IMG/VR virus record: IMGVR_UViG_3300023202_000142 | Location: 1 to 64,000 of that record | Length of the DNA stretch: 64,000 nucleotides | DNA from: a virus | Strand: one strand, 5' to 3' | Shown: positions 1 through 64,000 of the stretch, one piece after another | How the letters are laid out: the number at the start of each line of letters is the position of its first letter | Position numbering within the stretch: position 1 is the stretch's first letter | Made by a program: the position numbers and the translations under genes | The notes under the pieces: generated by a model | The model's database searches: none | The model's input: only the letters and a program-made list of their open reading frames with translations | Told to the model about the DNA's origin: nothing

Positions 1-297
1 GAAGCTGCTGGGGATGTCTTTGGTGCCCACGACGGCGAAGACGGGCTGGTTGTTGGCGTTGACGATGTCGTTGATCAACGCCTCGACGTCCCTGATGTTC
101 TCGCAGGAGAGCATGGCCTCGTTGTCCCAGAACTCTCCAATGTCTTCAATCGGCCCGACCAGGCCAACCTTCTCGATTGCTTCGATGTTGAGTCCAGGCA
201 GTTTGATGTGGGTGGGCATTCCAAACTCGGTTCCGTTCACCTGGTACCGGGCGTTGAGGTCGATTCGTTCATCGTCTGAGCCGTAAAAGATCTCCAT
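1..297 (-). CDS. hypothetical protein, partial at the window edge
   Basis: The frame opens with MEIFYGSDDERIDLNAR and stays open to base 1, giving 99 codons with the C-terminus outside the window. The sequence is acidic with no motif I recognise. It is the last visible gene of the leftward unit that starts at the promoter near 3157. Confidence 0.75.
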   Translation of the reverse strand, partial: MEIFYGSDDERIDLNARYQVNGTEFGMPTHIKLPGLNIEAIEKVGLVGPIEDIGEFWDNEAMLSCENIRDVEALINDIVNANNQPVFAVVGTKDIPSSF

Positions 298-309
298 GTG
301 ATCCTCCGT

Positions 310-939
310 TTAGTGCAGGGCCTCTTCGAGGCCGATAATGTCTGCTGGTCCCAGCAGTTCGAATCCCAGATACGCTGCGGCGTCTGGGCGTGGTGCTTGG
401 TCCTCGGTGAGGAACCGGAATCTCTTGTAGGGGATCCCGATGTCCCTGGCGATTCGCTGCGCTGCTTTGCGCGCCAGCATGTTGCAGGTGCTGCAGAGTG
501 AGTGTACGCGAACCGTGTATCCGTTCTGCCACCAGTAGGCGACCTGGGCGCCGAGTCGATCGGACCATGTGTCGGCACCTGTCCCTTCGATGAACGTCGC
601 CATGTCACTTGACCAGCCCCCCTTCCAGTCATTGGTCAATCTATGGCCGTGCCAAACCATCGGCGGCCGGGCAGTGAAGTGCAGTTCACCGGCTGCCATG
701 TCGAACGTCCTGGTAATCCAGCAGGGCATCACAAGAGCGTCCAACGCAACGGCGAGGTGTACTGCCTCTCGGTACTCTTCGAGTGCCAGGAAACGGCCCT
801 CCAGGTCGGCCCGGGTTGGCCTCATTTTCAGTACGGTGCCGGTGTTCGTGTCGACATCTGGTCCGCTGGCCATGAAGGTCAACGCGACGCCGTACGGGGC
901 AACCTCGGAGTTGGTGTGTTCAATCCACATGTCGACCAC
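310..939 (-). CDS. hypothetical protein, about 209 aa
   Basis: Two starts are possible: GTG at 939 or the in-frame ATG at 930 (MWIEHTN). Neither has a strong Shine-Dalgarno and both overlap the end of the upstream gene, so translation is probably coupled. A CSTCNM motif lies in the C-terminal third. No function is recognised. Confidence 0.75.
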   Translation of the reverse strand: MVDMWIEHTNSEVAPYGVALTFMASGPDVDTNTGTVLKMRPTRADLEGRFLALEEYREAVHLAVALDALVMPCWITRTFDMAAGELHFTARPPMVWHGHRLTNDWKGGWSSDMATFIEGTGADTWSDRLGAQVAYWWQNGYTVRVHSLCSTCNMLARKAAQRIARDIGIPYKRFRFLTEDQAPRPDAAAYLGFELLGPADIIGLEEALH

Positions 940-1318
940 GGATCGTGATGTTTCTGGAGCTGCTGGGCTCCACGGAGATGGGCAGGTAGCGAAACCCCTT
1001 GTCGGTACTGGCGCCGGTATGCTCGATGTGCAGGGAGCCGTCAGCGTTGGCTCTGACGAGCCATCGGTGGCCGCCCCGTTCGATTTCCGTACCGGTTTTG
1101 GTTGGCGTGACCTTCAGCTCCTCGCCGGGTCCCGGTCGCCCGTTGGCGTCGGTGCACCCGGGTGCGATGTCGGTGTCGACCATCGATACGCTGGCCTCCC
1201 ATTGGTGATCCAGAATGACCTTGTTGCCGTTGATGCCGGTGACAGTATGGATGCCCCCGGTCTCTTTCCATCGCACCTCGGCGTAGAGTAGGTCGCGGTG
1301 TTCGTAGTCGGTTCTCAT
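920..1318 (-). CDS. hypothetical protein, 132 aa
   Basis: The ATG at 1318 (MRTDYEHRDLLYAEVRW) is preceded by GGGAGGAGAC, a strong ribosome site, so longer upstream frames are rejected. The product is rich in beta-forming and charged residues, with no named domain. The coding region contains the palindrome GCACCCGGGTGC at 1154-1165, which recurs four more times in the window. Confidence 0.8.
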   Translation of the reverse strand: MRTDYEHRDLLYAEVRWKETGGIHTVTGINGNKVILDHQWEASVSMVDTDIAPGCTDANGRPGPGEELKVTPTKTGTEIERGGHRWLVRANADGSLHIEHTGASTDKGFRYLPISVEPSSSRNITIRGRHVD

Positions 1319-1563
1319 GTCTCCTCCCATTCGTCGGCATCCATGTCCCGGGCGACGTCCGCGGGGTGCTCCCCCGTTTCCATGCCCCACTGTGACCGGG
1401 GCGCCAGGAGCTGTCCGCTCATGTTGTAGTCCCTGCCGCATTCGCAGGGATTCGTGTTGAGCAGGCACACCAAGGTGCGCCCGCAGTCGCATCGGATCTC
1501 TTGCCGGCTGACCGTGCGGCCTCGGCGATCCATCACTTCTTGTCTTCCCAGTTTCTCTGCCAT
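1315..1563 (-). CDS. small zinc-ribbon protein, 82 aa
   Basis: A CDCG...CECG pair of knuckles in the middle suggests one structural zinc site. The ATG follows GAGGAGA, and the stop overlaps the next start by 4 nt. Function is unknown; it is one of many small zinc proteins in this arm. Confidence 0.78.
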   Translation of the reverse strand: MAEKLGRQEVMDRRGRTVSRQEIRCDCGRTLVCLLNTNPCECGRDYNMSGQLLAPRSQWGMETGEHPADVARDMDADEWEET

Positions 1564-1574
1564 CGTTGTTCTCC

Positions 1575-1892
1575 TCAGAAGTAGATCGTCTTCGTCTCGT
1601 CATCGCGTCGATACTTGACCCGGGAGCATCCGGCGCGCTTCACCTTCCACCCGTCGTCGAGCGGCTCGCGGAGGCGCTCGAATAGCTCGGATGCCTCGAT
1701 GTCCTCGCGCAGCTCGGGATCCGGGATGCGCCGCCTGAAGCAGAAGGTCGAAAGCCCGTGGCCGAGATCTTCCTTGATCCTGACCACTTCGAGCATCGCA
1801 TCGCCGTCCAGGAAGGTGTTGAGATGGGCCCCCACAGGGGCCTCGCCGGTGGCGTGGGCGATGGTGATGTATCGTTTCACTGCGCGTCTCAT
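1575..1892 (-). CDS. hypothetical protein, 105 aa
   Basis: The ATG at 1892 (MRRAVKRYITIAHATG) follows GGAGAGC. The N-terminus is basic and the body mixed alpha/beta (KEDLGHGLSTFCFRR). The last residues, KYRRDDETKTIYF, look like a final strand. No domain is assigned. It lies 10 nt downstream of the metalloprotease gene and is probably co-transcribed with it. Confidence 0.78.
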   Translation of the reverse strand: MRRAVKRYITIAHATGEAPVGAHLNTFLDGDAMLEVVRIKEDLGHGLSTFCFRRRIPDPELREDIEASELFERLREPLDDGWKVKRAGCSRVKYRRDDETKTIYF

Positions 1893-1902
1893 TTGCTCTC
1901 CG

Positions 1903-3075
1903 TCAGGCGGCGTAGCCGGCTGGTACCGCGTATTCGTTGTGGGCCTCGACCTTGATGTCTCGGTAGGGCGAGTACTTGACGTTGTGCTTGCGGAAGCTGT
2001 TGAGCAGTCGCTTCCGGGCGTCTTTCCCGAGGAAGTGGCCAATCATGTCGAGGTAGACGGCGCAGAAGAGTCGGCCGTGCCCGGGGTGGCTTCGACGGTT
2101 TGTCATGCTTGACGACCGGATCTTGGCCCGCCCCGCGAAACCGACCAGGGCGTGACAGATCTCGTGGATGACGACCCACTTTCGCCAGTGGTGTGTTCCC
2201 GCGGTCGAGATTCTGACCCGGTAGCCGTCGCGGCAGTGAGACCATCCACCACGTGTTTTCTTCTCCAGCCGGATCCGACTGACGTCGCCGAATCGGCGTT
2301 CGACGTAGGAGGAAGTGACGACGCGGTCGAAGAACTTCTCGACCTGCCTCCAGGTCTTGAGATCCTGTCCCTCTTCGAGCACTGACTCTGCGGTGTAGAG
2401 GTTCTTGCGGCGGGTGTCATATTCGCGACCCCACTTGTCGACGCTGTTGCCATCGAAGTAGTAGAGTTCGCGGGTCACGTAGGTTGGCGGATTCGCCAGC
2501 GAGCACCGCGTGATGAGCCGATGGAACCCCGAGGTATCGACGGGGTCTGGCTCCGGTTCCGGCTCAGGCGGCTCAGGTGCTGGTTTGGGTTCCGGCATGC
2601 CTGGCGGCCAGACCTTTTTCATCGCGTGGACGAGGACGGCCTCCTCGGCATCTCCGAGGGTGGGGACTGACGCCTTGACGACGGGGTCATTCTTCCACGG
2701 CTCACCTTTGCCGTCCCAGCCCTGAAACTTGAACTCGTTTCGAGTCACCTTCCAGCCGTCGTCGAGACGGTGGGCGGTGTAGCCCGCGGTGTTGTAGCAG
2801 GTTGTTTTGCCAGGGACCGGTCGTTTGACGGTCAGGCTGTAGTCCCCGTTGGGCTTGCGGACCCGCTCCACTTCGCAGGGCCGGGCTTCGTAGAACTCGA
2901 CGGGGTTTTTCTTTGAGCGGCAGGCGTGACACCAGGACTGCGGCATCCGCCCTTCGTAACGCCAGCCGAAGAGACGCTCAATCTCTTCGTTGCCGACTGC
3001 TACCGTCGAGACTCCGTGCTTTCGGCACCGGGGGCACGACGTGACCAGTGGCTTGGCCTTGAGTGCTTTGGTCAT
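1903..3075 (-). CDS. zinc-ribbon protein with C-terminal HExxH metalloprotease-like domain
   Basis: Residues 14-55 form a zinc ribbon (CPRC...CHAC) whose LFGWRYEGRMPQSWCHAC stretch nearly matches the N-terminus of the DpdA-like protein at 54128. Residues about 155-180 are a Pro/Glu linker. The C-terminal domain carries HEICH at 304-308 followed by HPGHG at 330-334. This fits a zincin with a downstream histidine ligand, as in SprT-like or WLM-like peptidases. First gene of its unit; the start follows GAGGAGGTAGCC. Zincin fold is likely, substrate unknown. Confidence 0.75.
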   Translation of the reverse strand: MTKALKAKPLVTSCPRCRKHGVSTVAVGNEEIERLFGWRYEGRMPQSWCHACRSKKNPVEFYEARPCEVERVRKPNGDYSLTVKRPVPGKTTCYNTAGYTAHRLDDGWKVTRNEFKFQGWDGKGEPWKNDPVVKASVPTLGDAEEAVLVHAMKKVWPPGMPEPKPAPEPPEPEPEPDPVDTSGFHRLITRCSLANPPTYVTRELYYFDGNSVDKWGREYDTRRKNLYTAESVLEEGQDLKTWRQVEKFFDRVVTSSYVERRFGDVSRIRLEKKTRGGWSHCRDGYRVRISTAGTHHWRKWVVIHEICHALVGFAGRAKIRSSSMTNRRSHPGHGRLFCAVYLDMIGHFLGKDARKRLLNSFRKHNVKYSPYRDIKVEAHNEYAVPAGYAA

Positions 3076-3157
3076 TGGCTACCTCCTCTTGGCAGGGGAG
3101 AGCGGGGTGGTCTCTCCCGGAGCACTGACAATATGTGCACACTGTGCACGCAGTCAA
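3076..3157 (-). promoter_or_regulatory. promoter P1 with GTGCAC half-sites, leader hairpin and start-associated sequence
   Basis: Read leftward: TTGACT (3152-3157), a spacer with two GTGCAC sites, CATATT as -10, then a leader hairpin at 3096-3118 (GGGAGAG...CTCTCCC, loop containing CACCCCG), then GAGGAGGTAGCC before the ATG. It drives 3075 down to base 1. Confidence 0.7.
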
Positions 3158-3193
3158 GTTGATTTGTTCGGTGATCTGGAATACATATTGTGC
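3158..3193 (+). promoter_or_regulatory. divergent promoter for the DUF5710-repeat gene
   Basis: TTGATT, 17 nt, TACATA, then 6 nt to the ATG at 3194. The spacing predicts transcription starting at or next to the start codon, so the mRNA is probably leaderless. It lies back to back with P1. Confidence 0.6.
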
Positions 3194-4507
3194 ATGTCGA
3201 ATCTGGTCGAGTCGGTCGATAAGCTAATAGAGGCGGTCCAGAAGCCTGCCATTCGAGAGGCGGGTCGACGTGTTCAGTTTGTGTTTCCCTACGACAGAGA
3301 CCTGAAGAACCGCCTGAAGAAACTCGGGGCAAAGTGGGACTCCGATAAGAGGGTCTGGTGGGCTGGCCAGCGTCATCGGAACCTCGATAAGATGCGGAAG
3401 GCGTTTGAGAGTTGGGCGGAGGGGTACAGGAAAGCTGATCGAGTCGAGTTCGAGTTCGAGTTCGATGCCAAGCTAAAGGACGCCTTGAAGTCCCTTGGCG
3501 CCAAGTGGGATCCGAAGAACAAGGTCTGGTGGGTGAAGTCGAACCACCGCAACATCGCAAAGATGCGGGTTGCCTACGATCGAGGGATGAAGCGCATCAG
3601 GCGCCAGCGACGTGCCAAGGACAACTTCAAGGACGAAGCGGACCGAAGACGAAGCGAGGGGCTCGCGATCAAGGTCCCCTACGACATCAGGAAGGTCGCA
3701 AAAAATGCTGGGGGGATCTGGGATAACCGCAAGAAAGTGTGGTTGATGCCAGACGAAGAGTCTAAAGAGCTGGTCCAGGGGGAAATCCAGAAGTTCCGCG
3801 AGGAACAACGGAAGGTGGAACGACAGCGCAAGCAGCGCGAGATCAAGAGGGAGTTGGGGTTCGACCCCAAGGATTTCGATTCCATCACCCAGGTGTCCAG
3901 AACCAAGCGAGATCGGAGGTCTGAAGGGGATGTCTTCATCCTCAGTAACACGCCAAGGAACAACAAGGCGTACGGCCTCAAGAAAGGTGATGCTGTATAT
4001 GTAGAGGGTGTCAGGTCGGAATACGTTTCTGATGATTTCTCGTCATTTGGTGGCCCGCCTGGCTGGGAGGATGGGTGGAGACACGTTCTCTACATTCGAC
4101 CCGCAACCGATGAAGAGGCTGGCCCGGTTCTGTCTCGCCAGAAGAAGAGAGAGGCAAGGAACGATGCGCTCAAGCGGGTCGACGAGATTGAGAAGAGGAT
4201 CACGAAGAAGGGGGAGATTCCGCGGGACTACCCGAAAGAGTCTGGCATCAGGGTTTTGGCCCGCAATGAACGGCTTCGTCTGTACGGAGGCGGTTCCTGG
4301 TTTGCCATCACTCGGAAATCGATCTGGTTCATCAGGAACAACGGAGCCGATGGCGATAACTGGGCGAGGAACAACGTCAGGACCGGCGGTGCTGGGGCGA
4401 TCGGCTGGCGCATCAAGCGCAACGAGAAATTGGCCGACGAGATGAAATCGCTTCACGCCGTGATTCACGATGACAATCCCGAGGACTATCAGGTCAGGCC
4501 CGGGTAG
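3194..4507 (+). CDS. tagged protein with three DUF5710-type repeats, 437 aa
   Basis: The start MSNLVESVDKLIEAV is chosen over a longer upstream frame because it sits 6 nt behind a good -10. Residues 1-14 fit the IDxLLEA tag family. Three repeats follow at about 26-60, 84-118 and 157-186, each with a basic-aromatic LKKLGAKWDxxxxVWW core as in DUF5710. A basic coiled stretch and an uncharacterised C-terminal half follow. It is the only plus-strand gene in the left arm and overlaps the convergent gene by 14 nt. Function unknown; DNA binding or an injected role is a guess. Confidence 0.8.
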   Translation: MSNLVESVDKLIEAVQKPAIREAGRRVQFVFPYDRDLKNRLKKLGAKWDSDKRVWWAGQRHRNLDKMRKAFESWAEGYRKADRVEFEFEFDAKLKDALKSLGAKWDPKNKVWWVKSNHRNIAKMRVAYDRGMKRIRRQRRAKDNFKDEADRRRSEGLAIKVPYDIRKVAKNAGGIWDNRKKVWLMPDEESKELVQGEIQKFREEQRKVERQRKQREIKRELGFDPKDFDSITQVSRTKRDRRSEGDVFILSNTPRNNKAYGLKKGDAVYVEGVRSEYVSDDFSSFGGPPGWEDGWRHVLYIRPATDEEAGPVLSRQKKREARNDALKRVDEIEKRITKKGEIPRDYPKESGIRVLARNERLRLYGGGSWFAITRKSIWFIRNNGADGDNWARNNVRTGGAGAIGWRIKRNEKLADEMKSLHAVIHDDNPEDYQVRPG

Positions 4508-5003
4508 CCAGAAGGTCTAGCGCGCCGACCACCTGGATGAGGTAGTCCTCCAGGAGAACCGGGTTAATGCTGACTAGCCGTCGTGCTTCGGACAGCAACC
4601 CGATGAACACCTTCTCGGCATCTAGGGGCCGTTGAACCGCGACTCTGCCAGCGCACAGGAGCCCGCGCCCAAAGTCGTGTTCCAGGCAGACCCACACCGC
4701 GCCGCCCGCCACTGAGGCAGCCATTCCGACCCACTTGGCGTGTTTGGTGCTGCACAGGCCCACCGGTCCTTCATACTTCAGGCCAGCCTTCTCGATCGAT
4801 CGGATTTCGGAGAGCCATCGGTCTGTGGCCCATTTCCTGTTCTTGATGCGGCGTCTGCGTTCTTCCTCTGCGCGTTGGCGCTCAACAGCCTTGTCGTAAG
4901 CTCTTTGCGTTTCTCTGGCGGTCTTCTTGTTGTCCTCGGTAGGTTTGCGGGCAGCTCGCCTTTGCGCTTCTCTGGCGACGTCTAGTTTGGTTTCGATAGT
5001 CAT
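4494..5003 (-). CDS. hypothetical protein with basic coiled-coil N-terminus, 169 aa
   Basis: The ATG at 5003 (MTIETKLDVAREAQ) follows GAGGAGAG; an in-frame ATG 12 nt upstream lies before this site and is less likely. Residues 5-60 are highly charged helix. Two Cys-His pairs in the middle may bind metal. It is the last gene of the unit starting at P2. Confidence 0.78.
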   Translation of the reverse strand: MTIETKLDVAREAQRRAARKPTEDNKKTARETQRAYDKAVERQRAEEERRRRIKNRKWATDRWLSEIRSIEKAGLKYEGPVGLCSTKHAKWVGMAASVAGGAVWVCLEHDFGRGLLCAGRVAVQRPLDAEKVFIGLLSEARRLVSINPVLLEDYLIQVVGALDLLATRA

Positions 5004-5011
5004 GTCTCTCC

Positions 5012-5791
5012 TCATGCAGTGAGTTTGAGTTCGCCGTGTTTGGCGAGAATGTCGTTGAGGCGTCGGATTGTGTCGTCGTCTTTGACCCAGAGGTGCAGGT
5101 TGCCGTTCTTGTACCAGCGGGCCTCGATCACGCCGTGGAAGGTCTCGCTGTCGTTCTGCTTGGCCGCCTCTCGGATGCACCCCCGGATCCCACCCATCCT
5201 GTCGGGGACCTCTTCGCCTCGGACCAGGCAGACGGCGCGCTCGAAATCGCCGACGCGCTCGTCACCCCAACTGTAGCTGAGGTAACCGTTGTCCATCGCG
5301 TGCGTGAGGATCAGTCGTCGCCCAAAGCCGGAGCCCGAGTTGGACTTGAAGGACTTTCTGAGGCTGTTGAAGAGGTCGCAGATCGACTCTTCGATGATTT
5401 CGGGAGCCCTGGACGCCAGATCGAACGCGGTGGCCATGAGCGTTTCGACGCTGACCTCTGGCGGGTCTCTTTCGAGCTGGTCATCGAACTTGCGTTTCCG
5501 TTTGGTGTCGAAGAGGTCTCCGAGCCCGGTGGAGTCGAAGAGATGTCGCCAGACGTATCGGTCCAGTTCTTTGCGGATGTCCTCGACGCTGCCCTCGTCG
5601 GGCCTGCTGCCGAGGCTCTGCATCACCTTGCGACTGGGACCGAAACCGTAGGCGTGCTGGCTCAGCGTAGCCTTTCTGGCCGCCTTGTTGGCTTCAGCGA
5701 TCAACTCGACGGCGCGCCGATAGAGATCCAGTGCGCGGTCGCGGTGGGCGCAGATCTCTTCTGCGGAGTCTTTGCGGATCATGTCAGTCAT
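5012..5791 (-). CDS. DUF4942-like protein, 259 aa
   Basis: The C-terminal motif NGNLHLWVKDDDTIRRLNDI, and the mainly helical body with a FGRRLILTHAM stretch, match what I recall of DUF4942, a domain of unknown function common in phages and plasmids. The ATG at 5791 follows GAGGAAGC and overlaps the upstream stop by 4 nt. The assignment is from memory of the motif only. Confidence 0.65.
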   Translation of the reverse strand: MTDMIRKDSAEEICAHRDRALDLYRRAVELIAEANKAARKATLSQHAYGFGPSRKVMQSLGSRPDEGSVEDIRKELDRYVWRHLFDSTGLGDLFDTKRKRKFDDQLERDPPEVSVETLMATAFDLASRAPEIIEESICDLFNSLRKSFKSNSGSGFGRRLILTHAMDNGYLSYSWGDERVGDFERAVCLVRGEEVPDRMGGIRGCIREAAKQNDSETFHGVIEARWYKNGNLHLWVKDDDTIRRLNDILAKHGELKLTA

Positions 5792-6288
5792 GTCGCTTCC
5801 TCATGATGGGTGTTGTCGGTCAAGAATTTGATTGCACGTGGTACCCAGTCCCCAAAGAACTCGAAGACTTTAGCGCGCTGGTTCTTTTCGTAGGCCAGCC
5901 ATTCTTTGCGTTCTCGGTCATACATGTGCGCGAGGCCCATTCGGCTAACGTATGGCCACTCTGGTCGGTCGTGAAACTCCTGAGCCAACCCATGAGCAGA
6001 GGCTCTGACCTTTTTTGGCACAGGACTGGGTCGGCTCAGAATGGACCAACTTCCTCTGGAGAGTCTGGTCAATCGATCGATGAGTTCACGGATCTGGTCG
6101 ACGTCGAAATCAGCGCCGAAATCGCCGGCCCGCCGGTAGGTGGTAAAATTGCCGCTCAAGGGGACCTTTTCCCCGTCGTACCGCTGGCAGGTTATTGTCC
6201 AGGTGTCGCTGTCACGACGCAGACTGTAGATGCCGTAGAACAGCTTGAGGTCGAGATGGTCGTCAGAGTGTCGCGTCAAGTTGCTCAT
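5788..6288 (-). CDS. hypothetical protein, 166 aa
   Basis: The ATG at 6288 (MSNLTRHSDDHLDLKLF) follows CTGGAGGCAGC, which excludes the longer frame. The product is acidic and aromatic-rich, with no domain I recognise. It overlaps both neighbours by 4 nt, so translational coupling is likely. Confidence 0.78.
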   Translation of the reverse strand: MSNLTRHSDDHLDLKLFYGIYSLRRDSDTWTITCQRYDGEKVPLSGNFTTYRRAGDFGADFDVDQIRELIDRLTRLSRGSWSILSRPSPVPKKVRASAHGLAQEFHDRPEWPYVSRMGLAHMYDRERKEWLAYEKNQRAKVFEFFGDWVPRAIKFLTDNTHHEEAT

Positions 6289-6572
6289 GCTGCCTCCAGT
6301 GTTCCGTAATGGCTCGACCATCGAAGCCGGTGTTCATCGGTCTCGATGTCGAGGCTGTCGGGTTCTTTGCCGAACGCCCTGGCCGCGTCGAGCGCAGTGT
6401 TGACGTCCTCGCAGAGGGTGTCAGACACGAAGTGTTCGTAGAGCCCGTCGCGTCGGTAGCAATAGACCTTGTACTTGCCGCCCTCCCGTCGACTGTGGGT
6501 GACAAGCGCGCAGTTGGCCTTCCAGGGCCCCGTGGCGGTCTCAAAATGGGCTGTGAAGTAGTATGGCATCAT
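6285..6572 (-). CDS. hypothetical protein, 95 aa
   Basis: Starts MMPYYFTAHFET behind CGAGGAGGA. It reads as a single small alpha/beta domain with YKVYCYRRDGLYEHF strands. Neither motif nor homologue is recalled. It is tightly coupled to its neighbours. Confidence 0.78.
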   Translation of the reverse strand: MMPYYFTAHFETATGPWKANCALVTHSRREGGKYKVYCYRRDGLYEHFVSDTLCEDVNTALDAARAFGKEPDSLDIETDEHRLRWSSHYGTLEAA

Positions 6573-6925
6573 TCCTCCTCGGTGGATGGCGGAACGCCTT
6601 CTGGGCCCTCCCAGGGCCCGTAGTGACGGTATCGGGTCAACATCTTGCGGGCCTCTTCGGCCGTGTACTGGAAGCAGTTGTCAGGGTCGATCTTTCCGAT
6701 CGCGTAGTACTCTCGACGACTGCAGGTGATTCGACGCCCGTTGGCGTAATCGAGAACGGTTTCGCCGATCTCTACCCAGGCGTGACCGAAGTAGCCGAAA
6801 GGTGGGCGCTGCAGCCAGGGCATCCCATGGACCAGGACCGCTGACGTGCTGCCGGCGAGTGCCAGGTCGACTACCATGTTCGCGGCGGTTTCGTAGCAGT
6901 CGCCTTCGTTAGTCCAGTCATTCAT
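6569..6925 (-). CDS. putative papain/transglutaminase-fold protein, 118 aa
   Basis: The ATG at 6925 (MNDWTNEGDCYETAAN) is preceded by GGGAGGATC. It shows an N-terminal Cys in GDCYETAAN, GHAWVEIG, then VLDYANG. This Cys-His-Asp order resembles small cysteine-protease-like phage proteins. The catalytic reading is inference; substrate unknown. Confidence 0.6.
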   Translation of the reverse strand: MNDWTNEGDCYETAANMVVDLALAGSTSAVLVHGMPWLQRPPFGYFGHAWVEIGETVLDYANGRRITCSRREYYAIGKIDPDNCFQYTAEEARKMLTRYRHYGPWEGPEGVPPSTEEE

Positions 6926-7115
6926 GGATGATCCTCCCGGTGTAATAGGCGGTGACACGCCCGCAGCATCGACACTTCCATGCCCAGCACTCGAAGCCCT
7001 TGGTCAGGCGACTCCACTTCCCCCGGGTGACGTCACCATCAGTGAAGACGGTGACCCGGTCGTGGACGGCCTCGGCGTCGCAGCGTTCACAGTGTCGGGT
7101 GGCTCCAGCGGGCAT
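6918..7115 (-). CDS. small zinc-ribbon protein, 65 aa
   Basis: CERCD and CRCCG knuckles flank a short beta segment, suggesting one zinc site. It is the first gene of the P2 unit, and its ATG follows GGAGGTAGCAAC, the conserved start-associated sequence. It overlaps the next gene by 8 nt. Confidence 0.78.
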   Translation of the reverse strand: MPAGATRHCERCDAEAVHDRVTVFTDGDVTRGKWSRLTKGFECWAWKCRCCGRVTAYYTGRIIHE

Positions 7116-7196
7116 GTTGCTACCTCCGTTGATGATCGGGCGAGCGGGGTGACTCTCCGAGCAAGGTTAATGTGTGCACGTAGTGCACTGGGTCAA
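7116..7196 (-). promoter_or_regulatory. promoter P2 and leader
   Basis: Leftward TTGACC (7191-7196), a GTGCAC-bearing spacer and ACATTA as -10. A weak GC-rich hairpin with a CACCCCGC loop and GGAGGTAGC follow. Confidence 0.65.
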
Positions 7197-7203
7197 GCGC
7201 ATC

Positions 7204-7446
7204 CTATCGGAAGCGATCGACGAGTTCTTTGGTGCCGCGCCAGCCGGCGTAGACGGTCTGGAGTCGGACCAGGACTGCAGTTACCGCATCGGGCGATTTC
7301 GTCGCCGTCATGTTGAAGACGACGTCACGACCAGCGGCGATGTCGGCCATGACCTTGCGGCCCTTCTCGCGCATGAACTCCGCGGGGCCCTCGACCATCT
7401 CGGTGTCGGCGCAGTAGGTGAATTTTCCAACGGTCTTGTCTTTCAT
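7204..7446 (-). CDS. hypothetical protein, 80 aa
   Basis: The ATG at 7446 (MKDKTVGKFTYCADTEM) follows CAGGAGGCAAC. It is a small basic protein ending KELVDRFR, with no motif. The 46-nt gap to the gene upstream holds a short hairpin (GTGAGCACCCGGCTCAC) resembling the leader hairpins of the promoter units. Confidence 0.75.
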   Translation of the reverse strand: MKDKTVGKFTYCADTEMVEGPAEFMREKGRKVMADIAAGRDVVFNMTATKSPDAVTAVLVRLQTVYAGWRGTKELVDRFR

Positions 7447-7492
7447 TGTTGCCTCCTGGGGCAAAGGTAGGTGGGGCGAGTGAGCCGGGTGC

Positions 7493-7666
7493 TCACTTGA
7501 AGGCGTCACGCCAGTTCGGGCCGGCGAGCGCCGCGAGTTTGTTCAATTCCTCGGTCGCCTTCTCGACGAACTCCTCGTCGGTCTCGGATTCCTCCGCGGC
7601 TTTGTTCAGTTCGCAGCGGATGACCTTGGTCTCGACCTTCTCGGTTTTCTTCGCTTTCTTTGCCAT
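7493..7666 (-). CDS. small charged protein, 57 aa
   Basis: A short frame starting MAKKAKKTEKVETKV and ending NWRDAFK. The ATG sits behind CCGGAGGTAGCAA, the conserved start-associated sequence, directly below promoter P3. The N-terminus is lysine-rich and the remainder acidic helix. Function unknown, but the regulatory context makes it a convincing gene. Confidence 0.75.
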   Translation of the reverse strand: MAKKAKKTEKVETKVIRCELNKAAEESETDEEFVEKATEELNKLAALAGPNWRDAFK

Positions 7667-7750
7667 TTGCTACCTCCGGGGTAGGGTGGAGCCGGGAGGC
7701 GGGTGACCTCTCCGGCACCTTCATTATGTGCACGCTGTGCACGGCGTCAA
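7667..7750 (-). promoter_or_regulatory. promoter P3 and leader hairpin
   Basis: Leftward TTGACG, two GTGCAC sites and a -10 in ATAATG. The leader hairpin is at 7691-7716 (GCCGG...CCGGC, CACCCGC loop), then GGAGGTAGC. The -35 abuts a repeat remnant at the distal end of the CRISPR array. Confidence 0.68.
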
Positions 7751-8741
7751 GGGCATGAAACGGGATTGCGGCACGGCATTCGTCTGAGCATCTAACCCAC
7801 TCAGCAGGGCCTGAAACCTCGCTTATGCGGGGCCATTGGGGATCTCGGGCTGAGGGTGTGTCTGAGCATTTAACCTGCTCAGCAGGGTGTGAAACGACGA
7901 GCTGGCTCCGAGGCTTCGGGAGATGGTCTGAGCATCTAACCCGCTCAGCAGGGTGTGAAACATGTGCGTCCTCAGCGCGTGGGCGTGTTGCGGGACATAC
8001 GTCTGAGTATCTAACCCACTCAGCAGGGTGTGAAACTGTCTGGTACCCCGCATCGTCTGAGCATCTAACCCACTCAGCAGGGTGTGAAACCGGTCTCACG
8101 ACTCCTGGAAGGTCGTCTGTCTGAGTATCTAACCCACTCAGTAGGGTGTGAAACGTTGCGGAACGTGGCCACGGGCGCGGTCGATGCTGGGTTCCTTGTC
8201 TGAGTATCTAACCCACTCAGCAGGGTATGAAACTGGGTGCCCAACGCTGCGCGGACTGTGTCTGAGTATCTAACCCACTCAGCAAGGTTTGAAACCCGTG
8301 GCCATGGATGTACCTCAACCTCGACGTCTGAGTATCTAACCCACTCAGTAGGGCCTGAAACGTCAATCAGCGGAAAAACCAAGAAGTCGGATCGATACGG
8401 TCTGAGTATCTAACCCACTCAGGGCTCCCACAACAAGGGTGTCCTCGGGCAGATCCGTGATGTCTGAGCATCTAACCCACTCAGTAGGGTGTGAAACACT
8501 TCTCAATGAATAAGGTGAGTTCACCGACAAGAGACCATTCAGTCTTATTCGATATCGTCTGAGCATCTAACCCGCTCAGCAGGGTATGAAACACTGCGGA
8601 AGCTGGGACCAGACCTGTCAGCAGCCCCAGGGTCTGAGCATCTAACCCGCTCAGCAGGGTATGAAACTCGATCTTGCGTGGTCCCTCTCCGTCCCAGTAG
8701 CCGTCGTCTGAGCATCTAACCCACTCAGCAGGGTGTGAAAC
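7751..8741 (-). CRISPR. solitary CRISPR array, 14 repeats plus a terminal remnant
   Basis: Repeats of 36 nt start at 7782, 7860, 7926, 8001, 8055, 8119, 8198, 8260, 8326, 8400, 8462, 8557, 8632 and 8706. The one at 8400 keeps only 23 nt, and 12 nt of another remain at 7750-7761. Plus-strand ends are GTCTGAG and GAAAC. Spacers are 18-59 nt. On the minus strand a CTGAG...CTCAG hairpin lies at the repeat 3' end, two bases before the spacer, as expected of Cas12 crRNAs. That orientation is co-directional with the cas12 gene 60 nt upstream. Confidence 0.93.
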
Positions 8742-8800
8742 AGTACCCCCGGCAAGCACTTGTTGTTCATAGGGATCTCAGCCCCGTTGCGAGAACCTCC

Positions 8801-10516
8801 TCATTCCGCTGCGTCTGAAAAAGTACACTTGTATGAATTCAGCAGGTTACGGGCTGCGTTGAGATCCTGGTCCCATTCGGCACCGCAGTGCTCGCAGGCG
8901 TGCCGGAGCTGGGATGCGGCATCCCAATCGCAGATCTCGCCACAACGATGACATGACATCGTAGTGTAGGCAGGGTCCACCCGTATAATCTCGGTGCCGG
9001 TCTTCGATGCCATTAACTCCAGGGCGTCCCGAAACTCGCCGATGGCAGCAATCTTGCGAAGGTTTCTGGACCTGCCGTGCTGATTCTTGTCCTCCTCGGG
9101 TTCCGGCAACTTCGCAAGCCTCGAAAGGTCGAGATCTTCGAGAACGATTACGCCATGTCGTTCGCACAGCTTCTTGGCCAGGATTCGGTATCGTTCTTTG
9201 CGCCGGTTCAGCGTTTTGCGTGTCTGGTTTTCGTGCCACTGGTGCAGATGGCGATCTTGTTTCCGCCATGCCTCCGCGGCCTCAAACATTTCGCCGTCAC
9301 TCCCAAATCGATTCTCTGACCACTTCCAAACGAACTTGCGCATCCGTTCCTTGGAGCGCCACTTGGATACATGACTGAGATCCGCCTTGAACCACTCAGG
9401 GCTGTCCCCATCGACCCAGTCAGCCAGGACATCTCTGAACTCATTGAATTCGCGGTCCCGGATAGACAGCAGAGAGTCGGCATGGTCGAAGCGATCGACA
9501 AATGCTGCGTCGTCCAGGAGTAACTCGTAGTGGTCATCGCCACAATCCACGTAAGCGAATCTAAGACCACTGAGCCTCTTGCGCCATCCGACATCGATTC
9601 CCGCCACACTGTTCGGTGCCGGGTGGGCAGGGGCATCGAAGGTGTCGGAGACCACAGTGAGTTGGAGTGACCAGCGGTATCTGGTGCCGACCTTCTTGCG
9701 CTTGACCCACGCCCACTTGATGACAGCATCGTCAGGCAGGGGTCTGTGGACATGCAGATCTTTCCAGGTCGACCACACCGGAGTCCTGTTTCCAGGCCCC
9801 TCTGAGCCTACTCGCAATCGCAGTGTGGTCCTGCAGAGCCTCTTGCGCTCCCCGCGCGGCGTGTCGGGATCCCATGCCCTGGGGTCGACAGGTTCGATTT
9901 GGATACGAGTATCCTCGCACCCAAAAAGTTCGTCGACTGACATCCCGCCCTGGATCTGGATACCGACTCGCCCGTTCTCTCCCCTGCCCCGCCACCTGAC
10001 AAATCGCGGGTCTTGTCTGGACTTGGATGCCTGTTTGACGGCGTCCTCGATGAGATTGCGAGTCCCCCAGTGAACCGTGCATTCACTGCGGTACAGTTTC
10101 TGAAGCACTATGAATCTCTCGTCGACAAGATCGACGGCTTCTCCGACATCGTCGCGCTTCAGGGCTTGCTTCTTGGCGGCCCCCCGTCGCTTCCTGGCCG
10201 CTCGAATAGCCGCCTTTATGCCCTTGACCTCCTTGCGCGCAGACTTCGTAACGCTTCGACTGCGCTTGGATGAGTTTTGGTCGGAGATCGATGACCTGAC
10301 CTCGGACAACTCGGCCTCCAGGGCTGAGATCTCTGTGCAAGCATCGGCGTAATCCGTGGAGTGTGCCGCTAGCGTTGCTCGGTACGCCGCCCGCTTGTCG
10401 AGTTCCAGCTCTATGAGCCTGTTCTGATGTCGATGTGCCCTCCAGATGATCTCATCGATCATCTCGGCCTCTTCTGGGCCGAAGGGCAAACCGTACTTGT
10501 AGATCCTGACGCCCAT
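8801..10516 (-). CDS. cas12m-like: Cas12m-like (type V-U1/V-M) CRISPR effector with intact RuvC, 571 aa
   Basis: An RNA-guided DNA-binding effector expected to use crRNAs from the adjacent array. Visible parts are an N-terminal region with a long basic coiled coil (about 60-125), a beta-rich middle domain, and a split RuvC. RuvC-I is GIDVGWR (D308), RuvC-II is VIVLEDLDL (E460), and RuvC-III is WDQDLNAARN (D549/D551). A zinc finger has C522, C525, C541 and C544. The start MGVRIYKYGL, the HVHRPLPDDA segment and the WDQD ending recall Cas12m, whose studied members have a degenerate RuvC and bind without cutting. Here all acidic positions are present. TnpB is the alternative, but the array and absence of transposon ends argue against it. 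No cas1 or cas2 nearby. ATG follows GGAGAAC. Confidence 0.88.
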   Translation of the reverse strand: MGVRIYKYGLPFGPEEAEMIDEIIWRAHRHQNRLIELELDKRAAYRATLAAHSTDYADACTEISALEAELSEVRSSISDQNSSKRSRSVTKSARKEVKGIKAAIRAARKRRGAAKKQALKRDDVGEAVDLVDERFIVLQKLYRSECTVHWGTRNLIEDAVKQASKSRQDPRFVRWRGRGENGRVGIQIQGGMSVDELFGCEDTRIQIEPVDPRAWDPDTPRGERKRLCRTTLRLRVGSEGPGNRTPVWSTWKDLHVHRPLPDDAVIKWAWVKRKKVGTRYRWSLQLTVVSDTFDAPAHPAPNSVAGIDVGWRKRLSGLRFAYVDCGDDHYELLLDDAAFVDRFDHADSLLSIRDREFNEFRDVLADWVDGDSPEWFKADLSHVSKWRSKERMRKFVWKWSENRFGSDGEMFEAAEAWRKQDRHLHQWHENQTRKTLNRRKERYRILAKKLCERHGVIVLEDLDLSRLAKLPEPEEDKNQHGRSRNLRKIAAIGEFRDALELMASKTGTEIIRVDPAYTTMSCHRCGEICDWDAASQLRHACEHCGAEWDQDLNAARNLLNSYKCTFSDAAE

Positions 10517-10530
10517 TTCAGTTCTCCGTG

Positions 10531-10932
10531 TTAGTCGTAGTTGTTCGGGTCTCGGCAGTACTCACAGATGTAGACTGTCGCTGGAAGCCCGTCGGACTGG
10601 TCGCCGCTGAACGATTCGAGCATGAAGTCTGGAACGGTTTCACCGAAGGAGTCGCATGCCGACATCTCGTCACCGTACGCCCGGTTTGAGGCTAATCTAA
10701 GCGCCTCGATCGAGCTGCCGATACGCTTGCCATCAGCGTTGCCGTCGAGGGCCAGCAGTAGCAGGTCTCGGGCAAGAGCCAGTTCGGGCATAAACAGGTC
10801 GACCTCGACGCGGCTTGTGAATCGCTCGATTGTCTGCCATGCGGTTCGCCAGTGCTCTTCATCGACGGCCTCTTGGAGACGGTCGCAGTAGGCGTGAGCG
10901 TTTCTCAGATTGAATCGCGTCGACGTGTCCAT
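10531..10932 (-). CDS. hypothetical protein, 133 aa
   Basis: Starts MDTSTRFNLRNAHAYCD behind GGGAGACC. Mostly helical, with VYICEYCRDPNNYD at the C-terminus as a possible metal knuckle. It lies 14 nt upstream of the cas12 gene in the same unit and overlaps its own upstream gene by 28 nt. No Cas function is recognised. Confidence 0.75.
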   Translation of the reverse strand: MDTSTRFNLRNAHAYCDRLQEAVDEEHWRTAWQTIERFTSRVEVDLFMPELALARDLLLLALDGNADGKRIGSSIEALRLASNRAYGDEMSACDSFGETVPDFMLESFSGDQSDGLPATVYICEYCRDPNNYD

Positions 10933-11333
10933 CGGTCTCCCTTGATTCCGCACCCGCCACACTCGGCCTGGACAGCCTCGCGGCCCGGGTTCTCTTCGCT
11001 GTGCTTGGTGATCGTGTGCACGCGGGTCTGCGACCCACATTCGATGCACGGCTTGTAGGTGTTCTTGGTGATCGTTTCGCGTGTGATCTGTGACGTCACT
11101 CGCTCGCGCTCCACTTCGACCTGGAGGGTGCCCTTTCGCGTCCAGCTTGTGATGCGGGAGTCGCAGCTTTCGCAGTCGCATATCACGGTGTCACGATCAG
11201 CTCGGATCACGATTTCTCGCCTCCTGGCCTGGGAGCCGCAGGCACCACATCGTCGGTAGGACCGCTTGCGGATCACCTGAATGCGATGCCCGCTTTCGTT
11301 GATGTAGTCCTTGAGTACACCGTAGTTCAGCAT
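10905..11333 (-). CDS. protein with two zinc ribbons, 142 aa
   Basis: Two four-cysteine modules are visible: CGACG...CESC and CIECG...CGGCG. They are separated by a strand-rich segment with Thr/Arg repeats (QITRETITKNTY). The start MLNYGVLKDYINES follows AGAGGAAAC. A nucleic-acid-binding role is plausible, not shown. Confidence 0.75.
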   Translation of the reverse strand: MLNYGVLKDYINESGHRIQVIRKRSYRRCGACGSQARRREIVIRADRDTVICDCESCDSRITSWTRKGTLQVEVERERVTSQITRETITKNTYKPCIECGSQTRVHTITKHSEENPGREAVQAECGGCGIKGDRWTRRRDSI

Positions 11334-11551
11334 CGTTTCCTCTGCTTCATCGCGACGTCGGCCGAGGAGACGCTGTAGCGCTTCCCAGCAGCCTCGCTGC
11401 GGCGCTCCGCATCATCGCGGGCCGTCCACATCGAGTCTACCTCGGAGCCCAGCTCCGTGGTTATGACGACGGCGTAGTGGTAGTTCACAGCATCGGCATC
11501 GACGCTGAGTGGACCATGGGGGCTGTCGACGATGTAAGCGACGGTGGTCAT
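11327..11551 (-). CDS. hypothetical protein, 74 aa
   Basis: MTTVAYIVDSPHGPLSVDAD starts at 11551, overlapping the previous stop by 4 nt with GGAG upstream. It has a compact beta-strand N-terminus and a basic C-terminal tail (KQRKRC). No domain recognised. Confidence 0.72.
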   Translation of the reverse strand: MTTVAYIVDSPHGPLSVDADAVNYHYAVVITTELGSEVDSMWTARDDAERRSEAAGKRYSVSSADVAMKQRKRC

Positions 11552-11829
11552 GATGACTCCGTGTTGAGTGTGCGTACGTAGTGTTTTCCGGCCTTCTTGG
11601 CGCAGGTCTGCCCGACCGGGTAGAGCCCCATCTCGCCAGGCTCTCCGTCGTGCTGCGGCCCTTCCTCGACGGTTGCAAGGGCTGACCCGCCGTTGACCAT
11701 GTGGATGTAGAGCGTGTCCTCGTCGACCTTGACGGGCTTGCCGCAGTACGCGCAAGGGGTCTGAGTTGGACCACAAGGGAGCTTTGACTCATTGGCCTCG
11801 CGCGTCTTGTCAGGCTTGAACGCCTTCAT
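11548..11829 (-). CDS. small zinc-finger protein, 93 aa
   Basis: Contains TPCAYCGKPV, which closely matches TPCAFCGKPM in the gene at 30211, so the two share a related zinc module. A further Cys (GQTCAKKAGKHY) may complete the site. ATG follows TGGAGACC. Confidence 0.75.
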   Translation of the reverse strand: MKAFKPDKTREANESKLPCGPTQTPCAYCGKPVKVDEDTLYIHMVNGGSALATVEEGPQHDGEPGEMGLYPVGQTCAKKAGKHYVRTLNTESS

Positions 11830-12275
11830 GAGGTCTCCAGTCGGGTGAGCCGGAACGAGGGAGCAGCACCCCCGCCTCCGAAGATGGACTGGCCGGGTTC
11901 CAGGGAGCGAACCCCGGCGGCCAGGATGGAGTCGGTTTCATTGTCGCGACAGAACTCGGCAACGGTGGTCTCCCATTCCTCTCCGTCGTTCTCGACCTTG
12001 AGGATGCCCGAGGCAACGTCGGCGACAACATGGCCACAGGTGTCGCAGGGTTCGTCACAGTGGGGTTTCGAATCCTTGTGGACTCGCGAAGCCCCCAGAG
12101 GCATCACAACCGTGTCGTCCTCGATCATCTTCGCTTTCCAGCAGCGGAGGCAGCGAAGGTATCCCAGCCGATCGACAACGCCGATGGCCTTCTCGGTGCT
12201 GGGGTCGAATTCGATCACGACGGAATCCTTTCGTGGAAAGCAACAGTCGCAGGTGTGTTCATGGCGTTTGGTCAT
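11826..12275 (-). CDS. cysteine-rich protein, 149 aa
   Basis: Cysteine pairs at CDCC, CLRC and CDEPCDTC suggest two zinc sites in the first 90 residues. The C-terminus is Gly-rich (IFGGGGAAPSF). Starts behind ACAGGAGGAC. Probably nucleic-acid or protein binding; unassigned. Confidence 0.75.
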   Translation of the reverse strand: MTKRHEHTCDCCFPRKDSVVIEFDPSTEKAIGVVDRLGYLRCLRCWKAKMIEDDTVVMPLGASRVHKDSKPHCDEPCDTCGHVVADVASGILKVENDGEEWETTVAEFCRDNETDSILAAGVRSLEPGQSIFGGGGAAPSFRLTRLETS

Positions 12276-12287
12276 CAGGTCCTCCTG

Positions 12288-12547
12288 TCAGCAGTAGTCG
12301 CGGTAACGGACACCGTCGGCATTGTAGACGCCAACGCTCTCCAGGAAGTCAGCGGCGGCCTCCGCGGTTCGGAAGCGACGGCCGGAGTGCTCACGACACC
12401 ACTTCTCGGTGGCCTCGCGGGTCTCGTCGTCAGCGACCTCCCATGGTCGCCGCGCTTGTCTGGCTTGATGGTCAGTTTTCCGAACGCGTAGGACGCGGTG
12501 GTGTCGACGCCGGAAACCGGGTTCTGAAATGTCGCCTTATGGGCCAT
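12288..12547 (-). pseudogene. frameshifted small gene, first of the cas12 unit
   Basis: MAHKATFQNPVSGVDTTASY starts behind CAGGAGGTAGCG and reads to KPDKRGD near 12440. The natural continuation WEVADDETREATEKW...VRYRDYC lies in another frame, and the length of 260 nt is two over a multiple of three. One extra base near 12440 would restore about 86 codons. This is either a sequencing or assembly error, or true decay. Confidence 0.6.
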
Positions 12548-12630
12548 CGCTACCTCCTGGGTCGAAGGGGGAGGGCGGGGCTTCCCTCCCCGGGACACCA
12601 ACAATATGTGCACGCCGTGCACAGTGTCAA
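12548..12630 (-). promoter_or_regulatory. promoter P4 and leader hairpin, upstream of the cas12 unit
   Basis: Leftward TTGACA (12625-12630), two GTGCAC sites, then a -10 in ATATTG. A strong leader hairpin at 12567-12591 (GGGGAGGG...CCCTCCCC) and AGGAGGTAGCG follow. No other promoter of this type is seen before the array, so cas12 and crRNAs are probably expressed from here. Confidence 0.7.
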
Positions 12631-12923
12631 GGGCAGTCGCACTCGTAGTGGCCGTAGCCGCATCGCGAGCAGATGCCGGTGGAATTCTCGAATGACGGGA
12701 GCGGGCGGTACGGCACGGGATCCGGCTTGGCTCGGATGTTGGAATACCAGTCGCTGGGGTCATGACGGAGAGTCTTGCCGCCTTTCAGCAGCTCTTTGGC
12801 CTCTCCGATGCTATCGAGGTCATTGACCTCGACAGCATCGGCCAGGAGCCGGTCGGCTTTGTCGCCGGCCTCGATCCAGCGTCCGTTGGAGAGTTGGTAC
12901 TGAATGGTGAGTTCTTCGGACAT
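12627..12923 (-). CDS. hypothetical protein with C-terminal zinc knuckle, 98 aa
   Basis: MSEELTIQYQLSNGRWIEAG starts behind TAGGAGGTAGCG. The C-terminus has ICSRCGYGHYECDCP, a four-Cys knuckle. It is a one-gene unit between promoters P5 and P4. Confidence 0.76.
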   Translation of the reverse strand: MSEELTIQYQLSNGRWIEAGDKADRLLADAVEVNDLDSIGEAKELLKGGKTLRHDPSDWYSNIRAKPDPVPYRPLPSFENSTGICSRCGYGHYECDCP

Positions 12924-12986
12924 CGCTACCTCCTAGGGTGATTGGCGGGGACACCAACAATATGTGCACGCTGTGCACGGCATCAA
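12924..12986 (-). promoter_or_regulatory. promoter P5
   Basis: Leftward TTGATG at the -35, two GTGCAC sites and ATATTG. The leader is short and lacks the long hairpin of the others but keeps AGGAGGTAGCG. Confidence 0.62.
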
Positions 12987-12987
12987 G

Positions 12988-13434
12988 CTATCGAATCACG
13001 GGCCCGATGCCTGCGCGCTCCTTGAGCGCTCGGAGACGCATGCGCATGGTTTCGGCGGCCGCCTTGTCGTGTCTGTCGTGGTAGGCGCGCCAGTCGACGC
13101 CGCCCGGGCTGATGCCGAGGAACGTGGTGCCCTCGATCTGCTTGTCGCGCAGTCGATCGAACAGTGGCGCATCGGGGTCGTTCCGGGTCTGTCGCAACTT
13201 CCAGTGCCAGGACTGGCCCCCGGAGTCGTTGAACCCGGTGGCAGGGTCGACCGTGTAGCCCCAGCGCCCGGGCTTCTCGTCGAGCAACATGAAGTCGGCG
13301 ATGGTGCATCCCTCCTCGACCAGGATGTTGATGACGTCGAGCTTGTCGTCGCGCGTCAGCCTGCTGCCGCACTCCAGGACGGCGAGCCGGCAGACAACAC
13401 GTTGCAGGCGATTGGTTTCTTCGTGGGTTCTCAT
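12988..13434 (-). CDS. hypothetical protein, 148 aa
   Basis: Starts MRTHEETNRLQRVVCRLAV behind AAGAGGAGGTAGCACC. Helical N-terminal half, then a Trp/Gly-rich segment (GGQSWHWKLRQT) and a basic helical tail. It ends one base from promoter P5. No family recognised. Confidence 0.78.
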   Translation of the reverse strand: MRTHEETNRLQRVVCRLAVLECGSRLTRDDKLDVINILVEEGCTIADFMLLDEKPGRWGYTVDPATGFNDSGGQSWHWKLRQTRNDPDAPLFDRLRDKQIEGTTFLGISPGGVDWRAYHDRHDKAAAETMRMRLRALKERAGIGPVIR

Positions 13435-13460
13435 GGTGCTACCTCCTCTTGGGGATGGGG

Positions 13461-14162
13461 TTACATGCTGACCTGGACGCTGGGTCCGTTGAAGCAGACG
13501 CTTTCCTTGTCGACGTCGTCGACGGTGTCGCCGTGTGAGACCACGCAGTCGACGTCGGGGTCAGTGAGCAAGGCGTAGAGCATCGTGCGCTTCTCGCCGG
13601 CGCTGAACTTGTCCAGCTCGAAGCCTGGGACGACTTCGGTCTCCAGGTAGTGGTAGACCCGGCGCTTGAACGCTTCGGGATCTTCTTTGATGCGCTCGCG
13701 GACCTCATCGGTGGTGTCCTCGGGCAGTGGTTCCCAGGCATTACCTCCGAACCCGTTGCGGGCCACGATGCGCGCTGTGTCCTCGTAGGGGTCTCGGAGG
13801 TCAGCGATCAGCTCCAGGTTGATGTACTCGCGGCGTTCGATACGAACCCGATAGAGCGCTTCGTCGACGATGATCTCATCACCACCTTCGACGTCGACGA
13901 CAAGCCCGGCCTCACGTTTGCGTTTCATCTCTGCCCCGGTGCTCCGGCTGGGATCAGAGCAGATCACGGTGGCGTGCTGGTTCGTCCAGGCGAAGGGGCC
14001 AGGCTCCATTGGCCCGCCGTTGTACTCCCGGCCCTCCTGGCCACGCGGCATTGATCCCACTGAGTAGTAGCGATCGCCGAGACACAGGGTCTCGACGGAG
14101 CGAAACCAGCCGTCGTGGCTCATGTTCATGTTGATGATGATCGGCTCTTTATGGTCAGTCAT
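13461..14162 (-). CDS. hypothetical protein, 233 aa
   Basis: MTDHKEPIIINMNMSHDGWF begins behind CAGGAGGCAAC. Acidic, with a long helical C-terminal half (DTTDEVRERIKEDPEAFKRR). One of the larger left-arm proteins without a recognisable motif. Confidence 0.8.
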   Translation of the reverse strand: MTDHKEPIIINMNMSHDGWFRSVETLCLGDRYYSVGSMPRGQEGREYNGGPMEPGPFAWTNQHATVICSDPSRSTGAEMKRKREAGLVVDVEGGDEIIVDEALYRVRIERREYINLELIADLRDPYEDTARIVARNGFGGNAWEPLPEDTTDEVRERIKEDPEAFKRRVYHYLETEVVPGFELDKFSAGEKRTMLYALLTDPDVDCVVSHGDTVDDVDKESVCFNGPSVQVSM

Positions 14163-14225
14163 GTTGCCTCCTGCTGGCACTTTGCGGACGGGGTTGGTCT
14201 GAATTACTGACAGTTGTCTGCGAGA

Positions 14226-14247
14226 ACCCGGCGCTCGCGCGCCGGGT
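14226..14247. other. perfect 9-bp stem-loop between genes
   Basis: ACCCGGCGC and its exact complement enclose a 4-nt loop. No T-run follows on the minus strand, so it looks more like an mRNA processing or stability hairpin than an intrinsic terminator. Confidence 0.6.
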
Positions 14248-14254
14248 GGGGCGG

Positions 14255-14779
14255 TTAGCAGTACCAGTCGGTACCCTCTTCCTCACATTCTGCCTCGGTG
14301 AGCAAGGTGGCGTCGCCGCCCCACTTGTCACCGCTTCGGAAGGTCGCGACCCAAGCTGAGCCGGAGAGTCCGGTACCGCGGCCGTCCATCTTGGCCCATG
14401 CGGGCGCCCACTCTCGGCGCTGGGAGAGGCCCAGGTTCTTCTGGACCCGAGACTTCGTTCCGGCGGGAATGAAGGGCTTGCCGCGTTTGGCGCGGAGATC
14501 CTCTTCATCCTCGTGGAGCAGCCAGTATGGGCCCCACTTGCCATCGAGCATCATCGCCTTGACCCGACGATCGCCTTCATAGAGCCCCCAGAACTTGTCC
14601 TTGCCGTCGTTCTCGGTGATCTCCGCCTTCTTTCGGGCGAGCTGGCTTGAAAGGCCGCTGGCCCACTGACTGACGAACCCATCGGTGTCACAGCGCTCGA
14701 TGCTGTCCATCTTGCGCCGTGAGTGCTTCGAGGATTCCTCGCGCCACTCTTCAGCAGTTTTGGTTCCTTTGTCCGTCAT
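14255..14779 (-). CDS. hypothetical protein, 174 aa
   Basis: The ATG at 14779 (MTDKGTKTAEEWREES) follows ACAGGAGGTAGCA. The N-terminus is charged helix; the C-terminal half is Trp-rich (KFWGLYEGDRR, GPYWLLHEDEED) and ends EEEGTDWYC. That ending loosely recalls the RYRDYC end of the frameshifted gene at 12288. Confidence 0.78.
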   Translation of the reverse strand: MTDKGTKTAEEWREESSKHSRRKMDSIERCDTDGFVSQWASGLSSQLARKKAEITENDGKDKFWGLYEGDRRVKAMMLDGKWGPYWLLHEDEEDLRAKRGKPFIPAGTKSRVQKNLGLSQRREWAPAWAKMDGRGTGLSGSAWVATFRSGDKWGGDATLLTEAECEEEGTDWYC

Positions 14780-14859
14780 TGCTACCTCCTGTGGTGATGG
14801 GAAGGCGGGGTGCCCTTCCCGGTACATCGACAATATGTGCACGGCGTGCACAGTGTCAA
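14780..14859 (-). promoter_or_regulatory. promoter P6 and leader hairpin
   Basis: Leftward TTGACA, GTGCAC sites and ATATTG. The hairpin at 14799-14820 (GGGAAGG...CCTTCCC, CACCCCG loop) is followed by AGGAGGTAGCA. Confidence 0.68.
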
Positions 14860-15128
14860 GTGTCGTCTTGCACGAATGTGGGGCATCGTACCGGAATGAC
14901 TCCGGCAGTGAACTCTCGACCGGGCCCCGGGCCCTCGGGTTGGTCGCGTATGGCCTCGACAAGGCTGCCGTTAGCGATGAACAGGGGGACGGCGTCGGGG
15001 CCTCTGTAGTGCGCCACGATGCCGTCCTGGTCGTATTCGCCGCTGATGGATCCACACCGGCAGTGCCTGGTGTGGCGAGGGACCAGCCGAATGATGTCTT
15101 CGCAGCTCGTGCAGAACAGTAGCTTCAT
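14856..15128 (-). CDS. zinc-ribbon protein, 90 aa
   Basis: Starts MKLLFCTSCEDIIRL, with CRCG completing a CxxC/CxC ribbon in the first 27 residues, then a strand-rich domain. It resembles small MKLLFC-type proteins I recall from actinophages. It overlaps the upstream stop by 4 nt. Confidence 0.75.
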   Translation of the reverse strand: MKLLFCTSCEDIIRLVPRHTRHCRCGSISGEYDQDGIVAHYRGPDAVPLFIANGSLVEAIRDQPEGPGPGREFTAGVIPVRCPTFVQDDT

Positions 15129-15586
15129 GGGCTCAGTCTTCGTTCAATGAGGTCGCAAGCATGGTTCAGGAAACCTATGGTGGCGCCCTCCTGGACGCTG
15201 CGATGAGCACAAGCGAGAACGGCCAGGCCAATCAGTGTTAGACGGTCATCGATCACCAGCCCTTTCGAGACCAACGCATCTCTGGCCTGTTGATGCCAGG
15301 CTGACCCCAGGGTGCAGCGCCCGAGCCCAGCGATCTCCCACAACACAGAACGCTGGTTGAAGGTGATGAGATAAGCAGTTGTCGGGTTCTGGTGGCAGGG
15401 GTTGCCGCAGGTGCCGTTGATCCATCCACCACACCCCGGGCATTCGTAGTGGGGAAATATGCGCTCCCAGGCAAGTTGTCTTCGTTCGATGACGGCAGTG
15501 TAGTGATCTGTCGTCTCGTTGAGCGGCCAGGTCCGCCGCATCAGAATCTTCAGGCCGGCGCAGAGGTCGAGTTTCCTCGGCATCAT
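15125..15586 (-). CDS. hypothetical protein with zinc ribbon, 153 aa
   Basis: MMPRKLDLCAGLKILMRR starts at 15586 behind TGGAGGTC. ECPGCGGWINGTCGNPC in the middle is a Cys4 or Cys5 cluster; the rest is helical. It overlaps the ATP-grasp stop by 4 nt, so the two are translationally coupled. Confidence 0.76.
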   Translation of the reverse strand: MMPRKLDLCAGLKILMRRTWPLNETTDHYTAVIERRQLAWERIFPHYECPGCGGWINGTCGNPCHQNPTTAYLITFNQRSVLWEIAGLGRCTLGSAWHQQARDALVSKGLVIDDRLTLIGLAVLACAHRSVQEGATIGFLNHACDLIERRLSP

Positions 15587-16332
15587 CTTGACCTCCACGG
15601 GACTCCGGTCACGATCTCTCGCCATCTCGATTCCAGCATTTGTGCATAGAATCCGGGCGGTAGGCCATAGGTGCCCATGGCATAGCCATCGTTAACCTCG
15701 ACCAAAATGGTCTTGCCATCCGTCGTGGCGCCGAAATCGAGTGTGTAGGCGACAGGGGAGCCCTCGTAGTCACGCACAGCGGCCTCGACAACGTCTCGAT
15801 CGATGCGTTGGCTCCAGTCGCCCTTGTAGTGCCTGGCGCCCACGATCTCGTCCCTGAGAACGAAGCAGCGGTATTCGCTGACGAACTCGACGGGTTCAGA
15901 GACCCAGACCTCTTCGTTGGCGTCGTAGGGTCCCAGGCGGATCTGGTCATCGAATTTGCCGGTACACCGAAATCCGGTGAATAGCTTCTGCTTTACCGGC
16001 TTCACGAACAGCTTCTTGTCGACGATGTTGCGCGCTGCGCTCAGTGTCATCCGCTGGATGTCTCGACCCAGGAAACCTTGGAGCTGCTCGGGGTAGTCGA
16101 TCGACGGGGGCCGCTCGACGCCAACGATGTTGAAACCGTCCCAGACGTCTCCGAGGTATCCGGCGACACCAACATCAGGCCCGAGATCATTAGCGACGCT
16201 CTCCAGGTCTCCGAAGCCATAGAATGGCACGGTCTCTGTTCCCCTGGCCCGGAAGCCGTAGAGGGCCTGAGCCTGCATCTCTGACTCCGGTAAGTCTTCG
16301 CGGTAGCGGATGTAGAACTTTCTCGCATTCAC
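15583..16332 (-). CDS. ATP-grasp (R2K-type) domain protein, 249 aa
   Basis: Predicted ATP-dependent carboxylate-amine ligase of the R2K/DUF4343 clade. Visible motifs are the nucleotide lysine in FVKPV (109-113), EPVEFVSEYRCFV (136-148), YTLDFG (186-191) and the metal-binding VEVNDG (211-216). The chosen start is GTG at 16332, whose GTGA overlaps the upstream stop; an ATG just inside is in another frame. R2K proteins are thought to ligate amino acids or peptides in biological conflicts, but the phage substrate is unknown. Confidence 0.8.
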   Translation of the reverse strand: MNARKFYIRYREDLPESEMQAQALYGFRARGTETVPFYGFGDLESVANDLGPDVGVAGYLGDVWDGFNIVGVERPPSIDYPEQLQGFLGRDIQRMTLSAARNIVDKKLFVKPVKQKLFTGFRCTGKFDDQIRLGPYDANEEVWVSEPVEFVSEYRCFVLRDEIVGARHYKGDWSQRIDRDVVEAAVRDYEGSPVAYTLDFGATTDGKTILVEVNDGYAMGTYGLPPGFYAQMLESRWREIVTGVPWRSR

Positions 16333-17198
16333 CACGGGAACCCGTTTTTGTCGATGAAGCTGGCCATGAGATCTTCGTGTTTCAGTTTCGCAACACCCCA
16401 GGTTTCGGCATCGAACACGGCGAGAACCGCAACTTCGGCTTGCTCCTCTTCGCACTCGATCTCATGGATGCGTTTAAGGTCGTCCGGCTCAGGGTGTCGG
16501 TGCAGGCTAAAGGACAGGTGATCATCACCGAAAATTGCAATAGACTCGAAGCTCCCGCCTGGCAGCATCATGTCGCGGAGCCGTTCCCAGATCTCTTCAG
16601 CGGTAGGTTCCGGTCTTGACCCGCAGGCATCGCAGATCGAAACCTCGGGCCCCACACCGAAGCCGTCTCGGTGGATGCTGTAGTTACCCTGGCAGTGATA
16701 CCTGGCGCAGACCGGACACCTTGGAGGCATCGATGTCTTTTCGCCCAGTAGGGTCGTGAAATCACCGGAGCCGTACGACAGGCGAAGCCCGGGGTCGTCT
16801 TCGAGCGCAGTGATGATGTAGCGCCACTCCTCGCTGGGCCCCTCGGTCTTGGCCAGAAAGACGAGACGTTCGACGAGGTGTTCGTATCGACCGTCATCGC
16901 GCGTCAGTGCGTCTTGCAGTGCATCCTTCATGTAGCCGATGCACTCGACGAGATCTGTGCTGGTCTGGAACTCGTCGGGGATCTCGGCGTATGCCGCCTC
17001 GTTCTTCTTGCGCAGCTCCTCGGAGACGTCGATGTCGGGGGCCAGTAGGTCGTTGGCTTCTTTGAGCCTGAACCGCAAGTTCAGCTTCTCCTCCTCCTCT
17101 CGATCCAGTTGGGTTTCCAGGACATCAAGCAGGTGGTTTCGCTTGGCCTCGTCTTTCTCTTCGCGGAGCTTCTCGATCAGTTCTCGGGCGAATCTCAT
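16329..17198 (-). CDS. coiled-coil protein with central zinc site, 289 aa
   Basis: Residues 1-70 are heptad-rich helix (MRFARELIEKLREEKDEAKR). A zinc site with CPVCARYHC and CDACG lies near 155-190, followed by an acidic C-terminal domain. First gene of the P7 unit; start behind GAGGAGGTAGCGT. No function recognised. Confidence 0.78.
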   Translation of the reverse strand: MRFARELIEKLREEKDEAKRNHLLDVLETQLDREEEEKLNLRFRLKEANDLLAPDIDVSEELRKKNEAAYAEIPDEFQTSTDLVECIGYMKDALQDALTRDDGRYEHLVERLVFLAKTEGPSEEWRYIITALEDDPGLRLSYGSGDFTTLLGEKTSMPPRCPVCARYHCQGNYSIHRDGFGVGPEVSICDACGSRPEPTAEEIWERLRDMMLPGGSFESIAIFGDDHLSFSLHRHPEPDDLKRIHEIECEEEQAEVAVLAVFDAETWGVAKLKHEDLMASFIDKNGFPW

Positions 17199-17272
17199 AC
17201 GCTACCTCCTCGCACCCGGGTGCAGTTGTGGGGTTATACCCAGAAGTAGTGCACGGATTTCACCACGTCAAG
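17199..17272 (-). promoter_or_regulatory. promoter P7 with GCACCCGGGTGC palindrome in the leader
   Basis: Leftward TTGACG near 17272, a single GTGCAC and CTACTT toward the -10. The leader has the 12-bp palindrome GCACCCGGGTGC at 17212-17223 instead of the usual hairpin, right before GAGGAGGTAGC. Confidence 0.55.
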
Positions 17273-17273
17273 C

Positions 17274-17663
17274 CTACCCGAATTGGTCTCGGGGGTCTTC
17301 TACCCAGGCAGACACCAGAGTGATGAAGTGCTCCATTGCCTCGCGGCGGCCTTCGGCTGTGATGTTGATGTTGCTGCGCAGGATGCCATGGTTGGTGTCG
17401 AACTCGACCTCGACACCAGTGTGGTTTGCGCACCGCTGGATCTCGAATTGAGCATCCATGACATCCCACCGGGAACACTGCATCGAGAACCGATGTCGAA
17501 CTCGCGCGCGCTGCTCTTTGGCGACGAGCACTGCGAGCGCCTTGTCTGCGAGCTTCAGGTAGCGTTTCAGCACCTTCTCTCCGATTGAGCCCTGCAGCTC
17601 GACCCTTGATCGCAGTGCCGAGGTCTCGTCCTTGAACTCCTGCAACTCTTCAGCCGTCATCAC
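17274..17663 (-). CDS. hypothetical protein, 129 aa
   Basis: MMTAEELQEFKDETSALRSR begins with a helical coil, followed by a strand-rich half (VEVEFDTNHGILRSNINI). It overlaps the DUF3310 gene end by 14 nt; last gene of the P8 unit. Confidence 0.76.
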   Translation of the reverse strand: MMTAEELQEFKDETSALRSRVELQGSIGEKVLKRYLKLADKALAVLVAKEQRARVRHRFSMQCSRWDVMDAQFEIQRCANHTGVEVEFDTNHGILRSNINITAEGRREAMEHFITLVSAWVEDPRDQFG

Positions 17664-18096
17664 TTACCCCAAGATGCTGTTCGAGGCAGAACACGGCCTC
17701 TTTGATGTTGCCCATCGCGATCGCCTTCATGACGCCGTTGAGCCAGCCCTGGACACCCCAATCATTACAGGCATCGCTGGCCAGCTCGACGCGCTCGCCG
17801 AACTCTACGTGGATGACCGTGGGGTCGTCGGGATCTTCGGTGATCTGGTAGACGCCACGAGGACCGCAATAGTCCAGGGCTCGTTTGAGGTACCACAACG
17901 CTTTCTCCAGGTCCTCGACCTCGTCATCCTTGTGCGGTGCCCGCAGCACGTACTTGATGGCGTTGCCGAGGCAGAACCCGAGACCGAGATCCCAGGCTTC
18001 GATGATCTTGATGGGCTCGAACTTCGCGGTGCCGTCCTCGTCGAGGGTCCGGCCGGCGTTGTAATGCTCGGGGTGGTCGACAGCTTCCTTGCTCAT
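17650..18096 (-). CDS. DUF3310 protein, 148 aa
   Basis: Residues 5-75 give DHPEHYNAGRTLDEDG, then IEAWDLGLGFCLGNAIKYV, RAPHK and DLEKALWYLKRALDY. These are the hallmarks of DUF3310, a small phage domain sometimes linked to nucleotide-kinase-like genes. Start MSKEAVDHPEHYNAG is at 18096. The C-terminal extension ending LEQHLGVSDDG is unusual. Function is uncharacterised. Confidence 0.85.
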   Translation of the reverse strand: MSKEAVDHPEHYNAGRTLDEDGTAKFEPIKIIEAWDLGLGFCLGNAIKYVLRAPHKDDEVEDLEKALWYLKRALDYCGPRGVYQITEDPDDPTVIHVEFGERVELASDACNDWGVQGWLNGVMKAIAMGNIKEAVFCLEQHLGVSDDG

Positions 18097-18464
18097 TCTT
18101 TCTCTTCCATTCTTGGTGTCACCGAGAGATCGATATAGCCGCCCGGTGGCCCCTCGGGCAGTCCAAACGGGCAGAAATGGATGGTGTAGGCACGGCGCCC
18201 ATGAGGTTTTTGGGTGACATCGACCAGGCAACCTCCGACTCGTTCAGTGATCGCCTCGGCCAATGTTTTCGGTGACGCAGCGGACTCTACCCAGGGCACC
18301 GCGACAACATCGAGGTCGCGCTGCAGGGAGCCGTGTAGCGCCAGCGCGTATCCGAATTTTCGGGCCTCCTCGCGAATGATCGGATAGATGGTGGCGTAAT
18401 AGACCTGTCGCCCCGCGACGAATCCGTCCTCGCTGTAGGCATCAAAGGCCGTCTCGTCATCCAT
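18093..18464 (-). CDS. nucleotidyltransferase-fold protein, 123 aa
   Basis: ALHGSLQRDLDVVAVPW matches the GS...D-x-D core of minimal nucleotidyltransferases, and GGYIDLSVTP near the end supplies the usual final strand with Asp. It resembles short phage proteins of this type; activity not proven. 4-nt overlaps on both sides. Confidence 0.65.
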   Translation of the reverse strand: MDDETAFDAYSEDGFVAGRQVYYATIYPIIREEARKFGYALALHGSLQRDLDVVAVPWVESAASPKTLAEAITERVGGCLVDVTQKPHGRRAYTIHFCPFGLPEGPPGGYIDLSVTPRMEEKE

Positions 18465-18976
18465 CAGTACAGGTTCTCCGATATCAGGCTGGTCAGCTTG
18501 CGGTCGACCTGTCCGGCCCTCCAGGCAATATCAGCGGCCTCCTGGCGATCGACGTACCTGCCTTGTGATGTCAGGAACCCCTGGTTACGGCCGTTGAGCT
18601 GGTGCTCCTGGATCGTTTCGATCGCGTCTCGTTCTTCATCGCTGAGTCGTTCTGCCCATGCGTTTAGCGAGGTGAAGCAGTCACCATGCCTCCAGGCAGC
18701 AAACACGATGCCTGTCTCGGGGTAGGTACTCGACCGTCTGGGTGGCTCAGGGTTCCCAGTGTCGACGTATATCGCGGCGCACAGGATGCGCTCACGGTCG
18801 GGCCTGGTGCTGCGAACTTCGATGCAGTAGTTGCCGAAATTGTAGAAGCCCGGGTCGGCGTCGTCGAGACACTGCTGCATGCGGTGCATGATCGTCAGAC
18901 CGTCTGAAGAGTCCAGGAACGTCACCTCGGCTTCGAGGTCCCCCTGTGTGAACACCATGGTGTGCTTGTCAGCCAT
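18464..18976 (-). CDS. hypothetical protein with conserved phage C-terminal motif, 170 aa
   Basis: The ATG at 18976 (MADKHTMVFTQGDLEAEV) follows TGAGGAAGACG. The tail GFLTSQGRYVDRQEAADI ...ISENLY is a motif I recall at the end of many phage proteins of unknown role. Confidence 0.75.
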   Translation of the reverse strand: MADKHTMVFTQGDLEAEVTFLDSSDGLTIMHRMQQCLDDADPGFYNFGNYCIEVRSTRPDRERILCAAIYVDTGNPEPPRRSSTYPETGIVFAAWRHGDCFTSLNAWAERLSDEERDAIETIQEHQLNGRNQGFLTSQGRYVDRQEAADIAWRAGQVDRKLTSLISENLY

Positions 18977-19268
18977 CGTCTTCCTCAACGGTCCAACCCT
19001 TTGGCGCAGTCCATTTGGGCGGGCTCAGCCTGCGACCAACACTCACCGTGGTGTGTCGCTGCTCAGGGATCTCAACGGGTTCCAGAAAGCGCAATCGAAT
19101 CGATGTCGATTTGCGCTGTTGACCCAGCGCCCCCTTTAGTTCGTCGCCGGGTCGCACAATCTCTAGCACCTCAGCTTTGGCCTTCCGGTTGACCGCCGGC
19201 ACGTCGATTTCGACGATCTCTCCGATGACCCACAAAGGGACCAACGACTCCGAGAACCCAATCATCAT
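18969..19268 (-). CDS. hypothetical beta-rich protein, 99 aa
   Basis: MMIGFSESLVPLWVIGEIVEI starts 4 nt after the upstream stop with AAGAG before it. Dominated by strands (VEIDVPAVNRKAKAEVLEI), like a small barrel domain. No family assigned. Confidence 0.72.
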   Translation of the reverse strand: MMIGFSESLVPLWVIGEIVEIDVPAVNRKAKAEVLEIVRPGDELKGALGQQRKSTSIRLRFLEPVEIPEQRHTTVSVGRRLSPPKWTAPKGWTVEEDDG

Positions 19269-19272
19269 CTCT

Positions 19273-19572
19273 TCAGCTATCACGTCGGCGCTCCTCGTAC
19301 AGTTTCCGGGCATCTTCGAGCCAGTGCCTCTCGTCCAGGACCACGATGCCCTGATACGGGTTCGCAGAAACAGCGAAGACGTGGTCGCGGTGCTCAACGA
19401 ACACTGTCGCACCCTCTTCATTGAGGCTGATGGGCTCGGTTTTGTCGTTGAGCAGCCGCTCCAGCGTGCCGTAGCAAGCCGGACAGGGGTCCTTGGCGGG
19501 ATGTCCACTGGGTTTCTTGCGCCCGTGATCAATCCAGCCGTCCTCGCAGTTGTCGGTGTTGCACCACTTCAT
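19273..19572 (-). CDS. zinc-binding protein, 99 aa
   Basis: An N-terminal zinc site is suggested by WCNTDNCEDGWI and CPACYG, spaced like a DnaJ-type or treble-clef knuckle. The C-terminus is helical and basic. 4-nt overlap with the upstream gene. Confidence 0.74.
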   Translation of the reverse strand: MKWCNTDNCEDGWIDHGRKKPSGHPAKDPCPACYGTLERLLNDKTEPISLNEEGATVFVEHRDHVFAVSANPYQGIVVLDERHWLEDARKLYEERRRDS

Positions 19573-19841
19573 CGTTTCATCCTCGTGCGCATCTGGTCTT
19601 TGCGGTCCACGGTCTCGGCAAATTTTCCGGTCGCCTCAGTAGCCTGCCGAAGGGCTTCGATGAACGAATCGCTGAGGTGGAGTGTCCTGCCATCATCACC
19701 GTAGGGAGCTGAGCCCTCGGCAGCCTGGTAGGTGGTCCGAAGAGCTTCTCGCATCACACGGACATGGCGCGCCAATAACACTTGCTCGTCGTCCTCGCCG
19801 GCCTCGATCTCTCGCAATCTCTCGTCGGTCAACTCATCCAT
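19569..19841 (-). CDS. hypothetical helical protein, 90 aa
   Basis: Start taken at MDELTDERLREIEAG (19841), which has GGATGG at a good distance; an ATG four codons earlier (19853) is possible. Acidic helical protein ending RTRMKR. Function unknown. Confidence 0.72.
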   Translation of the reverse strand: MDELTDERLREIEAGEDDEQVLLARHVRVMREALRTTYQAAEGSAPYGDDGRTLHLSDSFIEALRQATEATGKFAETVDRKDQMRTRMKR

Positions 19842-20211
19842 CGAAAATTCCATCCATGACCTGGCCGAACATTTCGGTGTCGTCGTTCATGCCGACTACA
19901 TCATCGACAAGATCCCCCGCCCGCCCCGTCAAGACGTACTGAGTCAGCACCGTCATTCGGGCGGCCTGGGTTGCACCCGGTGTTTCGCGTTCCTCTGGCG
20001 ACATTCGAGCGAGCACCTCTTCGACGCTCTCCTCGAACATCTCCAGGACAACCTCGTATGCGGTGTGGATCGCAGAAGCTCGCCAGACCTTATACGCCTT
20101 GGCGAACTCCTTGGGGTCATCGAACTCCATGGGATCGCCCATGCGCTCGGTCATGAACTCCCGGTAGGACTGCAGCAGTTCGGTGTAGAGACTCTTCATC
20201 TGGTCAGACAT
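19834..20211 (-). CDS. hypothetical helical protein, 125 aa
   Basis: MSDQMKSLYTELLQSYREFM begins behind CGAGGAGAGC, just below promoter P8. Almost entirely helical, with many Met and Glu. No motif. Confidence 0.76.
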   Translation of the reverse strand: MSDQMKSLYTELLQSYREFMTERMGDPMEFDDPKEFAKAYKVWRASAIHTAYEVVLEMFEESVEEVLARMSPEERETPGATQAARMTVLTQYVLTGRAGDLVDDVVGMNDDTEMFGQVMDGIFDG

Positions 20212-20265
20212 CTAGCTCTCCTCGTTGAGCGGCGCAGTCTATGTGCACAGATGTCACACTGTCAA
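20212..20265 (-). promoter_or_regulatory. promoter P8
   Basis: Leftward TTGACA, one GTGCAC next to a CATAGA -10, then GAGGAGAG. Leader short, without hairpin. Confidence 0.62.
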
Positions 20266-20687
20266 GACTGGCGATACAGGGCTGTGTTGGTGACATGGAA
20301 GCCCTCCTGCAGGACTGCTGGCGGCCCCAGACCTTCGCTGATGACCTCGAACGCGTCGACGCTGTCACGCATCTCGACAGGGATCTGGGCGATGACTTCG
20401 GCGACGCTCGGCTTGAAAAGCGCTGGCGCGCCCCAGGTGTGGAAGGTCTGGATCGTCTTGATTAGCTCCAGGTCGCCGGCGGCCTCTCCCCTGGAGTTCT
20501 CGACCCATGTGTATGATGTCTTGCGGTGATCGCCCAGATTCGCCACCCAATGAGGTGTTCCCCGGGGGTGTCTCTTGCCACCGGGACCCCAGCGGATCAC
20601 AGGTCGGATGCGCTCAGCCCAGTGGGCGAGATCTTCATTACTGATCTCCAGCAATGCTCGAATTTCTAGTTCCCGGTCACTCTTCAT
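20262..20687 (-). CDS. hypothetical protein, 141 aa
   Basis: MKSDRELEIRALLEISNEDL starts behind GTGAGGGGC. The segment APALFKPSVAEVIAQIP followed by GFHVTNTALYR recalls an unnamed actinophage family. Last gene of the long P9 unit; its 3' end touches promoter P8. Confidence 0.76.
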   Translation of the reverse strand: MKSDRELEIRALLEISNEDLAHWAERIRPVIRWGPGGKRHPRGTPHWVANLGDHRKTSYTWVENSRGEAAGDLELIKTIQTFHTWGAPALFKPSVAEVIAQIPVEMRDSVDAFEVISEGLGPPAVLQEGFHVTNTALYRQS

Positions 20688-20695
20688 TGAGCCCC

Positions 20696-21220
20696 TCACA
20701 GTTTGGCCCGGAGCCCGAGCACATCTTCGACGGACAACCCAGATCGCTCCAGCACGGCGTCGAAAGCCTCGATGCCGAAGATGTGCTCGTTGCCCTCGAA
20801 GGGGATCCACACGATCTTCGTTGTCTCGATATCGCCTGTTGAGACCGCGATGACTCCGCTACGCCCGTGCTGCTCCACGATCTCGTCGATATCTGGCTGG
20901 GTGCCGAGACGACCCGCGAAGTAGTGGATCAGGTTGTCATCGCCGTCCAGGAGTTCACGAATCGTATCACGCGTCTTGCCGTAGACATCCTCCAGGGCCT
21001 CATAGTCGAGAACTCGTTCAGGCTCCTCTTCCTCGGGCTCCTGGGTCTCGTACTCAGCGAGTCTGGAGGCCATGTTGGCGCGTTTGCTTGCCTCGGTCCT
21101 CGCGAATTGCTTCATCTCCTGGGCATACGCGATGATCACGGTGACATCGGAGTGCTCCGGCGGTAGTCCTTTCTTCTGCAGCTCCTCGCAGCGAATTACG
21201 GCCTCTCGAAACGTCGTCAT
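20696..21220 (-). CDS. hypothetical acidic protein, 174 aa
   Basis: Helical N-terminus (MTTFREAVIRCEELQKKGLP), a run of glutamates near 60-68, and an alpha/beta C-terminal half with GRSGVIAVSTGDIETTKIVW. Coupled by overlap to the upstream stop. No recognised family. Confidence 0.76.
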   Translation of the reverse strand: MTTFREAVIRCEELQKKGLPPEHSDVTVIIAYAQEMKQFARTEASKRANMASRLAEYETQEPEEEEPERVLDYEALEDVYGKTRDTIRELLDGDDNLIHYFAGRLGTQPDIDEIVEQHGRSGVIAVSTGDIETTKIVWIPFEGNEHIFGIEAFDAVLERSGLSVEDVLGLRAKL

Positions 21221-21708
21221 CAGCTCTGCTCCATGTCTGCTCTTGTATTATCGATCGCGTCGCGCACCGCCTTGGGCTGCGGCATCGAGTCCTCTTGTGG
21301 GTCGACGCTGAACCAGATGTACGGCATCCCACCCGGCAGCATCGGCCACGTGTCACGTGGCGCGCAGAAGCCAGCTCGACCTGTCGCGGCAGCGAGAACG
21401 AAGAATGCGTTCATCGTCCTGTGCATCCCGGTCCATTGTTTGCCCTCACGATCCTGACACAGGTTCAGGAACGATTGGCCACCCCCGCCGTTGTCGTCGC
21501 GCATGTAGTCGTCGACCGGGATCTCCTCGACGAGCCCTCGGATGACCTGGTCCTTCTCTTTGAGGCGATCGGGGTGCAGCGCGAAAGGGCCCATGACGCC
21601 GTCCACGACGATGGCGTCGTCCGGCAGCTCCTCGTAGGTCGTCGCCTCATCGGGCTCGAAGAGGCAGTGCATCATCGTCTCATGCACTGTGTCTGCTTTG
21701 TTCATCAC
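21220..21708 (-). CDS. conserved phage-type protein, 162 aa
   Basis: GGGGQSFLNLCQDREGKQWT and DTWPMLPGGMPYIWFSVDP are motifs I recall from an unnamed actinophage family. Start MMNKADTVHETMMHC overlaps the upstream stop; the second ATG at 21705 is equally possible. Confidence 0.76.
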   Translation of the reverse strand: MMNKADTVHETMMHCLFEPDEATTYEELPDDAIVVDGVMGPFALHPDRLKEKDQVIRGLVEEIPVDDYMRDDNGGGGQSFLNLCQDREGKQWTGMHRTMNAFFVLAAATGRAGFCAPRDTWPMLPGGMPYIWFSVDPQEDSMPQPKAVRDAIDNTRADMEQS

Positions 21709-22454
21709 GTCTCCAGGTCGTTCAGGGTGTAGCCGTACTTCTCGCAGATGTCTTCGATCTCGGCACGGAAGCGAGCCTTCTTGCCCTCTTCGAGTTCGGC
21801 GGCTTCGTTAGAAGTGGTGATGTCGTCTTCGGGGGCCAGGTTGGCGGAGTGTATGAAGCGCACCGTGACGTCGGCGGAGTGTTCCCCGATCGCGGCAAGC
21901 CGAACCATCTCCAACCGGTCGGGATCACAACCGAGTTCGATGGCCGCTGTGACATAGTCGTCGAGTTGATCGATGTCGTTTTCTTCTGTCAGCTCTCGCA
22001 GGATCAAGGTGTCGTTGCCCGATTCCCCGGTCTTCTGTCGCAAGAATCTGCAAATAAAGGCCAGAACGCGGCGCCGTTGGGAGCACCGGTGCTCGCTGTG
22101 TGTTTGTAGCACGTAATCCCAGGCATCTTGTCCGATCTGGTGGGCATCGAGACCGGCGTTGCGTAACACGTTGTTGAGCAGGGCATGAAAAGTCCTGGCC
22201 GCGTCCTTGTGAAACAGCAGATAGCTCCAGGACTGCGAACCGAAGAACGGCATGATCTGGAAGTCCTCGTCTTCACCGTCCCGTTGCTGTGCCGCCTTAA
22301 TAACGGCTTCGCGCGCCTCCCCATCCAGCCAGGTAGAAGAGAGCCCCCCTTCAGGCACCCAGGTCAACAGCTCCATCACGGCGCGCCTGAAATCGGTACC
22401 ACAGACATGTTCGACGGGGCTTTGGCATTTCATGCACCGGATTTCGTAGCTCAC
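21705..22454 (-). CDS. hypothetical protein with N-terminal zinc knuckle, 249 aa
   Basis: MSYEIRCMKCQSPVEHVCG offers three cysteines for a zinc knuckle. The rest is helical, with a CSQRRRVLAFICRFLRQK basic helix and an acidic tail. No known domain. Confidence 0.78.
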   Translation of the reverse strand: MSYEIRCMKCQSPVEHVCGTDFRRAVMELLTWVPEGGLSSTWLDGEAREAVIKAAQQRDGEDEDFQIMPFFGSQSWSYLLFHKDAARTFHALLNNVLRNAGLDAHQIGQDAWDYVLQTHSEHRCSQRRRVLAFICRFLRQKTGESGNDTLILRELTEENDIDQLDDYVTAAIELGCDPDRLEMVRLAAIGEHSADVTVRFIHSANLAPEDDITTSNEAAELEEGKKARFRAEIEDICEKYGYTLNDLET

Positions 22455-22966
22455 CGGTCCTCCGCTTCGACGTGTGTCAGCGCAATGCAGGCTGGGTGGC
22501 CTTCGACCCAGACGACGGCGGTGTGTCCACCGAGCACTTGAGCCTCGGTCCGGGTTTCCCCGACCTCGCCAGGCCCGTCTCCCTTTGCTCCGGTCCAGTA
22601 ACGGACCAGAGTTCCGATGTCATGGGTGGCGTTGAACTTCTCAACGGCAGCTCCAGGATCAGGGCGATTCATGCTCTCCTCCAGTTCGATAGCAGCAATG
22701 CTCATCTCGTCTTCATCGATGCGGCTCAGTAGCCGCTGCTTCATCGCATTCAGCGCTTTGGCTTTCGCCTCTTCGATGTCGTTGGTGCCCAGCTTCTGGT
22801 GTGTCGAGATCCCCAGGCTCCTGGACAGAAGAAACCAGTCGTCAGGGATTCCGTGGTACCGGGTCACGGTAATGTCGTGCGCGCCAACCTCGGCAGTGAA
22901 GGTCCTCGGTTCGTCTTTACCGGATCGCCCTCGGCGATATGATGTGGCGTCTTTCCACTCGATCAT
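22451..22966 (-). CDS. hypothetical protein with conserved phage C-terminus, 171 aa
   Basis: The C-terminal half (FNATHDIGTLVRYWTG, then GETRTEAQVLGGHTAVVWVE) resembles a small beta domain I recall in actinophage hypothetical proteins. The N-terminal half is a separate alpha/beta segment. Overlaps neighbours by 4 nt. Confidence 0.76.
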   Translation of the reverse strand: MIEWKDATSYRRGRSGKDEPRTFTAEVGAHDITVTRYHGIPDDWFLLSRSLGISTHQKLGTNDIEEAKAKALNAMKQRLLSRIDEDEMSIAAIELEESMNRPDPGAAVEKFNATHDIGTLVRYWTGAKGDGPGEVGETRTEAQVLGGHTAVVWVEGHPACIALTHVEAEDR

Positions 22967-23166
22967 CGGTCTCTCTCAATTCGCTCACGGATGTGGCGCA
23001 TCAGGTCGCCGGTGTGATAGCGCCACATCACGACGTGGTCGTAGCCGTTGTCATGCCCCGAGGCTTTGGAACCCTTGAACGGTTGTCCATCAGGCCCGTA
23101 GCAATCCTCTTTGCCGAATTCGCGGCCGCAGGAACATTTGGCGCTCTCAATGTCTACTTTGGTCAT
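22963..23166 (-). CDS. hypothetical protein, 67 aa
   Basis: MTKVDIESAKCSCGREFGKE: a CSCG plus later Cys and His residues may form a metal site. Basic helical C-terminus (DLMRHIRERIERDR). Confidence 0.72.
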   Translation of the reverse strand: MTKVDIESAKCSCGREFGKEDCYGPDGQPFKGSKASGHDNGYDHVVMWRYHTGDLMRHIRERIERDR

Positions 23167-23170
23167 GTCT

Positions 23171-23521
23171 TCAGCGGGAACTGGGCACTTTGCGTTGCTT
23201 CAGCTTCAGTAGTTCGATTTCCCGAAGCGATGCCCGGTTTGACAGGTGGATCACAACCTCAGCCAACGCCTTCTCCAGCGAGATATGGCCGTCGAGGTAG
23301 ACGTCAAGCCCACTTTTGACGATGGGGTCCTTGGCCTTACGCCAGGTCGATGCCTGAGCTTCGAGTTTGCGTCGATCCTGGAGGCGCTCAGCCGCTTGGT
23401 CGCGATACATGTCTCGTCGATCCCTCAACCGGGCGGCCTCATTCACCAACATGACGACCTCATTGCGCAGCTTCTTGTTCTCTTCGGTCAGTTCCTTGAT
23501 TCGTTCTTCGTGGTCAGCCAT
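23171..23521 (-). CDS. coiled-coil protein, 116 aa
   Basis: Residues 1-75 are continuous charged heptads (MADHEERIKELTEENKKLRN onward), predicting a parallel coiled coil; a short helical domain follows. Structural or oligomerisation role is inference. Confidence 0.78.
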   Translation of the reverse strand: MADHEERIKELTEENKKLRNEVVMLVNEAARLRDRRDMYRDQAAERLQDRRKLEAQASTWRKAKDPIVKSGLDVYLDGHISLEKALAEVVIHLSNRASLREIELLKLKQRKVPSSR

Positions 23522-23990
23522 CAGGCATCTCCTGGACGCTGTCGAGTTTGATGAGATCGTAGTCGTGAACCTCGATGCGATTGCCGTCGTTTGTCGTAGC
23601 GAGTTTCAATCCGGGTGATGTGTCGATCGTGGTGCCGTCGAAGTAGCAGTGCCCCCAGACGCGGTTGTCGTCGTAGTCAGGATCGCCGCCGGTGATGAGA
23701 GCGTTTCGCATCTCCCATTCACCGCGGTGGTGCTGTGCCAGCAGCTTTACGGTTGCTGATTTGCCGGCCGTGTCGACGAAGCAGGCGTACTCCCAGCCCT
23801 TCGGTGGCGGGTTGTGGTAGCGGTAGCGCTTCTCGACGGACATCTCGTTGAGCTTGGCGTGGATGCCCTCCAGTTCGTTACAGCACACCCATCGCTTGTT
23901 GACCCATTGACCGTTGAGAAGGATTGGGATTGGCAGCTCCCGGGCCTCGTGTTCGGTGAGATTACGGCAGATGTCACAGTGTTTCATCAT
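23514..23990 (-). CDS. hypothetical cysteine-containing protein, 158 aa
   Basis: MMKHCDICRNLTEHEAREL and WVCCNELEG give a plausible N-terminal zinc site; a strand-rich domain with WGHCYFDGTTIDTSPG follows. Not assigned to a family. Confidence 0.76.
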   Translation of the reverse strand: MMKHCDICRNLTEHEARELPIPILLNGQWVNKRWVCCNELEGIHAKLNEMSVEKRYRYHNPPPKGWEYACFVDTAGKSATVKLLAQHHRGEWEMRNALITGGDPDYDDNRVWGHCYFDGTTIDTSPGLKLATTNDGNRIEVHDYDLIKLDSVQEMPDG

Positions 23991-24373
23991 CTCTCGTACT
24001 CGGCCTTGAAGTGTGTTTTGGTATCCTCGATGGCCTCGAATCGCCTCATCAGTACTTCGACGGCCTCAACGGTCTCGGGCAGTTCGAATTCACGAGCCCA
24101 GCTCAACGGGCTCGTGGACACGATAGCCCCACGGTCTAGCAGGTAATCCACGGCGCCGCGTTCCATGCCCTGGTAGGGCACCTGCACGGCGTGGAACTTG
24201 AAGCCAGCCTCGACAGTCGTCAGGCGATTCTGTCCATCCCGTCGAAGCCAGACATCGGTCCCGCAAACGGTGACGTACCACCAGATGTCGGTCCCGCTGT
24301 GCATGCCTCTTCCCCAGCGGCGCTTGAGATCTGCTGGCGCAGCCTTGATCGACTTGATCAGTGTTTCGTTCAT
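23987..24373 (-). CDS. hypothetical protein, 128 aa
   Basis: MNETLIKSIKAAPADLKRRW starts at 24373 directly behind GGGGGAGGG. Strand-rich middle (GTDIWWYVTVCGTDVWLRRD) and helical tail. No motif known to me. Confidence 0.75.
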   Translation of the reverse strand: MNETLIKSIKAAPADLKRRWGRGMHSGTDIWWYVTVCGTDVWLRRDGQNRLTTVEAGFKFHAVQVPYQGMERGAVDYLLDRGAIVSTSPLSWAREFELPETVEAVEVLMRRFEAIEDTKTHFKAEYER

Positions 24374-24570
24374 CCCTCCCCCTTGAGCTTGGGGATCGCG
24401 AGTGCTTTCGCCCTTTCGGCGCGAACGATCTCTTTCAGGGCCATCCACTGGTACCGGTCGATTGATCCGTCTCGGCCGGCGGCGTTCTGGTTTCGGTCCA
24501 GGATTTCCTGAAGCTCCTGTACGTCGCCCCCCTCATCGATGATCTTCAGCGCTCTCTCCAGATCGTTCAC
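24370..24570 (-). CDS. small helical protein, 66 aa
   Basis: MNDLERALKIIDEGGDVQEL: two helices and a basic tail. 4-nt overlaps on both sides show it sits in a translated chain of genes. Confidence 0.72.
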   Translation of the reverse strand: MNDLERALKIIDEGGDVQELQEILDRNQNAAGRDGSIDRYQWMALKEIVRAERAKALAIPKLKGEG

Positions 24571-24812
24571 TCTTCCTCCAGTAGTCTTGAGGCCATGGTG
24601 GCAGGGTCGAGATAGTGACCGGTAATGCCGGCCCGGATGCCTCTCAGCCAGTTCTCGTTGCCATCGATCGACTCCGCGGTCTCGGTGATGACGCGAGGTG
24701 ACTCTCCGGCCGCCTTCATTACAACGGCGCCACGGTAGCCGAAGCGATAGAGACTGCGTGTCTCGACGCCTTTACGATGCGCGGCTTGAAGTGTGTCTTC
24801 GGTGTCAGCCAT
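24567..24812 (-). CDS. hypothetical protein, 81 aa
   Basis: MADTEDTLQAAHRKGVETRS; alpha/beta with an acidic LLEEE end. No family recognised. Confidence 0.72.
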   Translation of the reverse strand: MADTEDTLQAAHRKGVETRSLYRFGYRGAVVMKAAGESPRVITETAESIDGNENWLRGIRAGITGHYLDPATMASRLLEEE

Positions 24813-25281
24813 TGGTCTCTTGCTCCACTGCAGGGCAAAGAGGTGGGAACTCGTGCTTGTTATCTGGCGTTCTGACCTGGGAGCCTCCGATGACGCGATC
24901 AGAGAAGACGGCGTTACACGCCGGGCAGTAACTCATCGTCTGAACCCAGGTGTTCGCCTGGTAAACCTTGAGGGGCACCAGTTCATGTTGCTTCCTTTCA
25001 GGCAGGTGTTCGGGAGCACCACCCTGGCACTGCTTCCAGCAGCTCGGGCAGACAGCTTTGCCCCCGATCCATGCCACGGCGTGGCCAGACTCTTGCGAAC
25101 CACATCGCTCGCAGGTGTAGGTGGTCTCGCTGTTCATGAAGTCCATGAAGGCGACCCAGCAACTCTTGCAGAGGTTGCCGCCCACACCACCATGTTCTAG
25201 CGGTTCAGTCGTCGTCGCGCTGAGGTAGTACTGCTCGAAGCCCTCCCAGGCCCCACCACAGCGTATGCATTCCTTACCCAT
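24805..25281 (-). CDS. multi-zinc-ribbon protein, 158 aa
   Basis: Four CxxC modules are visible from MGKECIRCGGAWEG: CIRC, CKSC, CERC with CPSC, and CPAC. That is enough for two to three zinc ribbons in 158 residues. Start at 25281 overlaps the upstream stop by 8 nt. Probably a nucleic-acid or protein adaptor. Confidence 0.76.
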   Translation of the reverse strand: MGKECIRCGGAWEGFEQYYLSATTTEPLEHGGVGGNLCKSCWVAFMDFMNSETTYTCERCGSQESGHAVAWIGGKAVCPSCWKQCQGGAPEHLPERKQHELVPLKVYQANTWVQTMSYCPACNAVFSDRVIGGSQVRTPDNKHEFPPLCPAVEQETNG

Positions 25282-25504
25282 GGAGATCCTCGGCGTCCTG
25301 AACTGAAACGAAGGCCGATGTCGGCCCGGGCTCTCCGGTATAGAAATCGTTCTCCTGCAGGATGATCCAGCGTCCGTCGGGCAGCTCGAACCATTCGAGA
25401 AGGTCGTTGTCGACGCGTTCACTGCGTTGCCGTATCCCTTCGACCTCAAGATCGTACCCGACTCCCTGTAGCCGAATTGGTCGTTCGTCCTCTTTGCTCT
25501 TCAT
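25274..25504 (-). CDS. hypothetical protein, 76 aa
   Basis: MKSKEDERPIRLQGVGYDLE; a single small beta domain with WFELPDGRWIILQENDF. Unassigned. Confidence 0.72.
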   Translation of the reverse strand: MKSKEDERPIRLQGVGYDLEVEGIRQRSERVDNDLLEWFELPDGRWIILQENDFYTGEPGPTSAFVSVQDAEDLHG

Positions 25505-25989
25505 CGGTGCTCCTCATAGATGTTGCGCGCAACGTCGACAGACGGGGTCTTCTCGATGAACGCTTCGGCGACTCGATCGATGTGGGCAATGACAGCCTCA
25601 ACATCGGACTCAGTCGGACACCCGCGGCCGTGATGCGCCGCAACGTGGCTCTCCACTGACTCGATGTAGGCCGACAGCCTTACCCTCCTGGCGCTTCCAA
25701 GACGCGCATGCATGGTTTCGAAGCGAGTCCACCCCCCGGCCTTTGAAGCCCTCCAGCACAGCGACCAGAAACCGTACTGGTTGTTCACTAAAGCGCTGAT
25801 GATCGCTTCGTTGCCGGACCACCCCGCTGTCGAGACTTCCAGGCAGCCATCCTCATACAGCTTCACGAACTGAGGATAGGTCCACAACTCGGCGACGTGC
25901 TTGAGCAGGCCCCACTGACCCACGACTGTTGTGCAGTCCCAGACGCGGATCTCGTCGAGCTGCTCCTCTGTTGGGTAGCCCTCGCTCAT
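25501..25989 (-). CDS. conserved phage-type protein, 162 aa
   Basis: MSEGYPTEEQLDEIRVWDCT and STAGWSGNEAIISALVNNQY are signatures I recall from a protein present in many actinophages, function unknown. Helical C-terminus. Confidence 0.78.
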   Translation of the reverse strand: MSEGYPTEEQLDEIRVWDCTTVVGQWGLLKHVAELWTYPQFVKLYEDGCLEVSTAGWSGNEAIISALVNNQYGFWSLCWRASKAGGWTRFETMHARLGSARRVRLSAYIESVESHVAAHHGRGCPTESDVEAVIAHIDRVAEAFIEKTPSVDVARNIYEEHR

Positions 25990-26420
25990 CCCTTGGGCTC
26001 CTGCGATGCCTCGGATGCCGCCGTGATCGCCTCGGCAAGCCCGTCCATCGACTCGACCGTGGCCTTTCCGATATTCTGTGAGGTGTACGCGACGACCTGG
26101 ACGCCATCCTTCACGTTGTCGATCTCCAGGTAGGCACTGTCATCGTCGATCGACATCGCCCTCACGATCGCCTCGAACACGAGACGACCGGGCGCAGTCG
26201 TAATCCGCTTGAACTCGATGTGCGCGGCAACGATCAGAACACCGAACGTCCAGGTGCCACATGTCTCCCCGGAGCGCATTGCCCCCAGGGCGTCGTCGAG
26301 GCAGCAGAAAACACCGTTGTCCAGGATCTGGACCAGTTCATTGAACTGCGACTCGTCCATGGTCTCCCGCCACGGTGCGACGTCATAACGGCTGGCGATT
26401 TCTCGTTGAATGTCGTCCAT
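25986..26420 (-). CDS. hypothetical protein, 144 aa
   Basis: Starts MDDIQREIASRYDVAPWRET. Acidic alpha/beta with a hydrophobic strand (GVLIVAAHIEF) and a helical end. The stop lies 4 nt into the next gene. Confidence 0.75.
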   Translation of the reverse strand: MDDIQREIASRYDVAPWRETMDESQFNELVQILDNGVFCCLDDALGAMRSGETCGTWTFGVLIVAAHIEFKRITTAPGRLVFEAIVRAMSIDDDSAYLEIDNVKDGVQVVAYTSQNIGKATVESMDGLAEAITAASEASQEPKG

Positions 26421-26421
26421 G

Positions 26422-26709
26422 TCACTCTTCCTCGTGCCTGAAGCGTTCGGGGTAAATCCTGCGCTGGCGCTGCGTCTCCAGTTCGATGTCGTACGGATGC
26501 ATCTCGGGCTGCGGTCTGGGGTGACAGCGCTTCCAGAATCGCTTGAGCGCATTGTAGACCTGGGGTTCCACGAAGATCGTGTTGTCTCCGGCAGTCAGTT
26601 CGACCTGGTAGCCGTCGAAGCGCGCATAGACCCCGTCACCGAGGTACTCGGCTTGGACGTCCTCAGCGGCTTTCTCGTCAGTATCCGGGGGCGTCATCGC
26701 CAGCTCCAT
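26422..26709 (-). CDS. conserved phage-type small protein, 95 aa
   Basis: YLGDGVYARFDGYQVELTAG followed by NTIFVEPQVYNALKRFWKR matches a compact strand-helix domain common in phage genomes and of unknown role. Starts at 26709 or at MTPPDTDEK (26697). Confidence 0.78.
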   Translation of the reverse strand: MELAMTPPDTDEKAAEDVQAEYLGDGVYARFDGYQVELTAGDNTIFVEPQVYNALKRFWKRCHPRPQPEMHPYDIELETQRQRRIYPERFRHEEE

Positions 26710-26953
26710 TTCCGGGATTGCAGTACAGCGGTGCGACGACCTGGATGCGCACCTTCACGGGCACGATCTTGAGGCCGGGCGACCGGGTGTCGTATTCGCC
26801 ATCCTCGACGGTCGACGATCCATCGAGACCCCAGGGCTTGTAGTGCAAGGGGCCCGGCTGTCGATTCGGCGTGTGCGGGACGAAGAACCCCTCGTTGTAC
26901 TCATCGAATCGGATCGGGTGAGGTAGTAGCATCTGGTATGCAACTTCGGTCAT
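26678..26953 (-). CDS. hypothetical protein, 91 aa
   Basis: MTEVAYQMLLPHPIRFDEYN begins behind AGAGGAGAAC. Beta-rich with many prolines; no motif. Overlaps the next gene by about 30 nt. Confidence 0.74.
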   Translation of the reverse strand: MTEVAYQMLLPHPIRFDEYNEGFFVPHTPNRQPGPLHYKPWGLDGSSTVEDGEYDTRSPGLKIVPVKVRIQVVAPLYCNPGNGAGDDAPGY

Positions 26954-27078
26954 TGCTGTTCTCCTCTCAGTCGGTCCCTGAGCCGTTCGACTCCGTGAAC
27001 CAACCGGATGTACCGAACCGTCATAACGATGCCGTACCAGGTTGCTATGATAGCCCAGGCGAAAGTGTAGTCATTCAT
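26950..27078 (-). CDS. small single-pass membrane protein, 42 aa
   Basis: MNDYTFAWAIIATWYGIVMT forms one transmembrane helix, followed by a basic cytoplasmic tail (RYIRLVHGVERLRDRLRG). GAGGAAGTC precedes the ATG, and both ends overlap neighbours by 4 nt. Role unknown. Confidence 0.7.
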   Translation of the reverse strand: MNDYTFAWAIIATWYGIVMTVRYIRLVHGVERLRDRLRGEQQ

Positions 27079-27425
27079 GACTTCCTCAGCGGGTTGTGTC
27101 GTGTGTACTCGATTCGTGTCTTGCATCCGTCCTGCTTCAGCAGCGCGTAGGTGTGCTTGGAGCTACGGACACTGAGGCGTCTGGGATGGCTCAGAACAAC
27201 AGTGTCTTCGCGCGACCCGAGCTTTCGCCACCCGGATCTTTTGAGCCTGGTGACATGCCACTGCACGGGGTTGTCGCAGACGTAGACACGCCAGCCGCAG
27301 TGCTCGCAGGTCTTTCGGATCTGCTTCGAGGATCCGTGCATGCCGCAGCAGGGGCATCGGTAGTGAAGCATGCCATCTCGACGGACCAGGGTGCCCGAGA
27401 AGTTCTCGTAGTGCAGTTCAGTCAT
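27075..27425 (-). CDS. zinc-ribbon protein, 116 aa
   Basis: YRCPCCGMHG and CEHCGWRVYVC give a four-cysteine ribbon at residues 23-50, followed by a basic strand-rich half (SHPRRLSVRSSKHTYAL). Likely nucleic-acid binding by composition only. Confidence 0.76.
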   Translation of the reverse strand: MTELHYENFSGTLVRRDGMLHYRCPCCGMHGSSKQIRKTCEHCGWRVYVCDNPVQWHVTRLKRSGWRKLGSREDTVVLSHPRRLSVRSSKHTYALLKQDGCKTRIEYTRHNPLRKS

Positions 27426-27736
27426 TTCGCACCCGGGTGCAGAGCTTCGAGTCTTGCGCAGGATTCACAGTAGGGGTCGTCGTCGGGGTGTTCAGTCAAG
27501 GGTCCACCGCAATCCGAACAGACCTCGGTGTTCCCGAAGAGCATCGCGCGGTGTCGGGCGTCCATCCCTGTAACCGGAGCGTGTGCCGCATCGCGATCGA
27601 TGCAACGCTCACAGAGCGCATCGACGCCGGGCTCGCCGCAGAAGCGGGCGCACTGGTCGCACAGCGGCATTCCGCAGTCCTCGCATTCGGCCTCAGCGGT
27701 GTCCGAGCACTGGATGCACCAGTCTTGTCTCATCAC
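27422..27736 (-). CDS. cysteine-rich B-box-like protein, 104 aa
   Basis: Cysteine/His pairs run the full length (CIQC, CEDCG, CDQC, CERC, CSDCG, CESC), predicting at least three zinc sites; the first two resemble a B-box or ZZ order. The last codons encode the palindrome GCACCCGGGTGC (27429-27440). Confidence 0.76.
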   Translation of the reverse strand: MMRQDWCIQCSDTAEAECEDCGMPLCDQCARFCGEPGVDALCERCIDRDAAHAPVTGMDARHRAMLFGNTEVCSDCGGPLTEHPDDDPYCESCARLEALHPGAK

Positions 27737-27963
27737 CAGGTCACCTTGTCTGTGGCCTGCTTCAGATACGTCAGCCGGTCCTCCTCAGACGGCGCGGCAG
27801 CGATGAACGCTTTCATGAGCAACTCGACGTAGACATAGTCTCCGAAAAGTGCGTCGACGTAGCTGTCCATGATCTCGGGGTCGTCGCCCTGCTCAATGAC
27901 CGCCTCGACAAGGTCGTTGACGGCCTTGACGCAGCTATCTTTGGTTTCCTGGCTTGCCATCAT
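27733..27963 (-). CDS. small helical protein, 76 aa
   Basis: MMASQETKDSCVKAVNDLVE; acidic helices with no motif. Overlaps neighbours by 1-4 nt. Confidence 0.72.
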   Translation of the reverse strand: MMASQETKDSCVKAVNDLVEAVIEQGDDPEIMDSYVDALFGDYVYVELLMKAFIAAAPSEEDRLTYLKQATDKVTW

Positions 27964-28490
27964 CAGTCCTTTGCTTCAGTGGTTGTGAGTTTGTCCCAGT
28001 CGACAGGGCTGACCTCGTCGGTCGTGATGATATCCGCTTGCATGATTCTGGCGGAGACCTCACCGACGACCGAGGCACGCTCTCTGTCTGTCAGCGCATC
28101 GGTTGCAATTTGCAGTTCCTGTGCGGCGACGTGCGATGACACGGCGGCCTCGATGTAGCGCTCGATGCGGATGTTGATGCAGTCCCCGCAGACCTCCCGC
28201 AGTTTGTCGCGGTACTGGACCAGGAGGTCGGGGTCGTTGATCGGGAAGGGCTCGTCGGCGTAGTCCTCGATCTCGTAGAGCTTCTCTTCGGCGTAGTTCA
28301 GCGCATCCGCGGCTTTGAGCGGCCAGAGTTCGGTATGCGCGTTGTACCACAGCGTATCTGCCCAGCCGGGCGTCCTGAGTTCGGAATCGGTGACGAGTAT
28401 GACCGCGTAGTCGGCCGCGGACATGTCGTCCCAGACCTGGATTTCGCCATCAGGCCACTCGAATGTCGCGTTGTTGTCGTTCACATCCAT
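27963..28490 (-). CDS. hypothetical acidic protein, 175 aa
   Basis: A strand-rich N-terminus (MDVNDNNATFEWPDGEIQVW) precedes a long acidic helical region with VCGDCINIRIERYIE. No domain recognised. Confidence 0.76.
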   Translation of the reverse strand: MDVNDNNATFEWPDGEIQVWDDMSAADYAVILVTDSELRTPGWADTLWYNAHTELWPLKAADALNYAEEKLYEIEDYADEPFPINDPDLLVQYRDKLREVCGDCINIRIERYIEAAVSSHVAAQELQIATDALTDRERASVVGEVSARIMQADIITTDEVSPVDWDKLTTTEAKD

Positions 28491-28999
28491 TCTCCGAAGA
28501 GGTAGAGACGAATCTTGCCCAGGAAGTGGGGGTGTACGGCGAGACCGACGTCGTGGAAGATCTGTTCCAGCTCGTCATGGGTCCAGTCGGCGTCATCTGC
28601 CTCGTCGTAGCCGCCGTAGTAGAAATCACGTCCGATGTAGAGTGCCTCGTCGTTCCCGGAGGGGTCCTGGCGCCAGATCAACTCGATGCCCTCGATGTCG
28701 AGCCGGGCCTCGTCAACCAGTGCGCCGGGGCTCTGTCCGCAGCTCTCCCAGTCTGCATCAGTGAACGGTCGGCCTCTGCGGTCCGTGAGAGGCACGGGGA
28801 GACGTTTGCTGAGAACGCTATACGTCACGGGCGCAGGGCGACCTCTACCGCATCTGGGGCAGAACTGGACGGTCTCATCATCGAACTCGTCGCGGTGTTC
28901 GCAGAAGTAGTGGTCGGGAACCCTGGACTCAGTGGTCCAGAACTCTTCGATGGGGATCTGGATGCCAATCAAGCCGTGGATGTAGAGATGGTGGCCCAT
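28481..28999 (-). CDS. hypothetical protein with FCPRCG knuckle, 172 aa
   Basis: MGHHLYIHGLIGIQIPIEEF; a zinc knuckle composed of FCEHRD and FCPRCGRG at about 32-53, then an acidic alpha/beta region ending KIRLYLFGEWM. Unassigned. Confidence 0.76.
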   Translation of the reverse strand: MGHHLYIHGLIGIQIPIEEFWTTESRVPDHYFCEHRDEFDDETVQFCPRCGRGRPAPVTYSVLSKRLPVPLTDRRGRPFTDADWESCGQSPGALVDEARLDIEGIELIWRQDPSGNDEALYIGRDFYYGGYDEADDADWTHDELEQIFHDVGLAVHPHFLGKIRLYLFGEWM

Positions 29000-29001
29000 T
29001 G

Positions 29002-29205
29002 TCAGTTCTCGTCCGGCGTCTCGCGTTTCCGCAGTGTCCCGTCAGCTTCGACGACCATGGCACCCTCCCAGGCATCAGCAGCACACTCGTCGCTGCAAAA
29101 CACCGGGAACCCTGGTGGGGTGTTGTCGTAGTGCGCTTCGGCCAACGCGCAGCCGCAGCCGCCACAGAGTTGTCCCTGCGTTACCATTTCAGAGATGTCT
29201 CCCAT
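29002..29205 (-). CDS. small zinc protein, 67-68 aa
   Basis: CGGCGCALAE and FCSDECAADA form a TRASH-like Cys4 site. Starts MMGDISEMVTQG. The 60 nt upstream to 29265 carry nothing I can identify. Confidence 0.74.
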   Translation of the reverse strand: MGDISEMVTQGQLCGGCGCALAEAHYDNTPPGFPVFCSDECAADAWEGAMVVEADGTLRKRETPDEN

Positions 29206-29265
29206 CATGATCTCCTGTTCGTTGTGTCGCCAAGGGGGACTACAGGGGGATGTTGATCGCGATTT

Positions 29266-29484
29266 TCAGCCATTTCTGGACCTCCGCTTGCTCAGATACG
29301 GGTGGATGTCGCGGACCTTGCCGGACATGATGGCGTCTCGGTCGTCCAGGGTGAGACGGTAGCCGGGGCAGAAAGTGAGCAATTCACCTTCGGCGCAGCC
29401 ACAACGACGGCAGTACCGGCAACCCGCGCAGATGAAGCAGCGGCCACAATCGGTATCACAGGTCTCGAAGACATGAGCGGTCAT
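29266..29484 (-). CDS. very cysteine-rich small protein, 72 aa
   Basis: MTAHVFETCDTDCGRCFICA contains part of a run of ten cysteines within about 40 residues (CRYCRRCGC and more), enough for two metal sites. ATG at 29484 overlaps the preceding stop (ATGA) with GAGGTC upstream. Confidence 0.72.
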   Translation of the reverse strand: MTAHVFETCDTDCGRCFICAGCRYCRRCGCAEGELLTFCPGYRLTLDDRDAIMSGKVRDIHPYLSKRRSRNG

Positions 29485-29585
29485 GCAGACCTCGGCTCGG
29501 ATGCGGCGACACTTTGGGCCCACAGCTCCCTGATGCCCTCACAGACGGCTTCGAGATCTGCGGCTTCACCGTCCGACCCCACCAT
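29481..29585 (-). CDS. tiny protein, 34 aa
   Basis: MVGSDGEAADLEAVCEGIRE fills an otherwise empty 82-nt gap. It starts inside the end of the upstream gene, and its stop makes a 4-nt ATGA overlap with the next start. That arrangement supports it as real despite a weak ribosome site. Confidence 0.5.
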   Translation of the reverse strand: MVGSDGEAADLEAVCEGIRELWAQSVAASEPRSA

Positions 29586-29955
29586 GCCTGTACCGCCACT
29601 GACGGTCTTCAGTGGGCGGCTGAACGATAGCCTCGAAGAGATGTCCGCGGTCGAGAAACCAGCCATTGACTTTGCGGCGATACTTCGCATTCACCCCAAG
29701 GGACTCGGCGAGGTACGCGGTGACGTCCTCGACAGACCACTGGCCCACATGGGGGTAATCGGCGGCTTCAACCATTTCGAACCGCCACAGCGACTGAGAC
29801 GCCCGGTGTACCTCACCGTCGATGAAGACATAGATGGAAGCCGAATGGGTCGATCTCTCAGCGACCTCATAGACCTCACCGACCTCCAGCTTAGAGTTGT
29901 GGTGCGGGCTGACGTAGCGAACCAGGTCTCCAGGTTTGAAATTACGACGGCTCAT
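29566..29955 (-). CDS. hypothetical protein, 129 aa
   Basis: MSRRNFKPGDLVRYVSPHHN starts a small beta-barrel-like N-terminus (KLEVGEVYEVAER), with a helical middle and a basic end. Function unknown. Confidence 0.74.
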   Translation of the reverse strand: MSRRNFKPGDLVRYVSPHHNSKLEVGEVYEVAERSTHSASIYVFIDGEVHRASQSLWRFEMVEAADYPHVGQWSVEDVTAYLAESLGVNAKYRRKVNGWFLDRGHLFEAIVQPPTEDRQWRYRHGGVGR

Positions 29956-30214
29956 CAGACTCCTCGCGGCGTTCGGTGGGGTAGCCGTTCTGCAACGGCC
30001 TGAGATCGATGTAGCCGGACTCCAGCGCCTTGCCGAACCAGGTGGCGATGACCTCAGACTCGATATCCGGGTTGATTTCGATGCGGACGTAGTTGTCGTC
30101 AAAGGGCAGTCGCAGCAGGAACCGACGGCCGCTTCGGTCATGTGAAACCGACTCGGCCATGACAAGTTCGGCGCCCTCGTTGGGATAGTCGTTGTAGTAG
30201 CAGACACGGATCAT
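29942..30214 (-). CDS. hypothetical protein, 90 aa
   Basis: MIRVCYYNDYPNEGAELVMA; strand-rich, with RRFLLRLPFDDNYVRIEI. Acidic tail. No motif. Confidence 0.73.
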   Translation of the reverse strand: MIRVCYYNDYPNEGAELVMAESVSHDRSGRRFLLRLPFDDNYVRIEINPDIESEVIATWFGKALESGYIDLRPLQNGYPTERREESDEPS

Positions 30215-30579
30215 GATGGCTCCTGGAGGACCGTGATACGCATACGGGGCGGCGCATCATTGAGTTCGACGGTGTAGAACCTCTCAGACGCGTTATGCAG
30301 CGTTCGGATCCCGGCAAGCATGTAGTCGACACCCCTGAGCTTCAAAGCCCTCCTGGCAGCGCTGTGCTTGTCGGTGGCTGTGATCCACATCGTGCGGGTG
30401 ACCTCCCCGGAGTAGTTGTCGAGAAACTCGACGTTGTAGCGACGCTTCTCGGGTTCGGAGGGACAGCCCCAGCCAGGGATGTGGTGGGCAGACATCGGCT
30501 TACCACAGAACGCGCAGGGCGTAGCTGTCGTCGCAGCCTTGGGGTCGTCGCAACTCGGCATGTAGGTACGGTCATTCAT
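30211..30579 (-). CDS. zinc-finger protein related to the 11548 gene, 122 aa
   Basis: TPCAFCGKPMSAHHIPGWGC near the N-terminus matches the module in the 93-aa protein at 11548; the rest is a separate alpha/beta domain (RRYNVEFLDNYSG). Suggests duplication of the zinc module within this arm. Confidence 0.75.
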   Translation of the reverse strand: MNDRTYMPSCDDPKAATTATPCAFCGKPMSAHHIPGWGCPSEPEKRRYNVEFLDNYSGEVTRTMWITATDKHSAARRALKLRGVDYMLAGIRTLHNASERFYTVELNDAPPRMRITVLQEPS

Positions 30580-30986
30580 CGCACCCTCCTGCTGAGGATG
30601 ACCTCATCAACACGGACCTCGCCGGTATTCGTGTTCCGCGCCCGGATGGTGTCACCAACACAGGGCTCGTGGGCGTACAGGGAGTCCTCGGTGTGGATGT
30701 AGTCGTTGAGTACGGCGCAGTAGTCACGGAACGCCAACACCGCGGAGTCGAAGCGCGGCAAGGAACCCGAAGCACGACGCACGCCGACGTACTCGTCACC
30801 ACGAAGCACTTCGAGCACCCACGCCTCTCGGTTCATGCGGGCATGCCTGCGGTTCTCAGCGGCCTCGTAAGCCAGTCTGTAGGCACGGGGCCTGCTGGTG
30901 TCACAGACCAACCTCTCGGTCTTCTCAGACAGCCCTGCGACGTCCACAGCGTGATCTCTACGAGCTACGGCCTCTGCATCTCTCAT
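30576..30986 (-). CDS. hypothetical protein, first gene of the longest left-arm unit, 136 aa
   Basis: MRDAEAVARRDHAVDVAGLS starts behind GAAGAGGAGGTAGCG below promoter P9. Basic, Arg-rich helices; DTIRARNTNTGEVRVDEVI near the end looks like a small SH3-like barrel. No named family. Confidence 0.78.
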   Translation of the reverse strand: MRDAEAVARRDHAVDVAGLSEKTERLVCDTSRPRAYRLAYEAAENRRHARMNREAWVLEVLRGDEYVGVRRASGSLPRFDSAVLAFRDYCAVLNDYIHTEDSLYAHEPCVGDTIRARNTNTGEVRVDEVILSRRVR

Positions 30987-31047
30987 CGCTACCTCCTCTT
31001 CAGTACGGGGCACACACAGAACTAGTGCACGCATTGCACACTGTCAA
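30987..31047 (-). promoter_or_regulatory. promoter P9, head of the longest left-arm operon
   Basis: Leftward TTGACA (31042-31047), exactly 17 nt, TAGTTC (31019-31024). The spacer contains GTGCAC and GTGCAA half-sites. It is nearly identical in layout to P15 in the right arm. It should drive about 30 genes down to 20,262. Confidence 0.75.
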
Positions 31048-31388
31048 CCACCTTCTCACCCACTGGTACAGAAAGCTGTACACGCTCTCCAATGCATTGG
31101 CGGAAAACACGGAGAAAGCGCTAGTAGATGTTCGTAGACCCAGAGAGGAACCGACGCGGGCTAGCAACTACAGGGAGCCAGTGGGGGGCCATAGGGGATA
31201 CACAGGATACCTGGGGCCACAGGGGGCTGTAGGGGCCACCTCAGAGCGTGTTCACCGCTGGGAGGGAGAAGGGTGGGGATGGGGGGACCAACGGGTCGGC
31301 ACGGGCGCAGGACGTAAATGCACGAGCCGCCGAAGCGCAGACCGAGGCGAACCCTGGGGTTCCAGGCCCTCGGCCCCGAAGGCTGGGC

Positions 31389-31654
31389 TCAAACTCCCCA
31401 TTGGTCGCTCAGGCGCTTGACGCAAGCAGCGCAGACCACCGCACGCCACCCAGGACCTCAAACTCCCCATGCCTGGGGTCCGGGCTTGACATCCGTCGCG
31501 CGAAGGCGTCCTTCAGGAGCCCAGGCGTCACAGCCCGGGCGCGCTGTGACAGATGAGCGCGTTTGTGCAGGTATTCCGGGAGGTTGTCAAGACGCGCGAG
31601 GTACTTATGGGGAGTTTGAAGACCGGGGCACCGAACCACGAATGGGGGGTTTGA
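31389..31654. repeat. four copies of TCAAACTCCCCAT, two direct and two inverted
   Basis: Exact copies at 31389-31401 and 31458-31470, an exact inverted copy at 31607-31619, and an inverted copy with one mismatch at 31642-31654. The spacing (69 nt, then 36 nt) and symmetry suggest iterons of an origin or binding sites of a master regulator. Confidence 0.75.
31527..31550. other. inverted repeat GTCACAGC / GCTGTGAC
   Basis: Perfect 8-bp arms with an 8-nt GC-rich centre, lying between the direct and inverted pairs of the 13-mer. Could be a protein site or a hairpin. Confidence 0.55.
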
Positions 31655-31854
31655 ACCCCCGGGTCGCCCGGCCCCCAGGCCCTCGCTCGCAATGGTGCGC
31701 TGAGTCCAATCGGCGCTCCGTCCCGCGTATGGTTTTACCTCGGCCTTGGACGGTTGGTCACGTCTCCAAATTTTTCTAAACCACAAATCGTTGGCAGGCC
31801 CATGGCGGAACCTGGGTTCGTCCGGGGGGTCATGGGGGCAACGCTTTTCGTCTC

Positions 31855-31889
31855 TTGCGCGGTCACCTCCCGGTGTGTAATGTGTGCAC
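31855..31889 (+). promoter_or_regulatory. promoter P10 for the first right-arm operon
   Basis: TTGCGC, 17 nt, TAATGT, with GTGCAC immediately after the -10. The first gene starts at 31938 behind TGGAGAGCG. Confidence 0.65.
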
Positions 31890-31937
31890 ACTCCTGCACA
31901 GAAATGGGTAGGGGGTTCCTTACTACTGGAGAGCGAG

Positions 31938-32354
31938 ATGAGCGAGACAGAGAACACGATTCGAGAACTGAAGATGGCTGGTGCGGCGACCCAGGAGGAC
32001 CTCACGGCGATGGTGGGGTCCGTGGAGGCCCTGAACGCCGAGACGGGCCATGAGTGGTTCTGTCTTGGCCCGGGAGTCTTCGCGATGCCCCTGAACTACA
32101 GGGGCCCCGTTGTCACGGCGATGGCAGGGGACGGAGATGTCCGCGCCGAGGACGTCGTGCAGATCGAGCCTGAGTTCTCGGTGGTGATTCGGGAGGACGA
32201 TGACGGCACCGGGTGGCACTCCCTGTTGATCATCGGTGGGTCCGACTATGGCGTCGGGTGCTCCGAAAGCATCATCGAGGCTGCGGAGGTCGGTCTGGCG
32301 CTGCTGTCCGAGGTGGCTTCGAGTGCCGCGGCTGCGTTGGGCGGAGCTGAGTAA
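31938..32354 (+). CDS. hypothetical acidic protein, 138 aa
   Basis: MSETENTIRELKMAGAATQE starts behind CTGGAGAGCGAG. Alpha/beta with FSVVIREDDDGTGWHSLLII and an Ala-rich end. First gene of the right arm; stop and next start share TAATG. Confidence 0.78.
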   Translation: MSETENTIRELKMAGAATQEDLTAMVGSVEALNAETGHEWFCLGPGVFAMPLNYRGPVVTAMAGDGDVRAEDVVQIEPEFSVVIREDDDGTGWHSLLIIGGSDYGVGCSESIIEAAEVGLALLSEVASSAAAALGGAE

Positions 32355-32935
32355 TGGCCTGGCGAAGGAAAGTGGAGTTGGTGCTGCCAGACCAGAGTAC
32401 CGTGAGACTCCCTGACGGCATCGAGACGCCGCGTAGGGGGGAAGAGTTGGTGCTGGACGGGGATGAGTTCAAGATTGGCTCAACCAGGCGTGTGCTTTGT
32501 TCTACGGGCACCGTGGTCGAGGAGACCATCCACATCAACGCAGAGGTCATCCAGCCTGGTCGGCGCTGCCACTACTGTGACGAATTCGTCCCTCCGGGTG
32601 AGGGCTACATGCGGGTCGAGATGTACTGCTCCATGCGGTGCGCGAAAGCCTGTAGAGAGGAATCCCGCGGTTCTGCTGCCTGGGGTCCTGACAGGATGGA
32701 GCGCGCCAGGCACATCGCCGACCACGGCTGGGACTACTCAATGGGGCCGTCGCTGCACGAGGCGTTGGACGAAATCGAGCGTCTCAACGGCGTCCTGGAG
32801 TCGGTTGCCGGTCCCCGGGGTCCGCGCTGCGAGAGCTGCAAGAACTTCGTCAGGGGCTTCGAGGTCCGTCGTCACGGGCACCTGTACTGCAGTCGATACT
32901 GCGCCGATGTTGGCGTGAGGCAGGAGGAAGAATGA
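32354..32935 (+). CDS. protein with two TRASH-like zinc modules, 193 aa
   Basis: Two similar Cys4 units: CHYCDEF with MYCSMRCAKA, and CESCKNF with LYCSRYCADV. They are separated by a helical segment. The N-terminal 60 residues form a strand-rich domain. Probably protein- or nucleic-acid-binding; unassigned. Confidence 0.78.
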   Translation: MAWRRKVELVLPDQSTVRLPDGIETPRRGEELVLDGDEFKIGSTRRVLCSTGTVVEETIHINAEVIQPGRRCHYCDEFVPPGEGYMRVEMYCSMRCAKACREESRGSAAWGPDRMERARHIADHGWDYSMGPSLHEALDEIERLNGVLESVAGPRGPRCESCKNFVRGFEVRRHGHLYCSRYCADVGVRQEEE

Positions 32936-33480
32936 CGGACTGGAACCCCACACTCTCTCCACTGAAGGATGTGGACCGCAGCGGAACGCTCACTGAACAG
33001 TTCGAGCGCTTCCATGCCGCGAACCCCCACGTCTTCGAGTCCATCTATCAGATGACCACACAGCTTCACGGCAGGGGGCTCAGTCGGGGGTCAATGAAGA
33101 TGATATTTGAGCGGTTGCGGTGGCTCTACGCCATCCAGACGATGGGTGAGACGTTCAGATTGAACAACAACTACACCAGCTACTACGCACGAGTTGTCCA
33201 TGCCTACGACCCGTCACTGGAGGGTTTCTTCGAGGTCCGGTCCCAGCGGGACGAGTACGAGCCAGACCTCGAAGAGCTTGGCCTTGATCCCGAGAACAGA
33301 TCGGAGATGCGCCAACAGACTCCGTCACTGCCTCCGCAAGAGGTTGTCAGTTCCGCCCTGAGAGCAATGAGGCAGATGCACAGGGATTACAACGACTACT
33401 ACGGGGAGCCGCCGCCACAAGACTACATCACCGTGGCGAAATGGCTCTCAGCGATGAACAAGGCTAGGAAACGTGACTGA
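32932..33480 (+). CDS. conserved phage-type protein, 182 aa
   Basis: FERFHAANPHVFESIYQM, then MKMIFERLRWLYAIQT and FRLNNNYTSYYARVV. This signature is one I recall from a widespread phage and prophage family of unknown function. Basic C-terminus. Confidence 0.8.
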   Translation: MTDWNPTLSPLKDVDRSGTLTEQFERFHAANPHVFESIYQMTTQLHGRGLSRGSMKMIFERLRWLYAIQTMGETFRLNNNYTSYYARVVHAYDPSLEGFFEVRSQRDEYEPDLEELGLDPENRSEMRQQTPSLPPQEVVSSALRAMRQMHRDYNDYYGEPPPQDYITVAKWLSAMNKARKRD

Positions 33481-33679
33481 CTGGGGTATCAAACAGGGAC
33501 CAGACGACCGCGTCTTCGTTCACACCGATGAAGACGCGGTCGAGGTGGAGAACCTCTTGACGCACCTCTATGGCAACCAGGACTGGACTGCGTGGTTCCA
33601 GGTCGGTGATCGCTGGGTCCGCCAGCTCTCCGACGGAACCTCTGAGTGGCGTGACAACAAACCGGAGAACTGGCCATGA
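33473..33679 (+). CDS. hypothetical protein, 68 aa
   Basis: GTG start (MTDWGIKQGPDDRVFVHT) inside the end of the upstream gene. Strand-rich, Trp-rich small domain. Unassigned. Confidence 0.72.
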   Translation: MTDWGIKQGPDDRVFVHTDEDAVEVENLLTHLYGNQDWTAWFQVGDRWVRQLSDGTSEWRDNKPENWP

Positions 33680-33867
33680 GTGTCTGGATACCGAAGCTGA
33701 AACGACTGGGGGCCACGGAGTCCGACATCGAGGACTTCGAGGAGCGCGCCGCGATCATGGAGTACATGGGTCTACAGGACCGCAGGACGGCCGAGAAGAA
33801 CGCGTACGGCATCGTGTCCAAGCGCGTCTACGCCCTGAAGAGGAAGCGACGTGACGCTGATAGCTGA
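33676..33867 (+). CDS. small basic protein, 63 aa
   Basis: MSVWIPKLKRLGATESDIED; helical, with a basic end (KRVYALKRKRRDADS). Coupled by overlap. No motif. Confidence 0.72.
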   Translation: MSVWIPKLKRLGATESDIEDFEERAAIMEYMGLQDRRTAEKNAYGIVSKRVYALKRKRRDADS

Positions 33868-34156
33868 CAGGCCAGAGCCGACCATCGAGCCCAGTGGGTT
33901 CAGAGGTGACCGCTTCGTGGTGGTGAATCAGACGTCCTCCTACGCCTTCAGGTCAGGCCGCTGGGTCCGATTGCATCCACCCGTTCGGGTCCAGCGACCC
34001 GAGCCGGTTCCTCGGGAGGGGTTCAAGCCTGGCATCCTCTACTCCCTTTTCGCGGCGGCGAGGCTGTACGCTGGTCAACTCGCGCGCCGTGAAGCTGATA
34101 TGCAGATGCCCATGATGGTGGGAGATCTCTTCTGCATGGAGCAAGACGATGACTGA
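33851..34156 (+). CDS. hypothetical protein, 101 aa
   Basis: GTG start (MTLIADRPEPTIEPSGFRGD). N-terminal strands, then a helix (LYSLFAAARLYAGQLARREA). Not recognised. Confidence 0.72.
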   Translation: MTLIADRPEPTIEPSGFRGDRFVVVNQTSSYAFRSGRWVRLHPPVRVQRPEPVPREGFKPGILYSLFAAARLYAGQLARREADMQMPMMVGDLFCMEQDDD

Positions 34157-34409
34157 CCTCGAAATCGACCCGGAGCGTTACGAATCATTGGGTGACGACG
34201 GCGCCCATACCGGAATCTACGTGCGTGCCAAGCACGTACACAACACCGAGAACGCCGTCGCAGGCAAACACGCCTCCGTCGACATCGCTGTCCTGACGAA
34301 GGACAGCGTGCTTACCTGGCTGCGCTCGCGTGGCGGAGAGAACGCCTGGGCCGAGGATGTCGTCGGGCATCTCCTGGGTTACGGGGCGTTCACCGACGAG
34401 GATTCATGA
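34149..34409 (+). CDS. hypothetical protein, 86 aa
   Basis: MTDLEIDPERYESLGDDGAH; small alpha/beta protein ending GYGAFTDEDS. Unassigned. Confidence 0.72.
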   Translation: MTDLEIDPERYESLGDDGAHTGIYVRAKHVHNTENAVAGKHASVDIAVLTKDSVLTWLRSRGGENAWAEDVVGHLLGYGAFTDEDS

Positions 34410-34774
34410 GCCACCGCGGCAAATTGCTGGAAGAGGCCAACGAGTCGGAGTGGATCAGGCTCGCTGGACTGCTCGCCAACCACTTCGTCTACGCGGAGCT
34501 GTACGGCCATCTCTCCGACGACCCTGCCCTCAGAGCTGCCGCGCAACGTCGCGTCGATCTGATGCGGGAGTACGGAGACCTCATGTTCTTCGGCCTGAAG
34601 CACGACCAGAACATCGAGGTGGTGTCTGTGGTCTTCGGCTCAGGCGACATCGAGACTCTTGGTGAGGACTGGCAAATCTGTGACGAACATCGCGGCCTCG
34701 TCAGGGGCTGCCACGTCATGGGCGTCCACCCCGCGTACTTCCCTCAGATCCCGGTACTGGAGAAAAGAACATGA
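34406..34774 (+). CDS. hypothetical protein, 122 aa
   Basis: MSHRGKLLEEANESEWIRLA; helical N-terminal half, then a strand-rich half with CDEHRGLVRGCHVMG. No motif. Confidence 0.75.
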   Translation: MSHRGKLLEEANESEWIRLAGLLANHFVYAELYGHLSDDPALRAAAQRRVDLMREYGDLMFFGLKHDQNIEVVSVVFGSGDIETLGEDWQICDEHRGLVRGCHVMGVHPAYFPQIPVLEKRT

Positions 34775-34896
34775 ACGCCTGGGAGTTCCTGCACAACGCC
34801 GTAGCACACCCCCTGCTGGCGCTCAGCTTCAATGCCACATGGGCCGTCAGGTTCCATGACTGGACCGCTGAGCGCGCCTGGAGGTCCGATGACTGA
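34771..34896 (+). CDS. small protein of the HDWTA type, 41 aa
   Basis: MNAWEFLHNAVAHPLLALSF ... RFHDWTAERAW. I recall similar very short phage proteins with a hydrophobic helix followed by HDWTA. It overlaps both neighbours, supporting it as a real gene. Confidence 0.7.
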   Translation: MNAWEFLHNAVAHPLLALSFNATWAVRFHDWTAERAWRSDD

Positions 34897-35434
34897 CTAT
34901 CCAAACATCGTCCAAGAAGCTCACAGGCTGCTCTGGGAGGCGACATCGACGTCCTCTGAGAACCGCTTCGATCGTGAGTTGATCCAGGAGCAGATCCGCG
35001 AGGGCATCGCCGAGAAGTTCGGTATCGAATCCAACCCCAGGGTCTTCATGCGTGCCGGTCGCCCCGCCGTCGAACTCAATCTTGAGGCCGAGATCGAATA
35101 CATCGATCAGCTCCGCGAGAAGTGGGGGCCCCTCCTCACCAACAACGCAGCGCTGGAGGGCTATCACCTCTTCAAGGTCCGCGAGCCCGGCGAGGACCGC
35201 ATCGCGCCGATCCGCTTCATCCACACCGAAGAGCACGGACAGGGCTACATCAGCCTCGCGTTTCCAGAACTCACGCTCGATGAGGCCATGGCCACCCTGA
35301 TGACGGCCGCACAGTACCTCGTCACGCACTACGACGCCGATCTCGAAGCCCTCGCCGACACCATCATCAATACCCCTGAGAACCGTCGCGCCGGGCTTCA
35401 GCTCGTTCAGGGCGGCGCCTCCGAGGAGGAATGA
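34889..35434 (+). CDS. hypothetical protein, 181 aa
   Basis: MTDYPNIVQEAHRLLWEATS; helical N-terminus, an alpha/beta middle with RVFMRAGRPAVELNLEAE, and an acidic end. No family recognised. Confidence 0.76.
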   Translation: MTDYPNIVQEAHRLLWEATSTSSENRFDRELIQEQIREGIAEKFGIESNPRVFMRAGRPAVELNLEAEIEYIDQLREKWGPLLTNNAALEGYHLFKVREPGEDRIAPIRFIHTEEHGQGYISLAFPELTLDEAMATLMTAAQYLVTHYDADLEALADTIINTPENRRAGLQLVQGGASEEE

Positions 35435-35558
35435 TGGTGTTTCAACTCGGTAACTGGATCCGTGTGCGTGACGTCGAGATGACGACGGAGAGCGCTACGA
35501 CGGCTCGATCGAGTGGGCTGACGTCAAGCGTTTTGCAGACATACTGGAGGTCGAATGA
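35431..35558 (+). pseudogene. short gene interrupted by a one-base frameshift
   Basis: MMVFQLGNWIRVRDVE reads normally to about 35477. Then the natural sequence DDGERYDGSIEWADVKRF ... LEVE continues in another frame and ends in a TGA overlapping the next ATG. That second frame has no start of its own. Adding one G near 35477 joins them into about 42 codons. Confidence 0.55.
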
Positions 35559-35923
35559 AGAATCTGAAGCTCTACATCAACGCGGTATCGGCGAAGCATG
35601 CCACGGGTCGTGACCTCATGAAGGCTACGGAGCCCTACGAGATCGGACACCTGTTGGTCAAGATGGAGAAGCAGGACAACCACGCCAAAGACCTCGCTGC
35701 ACGCCTCACAGACGACGAGAGGGCGGTCTACAAGCACTTCGAGGACATCAACTACAAGTTCGGTGAACTGCTCTCAGCCGTGAACTTTCTGAAGGCGAAG
35801 CTGAAGGGCCGGGGCTATCTGGGTCCCGACGACTACGAGGCCGCCTGGGTGCGGGTTGATGATGCCCTGGGGCGTCACCCCGAGCCCTTCGACGTCGAGG
35901 AGGATGGTAATGGCGGATGGTAA
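35555..35923 (+). CDS. hypothetical helical protein, 122 aa
   Basis: MKNLKLYINAVSAKHATGRD; long helices (KFGELLSAVNFLKAKLKGRG) and an acidic end. No motif. Confidence 0.75.
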   Translation: MKNLKLYINAVSAKHATGRDLMKATEPYEIGHLLVKMEKQDNHAKDLAARLTDDERAVYKHFEDINYKFGELLSAVNFLKAKLKGRGYLGPDDYEAAWVRVDDALGRHPEPFDVEEDGNGGW

Positions 35924-36323
35924 AGACCTCGAAGTCCTGCACGGACACGTGACGTCAGATGAGATCGCCGAATTCGCCCGGGGGGTCGGTGTCGACGTCG
36001 ACCTTCCCGTCCAGTTTACCCCCGAGGACTGGAAGACCTTCCAGCCCTTCGAGGAGCCTGGGATCCAGGACTTGATCCGCGATGTCATGGGTTGGGCTGT
36101 GCCTGATAGTTCCATGCACATCTGCCATTGGCCCAAGGGCAATGTACTGACGGTCGATTTCACGGGGTCGATGTCCTCCGGGCAGCTCTTCGACATTCAA
36201 AGACGACTCGGTGCCGCGAGGTTCGAGATCTATGCGGATTACAGACACCCAAGAAGCTCCGTTCTGTCGATAGCATTTCACCCCAGTGAAGAGCCTGTGG
36301 AAAACGAGGAGTCATCGGCATGA
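35910..36323 (+). CDS. hypothetical protein, 137 aa
   Basis: MADGKDLEVLHGHVTSDEIA starts behind GAGGAGG; an ATG 6 nt earlier overlaps that site. Alpha/beta with many His and Trp. Unassigned. Confidence 0.74.
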   Translation: MADGKDLEVLHGHVTSDEIAEFARGVGVDVDLPVQFTPEDWKTFQPFEEPGIQDLIRDVMGWAVPDSSMHICHWPKGNVLTVDFTGSMSSGQLFDIQRRLGAARFEIYADYRHPRSSVLSIAFHPSEEPVENEESSA

Positions 36324-36369
36324 ATGCTGACGCTTCGCATGTGGAAAACCCTGTTGGAAGGAGCATGTC

Positions 36370-36579
36370 GTGAACCACACCCAGCCTCAGTACTACGACG
36401 TCGAAATCTACGGCGGCATCTTCAGGATCGAGGCCGAGGGGGTCGAGGCAGCCATCGGCATCGCCGTCAAACGCGCCCAGCTCGAAGCAGGGCGTCACAG
36501 CGCCCGTGTCGACGGGCAGTTCTACACCTTCAAGGTCGAACGCATCTCGCGTGCCGCGAACATCAGGAAGACATCATGA
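36370..36579 (+). CDS. hypothetical protein, 69 aa
   Basis: GTG start with GGAAGGAG upstream (MNHTQPQYYDVEIYGGIFRI). One strand-helix-strand domain. Its TGA overlaps the next ATG. Confidence 0.74.
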   Translation: MNHTQPQYYDVEIYGGIFRIEAEGVEAAIGIAVKRAQLEAGRHSARVDGQFYTFKVERISRAANIRKTS

Positions 36580-37781
36580 CAGGTACTTCGATCAGCAAAC
36601 TCGTTGAGGTTCAGGCTGTCTGGGAGGTCGTAGAGACCCACCTCGGCCGCCTGGCGCCAGCGATGGTCGATCTCGACTGGGTCTACCATGCCGACCGGCG
36701 CCGGTTCCCGGTGTTCAAAGCCAGTTTCGATGGTTTCGATCTCTCGCTGAACCGTATGGCGGGGGTTGATAGCGATCTCTGGACCGCTCGCGTCGAGGGC
36801 GAATCGATGGGCCCGCGTGGTGTCTCACTGGAGAAAGCCGTCGAGAATCTCGTCAGTGGCTTCCGGAAGTGTCTTGAACTGTCGATCGAACATGCCAGCG
36901 AACTGCTTCACAAGATGGGTGGTGAGTACACCCGCGCGGTCTGTGAGATCTGCCACGAGCCGGCGACATCTGCAGTGCAAGATCACCCCCGATGTGATCG
37001 CCACACCTATCCCAACGCTACTGAGGACGGCCTGCACGCCGTCGACGAGCAAAATACCTCTGACGCACCACCCCCTTACCCCCTCCTGCACGACGCTGAC
37101 GGCCTGATCAAGGTCGGCTACTGGCGTGGACGAACTGATCCCAACCTGCCCGAGCCGGTGTCGACCGAGTACCTGCCGGCCATTAAGGCTGAGATTCTGT
37201 CCTGGCTGCGCAATCACACCGAGGTTCTGCAGCGCTACAAGGGTTTCTCGCGGTGTCGGTTCTGCGACACAGCTAACGGGTCGGTCTGCTACACCGATGG
37301 CACCTATCGCTGGCCTGAAGGTCTGTATCACTACGTCGCCGAACACGACGTCGAACTGCCCGAGTCGTTTGTGTTGCACATGGGTGTCCGGCCGCGGATG
37401 CGCAACTTCCTGGAGGATGGTTTCGTCTTCGCGCCCTACGTCCCCCTGGACTCCGTGGCGCGACGCCAGGACATCCTCGCCCGAACCCTGGGCCCCAAGA
37501 CGGAGCCCGCGGGGCATCTGTTCTACCAGGAATGGAAGGAAGGCGTGATCACCTGGACTGTTCGCAACCTTCTCGACAGGCTCAGGACTGAGCGTGTCGA
37601 GGCCGCGGACCTCGGCCCTGGCGATATCATCGCCACCGACCGCGGGCCGTTTGGGGTCGCCTCCGTCGAGTTCGACGACGGCCTCATCACGGTGTATGAC
37701 GACGATAACATCTCGATCAGCTACCCCATCGCCCACCGCGTGAAGATCGTGAAGCGTTCCTCCACCACCAAGGCCCCGTGA
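36576..37781 (+). CDS. large hypothetical protein with two zinc knuckles, 401 aa
   Basis: MTGTSISKLVEVQAVWEVVE starts by ATGA overlap; the longer upstream frame is a shadow. A CEICHEP ... CDRH site lies near 127-148. A second segment, CRFCDTANGSVCYTDGTYRW then PEGLYHYVAEHDVELPESFV, matches a phage motif I recall but cannot name. The C-terminus (DLGPGDIIATDRGPFGVASV) is SH3-like. Possibly multidomain adaptor; function unknown. Confidence 0.78.
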   Translation: MTGTSISKLVEVQAVWEVVETHLGRLAPAMVDLDWVYHADRRRFPVFKASFDGFDLSLNRMAGVDSDLWTARVEGESMGPRGVSLEKAVENLVSGFRKCLELSIEHASELLHKMGGEYTRAVCEICHEPATSAVQDHPRCDRHTYPNATEDGLHAVDEQNTSDAPPPYPLLHDADGLIKVGYWRGRTDPNLPEPVSTEYLPAIKAEILSWLRNHTEVLQRYKGFSRCRFCDTANGSVCYTDGTYRWPEGLYHYVAEHDVELPESFVLHMGVRPRMRNFLEDGFVFAPYVPLDSVARRQDILARTLGPKTEPAGHLFYQEWKEGVITWTVRNLLDRLRTERVEAADLGPGDIIATDRGPFGVASVEFDDGLITVYDDDNISISYPIAHRVKIVKRSSTTKAP

Positions 37782-38008
37782 TGCCCGAAGAAACTGCCGA
37801 AGAATTCCGTGCTGGAGTCGACAAGCACGTCAAGAAGATCCGTGAGACCGTCGAGATGCTGAAGGTCGCCAACGGGTTTCCCGAAGAACTCGCACAGCGC
37901 GCCGCCTGGGAAATGGCGGTGGCGGAAGCCCATCACCGCATCGATCGACTCATCGATGCCGTTAACGACATTGCAGCCCACATCGGGCTCGAAGAGACGA
38001 GGCACTAA
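37781..38008 (+). CDS. small helical protein, 75 aa
   Basis: MPEETAEEFRAGVDKHVKKI; two amphipathic helices predicted, likely a helical hairpin. GTG at 37778 is an alternative start. Confidence 0.73.
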   Translation: MPEETAEEFRAGVDKHVKKIRETVEMLKVANGFPEELAQRAAWEMAVAEAHHRIDRLIDAVNDIAAHIGLEETRH

Positions 38009-38586
38009 TGGAACCTGACGAAACGAAATGCCCGCAGTGCGGTTCTGGTCTCCGGGCCGAGCGCGCCGAAATCCAGCAGGGCTACGACTACAGGACCGCC
38101 TGCGTCGACCCCTGGCATGAGGCCCCGCCATCGCAGGGGGAGGTCGAAGAGGCTCTCGGGGACGCCCAGGAGGGCTTCTACGCCGACGCGACGTATCGGC
38201 GCTGCCTGGATTGCTCGAAGTGGGTCCGCGGCGGTCCTACGCGATGCCAGGACTGCGTCCACAAGGTCGACTACCAGTTCCCCGAAGAACTGTTCGGCGG
38301 GTCGCGCAACAAGGGCCTGGAGCAGATGGTGCGTGCCGGGTTGCAGTGGTTTGACGAGAACCCCGCACTGAAGGCCCGGGTCGCGCTGAACCTGGAACTG
38401 TCCAGGGACGACCTCAAAGCGCTGCATGATGTCATGCTCAAGGATGCCAGGTGGCCCAGGGGAACCAAGGTCCGCTCAGCAACCCTGCACGTCATCCGCG
38501 GTGTCGCGATCGGGTGGGACGAGTACCTTGACATCGTGAAGGTATTGACACGACCCGACAAGCTCGTGATGGAGCTACTGGGATGA
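38008..38586 (+). CDS. zinc-ribbon protein, 192 aa
   Basis: MEPDETKCPQCGSGLRAERA and CLDCSKWV with CQDC supply two zinc sites in the first 90 residues; a helical C-terminal domain follows (LSRDDLKALHDVML). Unassigned. Confidence 0.76.
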   Translation: MEPDETKCPQCGSGLRAERAEIQQGYDYRTACVDPWHEAPPSQGEVEEALGDAQEGFYADATYRRCLDCSKWVRGGPTRCQDCVHKVDYQFPEELFGGSRNKGLEQMVRAGLQWFDENPALKARVALNLELSRDDLKALHDVMLKDARWPRGTKVRSATLHVIRGVAIGWDEYLDIVKVLTRPDKLVMELLG

Positions 38587-38804
38587 GAGCACTACGCTAC
38601 CCCGCAGCTTTGATCTGGTGGCTGATGTGGCTCTTCAGGGGCCGCAAAACCGTCCGGGGCGTCCAGACCTGGGTTTGTATGACATCGGACGCTTTCGACA
38701 CCCAGTGGCCACACGACTACAAGCTACATCGTGGTGGCGACGGCTACCCCGACCACTTTCACACCTTCACGTGCCCGCGGTGCGGCCGGGAGTTCACGAT
38801 ATGA
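38583..38804 (+). CDS. small protein with N-terminal hydrophobic helix, 73 aa
   Basis: MRALRYPAALIWWLMWLFRG looks like a membrane anchor or signal helix; FTCPRCGREFTI at the end plus upstream Cys and His could bind zinc. Confidence 0.7.
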   Translation: MRALRYPAALIWWLMWLFRGRKTVRGVQTWVCMTSDAFDTQWPHDYKLHRGGDGYPDHFHTFTCPRCGREFTI

Positions 38805-38953
38805 ACCAACTCGGAATCGCTGTGTGGCTCGAAGCCAGGTACTGCCTGAGTCGTAGCAGGGGCGATCACGTCATGACTCGCGCCCAGTTCCTGGATTGGG
38901 CCCGTCGAGCCGCCATGAACGTGATGTTCGACCGCCTGATGAGGTCGTCGTGA
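38801..38953 (+). CDS. small protein, 50 aa
   Basis: MNQLGIAVWLEARYCLSRSR; helical and basic. ATGA and GTGA overlaps at its two ends place it firmly in the operon. Confidence 0.68.
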   Translation: MNQLGIAVWLEARYCLSRSRGDHVMTRAQFLDWARRAAMNVMFDRLMRSS

Positions 38954-39180
38954 CGCACTCACTATGCGAGACCGGACTGTACCCCGTCGCTGTCTACCAC
39001 ATCCGGGTCCTGAGTGACGCCGGCCCCAGGTATGGCGACGGAGCTGATACCCCGTCGCTATGCGGGACCGATGTTCGCTGGGACATCCACGATCTAGAAT
39101 TCACCCCTGAGATTCTGGAGCAGGTCCATGACAGGATCTGCTCCAGACGCCTCAACGCTTACGAGGGCAGAAATGACTGA
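38950..39180 (+). CDS. hypothetical protein, 76 aa
   Basis: GTG start overlapping the previous stop (MTHSLCETGLYPVAVYHIRV). Small alpha/beta protein with no motif. Confidence 0.7.
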   Translation: MTHSLCETGLYPVAVYHIRVLSDAGPRYGDGADTPSLCGTDVRWDIHDLEFTPEILEQVHDRICSRRLNAYEGRND

Positions 39181-39592
39181 CCGCGACACCCTAGATCTCA
39201 AAGAGCAGGTCTCCGACCTCCGTGATCTCGTTGAACTCCAGCAGAGAACGATTCGCGATCTCAAGGAACTACTGGACTGCCGCGCCGGCGAACTGTTGCG
39301 CTCCGACCGAACGTTCGTTGTTGTCGCCGCAGACGAACCCTACTTTGTCGAGGTCTACAACATGATCCGCAACCACGAGATCAAGAAGGACACCTGGACG
39401 AACGCCTGTGAAGCCGCCTACCGCGAAGCCATTGGAGTCTGTCCCGAATGTGCCGGCAACTCGCCGAGCCCCGAGGAGGTCGCCATCAATGGCAACGGCC
39501 CTCTTTGTGGTACATGCGGCGGCGACCCCTGGTACATGTTCGAAGCGCTGAGGGTTCGGGTGCTGGAGTTGCAAAATGAATCTGACAACTGA
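39173..39592 (+). CDS. coiled coil plus zinc ribbon protein, 139 aa
   Basis: Residues 5-50 form a heptad coil (MTDRDTLDLKEQVSDLRDLV onward); CPECAGN and CGTCGGD near 95-125 form a zinc ribbon. Overlaps the next gene by 17 nt. Confidence 0.75.
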   Translation: MTDRDTLDLKEQVSDLRDLVELQQRTIRDLKELLDCRAGELLRSDRTFVVVAADEPYFVEVYNMIRNHEIKKDTWTNACEAAYREAIGVCPECAGNSPSPEEVAINGNGPLCGTCGGDPWYMFEALRVRVLELQNESDN

Positions 39593-40007
39593 GGAGTTCC
39601 TGGAACTGGCCGAGGAGGCCGCACCCTTCGAGCCCTGTGTCGGTTCAGGGTACTGCTGCAAGAAGGTGCCGTGTCACGTCGCCTTCGAGGTCCTCGGTGA
39701 CGTCGAGGCGCCCTGTCCTGCCCTGGTATGGTCCGATGACGACGATCGTTACTACTGTGGCGTCGTTCTCGATTCCGAGCGCTATGGCGTCGACTCCGAG
39801 TTCGTGCGCCGCAGTCTAGGCATCGGAGCTGGCTGCTGTTCCTCGATGAACGATGACCACCGCAAAGCCATCTCGCCGTACCTTTCCGACCCCAGAGTCC
39901 AAGACCTCATCGGTCTCGACAAACGTAGAGCCTACATGCGGGGACTGTCGACCTGGGCAGACGAGGTCCGTGAAGAGACCAGTTGCAGCACTGACCAAAC
40001 TGTGTAA
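39576..40007 (+). CDS. cysteine-rich protein, 143 aa
   Basis: EPCVGSGYCCKKVPCHVAFE, then CPAL, YYCGVV and GAGCCSS resemble the cluster-type cysteine pattern of YkgJ-like proteins and a short phage family I recall. Metal binding likely; function unknown. Last gene of the P10 operon. Confidence 0.74.
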   Translation: MNLTTEEFLELAEEAAPFEPCVGSGYCCKKVPCHVAFEVLGDVEAPCPALVWSDDDDRYYCGVVLDSERYGVDSEFVRRSLGIGAGCCSSMNDDHRKAISPYLSDPRVQDLIGLDKRRAYMRGLSTWADEVREETSCSTDQTV

Positions 40008-40016
40008 TCTGTGCAC
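39983..40016 (+). promoter_or_regulatory. promoter P11, leaderless start
   Basis: TTGCAG, 16 nt, TAATCT (40005-40010), then GTGCAC and ATG. The same TnnTCT-GTGCAC-AT arrangement recurs at 45199 and 51126. Confidence 0.65.
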
Positions 40017-40727
40017 ATGGAAAACTACACGCTGATTTGCCCGAAATGTCATCACGACGAGGTCGAACTCGTTGACGTCCAGCTCTCCGAACCCAACGCT
40101 TTCATCGGCATGATGAAGTGCCGGGACTGTGGGCACATCGCTGCCGAGTCGGTCTTCGAGGAGGCGCACAGGTCAAGTCGTGCTGCGGCGATACTGGACC
40201 AGTACAACATTCCACCATGGGCTTCCTCTGAGGTTCGTAAGCTGCGCATGTTCTTCATCGCCAACATGTTGTCGGAGGCCGAGTTCGAGCGCGAGGTGCA
40301 GAAGCATCGTCGTGAAGAGCCGTCGGTCCTGGACCCCCGGCCCGGGCTCGTGATGAGTCCCAGGATCTACGATGAGATAGCGGACAAGAACCGCTACACC
40401 GATGTCAGCAAAGAGGAACTGGAGCGCATCAAGGCGGAAGCCGAGAGGGTCGTAGAGGCCGAGACGGGTCGAAAGCCGGACCGCATCGATGCCGTCGCAA
40501 GGGGGCACTGCGTCAAGATCAACGTCCAGTACCAGGACCCTACTCCGGTCGATCAAATCAAACTGACGCACGTCCAGGTCAAGCCAATCGAGATATCGAG
40601 GGCCGAGGTGGAGAAGATGCTGGGGATGTTCGAGGAGGTTCGTGAGTGCCTCGATGAGATACAGCAGAAGATGGGTGAATATGAGGGCCTGATGCGCAAG
40701 GCGTTGGGCTACGGAGGGGATGGCTGA
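40017..40727 (+). CDS. zinc-ribbon plus coiled-coil protein, 236 aa
   Basis: The ATG at 40017 begins 6 nt after the -10. Residues 1-40 form a zinc ribbon (LICPKCHHDEVEL ... CRDCGHIA). The middle is helical, and the C-terminus is a coil (SRAEVEKMLGMFEEVRECLD). First gene of the P11 unit. Confidence 0.78.
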   Translation: MENYTLICPKCHHDEVELVDVQLSEPNAFIGMMKCRDCGHIAAESVFEEAHRSSRAAAILDQYNIPPWASSEVRKLRMFFIANMLSEAEFEREVQKHRREEPSVLDPRPGLVMSPRIYDEIADKNRYTDVSKEELERIKAEAERVVEAETGRKPDRIDAVARGHCVKINVQYQDPTPVDQIKLTHVQVKPIEISRAEVEKMLGMFEEVRECLDEIQQKMGEYEGLMRKALGYGGDG

Positions 40728-41311
40728 TGGAAGACGTAAGACGCAAACCCATGGAGTGCGACAAGCATGGCGTCACACTGCACTACTTCGTCGACTACCG
40801 CACCGTCGGGGGCGAAGAGTTGGAGTGGTGGTCCTGTGAGACCTGCCGAAGCCTTGGTCGTCTGCGAAACACGGCATCCAAGACCCTCTCCGCGCCAGTG
40901 AGAAGAATCGGGCAGTACTTTGGCGACCTCAACGAGCGGATGTACTTGCGCCTCGTTGAGGAGCTTTCTGTTGGTACTGCGATGGTTTCCCCCCAGGAGG
41001 AACTGGATGGCGAGACCTTCTGGGCCAAGACGATGAAGTGCGGAGCCGTGAACATCGGCAAAGCAATGGTCGCAGTGTTCGCCAGAGACGCCCGTCCGTC
41101 TTTCGAGGAGCACATCTGGGGCCTTCTGAGGCCCGTGTATGCCAAGTATGCCGAACAGGGGTGCACCATCCATCCCTACATCGTTGTTAACCCTGGCGGC
41201 CTCCTGGCGGCCCACAGGCCCGATCTGTGGACCGACACGGTGATCCCCTTTGGTCACGGTGACGCTGACGAGTTCTTGCTGACAACCCGGTTCGCTGCGA
41301 CAAAACCATGA
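40727..41311 (+). CDS. hypothetical protein with N-terminal zinc site, 194 aa
   Basis: MECDKHGVTLHYFVDY and WWSCETCRSLGRL make a Cys/His site; the rest is alpha/beta with no motif. Stop overlaps the next start. Confidence 0.76.
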   Translation: MEDVRRKPMECDKHGVTLHYFVDYRTVGGEELEWWSCETCRSLGRLRNTASKTLSAPVRRIGQYFGDLNERMYLRLVEELSVGTAMVSPQEELDGETFWAKTMKCGAVNIGKAMVAVFARDARPSFEEHIWGLLRPVYAKYAEQGCTIHPYIVVNPGGLLAAHRPDLWTDTVIPFGHGDADEFLLTTRFAATKP

Positions 41312-41490
41312 CTGAATCTGTGATGAAGCCCTTTCACGTTCCGCCCAAGAAGTCGTCGATCACGCTTCCGCATCTCTGCAACGGGGTTCGGAGGGATCTC
41401 GAAGCCCAGAAACCGCAGACGGTGGTGAGATGTCGGCGCTGCGGGGTCACTGCTCGATTGATCTGGCACAACCCCGAGGAGGAAGAGTGA
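41308..41490 (+). CDS. small zinc-knuckle protein, 60 aa
   Basis: MTESVMKPFHVPPKKSSITL; HLCNGV and VRCRRCGVTARL supply Cys residues for a knuckle. Acidic end carries the ribosome site of the next gene. Confidence 0.72.
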   Translation: MTESVMKPFHVPPKKSSITLPHLCNGVRRDLEAQKPQTVVRCRRCGVTARLIWHNPEEEE

Positions 41491-41780
41491 GCGAGACCAA
41501 AGCAAAATCGACATCCGTTATCCATCTGGTCGTCGAGGTCGACAGCGAAAGTGTCTGGGGTGACGACTGCACCATGGCACAGGTCGCCAAACAAGCCCGT
41601 GAAGCCGCAGCGGAGCACTCCAGGCGGCTCGTCAGGCGCATCCTCGACAATGCTGAGGGTGAGTATGGTTATCTGCGTATTCGCCAGGTTACCGTGGAGC
41701 AAGAGATCAAGGTCAAGCTGATCTCAGGCCGCTCCGAGACCTATTCGGTCCGACAGGGGGATCTGTGTACGTCGGACTGA
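41487..41780 (+). CDS. hypothetical protein, 97 aa
   Basis: GTG start behind GAGGAGGAAGA (MSETKAKSTSVIHLVVEVDS). Ferredoxin-like strand/helix order predicted. No family known. Confidence 0.74.
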   Translation: MSETKAKSTSVIHLVVEVDSESVWGDDCTMAQVAKQAREAAAEHSRRLVRRILDNAEGEYGYLRIRQVTVEQEIKVKLISGRSETYSVRQGDLCTSD

Positions 41781-42016
41781 TGATCGTCGCACTACTTACC
41801 GGCTGGTGGTTCATTGTTCCGACCTGGACCGCTCACGCCTTTCTTCAAGCACTTCACCGAGCACTGGACAGGGTCATCGCATGGGCGAGTTCACCGTTAA
41901 GAAGTTCGCTGAGGCCCTTCTGGGCAAAGAGGAAGGCCAGAAGGTCATCCAAGAGGCCCGTGACAACCATCAGCGCCTCCTTCACTGTGCCGTACCCCAC
42001 GACTTCGAGCTGGTAG
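41765..42016 (+). CDS. possible small membrane protein, uncertain 3' end
   Basis: GTG start at 41765; LMIVALLTGWWFIVPTWTAH is a clear membrane helix. The frame runs far into the next gene, and its last 40 residues look unnatural. The true protein may be shorter through another one-base error. Confidence 0.4.
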   Translation: MYVGLMIVALLTGWWFIVPTWTAHAFLQALHRALDRVIAWASSPLRSSLRPFWAKRKARRSSKRPVTTISASFTVPYPTTSSW

Positions 42017-42264
42017 ACACCCGTCCATCGAAGGCCAGGTGCAAGAAATGCGGTGGGATCATCAGCGGTTCCGCGATGACCTGGTACAACCGGGGCCTAC
42101 GACACGCCGGGATCCAGAAGAATCCATACCACTGCGAGGACTGCGGTAAGCTCATCGATGCCGACAACCCCGAGGAAGCCGCCTGGAGCGGGCCTGACGG
42201 TGCTACCGTAGTATGTCTGGAGTGCGAACCGGACTGGCGAAAACCGTCCGACGATCCCCCTTGA
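41881..42264 (+). CDS. zinc-ribbon protein, 127 aa
   Basis: MGEFTVKKFAEALLGKEEGQ starts a helical segment; CKKCGG, CEDCGK and CLECE give two zinc sites in the C-terminal two thirds. Ends just before promoter P12. Confidence 0.75.
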   Translation: MGEFTVKKFAEALLGKEEGQKVIQEARDNHQRLLHCAVPHDFELVDTRPSKARCKKCGGIISGSAMTWYNRGLRHAGIQKNPYHCEDCGKLIDADNPEEAAWSGPDGATVVCLECEPDWRKPSDDPP

Positions 42265-42289
42265 CATGTGAACAGCGTGCACATAGCGT
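42261..42289 (+). promoter_or_regulatory. promoter P12, consensus -35
   Basis: TTGACA, 17 nt containing GTGCAC, TAGCGT. GGGAGAG lies before the ATG at 42314. Among the best matches to a sigma-70-type promoter in the window. Confidence 0.75.
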
Positions 42290-42313
42290 GGAAAATCTGA
42301 ACAGGGAGAGATC

Positions 42314-43240
42314 ATGAAACACCTGATCAAGGCTGTGAGCTACCGGGTGCGCAACGATGCTGACATCGTTTGGCAGTCCGACATCAAGAACGATGAGGTT
42401 CTGGTGCGCTTCGACGCTCCCAGGGATGCCGAGTTCGCCCAGGAGGTCATAACCACTGCCCTGAGCAACTTCGGCAACATGCCGATCATGATGTCTCCCA
42501 AGGACCTCAGTCGGCTTGAAGACACGATTCGGGGACTGATGAGCACGCCGCTGCGCGGCATTCACTTCAAGCTGTACGAAGACGGTACGGTTCGCGCTGA
42601 CTCCTGGGTGTTCGCTCAGGGCAGGGTGCCCCCGGAGATGCTTCACCGGGAACGAAACATCATCGAATCGATCGCCAACACCATTGGGGCCGAGGTGCCC
42701 AAGGACAACTACGAGGAGAAGGTCATGGAACCAGAAGACGAAAACACCCCCACGCGCCTACAGAAGGCGCGCAGCGCCGCAAAAGAGACCGGCGGCGACG
42801 CCAAGGATGCCATCATGGAGGGCCTTGAAGAGGCGGCTGTGATGGCGGGCTCCGAGGGCTTCGTGAATATCGTGAAGGAAGCGTTCAGCGACAGTTCGAT
42901 CTTCAGGGCCTTCCTCGAAACCGAGAAGGGTGAGCAGACCGCGTTGCTGATGAGCGGCCTGGTCATGCACTGGGCAGCCACGGCCGGCCTGGTGCCGGAG
43001 TCCGGGGCGAACCAGGTCAAGCGTGTCACGAAGGTCATGATGCGCAACTCGACGCGCACCTTTGCGCTGCCTCAATTCCGGTGGGCCAAGGACATGGCGT
43101 TCAAGATGGTGAAACACGCCATCAGCCTGAAGGTTCCGTCGACCCCCGAAGAGATGATGTCGTTGGCTTACGAAGAGCCCGCCGATGCCTCGGAGTTCGA
43201 GGTCGAGGAACGCGAGACCGAAAAGGTCCCCGCCAAGTAG
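42314..43240 (+). CDS. hypothetical protein behind a strong promoter, 308 aa
   Basis: MKHLIKAVSYRVRNDADIVW opens an alpha/beta domain (about 1-130). A charged linker (MEPEDENTPTRLQKARS) and a helical domain (145-285) follow, with an acidic tail. Not recognised. Its own strong promoter and size suggest an abundant early protein, which is inference only. Confidence 0.78.
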   Translation: MKHLIKAVSYRVRNDADIVWQSDIKNDEVLVRFDAPRDAEFAQEVITTALSNFGNMPIMMSPKDLSRLEDTIRGLMSTPLRGIHFKLYEDGTVRADSWVFAQGRVPPEMLHRERNIIESIANTIGAEVPKDNYEEKVMEPEDENTPTRLQKARSAAKETGGDAKDAIMEGLEEAAVMAGSEGFVNIVKEAFSDSSIFRAFLETEKGEQTALLMSGLVMHWAATAGLVPESGANQVKRVTKVMMRNSTRTFALPQFRWAKDMAFKMVKHAISLKVPSTPEEMMSLAYEEPADASEFEVEERETEKVPAK

Positions 43241-43246
43241 GGCACC

Positions 43247-43585
43247 ATGAAGGTTCGCAACAAACAGTGCAAAGCGTGTCCCTGGAGGGTCTCAACGGAT
43301 CCCGATCGAGACATCCCGGGCGGTTATGACCGAGAACTTCATCGCGGTCTCAGCGAGACAATCGCGGAGCCCGCGACCCTCAACACCTCGTCAGGCGGGA
43401 TGATGGCATGTCACGAGTCGAACCCCGATGGCGGTGAGTACCCCTGTGTTGGATGGCTCTGGCACCAACTCGGGCGAGGCAATAACCTGCCCCTTAGACT
43501 TCTGGCACTGCAGGGCCACTTCGACGACATCGAGGTCGACGGTCCCCAGCACACCTGTTTCGAGGACACGCTACCCGATGACTGA
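43247..43585 (+). CDS. DUF6283-like cysteine protein, 112 aa
   Basis: CKACPWRVSTDPDRDIPGGY, then MMACHESNPDGGEYPCVGWL match the Cys pattern and WR/GWL motifs of DUF6283, a small family frequent in actinophages. Four cysteines probably bind metal. Confidence 0.75.
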   Translation: MKVRNKQCKACPWRVSTDPDRDIPGGYDRELHRGLSETIAEPATLNTSSGGMMACHESNPDGGEYPCVGWLWHQLGRGNNLPLRLLALQGHFDDIEVDGPQHTCFEDTLPDD

Positions 43586-43925
43586 CTCCGTATTCAGTAG
43601 CAGAACACCGTTCAACATCGGCGGACAGCATTATGCGCTCGACGAGATGGAGAACGCTCCCCTGGCATCCGTCGGAGCAACCCGGCAGGGCGAGATCCCC
43701 GAAGAACTCACCGTCCCCGACTACATCTCAGAAGATGTCGCCGAGGAGTGGTTGAGGGGCTACGTTGCCGCTGCTGCAAGCGATGGCCGCTGCCCCCGAT
43801 GCCTGAGCTGGAACGTTAAAGAGAGCCGCTTCAGAATGCTCAGGGGCGCCGAGGAATGGAAACGAAACTGTCAGGACTGCAGCCTCCTCTCAACCTTCAC
43901 CAAAAGAACCAAGGGCAGGCGATGA
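43578..43925 (+). CDS. hypothetical protein with C-terminal zinc ribbon, 115 aa
   Basis: MTDSVFSSRTPFNIGGQHYA; CPRCLSW and CQDCSLL near 73-102 form a ribbon; basic end (KRTKGRR). Unassigned. Confidence 0.74.
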   Translation: MTDSVFSSRTPFNIGGQHYALDEMENAPLASVGATRQGEIPEELTVPDYISEDVAEEWLRGYVAAAASDGRCPRCLSWNVKESRFRMLRGAEEWKRNCQDCSLLSTFTKRTKGRR

Positions 43926-44185
43926 ACTATCTTGATCTGGTGCCAGAGTCGTTGCGCGGTAAGACGTGGAGCGCTGCAGGCATGACACTTACTGACACCC
44001 ACCTCGCCAAAGTGGTCGAGAATCTTCATGTCGGAGATCCGCCTTACCGTGGCGTCGATATGCAGCGCAGCGGCCGCCGCTTCGATCGAGCTGCCCAACT
44101 GCTGAGGAAGGCCGGCGTCATCGAGTATGACCGCCACAAGACTCGCTGGGTCCTCAGTGAAGCCACGCTGGAGCGGATCGAGTAA
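43922..44185 (+). CDS. putative winged-helix protein, 87 aa
   Basis: MNYLDLVPESLRGKTWSAAG followed by AAQLLRKAGVIEYDRHKTRW resembles a helix-turn-helix with a wing ending in WVLSEATLERIE. DNA binding is inference from layout. Confidence 0.6.
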   Translation: MNYLDLVPESLRGKTWSAAGMTLTDTHLAKVVENLHVGDPPYRGVDMQRSGRRFDRAAQLLRKAGVIEYDRHKTRWVLSEATLERIE

Positions 44186-44406
44186 TGAGGAAGGGTGAGG
44201 TCTACAGGTGGGCCCAGAAGAACGACCTGGATTGGTCCAGCGAGTTCTGTGACGGCCTTCAACGCGCTCTGGCCCACACCGGCGAATTGCGATCTGTACA
44301 GCTAACCATTCTGCGGTCGGCCTTCCAGGTGTTCGGTGGCGACACCTTCAGGGACGCCCAGAAGAAAATGCTGCAGCTCCGCAAGTTACGAGAAGAGCCG
44401 GAGTGA
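44185..44406 (+). CDS. small helical protein, 73 aa
   Basis: MRKGEVYRWAQKNDLDWSSE; basic helices ending KMLQLRKLREEPE. Start shares one base with the previous stop (TAATG). Confidence 0.72.
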   Translation: MRKGEVYRWAQKNDLDWSSEFCDGLQRALAHTGELRSVQLTILRSAFQVFGGDTFRDAQKKMLQLRKLREEPE

Positions 44407-44415
44407 ACTGCCATC

Positions 44416-44427
44416 GCACCCGGGTGC
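44416..44427. promoter_or_regulatory. palindrome GCACCCGGGTGC
   Basis: Exact 12-bp palindrome 9 nt after a stop codon and about 90 nt before the next start. Also at 1154, 17212, 27429 and 53686. Candidate operator. Confidence 0.5.
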
Positions 44428-44473
44428 AGAATCTGTCGCGCCGGACCAGCTCTGCACTTGGTTCGACGTCTGA

Positions 44474-44520
44474 CATCATGCATGATGGGGCGGCCTACAG
44501 TGACCCCGTGAGGAGTAGAG
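44474..44520 (+). promoter_or_regulatory. promoter region with palindrome CATCATGCATGATG
   Basis: The perfect 14-bp palindrome is at 44474-44487, followed by TACAGT about 13 nt later and GTGAGGAG before the ATG at 44521. The palindrome may be the operator of this unit. Confidence 0.5.
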
Positions 44521-44916
44521 ATGTCAGACGTGACCACAATGATCGAGAGCTTCCTCGGAGACGGCGGCCTCGCCCTGAACGAGGCGGCAAAGGCCAGCCC
44601 GGTGAGGACTAAGGTCAAAATGGCAAAAGACCTGGAGACTCGCCTCCTGAAGCCCCTCAAGAAAGAACTGAACTGCCTTGGGTGGACGGTGCCTGGAGCC
44701 GAAATCGGATTCATCAACAAGGGCGGGTTCACGCTCGACCTCAAGGTCAGCTACCCTTTTCATCCCGAGTTCCCGAAGGACCCCAAAAAGGTCGCCGGAG
44801 AACTGGAAGCGGCTGTCAAGAAGGCGCTTTCTACGCGGGGCCAGATGAAGATGGATGTGCTCAGCCGGTATGAGAAGGATCGCACCGCAAGTATCGACAT
44901 CGCGTTCTGGAAGTGA
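44521..44916 (+). CDS. tag-bearing hypothetical protein, 131 aa
   Basis: MSDVTTMIESFLGDGGLALN is a divergent member of the N-terminal tag family and resembles the start of the gene at 63704 (MANLTTTLMENFL). The body has a helical segment and a beta-rich domain ending SIDIAFWK. Located just before the tagged HicA-like gene. Confidence 0.75.
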   Translation: MSDVTTMIESFLGDGGLALNEAAKASPVRTKVKMAKDLETRLLKPLKKELNCLGWTVPGAEIGFINKGGFTLDLKVSYPFHPEFPKDPKKVAGELEAAVKKALSTRGQMKMDVLSRYEKDRTASIDIAFWK

Positions 44917-44919
44917 TCC

Positions 44920-45162
44920 ATGAACTTGATCGACCGAATCGATGCCCTCCTGGAGATGCGGCCACGCAAGGTACGCAAACGCCTGCGTAAGGCCGGCTGC
45001 AAGGAGCTGCGCCAGAAGGGCTCCCATCTCAGGGTGAGCTGCCCGCCGGACGACCGGAAATCCACGATCCCTGTCCACAAGGGCAAGGACATCAAGAAGG
45101 GCACCCTGAAATCGATCGAGAAGGACCTCGACATCGACATCGATGGTGACGGCAGACCCTGA
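44920..45162 (+). CDS. HicA-like mRNA-interferase-fold protein with N-terminal tag, 80 aa
   Basis: Residues 1-12 are the tag (MNLIDRIDALLE). Residues 16-75 match HicA/YcfA: KVRKRLRKAGCKELRQ, KGSHLRVS with the catalytic-type His36, then TIPVHKGKDIKKGTLKSIEK. HicA toxins are small dsRBD-fold RNases. No HicB antitoxin gene adjoins. With the tag, a packaged and injected RNase-like effector is an attractive but unproven reading. Confidence 0.78.
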   Translation: MNLIDRIDALLEMRPRKVRKRLRKAGCKELRQKGSHLRVSCPPDDRKSTIPVHKGKDIKKGTLKSIEKDLDIDIDGDGRP

Positions 45163-45175
45163 CGCACCTCCCGGG

Positions 45176-45210
45176 TAGACGACCCGCCTTGTCGTGTGTA
45201 GTCTGTGCAC
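45176..45210 (+). promoter_or_regulatory. promoter P13, leaderless start
   Basis: TAGACG, 17 nt, TAGTCT (45199-45204), GTGCAC, ATG at 45211. Parallel to P11 and P14. Confidence 0.6.
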
Positions 45211-45990
45211 ATGGCACGACCTGACATCGAAACCGTTCGAACAGTCTGTTCAGACCCTGGCTGTGAAGCCGAGTACACCGACGTCGTTCAGTACGTCTCA
45301 CCCCTGAACCATCTATGGGAGTGCTCGAAATGCCGACGCATCGGGCACACCGTCGACACCTCTGGGATCGAGATCGTCAGTGGCCCTGATGCGGTCTGGA
45401 AGCGACCGCTGTTATACCTGGACCGGCCTGAAGCCCTCCTCGCATCCGTGAGACACTTCAACAGAGCCAATGAGCCCCGCAAGGCGGACATCCTCGCGGA
45501 CCTGCTTCCCGACACCTGGCTGATCGAAAGCAACCACGCCAAACCACCCGAGGAAAGGTATCGGTGTGATTTTCCCAGACACGTCAAGGACGCCCTGGTA
45601 ATGCCGGTGCGGACAAAGTCCGGCGACACCTGGTCACTAGTCGTCTGGAGACCCAATGATGTTCTCCGTGGCGCCTATCTCGTCGACAAGGCTCCGACAC
45701 CTGAGCGCAACGAGGTCGTCGAGGCAGTTCCGCCACTGAAGAAACCATGGACGCTCACGTTCAAGCGTCCGTCGAGGAGCCCGTCACCCTACATTGAAGA
45801 ATGGCTCAACAAATACCCTAACCAGCGCGGCTGGGGCGATCATCTGGCACTAGAAAAGCACCGTGAGGCCGTCAAAGACATTCTGGAGTCCGGCGTTGAG
45901 CCCGACGGGGTTACCGGGGTCTTGCTCAGAAAATACGGAGGTGCACCGAGCCCCACAGCGATTGAGGCGTTTATCAGGGAGCTGACGTGA
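45211..45990 (+). CDS. hypothetical protein with N-terminal zinc site, 259 aa
   Basis: VCSDPGCEAEYTDVVQ and WECSKCRRIGHT form a zinc knuckle at 10-45. The rest is alpha/beta with LADLLPDTWLIESNHAKPPE and a helical C-terminus. N-terminal layout resembles the protein at 40727 (CETCRSLGRL). Confidence 0.76.
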   Translation: MARPDIETVRTVCSDPGCEAEYTDVVQYVSPLNHLWECSKCRRIGHTVDTSGIEIVSGPDAVWKRPLLYLDRPEALLASVRHFNRANEPRKADILADLLPDTWLIESNHAKPPEERYRCDFPRHVKDALVMPVRTKSGDTWSLVVWRPNDVLRGAYLVDKAPTPERNEVVEAVPPLKKPWTLTFKRPSRSPSPYIEEWLNKYPNQRGWGDHLALEKHREAVKDILESGVEPDGVTGVLLRKYGGAPSPTAIEAFIRELT

Positions 45991-46250
45991 GGGACGAGAG
46001 CAAGTTCAGAAGCCCATTTGGGCCGATTAAGTTGCCTGACCAGGCAATGAAGCCTTGGGGAACGGTCTTCTATCCCGACGGCTCGAAACGGCGCGTCTGG
46101 ATGATTTACGCTGCCTCCGGGGTGCCACTGGGATTCGCCTACCAGGTCTTTTGCAATCTGATCCCCCACGAACTCACCGAGATCAAGCCAATGGAGCAAC
46201 CCGTTGGTACTGTGTTTTTCGAGAACTACACGAGGAACCATGATCTCTGA
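45987..46250 (+). CDS. hypothetical protein, 87 aa
   Basis: GTG start overlapping the previous stop (MRDESKFRSPFGPIKLPDQA). Strand-rich with aromatic residues. Unassigned. Confidence 0.72.
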   Translation: MRDESKFRSPFGPIKLPDQAMKPWGTVFYPDGSKRRVWMIYAASGVPLGFAYQVFCNLIPHELTEIKPMEQPVGTVFFENYTRNHDL

Positions 46251-46401
46251 CTGGTGGCATACCCTCACTGAACCCCCGGTCCTGTACGATATCGGGACAT
46301 TGAGTCACCCCCTGCTGGTATGGGCATGGACGTCTCAGGAGAAGATGCGCTGGGCGCTATTCATCGAAAAACGCTACCCCTCGAAACGGAGGTTTGATTG
46401 A
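46240..46401 (+). CDS. small protein, 53 aa
   Basis: MISDWWHTLTEPPVLYDIGT; Trp-rich with a hydrophobic segment (LSHPLLVWAWTS) and basic end. Bridges two genes by overlaps. Confidence 0.68.
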   Translation: MISDWWHTLTEPPVLYDIGTLSHPLLVWAWTSQEKMRWALFIEKRYPSKRRFD

Positions 46402-46829
46402 AGCTCGTGATCGCAGGGTCCAGAGGTATCGTTTCACACGACCACTGGTCGAAGCTGATACAGCTCATCGAAGAACTCGCCGAACTGGCCGACTCCTACC
46501 CTACCGAGGTCTTGCACGGCGGCAACATGCAAAGCCCGGATCGATTCGGGAACGAGTTGGCCGCGTCGTATGACTGCCTGGAAGTCGTCATCGCACCGGA
46601 CTACGATGCCGCGCGACGTAAGGGCATCCCCACCAAAGCAGCACCACAGATTCGCAACAACCAGCTCGCCGACCGCGGCGACGCCCTGGTTGGTCTCTGG
46701 GATGGCCAGTCACCGGGCACCGAGTCGATGATGAAGCGGTTTAAGAAAGCGAGGAAGCCGTACCGGGTCTGGCGCGTCGACAACCACGAGATTCTCCGGT
46801 TCACTGATGCCCAGGTGAGTTTGTTTTGA
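46398..46829 (+). CDS. SLOG/DUF2493-family protein, 143 aa
   Basis: Predicted nucleotide- or NAD-derivative-binding Rossmann-like SLOG domain. It shows MKLVIAGSRGIVSHDHW (GSRG), EVLHGGNMQSPDRFGNELA and DALVGLWDGQSPGTESMM. TTG start with TTGA overlap. Phage SLOG proteins may sense or process conflict-related nucleotides; the exact role is unknown. Confidence 0.82.
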   Translation: MKLVIAGSRGIVSHDHWSKLIQLIEELAELADSYPTEVLHGGNMQSPDRFGNELAASYDCLEVVIAPDYDAARRKGIPTKAAPQIRNNQLADRGDALVGLWDGQSPGTESMMKRFKKARKPYRVWRVDNHEILRFTDAQVSLF

Positions 46830-47074
46830 GCGATGACGGAGACATTCTGGTCCACGGCCTCGGCTTGACGCGCGACGAACTACGCGCCGGGATGCTCCGA
46901 CTGAAGATGTCGGGATGGCCGATTCATGACATCAGGGCCAGGATGGCATGCGACGGCAACCTCAGCCCTTGTCTCGGCTCAAGGGTCGCGGCAGAATGGG
47001 CCAACTGCAACGGAAAAGCGGATGATCATGAAGAGCAACGAGTTGACCGAGCGAATCGATCAGTTCCTGAGTGA
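46826..47074 (+). CDS. hypothetical protein, 82 aa
   Basis: TTG start by TTGA overlap (MSDDGDILVHGLGLTRDELR). The segment LRLKMSGWPIHDIRARMACD could be a helix-turn-helix. Overlaps the start of the next gene by 47 nt. Confidence 0.66.
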   Translation: MSDDGDILVHGLGLTRDELRAGMLRLKMSGWPIHDIRARMACDGNLSPCLGSRVAAEWANCNGKADDHEEQRVDRANRSVPE

Positions 47075-47410
47075 AGCCGGGATGCCCGTCTACTCGGACA
47101 CCCTCTGTCCGCAGAGGAGTTCGCTGAGAGGCTTTACGCGATCGAGGACTGGCTCACCAGCGCGGCGAGCGATGTGAAGGCGATCCGAAAGACGATTGAA
47201 GGGAGCCGACGGTCCGCGAAGCGAAATATCAAGCCGAATGATCCTCCGTTCAAGAAGTTCTGGGCAGGCGTCCCCGTCAAGAAAGTGTTCCAGCGGTTTG
47301 CGTTGATCGGGGCCAAAAACACCCGCGGTGACCTCAAGAAGGCCCGCGAGGCATACGATGAGCTGCTTAAGGACTTCCAGGCCACCATGAAGCACTTCAA
47401 CATCCGATGA
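47028..47410 (+). pseudogene. tag-bearing protein gene interrupted by a one-base frameshift
   Basis: MKSNELTERIDQFLSEAGMP gives the tag and reads to YSDTL near 47106. The coding continues as SAEEFAERLYAIEDWLTSA ... ATMKHFNIR in another frame to 47410. One extra C in CACCCTCTG would restore about 128 codons. Helical basic product. Confidence 0.65.
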
Positions 47411-47949
47411 GCCTCATCGAAACCATAGATGTCCTCCTGGAGCGCGACGATTACTTCGACGACCCCAGTTTCGTCTGGGCCACCTTGCTCGACAACGCGT
47501 TCGACACCCCAATGCGATCGATCCGGCAATCGGTAAAGCACCACCCCTTCGCACACCGTCACGCCTTCGCCATGATGGTGCGCAGCGACGAGCACTGGGA
47601 GCGCTTCAACTACGAAGAGGATCTCATCCTTGGCGCCCTGCTTCATCTGGCAAAGAAGCACAGACCGCTCAAGAAGTCCGTCAAGGCCATCAAGAAAGAC
47701 CTGCGACTGGGGAGCAAGAGAGCTTCGAAAAGCGATGTCGAGGAGCGCACCGGCATGTCGCCCCGTGAATGGGAGCGTGAGTACGAAAAATACATCGATA
47801 AGTGGATGGACCGCGAAGACGACGGCGTGCTCCGCGAGCTATCTATCTCCCCTGACAACATTGATTCGATCGGTGACCTGGAGCCCGACCAGGCGCGCAA
47901 GGCCAGAAAGTGGATCACCGACTACCAGAAGAAACAGGGCTGGAGATGA
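47407..47949 (+). CDS. tag-bearing helical protein, 180 aa
   Basis: MSLIETIDVLLERDDYFDDP carries the tag. The body is helical and highly charged (KKSVKAIKKDLRLGSKRASK). Start overlaps the previous stop by 4 nt. No enzymatic motif; could be an internal head or DNA-binding protein by composition. Confidence 0.76.
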   Translation: MSLIETIDVLLERDDYFDDPSFVWATLLDNAFDTPMRSIRQSVKHHPFAHRHAFAMMVRSDEHWERFNYEEDLILGALLHLAKKHRPLKKSVKAIKKDLRLGSKRASKSDVEERTGMSPREWEREYEKYIDKWMDREDDGVLRELSISPDNIDSIGDLEPDQARKARKWITDYQKKQGWR

Positions 47950-48317
47950 ACGTTGTAGGCGAGGCTGAACGCCTTCTCAGCGAAGCAGAAGACGATCTGC
48001 CGAGTCTTGAAGACTGGATCAACCGTGACCCCTTCTCGCGGGGAAAGAAGCGCCTGCAGCGCGAGAGAAAGGCCCTGAAAAAGAAGTGGGAGCGTGAGGT
48101 ATCCCGTGATCGCGCGCGCCTTCGAGGCGCAAGAAACGTCGTCGACAAGATCGCCGGCGATATGGGGCCGGAATGGAAGGACGAGGGCTACACTGACGCC
48201 GAGGTCGAATCGACAGCGTTCGGCACTGCGCACGACATGAGACCCGACCTTCGCTGGTGGTTGATCTGGAACCAGCACCGTGAAATCCCGCTGAAGTCGA
48301 TCCCGCTTCGCTGGTGA
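47946..48317 (+). CDS. tag-bearing basic protein, 123 aa
   Basis: MNVVGEAERLLSEAEDDLPS is a variant of the tag. Residues 35-75 are strongly basic helix (GKKRLQRERKALKKKWEREV). Ends one base before the convergent gene. Confidence 0.75.
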   Translation: MNVVGEAERLLSEAEDDLPSLEDWINRDPFSRGKKRLQRERKALKKKWEREVSRDRARLRGARNVVDKIAGDMGPEWKDEGYTDAEVESTAFGTAHDMRPDLRWWLIWNQHREIPLKSIPLRW

Positions 48318-48902
48318 CTACAGCGGTCGCATCCCCATCGACACCCTGAACTGCGAGATGAACTGCTTCACTGTGGGGATTTTCGCTCCGGTCTGATTGC
48401 GCAGCACCATCGCCGCCTTCATGAGGTCGTCAGCCTTGATGTGCTTCCTGGCCTTCTTGACGACCGTCTGCGGCCACAGTCGATTGGACTGGTCACTGGG
48501 GTGCCACGGGACGCCGCTGACGGTCTCCCACAGCAGGCTGGAGTTCTGGACGATGTTGCGGCCGGTCAGCAGGCGCTTGGCCTTCGATACCTGGACAACC
48601 TTCGCTGACGACAGCTTGATCGAGTCAGCGTGCCAGATCACTTCCTCGGGGTAGACGACCTGGGGATCCTGCTTCGTGGTGAAGATGACCGCGAAATTCC
48701 GGCTCGTCGCACGGCCGAGCTTGGTGGTTGCTACGCCGCCTACGAACTTGCCGCCCTCAGCCACCGCGTAGACCCCGTTCACGATGCTCGATTTATCTAG
48801 TCGTCGGGAGGACGCGATGGCCTCAGCTCCGACCTGGTCGGAAAAGTGGACGTAACGGACCTGGCGCGCTTCAAGCAAGATGTCAACGGCCTCAACGAGC
48901 AT
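48318..48902 (-). CDS. putative ADP-ribosyltransferase-like protein with N-terminal tag, 194 aa
   Basis: The ATG at 48902 (MLVEAVDILLEARQVRYVHF) is preceded by GGAGAG and puts the tag at the N-terminus; longer frames are rejected. HFSDQVGAEAIASSRRL (His19), NGVYAVAEGG (Tyr45) and PEEVIWHADSIK (Glu86/Glu87, Asp93) follow. The order resembles HYD1-type and related ART folds. T4 Alt, a packaged ART, is the functional parallel. Fold call is tentative. Confidence 0.6.
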   Translation of the reverse strand: MLVEAVDILLEARQVRYVHFSDQVGAEAIASSRRLDKSSIVNGVYAVAEGGKFVGGVATTKLGRATSRNFAVIFTTKQDPQVVYPEEVIWHADSIKLSSAKVVQVSKAKRLLTGRNIVQNSSLLWETVSGVPWHPSDQSNRLWPQTVVKKARKHIKADDLMKAAMVLRNQTGAKIPTVKQFISQFRVSMGMRPL

Positions 48903-48942
48903 GTCGGCGATTCTCTCCGACAAGCCCCGGAGACGCAACAGG

Positions 48943-48971
48943 TTGCTGTCTGCTGTCCCGTTGGGTACGTT
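48943..48971 (+). promoter_or_regulatory. promoter for the 49007 gene
   Basis: TTGCTG, 17 nt, TACGTT. Divergent from the ART-like gene. Confidence 0.5.
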
Positions 48972-48980
48972 CGGGGGACA

Positions 48981-49013
48981 GAGAAGACCATGCAAGGGAG
49001 AAGACCATGCAAG
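48981..49013 (+). repeat. tandem duplication spanning the start codon, with a 14-codon upstream ORF
   Basis: GAGAAGACCATGCAAG occurs at 48981 and again at 48998. The first copy's ATG (48990) opens a 14-aa frame ending at 49034, overlapping the real start at 49007 in another frame. It may modulate initiation. Confidence 0.6.
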
Positions 49014-49633
49014 TACGCGACAAGACGTCCGTAACGATCGACATCAGCGTCGAAGCTGGTGCTGGAGAAGACCTCGAAGTGGACATCCTGGAGGACAAGA
49101 ACCAGGAGCCGAGGATCGAAGCAGGCAAAGTTGTCGAGACTGGACTGCCTCCGCTCGATACCCTGGGGCGGGTAGCCAAGGTGCTCCGAAATGAGGAGGC
49201 CATGGCATTTCAGCGAGTCAGGCCGGGCACTTCCACCACCTTCGAGGTCGAGCCAGGTGACTCGATCCTGTTGACCCGCAACGGGAACAAACGAGTGCAC
49301 GTGCACCAGCTTGGGGAACATCAGTTCCTCGTTACGCGCGATGAACTCAAGCGTGTCATCGGCATGGTTGCCGAACTGAAGCCCGACGCCCTACAGCTAC
49401 TCCTGAAGCTCATCGAGCCCGCGGAGTTCTCGATGGAGCTACTGCGCTTCGCCATCGAGCAGGCGCGCGAAGGTGTCGAGCCCGACGAGCCCGACGAAGA
49501 ACGCTATGCTCGTTTCGCGCGCGAAGCGTTGCAGCGATCAGGTGGAGAGAACAACATTCTCCACAGCATGGCCAAGAGCATCGATGAAGCATCGAAACGC
49601 GATCCGCTGGAGCCGCCTAGCTTCGACGAGTAG
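49007..49633 (+). CDS. hypothetical protein, 208 aa
   Basis: MQVRDKTSVTIDISVEAGAG starts behind AGGGAGAAG. Beta-rich N-terminal half (TSTTFEVEPGDSILLTRNGN), then an acidic helical half with DEPDEERYARFAREALQRSG. No tag and no known domain. Confidence 0.75.
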   Translation: MQVRDKTSVTIDISVEAGAGEDLEVDILEDKNQEPRIEAGKVVETGLPPLDTLGRVAKVLRNEEAMAFQRVRPGTSTTFEVEPGDSILLTRNGNKRVHVHQLGEHQFLVTRDELKRVIGMVAELKPDALQLLLKLIEPAEFSMELLRFAIEQAREGVEPDEPDEERYARFAREALQRSGGENNILHSMAKSIDEASKRDPLEPPSFDE

Positions 49634-49671
49634 GGGTCGATTCGATCGGCCGCTGGGGGTAGGATGCCAGC

Positions 49672-50394
49672 ATGAATATTATCGAACACATCGACGCGCT
49701 GCTTGAAGCCAAAGTTCGCTGGAAGTGGCCGACCAAGAAGCAGCTCGTTGATGAGTTCGAGACCGAGCCCTGGATCCGATCGCTGTTCGGCGGTGACATT
49801 TCCTGGGTTCGAGACGGGACCTACGACGACAGTTCCGCGAAGAGGTTTTTCCTCGATCACCTCAAAAAGGTCTCAAAGACCAAGGTGTTCAAGAAACCAC
49901 CGCGCGGGATCGAGTTCCACAAGGCCGACTCGATCGACAAGCTGGCGCAGAAAACCGAGTACATGGGCAAGGACGTCCAGTCATTAGCTGATGCGATGAA
50001 ACGCGGCGGCAGTCTCCCCATGCCGATCCTCGTCAAGTCCGGTGGCACCTACAAAATGCTCGGTGGTCGCACCAGGTTCGGTGTCGCATCGATTTTAGGA
50101 ACCCCCGTGAAAGCAATTGTCGTTGACCTCAAGAGGCTCGCCGGTGCCCTTCAGGAATGGGCTCGCGATGAGTTCATTCACAACCCGAAAGGGATCATAG
50201 CGAAGGCGCCTGTGACTGCCGAGGAGCGCGAGGAGTGGTACGACTGGGTCTGGGGCGGCCAACGCGGCCCGATGCCCCTGGAGGGGCTAGAGAAGCGCTG
50301 GGACCTCAGTTTCTCCAAGGTCTGGGCGAGCCTGTTCGCACGCCAGTTCGACAAGATGGATCTCAAAGAGACGTTCAAAAGCAAGAGGGGCTGA
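49672..50394 (+). CDS. ParB-like (ParB/Srx-fold) protein with N-terminal tag, 240 aa
   Basis: Tag at 1-13 (MNIIEHIDALLEA). Residues about 98-152 read KGKD-type helix, LPMPILVKSGGTYKMLGG, then RTRFGVASILGTPVKAIVVD, the strand-GGRTR-helix core of ParB-like NTPase or nuclease domains. A helical C-terminal half follows. A TAGGAT box 6 nt before the ATG suggests a leaderless mRNA. Possible DNA- or nucleotide-acting injected protein. Confidence 0.75.
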   Translation: MNIIEHIDALLEAKVRWKWPTKKQLVDEFETEPWIRSLFGGDISWVRDGTYDDSSAKRFFLDHLKKVSKTKVFKKPPRGIEFHKADSIDKLAQKTEYMGKDVQSLADAMKRGGSLPMPILVKSGGTYKMLGGRTRFGVASILGTPVKAIVVDLKRLAGALQEWARDEFIHNPKGIIAKAPVTAEEREEWYDWVWGGQRGPMPLEGLEKRWDLSFSKVWASLFARQFDKMDLKETFKSKRG

Positions 50395-50783
50395 TGCTGG
50401 TTGAAGACGTAGATCGTCTGCTGGAGGCAAGGGAATACGCTTACGGGGCCCAGAACAGACCTGTCGCAACAGCTCAGGTGCCTGATGGCTGGATCGACAC
50501 CCGCAAGGATCGCCGCTTCAGGCATGGTGTGGTTGTCTACAAGAAGCCGCTGAGCGATCGCGAGGTCAGAAACTTCCAGCTCACCCCGTTGATTCCGCGC
50601 CGCGACCTTGCAAAACAGATCGCCCAAGAGATCGACTACCCCGAAGCCTACGTCGAGATCTACGATGACGATCCCCGGGAATTCGCGTCGATGCTACAGA
50701 TGCTCGACCTGCCAGATGCCAGAGCGATCGAAGGGGACAATGACCGGAAATTGCATGCCATGATCATCAAAGAGCTGAAATGA
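50394..50783 (+). CDS. tag-bearing hypothetical protein, 129 aa
   Basis: MLVEDVDRLLEAREYAYGAQ is a clear tag, very close to that of the ART-like protein. The body is alpha/beta (RFRHGVVVYKKPLSDREVRN). Start overlaps the ParB-like stop. Confidence 0.76.
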   Translation: MLVEDVDRLLEAREYAYGAQNRPVATAQVPDGWIDTRKDRRFRHGVVVYKKPLSDREVRNFQLTPLIPRRDLAKQIAQEIDYPEAYVEIYDDDPREFASMLQMLDLPDARAIEGDNDRKLHAMIIKELK

Positions 50784-51106
50784 ACCTCAACCCCGGAATT
50801 CGTCGTCTCGTCGCCTGGCTCAACGAGCACAACTTCAAGACCATTGATTCCGGTGACGGTGCAACCCATGACCACGAGTGCGACCGCGATCATCCCTACG
50901 TTGTCATCCAGCTCGAAGCCCCTGCGTTCATCGAGTGGCACGCCAGTCGTCTGAAACAGCTCCTCGAAAACGAGGGGATCGAATTCGATCCGGCGCAACC
51001 CCACGGGCCCTTCCTGCAGGCAAACTACAGTCCCGTGGACGGTTACGCGTTCCTCGAAGTGCTCAACCTGACCGACGACATGATCTGGCCCGCAGAAGAC
51101 GCGTGA
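50780..51106 (+). CDS. conserved phage-type protein, 108 aa
   Basis: NPGIRRLVAWLNEHNFKTID then SGDGATHDHECDRDHPYVVI is a signature I recall from many actinophages, function unknown. Alpha/beta fold expected. Confidence 0.77.
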   Translation: MNLNPGIRRLVAWLNEHNFKTIDSGDGATHDHECDRDHPYVVIQLEAPAFIEWHASRLKQLLENEGIEFDPAQPHGPFLQANYSPVDGYAFLEVLNLTDDMIWPAEDA

Positions 51107-51109
51107 CAG

Positions 51110-51140
51110 CGTTTCAGCACATGTGTAGTCTGTGCACATC
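51110..51140 (+). promoter_or_regulatory. promoter P14
   Basis: TGACAG, 16 nt, TAGTCT (51126-51131), GTGCAC, then ATC and ATG at 51141. Confidence 0.58.
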
Positions 51141-51542
51141 ATGGGTACGGACCTCTACTATCACATCGAACGCCAACTCGAAGACGGCTCATGGGAGACC
51201 GTCGACTGGCGCGATTACGACCTCGATCTGATCCCGCGCGCCTACGTGTTCTACGGTATCCTGGATGGTACCAGACACGATCTACCGGAAGACCTGAACC
51301 CCATCGTGCCTGAGCCGCGCGGATGGCCACCGCATACCAGAAAGGGTCGTGGGCTGACCTGGGATCACATGTACGGTCACTCCTGGGTAACGGCTGACGA
51401 GATCCGTGAATGGCCAGGCTGGGCTCATGGGTGCAGGAACGACAATCAAACATATCGAGAGCGCGCCGGCGGTATTGCTGATGCGGTCATCGAAGTGCTG
51501 GAGAAAAATGCGCCAGCTCGACTCTACTTTTGCTACGACTAA
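51141..51542 (+). CDS. conserved phage-type protein, 133 aa
   Basis: MGTDLYYHIERQLEDGSWET, then RAYVFYGILDGTRHDLPED and PEPRGWP resemble an actinophage family starting MGTD, of unknown function. Stop and next start share TAATG. Confidence 0.76.
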   Translation: MGTDLYYHIERQLEDGSWETVDWRDYDLDLIPRAYVFYGILDGTRHDLPEDLNPIVPEPRGWPPHTRKGRGLTWDHMYGHSWVTADEIREWPGWAHGCRNDNQTYRERAGGIADAVIEVLEKNAPARLYFCYD

Positions 51543-52357
51543 TGAACGAAGCCGAACTTTGCGCACTCTTCGCCGAAGCTGCCCGCCAGGACGGTTGGAC
51601 GGTCTACCCCGAGGTCAACGACTGGGATCTCGTGTTGGTCTGGAACAACCCGGACGGTCGACCCAAGGCCGCACTGCAGAGGTATGGTCGCAGCGATCTC
51701 GGGTTCGCCGTCCGGCAAGGCGACATCATCGCAATCGAAGCAAAGTCTCGCGCGACTACCGCAGCACTGATGCAGGCGCACAAACGTCAAATGCCACCGG
51801 CCACGACGGCGCGAACCAGGAAGGGCCCGGACTTCAAAGCCGTCCTGGTGCCAAAGGCGCCAAAGGGGTTCAAATATGTTGCCGGTGAGATGGAGCTGGG
51901 CGTCTTCACGTCGCACAACTACGAAGAGCAGAAGCCTGGTGGACGCCGCTGGAAGTGGACGGACCCCTGGCGCGTCCCAATAGAGCCGGCCTTTCAGCTC
52001 CGGCTAACGGAGCGCTGGGCAGGCAAGATGTGGCTACCCCCGGTGGTCCCCGAGAACGACGCCGGGGTGCCCTCGCCTACATCGTTGACCCCCTGGCGGG
52101 TCAAGGCGTTGAAGATATGCGCGCTCCTGCGCACGCGTGGTGGCGTGACCTCCGCGGACTTCAACGAGATCGGTATCTCGATCACGAGGTGGCGCAACAA
52201 CGGTCGTTACTCATGGCTTGTCGACTCCGGCGAGCGCGACGGGAATCGCTACATCTACGTTTTGCCAGACGAACTGCCTGATGATTTCCCTGACATCGGC
52301 TGGGAGGCCGAACGCGATCTGATCTGGGAACAGCATCTCGCGCAAGAAGAGGAGTAG
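51542..52357 (+). CDS. putative PD-(D/E)xK endonuclease with C-terminal winged helix, 271 aa
   Basis: VYPEVNDWDLVLVW (Asp29) followed by GDIIAIEAKSRATTAALMQA (Glu66-x-Lys68) fits the D...ExK active site of restriction-endonuclease-like folds. Residues about 190-260 (VKALKICALLRTRGGVTSAD) look like a winged helix. A DNA-cleaving or repair role is plausible; no methylase partner adjoins directly. Confidence 0.6.
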   Translation: MNEAELCALFAEAARQDGWTVYPEVNDWDLVLVWNNPDGRPKAALQRYGRSDLGFAVRQGDIIAIEAKSRATTAALMQAHKRQMPPATTARTRKGPDFKAVLVPKAPKGFKYVAGEMELGVFTSHNYEEQKPGGRRWKWTDPWRVPIEPAFQLRLTERWAGKMWLPPVVPENDAGVPSPTSLTPWRVKALKICALLRTRGGVTSADFNEIGISITRWRNNGRYSWLVDSGERDGNRYIYVLPDELPDDFPDIGWEAERDLIWEQHLAQEEE

Positions 52358-52358
52358 C

Positions 52359-52431
52359 TTGACACTGTGCAATACGTGCACTAATTCTGGGTGCGAGGAG
52401 ATCACCCCACTCCCGCCCCCTGGAGGTAGCC
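52359..52431 (+). promoter_or_regulatory. promoter P15 and leader
   Basis: TTGACA (52359-52364), 17 nt with GTGCAA and GTGCAC, TAATTC (52382-52387). A short GGAG...CTCC leader stem and TGGAGGTAGCC precede the ATG. Confidence 0.75.
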
Positions 52432-52668
52432 ATGAGCCGCCGAAAAGCCGAAAACATTGCCCACCGCCTCTACTACGATGATGAGGTCTACGGCACCGAC
52501 TGTGTCTGCGCCAACGCCCACGTCGCATCTCGCGGTCGCGTCGACACCGACGATATCTCCACTACGACACTTCGCCGACTCGATCGCTATGGTCTCGTCA
52601 GCGTTGAAGGTGACGACGTGTTCAGCACTGAACTAGGCTGTCACGTCGATGTCGTCATTCACCACTGA
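52432..52668 (+). CDS. hypothetical protein, 78 aa
   Basis: MSRRKAENIAHRLYYDDEVY directly behind the start-associated sequence. TTTLRRLDRYGLVSVEGDDV could be a small winged-helix wing. Unassigned. Confidence 0.75.
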   Translation: MSRRKAENIAHRLYYDDEVYGTDCVCANAHVASRGRVDTDDISTTTLRRLDRYGLVSVEGDDVFSTELGCHVDVVIHH

Positions 52669-52682
52669 GCCGAGAGGATTCA

Positions 52683-52913
52683 ATGGCCTACCACGCCCGA
52701 AACGGAGTCTCTGTTAACGTCACCCCAATGGGAGTTCGGTCCAAAGTTCGCGTACGAGCCCCAGGGATGGATACATTCCATTTCTACTCCAGCAGTGTGC
52801 CCGACGCGCACAAGCGGCTCACCGTCGAAGCTGACGCGCTTGAGGCTGAAGGCTACACAGGATCTGCTGCTGCGCTGCGGCGGATCGCTGAAGATGCATT
52901 TCCCACTGCTTGA
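52683..52913 (+). CDS. hypothetical protein, 76 aa
   Basis: MAYHARNGVSVNVTPMGVRS; N-terminal strands, C-terminal helix with AEALEAEGYTGSAAA-like composition. No motif. Its stop touches promoter P16. Confidence 0.72.
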   Translation: MAYHARNGVSVNVTPMGVRSKVRVRAPGMDTFHFYSSSVPDAHKRLTVEADALEAEGYTGSAAALRRIAEDAFPTA

Positions 52914-52990
52914 CGGTGTGCAATCCGTGCACACATTACACTTGCCCGGGACGGGTCACCCCGCCTGTCCCATCACCAGAGGAGGTAGCG
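52910..52990 (+). promoter_or_regulatory. promoter P16 and leader hairpin
   Basis: TTGACG, 17 nt with GTGCAA and GTGCAC, ACATTA. The leader hairpin at 52948-52971 (GGGAC...GTCCC, loop with CACCCCGC) is followed by AGAGGAGGTAGCG. The plus-strand twin of P1 and P6. Confidence 0.7.
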
Positions 52991-53410
52991 ATGTCAGTCA
53001 GTTTCTGGAGTAACGAAGATGAGACGATCGTGACTGATCGATACGAGTGTTGCAACCACAAGGGTTGCTACCACTGCGACGGCGCAGGCTTCGTCGAATT
53101 CACCGGCAAGCGTCACGAATGCAACATGTCGAACGCATCGGCGCGCCTGGTCCTGGAAGGTCTCGGCCTTTCCGATGTTGACCCGCTTTGCGGCGAGGTC
53201 GTTCCGGCCGAGATGCCGGACCTGATTCGCAAGGGAATGCGATTGTCGGCACTGGAGTCCGAAACCAGCAAGTACACCTACGACGCCTTCGAGGATGGCA
53301 ACGTGGTGGACTGCGGAATGGACGCCGACCGCCTCAAGGGTAACGTCGGGCGCGTCCTGGAGCTTCTCCGGGTCGCCGTCGAGAACAATTGGACCGTCCA
53401 CTACGGATAG
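52991..53410 (+). CDS. cysteine-motif protein of a common phage type, 139 aa
   Basis: ECCNHKGCYHCDGAGFVEF is a CxxCxGxG-like zinc motif, and MSNASARLVLEGLGLSDVDP resembles N-x-NA-x-x-LD segments found in actinophage proteins I recall. Function unknown. Confidence 0.76.
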   Translation: MSVSFWSNEDETIVTDRYECCNHKGCYHCDGAGFVEFTGKRHECNMSNASARLVLEGLGLSDVDPLCGEVVPAEMPDLIRKGMRLSALESETSKYTYDAFEDGNVVDCGMDADRLKGNVGRVLELLRVAVENNWTVHYG

Positions 53411-53419
53411 GAGGTAGAG

Positions 53420-53647
53420 ATGTCAGCCCATGAACTACACGAACTACTGGTCAAGGCCGTCGCCTTTGTCCCCGAGGACGAAGGCGGTGACGCCGAAACC
53501 GATGTCACCGTAAGCCTCGAAGATCTCCGAGATCTGATCACGGTCGCCTGGAAGGCCGTTGATGCTGTTGAAAAGGGCGAGCGGGAAACGAGAAAGTACC
53601 GCGAACTCTACCGTGAGTGCGCGCAGCGAGAGCGGTCCAAAGGGTAG
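53420..53647 (+). CDS. small acidic protein, 75 aa
   Basis: MSAHELHELLVKAVAFVPED behind TAGGAGGTAGAG; helical, with a charged coil at the end (KGERETRKYRELYRECAQRE). Confidence 0.74.
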   Translation: MSAHELHELLVKAVAFVPEDEGGDAETDVTVSLEDLRDLITVAWKAVDAVEKGERETRKYRELYRECAQRERSKG

Positions 53648-53685
53648 ACAAGGGAGTGATCATGGTGCACACTGCGGTCCCTTTC

Positions 53686-53697
53686 GCACCCGGGTGC
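53686..53697. promoter_or_regulatory. palindrome GCACCCGGGTGC next to a start codon
   Basis: Ends 4 nt before the ATG at 53702, where a ribosome site would normally be. The position suggests an operator or translational control site. Confidence 0.5.
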
Positions 53698-53701
53698 AGT
53701 C

Positions 53702-54052
53702 ATGATTCGAGTCTACGTCGCCGGCCCCTACACCGGGGGCAACACCAATGAAAACGTCGCCCACGCCGTGCATTTCGGCTTTGGGCTGCGCGCCATGGAC
53801 GACCGCATCTGCCCTTTCGTTCCGCACCTCTACCACTTCGCGGAACTGCTCGCGGGCGCCCAGGAGTACGACTGGTGGATGCAGATTTGCCTGGAGGAGG
53901 TCCGACGCTCCGACTACCTGATCCGACTGGATGGTGAGTCCAACGGTGCGGACATGGAAATGGAGGAAGCGCTGGTTAACGGCATCCCGGTCCTGGAGGG
54001 CCCGAAATCCCCGCAGGAAGCTCTTCGGTGGCTGATGGAAAAAGCGGGTTGA
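53702..54052 (+). CDS. nucleoside 2-deoxyribosyltransferase-like protein, 116 aa
   Basis: MIRVYVAGPYTGGNTNENVA, then PFVPHLYHFAELLAG, DWWMQICLEEVRRSDYLIRL and GADMEMEEALVNGIPVL match DUF4406/DUF1937-like and nucleoside deoxyribosyltransferase folds. Role could be nucleotide metabolism or deazapurine handling next to DpdA, which is inference. No Shine-Dalgarno. Confidence 0.78.
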   Translation: MIRVYVAGPYTGGNTNENVAHAVHFGFGLRAMDDRICPFVPHLYHFAELLAGAQEYDWWMQICLEEVRRSDYLIRLDGESNGADMEMEEALVNGIPVLEGPKSPQEALRWLMEKAG

Positions 54053-54127
54053 CGTTGTGCACAGCGTGCACACATTGATAGTGCCGCGGGCGGTGACCCC
54101 TCGCCTCCGGCCCAGGAGGTAGCCCTG
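54049..54127 (+). promoter_or_regulatory. promoter P17 and leader
   Basis: TTGACG (54049-54054), 17 nt with two GTGCAC sites, ACATTG. A GC-rich leader hairpin at about 54083-54111 and CAGGAGGTAGCC follow. Confidence 0.68.
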
Positions 54128-55345
54128 ATGGAAAAGACCTGTCCCAGATGCGGTGCCCACGCCGCCTGTCCCGAGGAGATCGACCTCGTGTTCGGGTGGC
54201 GCTACGAAGGTACCACTCCTCAGTCGTGGTGCCACGACTGTCGGACCCGACGCGGTGAGTTCGCTGCTGAGCGAGTCAGCCTGGACGTCGGTGCCCGACT
54301 CGGCGCCACCTACTTCGCCAGCGGCTCGAATCACCCTGGTGAGATTCTCGGTCTCGCCGAGTGCGGGATCGATGTCGGCGTCGCAATTCAGGATCTGCAC
54401 TCCGATGGCGAGGCGGCCATCGCTGAGGCCGTCACCCGCTTCGGCGTCTCGGTCTTTGTCGACTCTGGCGCCTTCTCCGAGGTCAGCTTCGGTCCTGACG
54501 GCCCCTACGTCTCCGACCGGATCCCTGATGACGAGTGGCGGGCTCGCCTCGCGGCCTACGAACGAATCGCGTCAGACATCGGCTCTGCGCTCTTCGCCGT
54601 CGCCCCTGACATGATCGCTCATCAGATCGAAACCCTGGGCCGCATGGAAAAGTTCCGCAACGAAATCCGAGCGGTCGCCGCCCACGGCGCCAACGTTCTC
54701 GTTCCGGTCCAGAAGGGTGAGCTGGCGATGTCGGAGTTCTGGGAACTGGCCACTGAGACCCTTGGGGTCGACGACCCCGTTGCCGCGGTTCCGATGAAAA
54801 AGGACGCCACGACGACCGACGAATTCGCTGAGTTCCTGGCAGCTTGCCGGCCCGGTCGGGTCCACCTGCTCGGTCTGGGGCCCAAATCCTCCCGGTTCCG
54901 GGAAGTGATGGCGGTCGCCCGCTCGGTGAGCCCGGAGACCGAGGTGTTCTGTGACTCCGTTCTCATCACTTCACTGGTCGGCCGAAGCAACGGCCGCGGC
55001 GGCGGACCCCGGCCGTTAACCGCGGCCCATGACGAAGTCGTCGAGTTCGTTGAAGGCGGCGTCTTTGTCGGTGACGTCTCTCCCGCCCTGGACTGGACGG
55101 AGATGGCGACCCGCCCGAGTTACTGGGTGTCAGCAACCGGCCTGAAACGAGTTGCCCGCTTTGCTGGTCTCACCGGTTCCACCCGAGCCGCCTTTCTCAA
55201 GGATCCCGATGAATGGGTTGAAGAGAACTGGGAGAACCCGCTGGTCGAGGTCGCCCTGGAGGCCGAGTGGGCCAAGTGGGCCAAGGGTTCCGGTTCCACT
55301 CGGTTCCGTAAGCGAGAGTCGCTCAAGGCGCTGTTCATGGTCTGA
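54128..55345 (+). CDS. dpdA: DpdA-like DNA guanine transglycosylase with N-terminal zinc ribbon, 405 aa
   Basis: Expected to exchange guanine in DNA for a 7-deazaguanine. After an N-terminal zinc ribbon (CPRCGAH ... WCHDC, shared with the 1903-3075 protein) comes a TGT-like barrel. Its motifs are VDSGAFSEV (Asp112), VAPDMIAHQIETL, NVLVPVQKGE (193-195 PVQ), RVHLLGLG and EVFCDSV (Asp276, nucleophile candidate). DpdA proteins are tRNA-guanine transglycosylase paralogues that modify phage or host DNA. The preQ0 synthesis genes are not in this window. The PVQ and HLLGLG motifs favour DpdA over tRNA TGT. Confidence 0.75.
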   Translation: MEKTCPRCGAHAACPEEIDLVFGWRYEGTTPQSWCHDCRTRRGEFAAERVSLDVGARLGATYFASGSNHPGEILGLAECGIDVGVAIQDLHSDGEAAIAEAVTRFGVSVFVDSGAFSEVSFGPDGPYVSDRIPDDEWRARLAAYERIASDIGSALFAVAPDMIAHQIETLGRMEKFRNEIRAVAAHGANVLVPVQKGELAMSEFWELATETLGVDDPVAAVPMKKDATTTDEFAEFLAACRPGRVHLLGLGPKSSRFREVMAVARSVSPETEVFCDSVLITSLVGRSNGRGGGPRPLTAAHDEVVEFVEGGVFVGDVSPALDWTEMATRPSYWVSATGLKRVARFAGLTGSTRAAFLKDPDEWVEENWENPLVEVALEAEWAKWAKGSGSTRFRKRESLKALFMV

Positions 55346-55351
55346 GCGTTG

Positions 55352-55384
55352 ACACCCCTACCAAGGATGTGAATCATGTGCACA
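55352..55384 (+). promoter_or_regulatory. promoter P18, leaderless start
   Basis: TTGACA, 17-18 nt, AATCAT, then GTGCACA and the ATG at 55385. Confidence 0.6.
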
Positions 55385-55636
55385 ATGACTGACGATGAAA
55401 TCGCCGAGACGCTCCGAGGCGCCCTCGCTAGACTCAGTGACGGGTCGGGCTCCGAGGGCATGGTCGAAGACCTCGACCCCGCTTCCGTGGAGTTGAACCG
55501 GGCCTCGGTGAGGACCGGAGACATCTATTACCGAGACGCCTCTCGATCGATCGACAAAGCCATGTTGCTCATCGAGAACGAAGACTACGATGGCGCCGTC
55601 GTCGAACTGGATGTCGCGTTGAGTTTCGTTTCATGA
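55385..55636 (+). CDS. small acidic helical protein, 83 aa
   Basis: MTDDEIAETLRGALARLSDG starts 7 nt after the -10; an ATG 9 nt earlier lies inside the promoter. Resembles a TPR-like helical pair (KAMLLIENEDYDGAVVELDV). Confidence 0.72.
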   Translation: MTDDEIAETLRGALARLSDGSGSEGMVEDLDPASVELNRASVRTGDIYYRDASRSIDKAMLLIENEDYDGAVVELDVALSFVS

Positions 55637-55884
55637 AGATACCTTGTGAAAAGTGCTTCAAGCTGTATCGGGCAGACGAACATGACGTCTGTCCGAACTG
55701 TAAAGGGCATGGCGTGCCGATGACGACCGAGGATGTTGTCAGAGCCCACTGCTACGCCAACCAGGTCAGGCTCGTTTCGCTGGATTTCCTGCTAGAACTG
55801 TTCGGCGAAGCAGGTCTCATCGTATGCGGTGATGATGGGCTGACCGTCACAGTCTGGCGACCGGATACAGGAGAAAAGAAGTGA
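55633..55884 (+). CDS. zinc-ribbon protein, 83 aa
   Basis: MKIPCEKCFKLYRADEHDVC with CPNCKGH gives a clear Cys4 ribbon; the second half is alpha/beta. Overlaps both neighbours. Confidence 0.74.
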   Translation: MKIPCEKCFKLYRADEHDVCPNCKGHGVPMTTEDVVRAHCYANQVRLVSLDFLLELFGEAGLIVCGDDGLTVTVWRPDTGEKK

Positions 55885-56483
55885 GTTCTACCGCTGACCA
55901 TTTCCGCGAAGGGGCCCCCGATTTTTACCCGACCCCGCTATGGTGCGTCGATCGGCTATTTGACGCCTTCGAACCGCCCGAGGGGAAGTGGCTGGAACCC
56001 GGGGCAGGCAACGGTCAGATTATCCGAGCTGCATCTCACCACGGATTCTTCCCCGACTGGACAGCCATCGAACTACAGCCCGAACTGGAAACGAACCTGT
56101 TGCAGGTCCTGCCCCCTGAGTCCGTGCTGTGTCCGCAGGATTTCTTCGAGATCAATCCGTTGGGTCGATTTGATCTCGCTATCGGCAACCCGCCGTTCAA
56201 CCTGGCAATGCAGTTCATCGAGAAGTGCCTCGACGTCGCTTACACTACCGCATTCTTGCTACGCCTGAACTTCCTCGGCACCGCGAAGCGCGCCCCGTTC
56301 TTCCATGATCGAATGCCAGATGTCTACATCCTGCCGGACCGGCCGAGCTTCAAAGGCGGCCGGCGCGACTCAATCGAGTATGCCTGGTTCGTCTGGAGGT
56401 CGGGCGTCTACCGAACCTGGGGGCGTACCGTCGTGTTACCCACCACACCCCTGAAAGTCCGTAAGGAACGAAACCATGTCTGA
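55881..56483 (+). CDS. DNA adenine-type methyltransferase (NPPF), 200 aa
   Basis: GTG start by GTGA overlap. FYPTP (15-19), EPGAGNGQI (39-47, SAM motif I), a motif II-like AIELQP, FDLAIGNPPF (catalytic motif IV, 97-106) and the C-terminal GGRRDSIEYAWFVW indicate a class I SAM-dependent N6-adenine methyltransferase. Its length is that of a bare catalytic domain, and no target-recognition domain is seen. Lies between DpdA and Gmk in a DNA-modification/nucleotide cluster. Confidence 0.83.
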   Translation: MSSTADHFREGAPDFYPTPLWCVDRLFDAFEPPEGKWLEPGAGNGQIIRAASHHGFFPDWTAIELQPELETNLLQVLPPESVLCPQDFFEINPLGRFDLAIGNPPFNLAMQFIEKCLDVAYTTAFLLRLNFLGTAKRAPFFHDRMPDVYILPDRPSFKGGRRDSIEYAWFVWRSGVYRTWGRTVVLPTTPLKVRKERNHV

Positions 56484-57033
56484 CGCCCAGCTCGTTGTAA
56501 TCGTCGGCCCCAGCGGAGTCGGCAAAACCACGTTGACCCAGATCCTCCAGGAGAGGAACGACTGGCCAATCGCAGTCTCTCATACCTCCCGACCGCCCCG
56601 TGACGGCGAGGTCGACGGCGTCGACTACCACTTCGTCCCGAAGCATCACATCCAGGCAGCAATCGAGGATGGCTCCGTAGTGGAATGGGCGGAGTACAAG
56701 GGAAACCTCTACTGTCTCACCGCCGACGAACTGGAGCGCGATGAAATCACCACCGTCGTCGTCGAGAGGGCGGGTCTCGACCATCTCCTGGACCGCTACG
56801 GGCATGAGGGTGTGTTGTCGGTACTGGTGCTGCCTCCGAGCCTGCACGACCTCAGAAAGCGTCTACGCGGCCGTGGGGATGACCCCGAACTGATCGAGAA
56901 GCGCATGAAGACCGCCGTCGAGGAGTGCGCGCTGGATCGCGAGTTCGCCCTCCTCGTCGTCAACGGTGACGAGTATGAGGCGGCCAGCCGGATCGCAGGT
57001 GTCGCGGAGTGGAAGTACGAACCGTGCTTCTGA
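56476..57033 (+). CDS. gmk: guanylate kinase, 185 aa
   Basis: Phosphorylates GMP or dGMP. P-loop GPSGVGKTT (11-19), the GMP-binding SHTSRPPRDGEVDG followed by VDYHFV, and EWAEYKGNLY are diagnostic. The usual length is about 200 aa, so this is complete. It may supply dGTP or handle guanine released or replaced during DNA modification. Overlaps the methyltransferase by 8 nt. Confidence 0.9.
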   Translation: MSDAQLVVIVGPSGVGKTTLTQILQERNDWPIAVSHTSRPPRDGEVDGVDYHFVPKHHIQAAIEDGSVVEWAEYKGNLYCLTADELERDEITTVVVERAGLDHLLDRYGHEGVLSVLVLPPSLHDLRKRLRGRGDDPELIEKRMKTAVEECALDREFALLVVNGDEYEAASRIAGVAEWKYEPCF

Positions 57034-57058
57034 CTGCGTCCCGGTGTAGGCTGCGCTC

Positions 57059-57664
57059 ATGGCTATCCGGTACAAAACTCGACGGGTGGAATACGGGCAC
57101 TACGAAATCCGTGCCTACGACGGCCGCAAGCGCATCGGTCGCATCGTGATCATGAACCTGGGGAAGCTGGCAAGCGTTGAGGCCGTCCGGGTCGCTGACG
57201 AATACCAGCGTCAAGGGATCGCCACTGAACTCTACTTGATGGCGGCCAAGGTCTCCTGCAAAGAATTCGGTAAGCCGCTTGCGTCAGCGAACTGGGGATC
57301 TATCCCCGCCGCCAAAGGGGTGTGGCGAAAGCTTGTATCGAAGGGCAAGGCGAAGCGCTACACTCAGAAGAAACACCACAAGGACATACAGGGTTACCTG
57401 ATTCCCTGCAGGGGCGTCGAGATCCCCGACGGTGTCGTCATCGAGTCGCTCGTCGAGTACATCGATCACCTCCTAGAAGCTGAGGGCTCCCTGGTAGACA
57501 TGGCACGTGACCGTGCGCGCGGGGATGCTCCGGCGGGGTCAGGCAAGGCCGACTACTTGCCCGATGAGCCCGAGGAAGAGCCCGAGGAAGAGCCCGAGGA
57601 AGAGCCCGCCCAGCCCGGCACCGATGCGACCACCGCTGGTGTCCCGGGTGTCGGTGTCGACTAA
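57059..57664 (+). CDS. GNAT acetyltransferase with an internal tag-like segment, 201 aa
   Basis: Residues 40-60 (VEAVRVADEYQRQGIATELY-type stretch) form the acetyl-CoA motif A, followed by GVWRKLVSKG. After the domain, SLVEYIDHLLEAEG (130-143) matches the N-terminal tag seen elsewhere. A low-complexity tail with PEEE repeats follows. A TAGGCT box 6 nt before the ATG suggests a leaderless mRNA. Either a C-terminally tagged enzyme or a fused pair. Confidence 0.74.
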   Translation: MAIRYKTRRVEYGHYEIRAYDGRKRIGRIVIMNLGKLASVEAVRVADEYQRQGIATELYLMAAKVSCKEFGKPLASANWGSIPAAKGVWRKLVSKGKAKRYTQKKHHKDIQGYLIPCRGVEIPDGVVIESLVEYIDHLLEAEGSLVDMARDRARGDAPAGSGKADYLPDEPEEEPEEEPEEEPAQPGTDATTAGVPGVGVD

Positions 57665-57665
57665 G

Positions 57666-57694
57666 GGTTGACCTCCTGGTCAATCGAGGCTTAC
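57666..57694 (+). promoter_or_regulatory. promoter P19 for thyX
   Basis: TTGACC, 17 nt, TTACTG, with ACAGGAGTC before the ATG at 57731. Confidence 0.6.
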
Positions 57695-57730
57695 TGTGCG
57701 CGGACTTCACAATCCAGTACAGGAGTCAAG

Positions 57731-58582
57731 ATGCCAGAAATGAGAATCCAGGTGCTCGACGGCGGGTTCGTCGAACTCATCGACATCATGGGCGACGACC
57801 GCGCGATCGAAGAGGCGGCCCGGGTGTCCTACAAGGGCACCCGCGACGAGGAGCGAGATCCCAAGCAGACCAGGGGGTTGATCCGGTATCTGATGCGCAA
57901 CCGTCACACCTCACCCTTCGAGATGGTGTCGTTCAAGTTCGCCTGCAGGATGCCGATGTTCGTGGCCCGGCAATGGGTCCGCCACCGCACCGCGAGTCTG
58001 AATGAAATCAGCGGAAGGTATGCCGAACTGCCGGCCGACTACTACGTTCCCGCGCCCGAGCGCGTGACGTTCCAGTCCAGGTCCAACAAGCAGGGCTCGT
58101 CGGACGAACAGCTCGAAGAGCCAGCCGAATGGATTGAAGAGTTCGACACCGAAGCCATCAGTGCGTTCGAGTTGTACCAGGAGCGCCTCGAAGCCGGGAT
58201 GGCCAAGGAGTTGGCGCGCATCAATCTACCGTTGTCGACATACACTGAGTGGGTCTGGAAGATGGACCTCCACAACCTGTTCCACTTCCTCAATCTCAGG
58301 CTGCATCCTCACGCCCAGCACGAGATTCGGGTCTACGCCAAGGCTATCGCGGAGTTCGTCAAGCAAGCGGTCCCGGTCTCCTGGGGCGCATTCGAGGACT
58401 ACGTGCTCAACGCCATCCATCTCACCTACCCCGAGCAGGTCGCGATTCGGCAAATGCAGGAACCAGTTGAAGCTAACTTCGAGGATGCCTGCAAGGCCGC
58501 TGAGCTGAGCGGACGTGAGCAGCGCGAGTTGCGCGAAAAGCTCGATGTTCTGGAGATCGGCAGGGTCGAGATCCCTTTCTGA
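57731..58582 (+). CDS. thyX: FAD-dependent thymidylate synthase ThyX, 283 aa
   Basis: Makes dTMP from dUMP using FAD and methylene-tetrahydrofolate. The ThyX signature RHRX7S is seen as RHRTASLNEIS (84-94) followed by GRYAEL. FVARQWVRHR and HNLFHFLNLRL also fit. Slightly longer than the usual 220-250 aa. Start MPEMRIQVLDGGF has its own promoter and ribosome site. Confidence 0.95.
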   Translation: MPEMRIQVLDGGFVELIDIMGDDRAIEEAARVSYKGTRDEERDPKQTRGLIRYLMRNRHTSPFEMVSFKFACRMPMFVARQWVRHRTASLNEISGRYAELPADYYVPAPERVTFQSRSNKQGSSDEQLEEPAEWIEEFDTEAISAFELYQERLEAGMAKELARINLPLSTYTEWVWKMDLHNLFHFLNLRLHPHAQHEIRVYAKAIAEFVKQAVPVSWGAFEDYVLNAIHLTYPEQVAIRQMQEPVEANFEDACKAAELSGREQRELREKLDVLEIGRVEIPF

Positions 58583-58589
58583 ACTCGAT

Positions 58590-58622
58590 GCATCTAAGCT
58601 CTAGTTCGGCTACGCTGAGGTT
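58590..58622 (+). promoter_or_regulatory. leaderless promoter for the membrane protein gene
   Basis: TACGCT lies 6 nt before the ATG at 58623; the -35 is weak. Confidence 0.4.
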
Positions 58623-59078
58623 ATGACAGAAGAAACCGTCAATCTCGCTGACATTGTCCAGTTCGCCTCGCAGCACTGGGTAGAACTGGGCACCGGGGCC
58701 GCAGCGGTGACCGCTACAATCTTCCTGGTCGAACTGGGTAAGGGCTGGTTGAAGCTGTGGGTCGCGGATCGTGGCTACTCCGAGCAGTTCGAGGAGAACG
58801 CCGTCCGAACCCTGGTCTTTGCGCTGTCGGTGCCAGTCGCCTGGCTCCTCGAATTCGGCAAGACCTGGGAGTCGTTCTTCGGTAGACCCATGGGCACCGG
58901 CGCCGAGCTGTTCGTTGGCGGAGCCATCACAGCGATCATTAGCATCGTGGTTTACCTGTTCATCCACCGCATTGAACCGATCGAGGTAGCCAGACTGAAG
59001 CTCTACAAGTGGCTGAAGGTCAGCCCCGGCGAAATCGAGAAGGCCCGAAACAACCGACGCGACCAAAAAGGTTCTTGA
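58623..59078 (+). CDS. membrane protein with three predicted helices, holin-like, 151 aa
   Basis: Hydrophobic segments at about 22-41 (GTGAAAVTATIFLVELG), 64-79 (LVFALSVPVAWLLEF) and 96-113 (FVGGAITAIISIVVYLF), with a basic C-terminal tail. Size and topology would suit a holin, but no lysin adjoins, so the role is open. Confidence 0.72.
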   Translation: MTEETVNLADIVQFASQHWVELGTGAAAVTATIFLVELGKGWLKLWVADRGYSEQFEENAVRTLVFALSVPVAWLLEFGKTWESFFGRPMGTGAELFVGGAITAIISIVVYLFIHRIEPIEVARLKLYKWLKVSPGEIEKARNNRRDQKGS

Positions 59079-59103
59079 CCGCATCGCGACCCCGTCGCTA
59101 CAG
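59076..59103 (+). promoter_or_regulatory. promoter for tiny ORF and tRNA cluster A
   Basis: TTGACC, about 16-18 nt, TACAGT near 59098. Confidence 0.5.
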
Positions 59104-59116
59104 TCGTCGTCACGGG

Positions 59117-59224
59117 ATGCGACCGGCCACCTTGGAACGAAAACATGATGCAATCATTGCCCAGTCAGATTTGCTCCTCGCTGCTTCCGAGCAGCCACTG
59201 GAGGCGTCTGCGCTGAGCGACTGA
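59117..59224 (+). CDS. tiny protein ahead of tRNA cluster A, 35 aa
   Basis: MRPATLERKHDAIIAQSDLL ... ASALSD. Lies between a promoter and a terminator; could be a leader peptide. The internal LLLAASE recalls the tag only weakly. Confidence 0.5.
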   Translation: MRPATLERKHDAIIAQSDLLLAASEQPLEASALSD

Positions 59225-59245
59225 ATACATCGTTCAAGCCGAAGA

Positions 59246-59275
59246 AGCCTCCAGTCACTGACTGGGGGCTTTTTT
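59246..59275 (+). terminator. intrinsic terminator before tRNA cluster A
   Basis: AGCCTCCAGTCA pairs with TGACTGGGGGCT, 1-nt centre, followed by six T. Confidence 0.85.
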
Positions 59276-59281
59276 CGTTTG

Positions 59282-59303
59282 GGTCTTTGACAACTGAAGA
59301 TGA
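59282..59303 (+). promoter_or_regulatory. boxA-like antitermination element
   Basis: GGTCTTTGACAACTGAAGA followed by TGA, 6 nt before the first tRNA. Nearly the same sequence precedes tRNA cluster B at 61184. Resembles boxA of bacterial rRNA leaders bound by NusB-S10. Confidence 0.6.
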
Positions 59304-59308
59304 TGTAA

Positions 59309-59382
59309 GCCCGGGTAGGCTAACTGGCAACGCCGCGGTCCTAAGAAGGCCGTGAGTGTGGGTTCGACTCCCACCCCGGGTA
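59309..59382 (+). tRNA. tRNA-like, anticodon AAG (Leu codon CUU), short variable loop
   Basis: Acceptor GCCCGGG/CCCGGGT, anticodon loop CUAAGAA, T-arm GTGGG/CCCAC. A bacterial tRNA-Leu should have a long variable arm; this has 5 nt. CCA not encoded. Confidence 0.75.
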
Positions 59383-59384
59383 CT

Positions 59385-59456
59385 GCTCCCGTACCCCAAC
59401 GGCAGAGGAGCGGCCTTAAAAGCCGTCGAGTCCGGGTTCGATCCCCGGCGGGAGCA
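59385..59456 (+). tRNA. tRNA-like, anticodon UAA (Leu codon UUA), short variable loop
   Basis: Acceptor GCTCCCG/CGGGAGC, stem GCGGC/GCCGT, loop CUUAAAA. Again class I in shape despite a Leu anticodon. Confidence 0.78.
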
Positions 59457-59458
59457 TG

Positions 59459-59531
59459 GCGCCCATAGGCCAACAGGAAGAGCCGCGTGGTTCAAACCCC
59501 GTGGGTCCAGGTTCGATCCCTGGTGGGCGCA
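59459..59531 (+). tRNA. tRNA-like, anticodon CAA (Leu codon UUG), possibly 8-nt anticodon loop
   Basis: Acceptor GCGCCCA/TGGGCGC, T-arm CCAGG/CCTGG. The only consistent stem (CGTGG/CCGTG) leaves the 8-nt loop UUCAAACC. That would suggest a frameshifting tRNA, or one surplus C. Confidence 0.7.
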
Positions 59532-59535
59532 TGAT

Positions 59536-59621
59536 GGAGGGTTGGCAGAGCGGTAATGCATCGGTCTTGAAAACCGACGAGTCCCTGACGGGGCGCGAGG
59601 GTTCGATCCCCTCACCCTCCT
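59536..59621 (+). tRNA. tRNA-Ser(UGA)
   Basis: Acceptor GGAGGGT/ACCCTCC, loop CUUGAAA, and a long variable arm as expected for serine. Confidence 0.93.
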
Positions 59622-59625
59622 CTGA

Positions 59626-59697
59626 CTGGGTGTGGGCCAGTGGTTGGCCACTTGCTTTGGGAGCAAGGTTACGGGGGTTCGAATCCCTCCACCCAGA
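59626..59697 (+). tRNA. tRNA-Pro(UGG)
   Basis: Acceptor CTGGGTG/CACCCAG, stem CTTGC/GCAAG, loop UUUGGGA. Confidence 0.92.
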
Positions 59698-59770
59698 TGA
59701 CCTGTAGCTCAATTGGCAGAGCACTGCACTTTGACTGCAGTGGTTCGAGGTTCGAATCCTCGCAGGTCAA
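59698..59770 (+). tRNA. tRNA-Gln(UUG)
   Basis: Acceptor TGACCTG/CAGGTCA, stem CTGCA/TGCAG, loop CUUUGAC. No spacer from the preceding tRNA. Confidence 0.93.
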
Positions 59771-59773
59771 TGC

Positions 59774-59844
59774 GGCGACGTGTGCGAGTGGTTAGCGCTC
59801 GGATTGCAAACCCGAGGACGCGGGTTCGAGTCCCGCCGTCGCCT
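59774..59844 (+). tRNA. tRNA-Cys(GCA)
   Basis: Acceptor GGCGACG/CGTCGCC, loop UUGCAAA. Confidence 0.9.
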
Positions 59845-59845
59845 T

Positions 59846-59930
59846 GGAGCAGTGGCAGAGTGGCAATGCAGCGGGTTGCTAACCCGTAGGTCGTTTCGAC
59901 GGCCCGGGGGTTCGATCCCCTCCTGCTCCG
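59846..59930 (+). tRNA. tRNA-Ser(GCU)
   Basis: Acceptor GGAGCAG/CTGCTCC, stem GCGGG/CCCGT, loop UUGCUAA, long variable arm. Confidence 0.93.
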
Positions 59931-60000
59931 TATCTCACTGAAATCGAGCTGGAATCAGCTCGGAGCTGGCTGCTAGGGTCGGGTAACCCTGGAGGCTCAG

Positions 60001-60273
60001 ATGACTCTGACAGAACACGTGGACCTTCTCCTCGAAGCGCGCATGTCGTCGCGGGAGCAGAAGCTAGTCGGTAACATGTTGGTGGGCATGGAGATGGAAG
60101 AATACGGTGGCAACACCGAGCGCTTCTACCGCTGGATCGAGCGGAAGACGGATGAATTCCTGGAGGAACTCTACGCAAGGCTCGAAGGTAACGTGCGCGA
60201 AGCCGACCGGAAGAGGCTAACATCGCTAAAGGCCAGGGAGTACATTGCATTGCACAACATGGCGCTAACCTAG
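60001..60273 (+). CDS. tag-bearing helical protein between the tRNA clusters, 90 aa
   Basis: MTLTEHVDLLLEARMSSREQ is one of the best copies of the tag. The rest is helical (RKTDEFLEELYARLEG). TAGGGT at 59974 and TGGAGG before the ATG give it its own promoter and ribosome site. Confidence 0.78.
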   Translation: MTLTEHVDLLLEARMSSREQKLVGNMLVGMEMEEYGGNTERFYRWIERKTDEFLEELYARLEGNVREADRKRLTSLKAREYIALHNMALT

Positions 60274-60282
60274 CCCGCCTCG

Positions 60283-60501
60283 CTAACCGAGGTCTCCGGG
60301 CTCAGCCCCGTCGAGAACTCCGAGGACCAGTCGACGGTATTCGTCTCGGGGGATCTCGATGGCGTCGGCGATGGCATCAAGGATGTCTCCGGGGGTGCAG
60401 CCTGCTCGAAGACGACTGACGATGATAGCACCTCCGACCACGAGTCGGTCGGGATTGACGTACATCTCAAGGGTTGGTTCAGAATCTTGTGCATTGGGCA
60501 T
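60283..60501 (-). CDS. hypothetical protein, 72 aa
   Basis: MPNAQDSEPTLEMYVNPDRL reads leftward from 60501 behind GGAGGGGATAGGAG. Helical end (DILDAIADAIEIPRDEYRRL). Divergent from the 60570 gene; one of few minus-strand genes in this arm. Confidence 0.66.
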   Translation of the reverse strand: MPNAQDSEPTLEMYVNPDRLVVGGAIIVSRLRAGCTPGDILDAIADAIEIPRDEYRRLVLGVLDGAEPGDLG

Positions 60502-60569
60502 CTCCTATCCCCTCCAACTGCGTTTTGATAGTCTGAGGCTGTCCGTAGCTCGACGCAACAGGAGACGCA

Positions 60570-60980
60570 ATGAGAGACATTCTGAACCGCTTACTGAGTA
60601 GACTGCCCCACCAGTGGGCTCGTGATGCCTCGACCGGCCAACACGCCCTCCTGGAGGCTGTGAGCTTCGAATTGCAGCGCATCTATGATCGAATCGGCGG
60701 TCGGCCCGATCAAATCGTGTTCGAACGCGTCGATCTGATGAACCCCTCACCCGACGATGTCCTGGTGTTGACCATGAAGGTCCCGACATCATTCGGGATC
60801 ACGAACTGGATCGACCAGGCGCAACGGATGAGTGATGACCTCAAGGATGCCCTGGGGGTTCGTGAAATCATCGTACTGCCAGACATCGTACACATCGAAA
60901 ACCTGGGTAATCTCGACGCCAACACCGCAAAAGAGCTTGGGAAGCTCAGGAATGTCATCGCGGCACTGAAGGGTGCTTGA
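60570..60980 (+). CDS. hypothetical protein, 136 aa
   Basis: MRDILNRLLSRLPHQWARDA starts behind CAGGAGAC. Amphipathic N-terminus, alpha/beta body (VLTMKVPTSFGITNWIDQAQ). Not a clear tag. No family. Confidence 0.75.
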   Translation: MRDILNRLLSRLPHQWARDASTGQHALLEAVSFELQRIYDRIGGRPDQIVFERVDLMNPSPDDVLVLTMKVPTSFGITNWIDQAQRMSDDLKDALGVREIIVLPDIVHIENLGNLDANTAKELGKLRNVIAALKGA

Positions 60981-61005
60981 CGACCGAATCCAGGTTCAGT
61001 AGGGT
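60977..61005 (+). promoter_or_regulatory. promoter for tiny ORF and tRNA cluster B
   Basis: TTGACG, exactly 17 nt, TAGGGT. Confidence 0.68.
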
Positions 61006-61018
61006 TCGTTTTGAAGCA

Positions 61019-61120
61019 ATGCTCACTGCCCGAGAAGGACAGATGCTTTCAACACGGATGGAAACAGGTACGGATAATCGCTGGACCGGGACGCCCCGGG
61101 CCGGAGGCGATGTCGTGTAA
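61019..61120 (+). CDS. tiny protein ahead of tRNA cluster B, 33 aa
   Basis: MLTAREGQMLSTRMETGTDN ... GGDVV. Sits between promoter and terminator exactly like the 35-aa frame before cluster A; sequence unrelated. Confidence 0.42.
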   Translation: MLTAREGQMLSTRMETGTDNRWTGTPRAGGDVV

Positions 61121-61143
61121 CTGTTGTTCATCGACATGAGTCT

Positions 61144-61173
61144 AGGCCCGGAGGAAACCCCTCCGGGCCTTTT
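61144..61173 (+). terminator. intrinsic terminator before tRNA cluster B
   Basis: AGGCCCGGAGG and its exact complement CCTCCGGGCCT with a 5-nt loop, then TTTT. Confidence 0.85.
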
Positions 61174-61183
61174 CTCGTTCTGG

Positions 61184-61205
61184 GGTCTTTGAAAATTGAA
61201 GATGA
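61184..61205 (+). promoter_or_regulatory. boxA-like antitermination element
   Basis: GGTCTTTGAAAATTGAAGA followed by TGA, 4 nt before tRNA-Asn. Second copy of the element at 59282. Confidence 0.6.
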
Positions 61206-61209
61206 AAAG

Positions 61210-61281
61210 TGGTCGGTAGCTCAGCGGTAGAGCGTCGGGTTGTTAACCCGAGGGTCGTGGGTTCGAGCCCCACCCGGCCAG
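61210..61281 (+). tRNA. tRNA-Asn(GUU)
   Basis: Acceptor TGGTCGG/CCGGCCA, stem TCGGG/CCCGA, loop UUGUUAA. Confidence 0.93.
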
Positions 61282-61285
61282 TTCA

Positions 61286-61358
61286 GCCCCCTTGGCCCAG
61301 TGGCTAGGGCAACCCGTTGTCTGCGGGAAGATCGTCGGTTCGACTCCGACAGGGGGCG
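61286..61358 (+). tRNA. tRNA-Asp(GUC)
   Basis: Acceptor GCCCCCT/AGGGGGC, loop UUGUCUG, one mismatch at the top of the anticodon stem. Confidence 0.9.
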
Positions 61359-61376
61359 CTGGGGGCAACCCCATGA

Positions 61377-61450
61377 AGCGGGATAGAGCAGTCTGGTAGC
61401 TCGTCGGCCTCATAAGCCGAAGGCCGGGGGTTCAAATCCCCCTCCCGCTA
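61377..61450 (+). tRNA. tRNA-Met(CAU)
   Basis: Acceptor AGCGGGA/TCCCGCT, loop CUCAUAA. The D-arm resembles initiator tRNA, but A1-U72 pairs and the three GC pairs of initiators are incomplete, so an elongator or hybrid is likely. Confidence 0.9.
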
Positions 61451-61517
61451 CTGAGTGCGCACATCGACCAAGGCGGTCCTAGATCACGGGTACGCGGGTT
61501 GGTGAAGGCGGCTCAAT

Positions 61518-61591
61518 GCCAGTGTAGCTCAATCAGGCAGAGCAGCTCCCTTGTAAGGAGAAGGCTGGGGGTTCGATTCCCTTCACTGGCT
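61518..61591 (+). tRNA. tRNA-Thr(UGU)
   Basis: Acceptor GCCAGTG/CACTGGC, loop CUUGUAA. Confidence 0.92.
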
Positions 61592-61595
61592 TAGC

Positions 61596-61668
61596 GTCGC
61601 CGTCATCTAGTGGCCCAGGATGCCGGGTTTTCAGTCCGGTCACGGGGGTTCGAGTCCCCCCGGCGATA
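61596..61668 (+). tRNA. tRNA-Glu(UUC)
   Basis: Acceptor GTCGCCG/CGGCGAT, stem CCGGG/TCCGG, loop UUUUCAG. Confidence 0.92.
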
Positions 61669-61672
61669 CTGT

Positions 61673-61746
61673 AGGGAGCGCGCGCTGGGTACGCGGTCTG
61701 GCCTCCAAAGCCGGACGACAGCTCGGATCGTCACCGAGGCTCTCTG
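61673..61746 (+). tRNA. tRNA-Trp(CCA), atypical T-loop
   Basis: Acceptor AGGGAGC/GCTCTCT, stem CTGGC/GCCGG, loop CUCCAAA. The T-loop reads AUCGUCA instead of UUCGANU, so folding or maturation may be unusual. Confidence 0.82.
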
Positions 61747-61751
61747 TGTGC

Positions 61752-61843
61752 AGGCGTGGCCCGCCAGAGCTGGAGAGCTGGGCCGGGCTGTAAACCCGGT
61801 GCACCCAAATAAGACTGAGTGGGTTCGACTCCCACCTCCCCTA
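61752..61843 (+). tRNA. tRNA-Tyr(GUA), degenerate acceptor
   Basis: Stem CCGGG/CCCGG, loop CUGUAAA, long variable arm, T-arm GTGGG/CCCAC. The 5' acceptor (AGGCGTG) pairs only partly with CTCCCCT, so the 5' end is uncertain. Confidence 0.72.
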
Positions 61844-61853
61844 TGGAGAATGC

Positions 61854-62069
61854 ATGACACGCAACGATGACATCACCCCCTACGCGCGGCGCATCAGGCG
61901 TATGCTGCATGAGCGCATGAACCCCGAAGCGGTCGAGGTCGAGGTCGAGATCATGCGACGTCTTCGTGAGACCTCCGAGCGCAGTGTCTACCACCGCGCC
62001 ATGCTCACGCCCCTACCTGTTGAGTCTGGAGGTGCCGCGTTTCTGCGGCGCGACAAACCCGAGGAGTGA
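61854..62069 (+). CDS. small protein inside tRNA cluster B, 71 aa
   Basis: MTRNDDITPYARRIRRMLHE; basic helix then an acidic one (EAVEVEVEIMRRLRETSERS). Lies between tRNA-Tyr and tRNA-Lys genes. No motif. Confidence 0.65.
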   Translation: MTRNDDITPYARRIRRMLHERMNPEAVEVEVEIMRRLRETSERSVYHRAMLTPLPVESGGAAFLRRDKPEE

Positions 62070-62074
62070 GGTTC

Positions 62075-62148
62075 GGGCCGGTAGCTCAGTTTGGCAGAGC
62101 GGCGGATTCTTAATCCGCAGGTCGAGGGTTCGATCCCCTCCCGGCTCA
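62075..62148 (+). tRNA. tRNA-Lys(CUU)
   Basis: Acceptor GGGCCGG/CCGGCTC, stem GCGGA/TCCGC, loop UUCUUAA. Confidence 0.93.
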
Positions 62149-62152
62149 CTTC

Positions 62153-62228
62153 GCGCCCGTAGCTCAACTAGGTTCAGAGCATTCGACTTTTAATCGAAGG
62201 GTTCTCGGTTCGATTCCGAGCGGGCGTG
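62153..62228 (+). tRNA. tRNA-Lys(UUU)
   Basis: Acceptor GCGCCCG/CGGGCGT, stem TTCGA/TCGAA, loop CUUUUAA. Confidence 0.93.
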
Positions 62229-62244
62229 CTGTACGATCCCTTCC

Positions 62245-62565
62245 ATGTTTCGACTGTTATTCAGGGCCCTCAAGGGCATCGGTGAGATCATCCACCGTGC
62301 ACCTGGCTGGAAGTGTTCAGATTGCGGAAAGGCCATGGCGCCCGGCCATCGGTGCATCAACGTTCACGTTCTTCCGGCGAAGCCACAATCGCGTCGCTAC
62401 CCGGTGGCTAAAACACCATTCAGGATGGTGTTCCATCCTACAGGGGCGGTCCGGCGAACCGTGTTTATCGGGACGACTCTTTCGGCAGAGCGTTCAGGGG
62501 GAGCCAAGGGGTGTCGACCCACTGAGCCCGATCGCCTGGGCGGCCAGCTCCTCAAGACGCTGTAG
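62245..62565 (+). CDS. hypothetical basic protein with zinc knuckle, 106 aa
   Basis: MFRLLFRALKGIGEIIHRAP starts 7 nt after TACGAT, so probably leaderless. CSDCGKAMAPGHRC may bind zinc. Basic throughout; the C-terminal third is low in structure. Confidence 0.62.
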   Translation: MFRLLFRALKGIGEIIHRAPGWKCSDCGKAMAPGHRCINVHVLPAKPQSRRYPVAKTPFRMVFHPTGAVRRTVFIGTTLSAERSGGAKGCRPTEPDRLGGQLLKTL

Positions 62566-62662
62566 CGTTGCTTCGGGTCTGAGGTCAGACTATTCTCGGT
62601 CCGAGGAAGGATTCAAGGCCACAAGATGAGCGGTGGTCGTCGATCAGCCGCGGGAGCCTAGC

Positions 62663-62944
62663 ATGGATGTTCAGGACCACATCGACCATTTCTTTGGAGA
62701 AGCTCGTACACGCGGGCGCGCAAGCGTGGGGGATGCCAGAGGACAGGCATCCGAGGTGACTCGAAGGATCGGGGAAGCATTCCTTGAAGCCACCACCCTG
62801 AAGGGCGACTTCGACGCCATGGACGAGATCCCTACATCAGCCCGGAAGATATACGACCGGACCCTGAAGGTCATGGATCTGCTCGGAAAGGCCAAGAAGG
62901 AAGCCTATCAGACCGAAATGGAGCTTCGGAGGGGCAAGTTTTGA
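62663..62944 (+). CDS. tag-bearing helical protein, 93 aa
   Basis: MDVQDHIDHFFGEARTRGRA is a tag variant with FFGEA in place of LLEA. Mostly helical with a basic end. Followed by a related-looking gene starting MSIQDHINAFIGES. Confidence 0.75.
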   Translation: MDVQDHIDHFFGEARTRGRASVGDARGQASEVTRRIGEAFLEATTLKGDFDAMDEIPTSARKIYDRTLKVMDLLGKAKKEAYQTEMELRRGKF

Positions 62945-63186
62945 GCATCCAAGACCACATCAACGCATTCATCGGGGAATCGCCTCAACGCCCTCTCAGT
63001 GAAGCTGAGAGCGAATCTGCGATTCGCGCGCTGATCAATGACAAACTGAAACGAGCTGAGATGCTTCGAGGGATTGCCTCCGGCGACACCTTCGACGACA
63101 CCACTCGCGAGAAGCTGATGAAGTTCATCGACTCGGAGCACAAGGCCCACAAGCAGCTCCAGAAGCTTCTGGGCGGCGAATACTAG
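62941..63186 (+). CDS. tag-bearing helical protein, 81 aa
   Basis: TTG start by TTGA overlap. MSIQDHINAFIGESPQRPLS shares the tag layout with the gene upstream, suggesting tandem duplication and divergence. Helical body (KLKRAEMLRGIASGD). Confidence 0.75.
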   Translation: MSIQDHINAFIGESPQRPLSEAESESAIRALINDKLKRAEMLRGIASGDTFDDTTREKLMKFIDSEHKAHKQLQKLLGGEY

Positions 63187-63629
63187 TACGCTGCAGCCTT
63201 CTGTTCGAGCTGCTCGAAGATCTTCTGCTGGACCTCGGCCGACTCGCTGCTCTTCTTTTTCTTCGGCTCAGCCTTCGCTAGTGGCCGATCTGGCTCACCC
63301 TCACTCTCTGCCCCTCCTCCGGTCTCTTCGAGATCCACGGCAATCGCCGGGACAGACTCCCCCATTCCGAGCATCGATGCATGAATTGCAACGGTGACTC
63401 GCAACTCCCGGTTCTCATCTTCAAGGTCTTCGACATCCGTCTTGAGTCCGTTGATCTCCCCCAGCAACGACTCAACAATCAGCTTGTCGGACGCCATCGT
63501 GACCTCTTGAGCCTTCTCCTGGTCTCCCCTGGTGTCGAAGTACTGCACTGTTGCCGTAATGGCCGTTGCCACCGCGAGGATGACCGCAGCCCACGAAGGT
63601 GCATCTCGTTTCGCCTTCTCTTTGTCCAT
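63183..63629 (-). CDS. membrane-anchored coiled-coil protein, spanin-like layout, 148 aa
   Basis: A membrane helix at about 13-30 (WAAVILAVATAITATVQYF) follows a short basic N-terminus. A coil at 40-80 (SLLGEINGLKTDVEDLEDEN) and a Lys/Glu-rich tail follow. i-spanins share this layout, but no o-spanin is seen. Converges on the 62941 gene with a 4-nt overlap. Confidence 0.68.
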   Translation of the reverse strand: MDKEKAKRDAPSWAAVILAVATAITATVQYFDTRGDQEKAQEVTMASDKLIVESLLGEINGLKTDVEDLEDENRELRVTVAIHASMLGMGESVPAIAVDLEETGGGAESEGEPDRPLAKAEPKKKKSSESAEVQQKIFEQLEQKAAAY

Positions 63630-63639
63630 GATCCGTCCG

Positions 63640-63668
63640 TTGTTTCAGTCCCGGGTACACAGTATCTT
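63640..63668 (+). promoter_or_regulatory. promoter for the 63704 gene
   Basis: TTGTTT, 17 nt, TATCTT; TGGAGAAGC precedes the ATG. Confidence 0.5.
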
Positions 63669-63703
63669 CGGTGAAGTCTGGCTGACACGAAACTGGAGAA
63701 GCA

Positions 63704-64000
63704 ATGGCGAACCTGACCACAACCCTGATGGAGAACTTCCTCACGGAACGTGCTGACGAACCCAGTTGGATCGATGCGCTGTGGGATTTCGAGCGAAAGC
63801 TCGCCGAATACCTCCGCGGCTCGACAGACAGCAAGTACGCCAAGAAGATGAGGCGCAAGCCCAAGATCGGGCGCGCCGGAAGAGGAAAGGGTGCTTCCCT
63901 GGAGTACACTTTCGACGATGGCAAGATCACGTTCACGGCCAGTGTCGTTTCGGACAAGGACAAGATCCGCCTGGCATACTCGGGCAACCATCCCGGCCTG
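63704..64000 (+). CDS. tag-like hypothetical protein, partial at the window edge
   Basis: MANLTTTLMENFLTERADEP resembles the start of the 44521 protein. 99 codons visible; charged helix then a beta segment (GASLEYTFDDGKITFTASVV). The C-terminus is outside the window. Confidence 0.74.
   Translation, partial: MANLTTTLMENFLTERADEPSWIDALWDFERKLAEYLRGSTDSKYAKKMRRKPKIGRAGRGKGASLEYTFDDGKITFTASVVSDKDKIRLAYSGNHPGL

What the first reader, a model, noticed from the sequence alone, without database searches (positions are those of the whole stretch)
7751..8741. CRISPR array with unusually irregular spacers and no adaptation genes
The 13 internal spacers measure about 42, 30, 39, 18, 28, 43, 26, 30, 38, 39, 59, 39 and 38 nt. 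One repeat keeps only 23 of 36 nt, and only 12 nt of the terminal repeat remain. Cas1-Cas2 normally yields near-constant spacers, so growth may be by recombination, host adaptation machinery plus decay, or another route.
Basis: seen in the sequence. Interest (0 to 1): 0.75.

Follow-up and report, generated by a model that had tools for sequence, protein, structure and literature searches.

The report
Old type V-M CRISPR in phage
A large bacterial virus carries a compact CRISPR system (one Cas12m protein plus a row of guide sequences), and its guides vary in length most likely because it is an old row of guides that has suffered deletions and insertions while the parts Cas12m must hold stayed intact, not because it grows in a new way.

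Summary
The 571-aa gene just upstream on the minus strand (8801-10516) encodes Cas12m, and the array is read on the minus strand behind it, so this is a virus-encoded subtype V-M system. V-M loci typically lack adaptation genes.

The same cas12m-then-array unit occurs in about 20 other loci, mostly virus contigs. Their arrays are regular (133 of 150 spacers are 34-40 nt). Irregular units cluster at the end far from cas12m. One near-identical virus pair differs by two cas12m-proximal 38-nt spacers although no Cas1 is found in either, which fits Cas1-Cas2 acting in trans.

In the window all 14 repeats keep the hairpin, and the shortest spacer (18 nt) matches the 17-bp guide-DNA duplex of solved Cas12m2. 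Best reading: spacers acquired at about 38 nt by host machinery, then eroded by indels while crRNA function was maintained. Spacer targets were not found. New member of a known kind.

The parts
8801..10516 (-). cas12m (type V-M effector), 571 aa, RuvC triad D308-E460-D551, four zinc-ribbon cysteines C522/C525/C541/C544
   Evidence: PADLOC Cas12u1 371 bits over residues 2-561; best sequence hit in PDB Cas12m 23vw, E 1e-83; top four PDB fold matches are all Cas12m; Pfam Cas12f1-like TNB domain; invariant residues
8742..8800 (-). 59-nt gap between cas12m stop and first repeat (leader position)
   Evidence: sequence; the gap is 33 nt in L001 and 23 nt in L010
7762..8741 (-). CRISPR array: 14 repeats, 5'-GTTTCACACCCTGCTGAGTGGGTTAGATGCTCAGAC-3' on the minus strand, with 14 spacers
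8400..8422 (-). Truncated repeat: keeps only the 3' 23 nt (the hairpin part); its new 5' flank AGCC can still pair with the loop GGTT
8498..8556 (-). Longest spacer, 59 nt
8423..8461 (-). 39-nt spacer next to the truncated repeat
   Evidence: parsed there as 26 + 13
8037..8054 (-). Shortest spacer, 18 nt
7762..7781 (-). Last (cas12m-distal) spacer, 20 nt
7750..7761 (-). Terminal repeat remnant GTTTCATGCCCT, 12 nt; its last base is the first base of the next promoter
7723..7750 (-). Phage dyad promoter (TTGACG-N16-CATAAT around GTGCACAGCGTGCAC) that starts where the array ends and points into the next leftward genes
   Evidence: one of 16 such elements in the record; promoter function is inferred from consensus
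12601..12630 (-). Dyad promoter likely heading the leftward operon that ends in cas12m and the array
   Evidence: operon membership is inferred

Best explanation
This is a phage-encoded type V-M (Cas12m) CRISPR system. Shown by sequence and comparison: Cas12m is encoded directly upstream of the array on the same strand; the repeat has the V-M form with a hairpin and a second loop-to-5'-flank helix; and the irregular lengths are unlike those of most relatives. Inferred: spacers of about 38 nt are inserted at the cas12m-proximal end by Cas1-Cas2 supplied in trans by the host. In this phage insertion has been rare or absent for a long time, so the array aged. Small deletions and insertions changed spacer lengths and one repeat flank, while selection kept every crRNA handle and a guide of at least about 17-18 nt, the length Cas12m pairs with its target. 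Cas12m cuts the transcript within the repeats and each crRNA then leads it to matching DNA, most likely of competing phages or plasmids, where it blocks transcription or replication by binding. Cleavage cannot be excluded because the RuvC triad is the full D-E-D.
For: Effector identity. Same gene-array unit in Rctr197k and about 20 other loci. Regular spacers in relatives, irregular units distal. Leader-end difference of two full-length spacers between viruses with identical cas12m, no Cas1 in 18 records. In the window all 70 stem pairs are unchanged across 14 repeats and none of the 8 variable columns lies in the stem. No indel in 322 nt of handle against 9 altered spacers (Poisson 0.004, Fisher 0.016). 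The second helix can form in 14 of 14 repeats, including the truncated one. In relatives, diverged distal repeats keep their stems by paired changes (25 against a shuffle mean of 8, maximum 15 of 1000; cleanest in L045). Shortest cleanly bounded spacers are 17-18 nt, against a 17-bp duplex in Cas12m2 (PMC10442227). Precedents for trans acquisition: PMC8092290, type IV plasmids in PMC11656645. No dsDNA cleavage by tested D-E-D Cas12m: PMC11013384.
Against: No close relative of this phage was found (best Cas12m identity 37%), so no spacer could be compared before and after shortening; decay here is inferred from other lineages. The polarity within the window array is only suggestive (p 0.054). 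The 59-, 43- and 42-nt spacers need insertions as well as deletions. Repeat bases outside the hairpin are also largely constant, so constancy may reflect copying rather than selection. The leader-end difference between L031 and L028 could be a loss in the others. No spacer target was found. The statistical cut-offs were chosen after seeing the data.
Confidence: 0.72

Rival explanations
1. Imprecise acquisition: new spacers are integrated by a foreign Cas1-Cas2 that measures poorly on this repeat, so lengths vary from the start and the 23-nt repeat is a mis-sized target-site duplication.
For: The 39-nt spacer beside a repeat lacking exactly its first 13 nt is what an integration 13 nt inside the repeat would give. 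Host machinery must act in trans because no Cas1 is present.
Against: Related arrays without Cas1 have 34-40 nt spacers at the acquiring end, and the two spacers unique to L031 are both 38 nt. Four of the five cas12m-proximal spacers here are 38-39 nt.
Confidence: 0.14
2. Growth and shuffling by recombination between repeats or with other arrays, without Cas1-Cas2.
For: Repeat variants are interleaved along the array, and L042 shows a near-tandem duplication of a two-spacer block.
Against: Recombination between repeats duplicates or deletes whole units and does not create new spacer sequences or within-spacer length change; all 14 spacers here are different.
Confidence: 0.06
3. Dedicated short guides: some spacers, above all the distal 17-25 nt ones, are kept at near-minimal length because they serve a fixed regulatory role such as repressing a phage or host gene.
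For: The last spacer is 25 nt or less in 5 of 14 related arrays against 2 of 136 other positions; handles of distal units are maintained by paired changes; one relative carries two copies of a spacer matching its own cas12m.
Against: Short spacers share no sequence and match nothing in their own records at two mismatches or fewer.
Confidence: 0.12
4. Assembly or sequencing artefact.
For: Metagenomic assembly of a repetitive stretch; reads not available.
Against: 14 distinct spacers, indels confined outside the hairpin, and matching distal irregularity in unrelated records.
Confidence: 0.03

Closest known systems
Subtype V-M (formerly V-U1) CRISPR-Cas12m, e.g. Mycolicibacterium mucogenicum Cas12m2, Gordonia otitidis Cas12m, Meiothermus silvanus Cas12m
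   Same: Size, fold, repeat form (36-37 nt, 3' hairpin ending in GAC), array beside the gene, no adaptation genes
   Different: Encoded by a 185-kb tailed phage; RuvC triad D-E-D rather than the H-D-D of Cas12m2 and GoCas12m; spacers irregular
Virus Rctr197k cas12m locus (KX853510.1)
   Same: 33.7% identical effector over 99% of length, same gene-array layout, diverged distal repeats with irregular spacers
   Different: Its nine cas12m-proximal spacers are regular; it carries a second type V locus
Phage-encoded type V systems without Cas1 (Cas12j, type V-U and V-F of huge phages, PMC7162821)
   Same: Virus-borne, single effector, no acquisition genes
   Different: Other effector families in the case of Cas12j and V-F
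Type IV-A plasmid CRISPR and Flavobacterium VI-B arrays that acquire spacers in trans
   Same: Array without own Cas1 fed by another system
   Different: Shown by experiment there, inferred by comparison here

Membership tests
Subtype V-M (Cas12m) | Effector in the Cas12m (V-U1) clade rather than Cas12f or TnpB | tested here: met
   Cas12u1 371 bits full length; a Cas12f-labelled PADLOC model scores close behind (365 bits) and also matches the Meiothermus silvanus protein, but PDB sequence and fold both put Cas12m first
Subtype V-M (Cas12m) | CRISPR array next to the effector gene | tested here: met
   59 nt apart, same strand
Subtype V-M (Cas12m) | Repeat with conserved two-helix crRNA scaffold | tested here: met
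   Hairpin found in 21 of 22 consensus repeats by the script's fixed rule (L025 is offset by a base); loop-flank complementarity above all 2000 shuffles; repeats of Ms and the window align
Subtype V-M (Cas12m) | No tracrRNA needed | not tested
   No search for an anti-repeat RNA was made
Subtype V-M (Cas12m) | Binds target DNA without cutting dsDNA | not testable with these tools
   Triad is D-E-D; tested D-E-D orthologues did not cut (PMC11013384)
Complete, self-sufficient CRISPR-Cas (own Cas1-Cas2) | cas1 in the same genome | tested here: not met
   No Cas1 in 185,324 bases; the record may be incomplete. Cas2 and Cas4 were not searched
Active, recently growing array | Identical repeats and full-length spacers at the leader end | tested here: inconclusive
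   First two spacers are 38 and 39 nt, but first and second repeats differ at two bases

The most novel reading that the evidence does not exclude
Virus-borne V-M arrays hold a class of long-lived crRNA units, mostly at the far end, whose guides have been cut down to the 17-25 nt that Cas12m actually reads and whose diverged handles are kept working by paired changes; these serve a standing regulatory task rather than adaptive defence, and the window array consists largely of such units.
Probability: 0.13. Interest if true: 0.68.

Novelty: new member of a known kind. Interest (0 to 1): 0.42.

Why it matters
It adds a tailed-phage member to V-M systems, known mainly from plasmids and some prophages, and shows a broad set of virus-borne V-M loci in which array ageing can be read. 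The set makes two questions testable: whether these Cas1-less virus arrays are fed in trans by host Cas1-Cas2 (a natural virus pair differs by two leader-end spacers), and whether the lower limit of spacer erosion is set by the 17-bp pairing length of Cas12m.

Tried and rejected
Spacer targets: whole array against 50,697 phage and 72,556 plasmid records, best E about 3, not significant; exact 20-22 nt cores of five spacers against IMG/VR, none; all spacers against the phage's own record, no more than chance; spacers of all arrays against fetched contigs, only the L042 self match. First relative search with the single protein found nothing; an alignment was needed. An early count gave distal spacers of exactly 18 nt in several arrays; checking boundaries by eye moved three (L032 to 20, L042 to 21, L039 ambiguous 18 or 31), so the exact-18 claim was dropped and the test repeated. 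The plus strand as crRNA strand was rejected because relatives share the hairpin-GAC end on the cas12m strand. A first fuzzy-match array caller missed repeats and was replaced. Pair counts include some misregistered repeats (L001, L027, L032), which inflate broken pairs. The Fisher and Poisson tests treat each changed spacer as one event and used thresholds set after seeing the data. Single-sequence RNA folding of the repeat was uninformative.

Full report
What is there. The window is the first 64 kb of a 185,324-base virus record with tailed-phage genes (terminase, portal, protease, major head protein). At 7750-8741 lies a CRISPR array of 14 repeats. The repeat core matches 14 times and 0 times in shuffled sequence, and nowhere else in the record.

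The effector. PADLOC's V-U1 model covers it end to end at 371 bits. A second PADLOC model labelled Cas12f scores 365 bits, but it also hits the Meiothermus silvanus protein (locus L046, NC_014214); identifying that protein with the MsCas12m studied in PMC11013384 is my inference from the species. The best PDB sequence match is Cas12m (E 1e-83). An AlphaFold model (mean pLDDT 86) has four Cas12m entries as its four best PDB fold matches. RuvC residues D308, E460 and D551 and four zinc cysteines are present. Because the gene and the repeat hairpin (CTGAG...CTCAG-AC) point the same way, the crRNA strand is the minus strand.

Relatives. Alignment-based searches found the same unit, cas12m followed directly by an array on the same strand, in virus Rctr197k and in a series of IMG/VR contigs and two MAG contigs, one of which is identical to a virus contig. 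Repeats are 36-37 nt and end in GAC or CAC. Across 22 repeats the 5' flank pairs with the hairpin loop through different base pairs in different lineages; the mean complementarity exceeds all 2000 shuffles. This corresponds to the two-helix scaffold solved for Cas12m2 (PMC10442227).

How unusual are the lengths. In 14 related arrays 133 of 150 spacers are 34-40 nt; in the window 5 of 14. So the irregularity is real. In relatives irregular units are concentrated in the distal half (14 of 73 against 3 of 77), and the last spacer is 25 nt or less in 5 of 14 arrays against 2 of 136 elsewhere. Rctr197k shows the gradient most plainly: nine regular units by the gene, then diverged repeats with spacers of 27, 59, 49 and 13 nt among regular ones. 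Repeat mutation and indels toward the leader-distal end are a described property of arrays (PMC4869251). In the window the trend points the same way but is not significant (p 0.054).

Route of growth. Contigs L028, L030, L035 and L031 have identical cas12m genes; L031 has two further cas12m-proximal spacers, both 38 nt, and shares the next seven. No Cas1 was found in any of 18 such records. Gain at the leader end by Cas1-Cas2 in trans is the natural reading; loss in the others is possible. Trans acquisition is established for a VI-B array (PMC8092290) and reported for plasmid type IV (PMC11656645).

Is the window array still functional? All 70 stem pairs in 14 repeats are unchanged, and the eight variable columns avoid the stem. 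The second helix can form in all 14 copies, even in the repeat that lost its first 13 nt, where the new flank AGCC faces GGTT. No indel falls in 322 nt of handle, though at least nine spacers changed length. In relatives, diverged distal repeats keep stems by paired changes, 25 observed against 8 expected. The shortest cleanly bounded spacers are 17-18 nt here and in relatives, just above the 17-bp guide-target duplex of Cas12m2. I infer erosion under selection for a working handle and a minimal guide.

Context. A phage dyad promoter (TTGACG...GTGCACAGCGTGCAC) begins at 7750, sharing a base with the terminal repeat remnant; 16 such elements occur in the record. The array thus fills the space between cas12m and the next leftward promoter, and is probably transcribed with cas12m from the promoter at 12630 (inference).

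Limits. Spacer targets are unknown, no close relative exists in the collections used, reads are not available, and only five spacers could be searched in IMG/VR, as exact cores. Tests were shaped after seeing the data and should be read as descriptive.

Noticed in passing
L042:1227-1266 and spacers at L042:3305 and 3455: Two identical 40-nt spacers match the virus's own cas12m coding sequence perfectly (40 of 40), about 20 codons from the start; a two-spacer block is duplicated. Suggests self-acquired or autoregulatory guides.
   Followed up: partly
L031 versus L028, L030, L035: Viruses with identical cas12m differ by two cas12m-proximal 38-nt spacers although no Cas1 is found in them: a natural record of leader-end change.
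   Followed up: partly
L001:634-888 and L093:574-1977: Virus Rctr197k has a second CRISPR array beside a 467-aa protein matching PADLOC Cas12u3 (117 bits): two type V loci in one virus.
   Followed up: partly
window 3157, 7196, 7750, 12630, 14859, 31047 (-) and 52359, 52910, 54049 (+): Family of dyad promoters of the form TTGAC, spacer, GTGCA, spacer, GTGCAC; 16 in the 185-kb record, probably a phage-specific regulon.
   Followed up: partly
L018 (VBAH01000059.1) and L034: A contig binned as an Alphaproteobacteria MAG is identical over the locus to an IMG/VR virus contig, so this apparently bacterial cas12m is probably viral.
   Followed up: no
L039, last repeat of the array (after the spacer GCTGCTTTCGCTCCGCCA): Second case of a repeat keeping only its 3' hairpin part, with a replaced 5' flank, as at window 8400-8422.
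   Followed up: no
window 59309-62229: Cluster of 16 tRNA genes, one with a four-base anticodon call (caaa).
   Followed up: no

What the first reader, a model, noticed from the sequence alone, without database searches (positions are those of the whole stretch)
44920..45162. HicA-like RNase fold carrying the putative packaging tag, without HicB
Residues 16-75 hold the HicA core with GSH and the IPVHKGKDI segment, directly behind the tag, and no antitoxin-like gene adjoins. A virion-delivered mRNA interferase would be a new use of this fold.
Basis: partly seen in the sequence, partly recalled or inferred. Interest (0 to 1): 0.7.

Follow-up and report, generated by a model that had tools for sequence, protein, structure and literature searches.

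The report
HicA toxin tagged for phage heads
A large uncultured phage carries a small RNA-cutting toxin of the HicA family that lacks its usual antidote and instead bears a short leader that looks like a signal for loading proteins into the phage head, suggesting the phage injects the toxin with its DNA.

Summary
Window 44920-45162 (+) encodes 80 aa; residues 16-72 are a HicA domain (PF07927, 60 bits, cut-off 27; model Z 9.3 to B. pseudomallei HicA). Residues 1-12 (MNLIDRIDALLE) match a leader on unrelated ORFs of this 185 kb phage: 9 exact pattern hits, 0 in the control. One carrier is a DarA-type (P1, injected) domain; a similar leader starts a small basic ORF just upstream of the gp21-type prohead protease gene. 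No tested HicB family occurs here or in ten related records, whereas bacterial relatives usually have HicB next door. HicA recurs in related gp23/gp21-type phages at different loci, several beside the capsid gene. In all six tagged versions the catalytic His lies 24 residues behind an [LIM]-x-E, like the T4 prohead-protease motif, so cleavage would leave a canonical HicA. Best reading: an antitoxin-less HicA RNase packaged by a T4-like capsid targeting sequence, trimmed in the prohead and injected. Packaging, trimming, injection and RNase activity are inferred, not shown. Weak point: in two of five sequences tested the HicA leader does not stand out among other ORF starts. A new variant of a known kind.

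The parts
44920..45162 (+). hicA-like gene, 80 aa
44920..44955 (+). leader MNLIDRIDALLE (residues 1-12), proposed capsid targeting sequence; acidic (pI 4.3) against a basic rest (pI 10.3)
   Evidence: predicted helix 3-11 with low confidence (pLDDT about 55)
44950..44958 (+). proposed prohead-protease site L-L-E|M (residues 11-13 shown; cut after E12)
   Evidence: T4 motif L/I-X-E from PMC9026906 passages
44965..45135 (+). HicA domain (residues 16-72)
45019..45027 (+). GSH, residues 34-36; His36 is His24 of the predicted mature protein
44521..44916 (+). ORF of 131 aa ending 3 bases before hicA, probably cotranslated; no family, no relative found; not HicB by Pfam
3194..4507 (+). leader-bearing ORF with DUF5710 repeats (3 stretches)
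47407..47949 (+). leader-bearing ORF (MSLIETIDVLLE), function unknown
48318..48902 (-). leader-bearing ORF (MLVEAVDILLE), function unknown
49672..50394 (+). leader-bearing ORF (MNIIEHIDALLE), weak ParB-like similarity (E 0.087)
50394..50783 (+). leader-bearing ORF (MLVEDVDRLLE) with a DarA C-terminal domain (PF18789, 30.9 bits, cut-off 27)
60001..60036 (+). leader MTLTEHVDLLLE of a further ORF

Best explanation
The gene makes a HicA-type RNase as a virion cargo protein. Residues 1-12 act as a capsid targeting sequence that brings it into the prohead core; the phage's gp21-type prohead protease cuts after LLE; the freed 68-residue protein is a canonical HicA with His24, stays in the head with the DNA and enters the next cell at injection, where it cuts host RNA (or RNA of a defence response) in the first minutes. 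No HicB is needed because the protein is made late, is taken up into proheads, and may be held inactive by the acidic leader until trimmed. Shown here: HicA family and fold, catalytic motif, shared leader, protease and capsid genes, conserved cleavage-type motif, absence of tested HicB families. Inferred: packaging, trimming, injection, RNase activity, control by the leader, and the target.
For: Leader shared by unrelated ORFs far beyond chance. A leader-bearing ORF is a DarA domain, a family annotated as released from P1-type phages on infection. A small basic ORF overlapping the start of the protease ORF begins MSEVVARIDAFLSEE, as expected of a core protein. The record has a gp21-type protease (PF03420, 52.8 bits, cut-off 27) and a gp23-type capsid protein (PF07068, 214.6 bits, cut-off 24.4). 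19 of 19 capsid-protein rows have [LI]xE at one N-terminal column (some rows are near-duplicates). HicA recurs with a leader in five further sequence types; His minus [LIM]xE equals 24 in 6 of 6 tagged types and in 0 of 17 bacterial rows. In three types it lies by the capsid gene: about 150 bases downstream in L011, directly downstream in L048, and between a head ORF and the head-tail adaptor in L018. Third-codon-position excess in the leader argues that it is translated. HicB: 0 of 11 records by PF21748, 0 of 10 plus G000 by PF15919, against 13 of 14 tested neighbours of bacterial relatives matching PF15919 or PF21748 at E <= 0.001.
Against: No virion proteome or assay. In L082 (G008) and L083 (G015) the HicA leader does not stand out against other ORF starts of its own stretch, and the strict MxLSxELxE matches do not include the HicA ORFs themselves. 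In L046 and L047 the site at the 24-residue distance is M-A-E, not strict L/I-x-E. In this genome hicA lies about 69 kb from the capsid gene. Two of nine leader hits are not at ORF starts. The conserved Met behind the site could be an old or internal start codon.
Confidence: 0.6

Rival explanations
1. Packaged, but not as an RNase toxin: the basic dsRNA-binding-type fold serves as a DNA- or RNA-binding internal protein, or as a decoy that binds a host HicB or another defence protein.
For: Very basic core (pI 10.3); T4 internal proteins are DNA-associated and known ones are anti-defence (PMC3012670, PMC9391042 passages); other leader-bearing cargo looks like anti-restriction (DarA, SAM lyase).
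Against: Gly34 and His36 are invariant in all 24 aligned rows, phage and bacterial, which a mere binder would not obviously need.
Confidence: 0.17
2. A HicAB-like addiction or exclusion module with an unrecognised antitoxin, for instance the coupled 131-aa ORF upstream; the leader is incidental.
For: The upstream ORF ends 3 bases before hicA; antitoxins diverge fast; L046 and L047 carry a conserved ORF of 136/131 aa near hicA (60.7% identity).
Against: No HicB family found; the 131-aa ORF has no relative beside other phage hicA genes; its low-confidence model (pLDDT 67) matched no HicB among the rows shown (inconclusive).
Confidence: 0.12
3. A late intracellular RNase that is not packaged: the leader is a pro-region or an assembly hook that keeps it at the prohead for turnover.
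For: Position in the head gene cluster in relatives.
Against: Leaders of the same kind are on a DarA-type domain and on a SAM-lyase-like ORF, cargo that makes most sense after injection.
Confidence: 0.07
4. Translation mainly starts at the internal Met13, giving an ordinary untagged HicA; the leader in front is a relic.
For: Met follows the E in 6 of 6 types at the His24 distance.
Against: No Shine-Dalgarno at usable spacing before that ATG in the sequences printed, judged by eye; leader codons show third-position excess.
Confidence: 0.04

Closest known systems
T4 internal proteins IPI-IPIII and Alt with capsid targeting sequence (CTS)
   Same: Short N-terminal propeptide (10-19 residues in T4 by PMC9026906 section 2.6; 12 here), L/I-x-E site, gp21-type protease and gp23-type capsid gene in the genome, one leader on unrelated proteins.
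   Different: Leader sequence is unlike T4's (recalled); cargo is a HicA domain; packaging not shown.
P1 DarA/DarB defence-against-restriction proteins
   Same: Head proteins with an N-terminal signal (DarB N-terminal 30 residues suffice, PMC9024508 passages); a DarA domain carries the leader here.
   Different: DarA/DarB are large anti-restriction proteins, not TA toxins.
MuF-fused polymorphic toxins of temperate phages
   Same: Toxin domains, some predicted ribonucleases, proposed to be loaded into the head (PMC5576092 passages).
   Different: Need a MuF domain and are in temperate phages, mostly of Firmicutes; 'HicA' does not occur in that text; no MuF domain here.
HicAB type II toxin-antitoxin systems, including phage ones such as Adephagia gp90/gp91 (PMC11373665 passages)
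   Same: Toxin domain, catalytic Gly and His.
   Different: No HicB; N-terminal leader. The 14 contexts in Gerdes 2024 (PMC10865869; abstract, outline and passages) include no head-gene or leader context that I saw.
Polyvalent proteins (Iyer et al. 2017, PMC5512222)
   Same: Phage conflict domains thought to be packaged.
   Different: Multidomain by definition; 'HicA' and 'HicB' do not occur in the text.

Membership tests
HicA toxin family (PF07927) | Profile match over the curated cut-off | tested here: met
   60.2 bits, cut-off 27
HicA toxin family (PF07927) | alpha-beta3-alpha dsRBD-like fold | tested here: met
   H15-24, E28-33, E36-41, E46-51, H60-70; Z 9.3, rmsd 1.6, 60 aligned to 6g26_F; Z 8.6, rmsd 1.6, 57 aligned to 6hpb_A
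HicA toxin family (PF07927) | Catalytic His with upstream Gly | tested here: met
   Gly34 and His36 invariant in 24 of 24 rows; aligned with an offset of 12 to 6g26_F
HicA toxin family (PF07927) | RNase activity and growth arrest | not testable with these tools
   needs expression
HicAB type II TA module | HicB antitoxin adjacent or in the genome | tested here: not met
   PF15919, PF05534, PF21748 negative in G000; PF15970 uninformative; an unknown antitoxin family is not excluded
T4-type CTS-bearing internal proteins | Short N-terminal leader ending in L/I-x-E, shared by unrelated proteins of the genome | tested here: met
T4-type CTS-bearing internal proteins | gp21-family prohead protease in the genome | tested here: met
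   PF03420 over cut-off
T4-type CTS-bearing internal proteins | Packaged in the head, cleaved and ejected | not testable with these tools
   needs virion mass spectrometry
MuF polymorphic toxins | N-terminal MuF domain | tested here: not met
   only PF07927 matched at E <= 1
Polyvalent proteins | Two or more domains in one polypeptide | tested here: not met
   one domain in 80 aa

The most novel reading that the evidence does not exclude
A lineage of gp23/gp21-type phages has turned a toxin-antitoxin toxin into a virion weapon whose 'antitoxin' is its own propeptide: the acidic leader both targets HicA into the prohead and masks its basic RNA-binding face, the prohead protease is the switch that makes active HicA only inside the sealed head, and every infecting particle delivers an antitoxin-free RNase before any phage gene is read.
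Probability: 0.25. Interest if true: 0.85.

Novelty: new variant of a known kind. Interest (0 to 1): 0.7.

Why it matters
HicA is known as half of an addiction or defence module that needs an antidote nearby. A phage that loads a lone HicA into its head would attack host RNA, or blunt an RNA-based response, before transcription of its own genome begins, and would face the question of how it survives making the toxin. It also gives a readable leader-plus-site code by which the injected cargo of a whole uncultured phage group (DarA-type, SAM-lyase-type, HicA, unknowns) can be listed from sequence alone.

Tried and rejected
Near DNA matches in named phages: none for window 40000-60000. tblastn of the protein in named phages: 9 records, at most 40% identity; their N-termini were not examined. 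HicB in the genome: three families negative, PF15970 uninformative. Relatives of the upstream 131-aa ORF: 4 candidate stretches, none confirmed; single-sequence model pLDDT 67, best Foldseek E 7.8e-3, best VIA Z 7.8, no HicB in the rows shown, so no conclusion. T4 late-promoter octamer TATAAATA: none in the window. An RHH-like antitoxin near hicA in L046/L047: the likeness was by eye only; Pfam found nothing, and tblastn found no homologue in the window or in held loci of other phages; the rest of G000 was not searched for it. Own-genome similarity of the HicA leader: stands out in 3 of 5 sequences tested (window, L084, L048), not in L082 and L083. Bacterial neighbours: of 16 loci listed, neighbours of 14 were sent to Pfam (L077 and L079 left out because only broken-looking frames were seen); 13 of the 14 matched a HicB-type family at E <= 0.001, several below the curated cut-off; L063 did not. 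Of the 25 genome-contig loci, 17 entered alignment A3; 8 that were near-copies, truncated or without a start were left out (L061, L064, L065, L066, L068, L070, L073, L076). Literature on HicA in virions or as CTS cargo: searches listed no paper that I recognised as reporting it; I opened 12 papers (passages, outlines or one section, never a whole text), and the library lacks most subscription journals.

Full report
What is there. The window is bases 1-64000 of a 185,324-base virus record. The ORF at 44920-45162 (+) encodes 80 residues. Pfam finds one family, HicA_toxin, residues 16-72, 60.2 bits against a cut-off of 27; it is the only HicA in the record. The model built on 24 aligned sequences has mean pLDDT 82.6, an alpha-beta-beta-beta-alpha core and a separate low-confidence helix at residues 3-11. 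The best solved matches are 1whz (Z 9.6) and toxin chains of HicAB complexes: B. pseudomallei (6g26_F, Z 9.3, rmsd 1.6, 60 residues), E. coli (6hpb_A, Z 8.6), S. pneumoniae (5yrz_B, Z 8.0) and 4p78_C (Z 7.7); model residue 12 falls on residue 0 of 6g26_F, so His36 lies on position 24. Gly34 and His36 are invariant in 24 of 24 rows. A review gives His23 and His24 as the important residues of two bacterial HicAs and His36 of the S. pneumoniae one (PMC11594946, passages).

The leader. Residues 1-12, MNLIDRIDALLE, recur. The back-translated pattern has 9 exact hits in the record, 8 on one strand and 1 on the other, and 0 in the backward control; allowing one mismatch, 12 in this record, at most 1 in each of four related records, and 0 in all controls. 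In the window, 6 ORFs of over 40 aa begin with it and none did so in 30 dinucleotide shuffles; a further one begins at 60001. Ranked by similarity of the first 12 residues to HicA's, the top three of about 2,400 ORF starts in the window are leader ORFs. Two of the nine exact hits are not at ORF starts.

What the leader goes with. The parts behind the leader show no common family. The one at 50394-50783 is a DarA C-terminal domain (PF18789, 30.9 bits, cut-off 27), matching darA of phage P7, annotated 'released from the phage upon host infection'. The one at 3194-4507 has DUF5710 stretches. Elsewhere in the record a short basic ORF that begins MSEVVARIDAFLSEE overlaps the end of a head-cluster ORF and the start of the prohead protease ORF; such a place suits a prohead core protein (inference). 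The protease is of the gp21 family (PF03420), in one ORF with a long further part, and the capsid protein is of the gp23 family (PF07068). T4 gp21 cuts after L/I-X-E, and T4 internal proteins have 10-19-residue N-terminal propeptides that target them to the head (PMC9026906, passages and section 2.6). In 19 of 19 capsid-protein rows of this phage group the N-terminal region has [LI]xE at one common column; some rows are near-copies. That this column equals the T4 gp23 cleavage position is recalled, not tested.

Relatives. Scans of IMG/VR with this protein, with small alignments and with the capsid protein gave further HicA loci: L011; L016-L018 (one type); L048-L050 (one type); and, in two records of 186 and 198 kb, L046 and L047. 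L054 is a longer ORF with HicA at its C-terminus. Of 24 records examined with PF07927, 6 had it; most of the 24 are fragments. Before the core stand MNLIDRIDALLE|M, MRLSDELYAALYE|M, MRLSEELYGAIFE|M, MRPSEELVQAIFE|M, MGLSDVLAGTMFE|SAEEMAE|M and MGLSSIIARSLFE|AQEMAE|M. In 6 of 6 the catalytic His is exactly 24 residues behind an [LIM]xE; none of the 17 bacterial rows has this. Of the sites at that distance, those of G000, L011, L018 and L048 fit L/I-x-E strictly; L046 and L047 have M-A-E. In L054 the residues before the core are LTE. The mature protein would begin where an ordinary HicA begins.

Place in the genome. hicA lies about 150 bases behind the capsid gene in L011, directly behind it in L048 (capsid-protein end seen by eye in the sequence printed), between a head ORF and the head-tail adaptor (PHROG 211) in L018, overlapping the latter by 4 bases, and far from it in G000, L046 and L047. 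In L046 and L047 the next ORF begins at the end of hicA and has a leader of the MxLSxELxE kind or near it. So the neighbours change while HicA and a leader stay together. The leader type differs by lineage: the MNLIDRIDALLE type is essentially confined to G000, whereas MxLSxELxE-like starts are found in G004, G008, G015 and G025. HicA resembles its own lineage's leader clearly in G000, G004 and L048; in G008 and G015 it does not stand out. This last result is against the simple reading for those two, although their [LIM]xE sites are kept.

No antitoxin. PF15919 gave 0 of 10 related records and none in G000, PF21748 0 of 11 records, G000 included, PF05534 none in G000; PF15970 gave none, but its control was silent. 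Against that, among bacterial relatives 13 of 14 neighbouring ORFs tested match PF15919 or PF21748 at E <= 0.001, several under the curated cut-off. The ORF coupled to hicA in this window is not HicB by Pfam and has no relative beside other phage hicA genes; an unknown antitoxin is not excluded.

How it most likely works. Late synthesis with leader; uptake into the prohead core; cut after LLE; retention with the DNA; ejection; RNA cleavage in the new host. The family, fold, motif, leader, protease and missing HicB are shown; the rest is inferred from T4 and P1. Why the producing cell is not poisoned is open: late timing, sequestration, or masking by the acidic leader (pI 4.3 against 10.3 for the rest). 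My estimate for packaging is about 0.8, for the whole chain about 0.6.

Known or new. T4 CTS cargo, P1 Dar proteins and MuF toxins are the nearest kinds. The survey of HicA contexts lists 14 and none that I saw is a phage head context (PMC10865869; abstract, outline, passages). The paper searches listed nothing I recognised as describing a packaged HicA. I rate it a new variant of a known kind.

Noticed in passing
window 45987-46250 (+): An 87-aa ORF 0.8 kb behind hicA contains a stretch like residues 80-111 of the gp23-type capsid protein of a relative (47% identity, E 3.9e-4): a free-standing capsid-protein fragment, possibly a decoy for capsid-sensing defence (idea from memory).
   Followed up: partly
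window 50394-50783 (+): A stand-alone DarA C-terminal domain with the leader.
   Followed up: partly
L083:1600-2256 (-) and L054:1011-1754 (+): SAM-lyase/DUF3293-like ORFs with leader-like starts; PF23780 28.2 bits vs cut-off 28 in L083, below cut-off in L054.
   Followed up: partly
L054:4353-5207 (+): ORF with HicA at its C-terminus behind an unassigned N-terminal part (ParB-like by eye), joined through ..RLTE|MSARE...
   Followed up: partly
L011:215-2512 (+): T4-type portal gene interrupted by an intein (PF07230 and PF14890 over cut-off).
   Followed up: yes
L012:1510-3216 (G000 about 112.2-113.9 kb): Prohead protease domain and a long coiled-coil-like region in one ORF, suggesting a protease-scaffold fusion.
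   Followed up: no
window 59459-59531 (+): ARAGORN reports a tRNA with a four-base anticodon (caaa) inside a cluster of tRNA genes.
   Followed up: no
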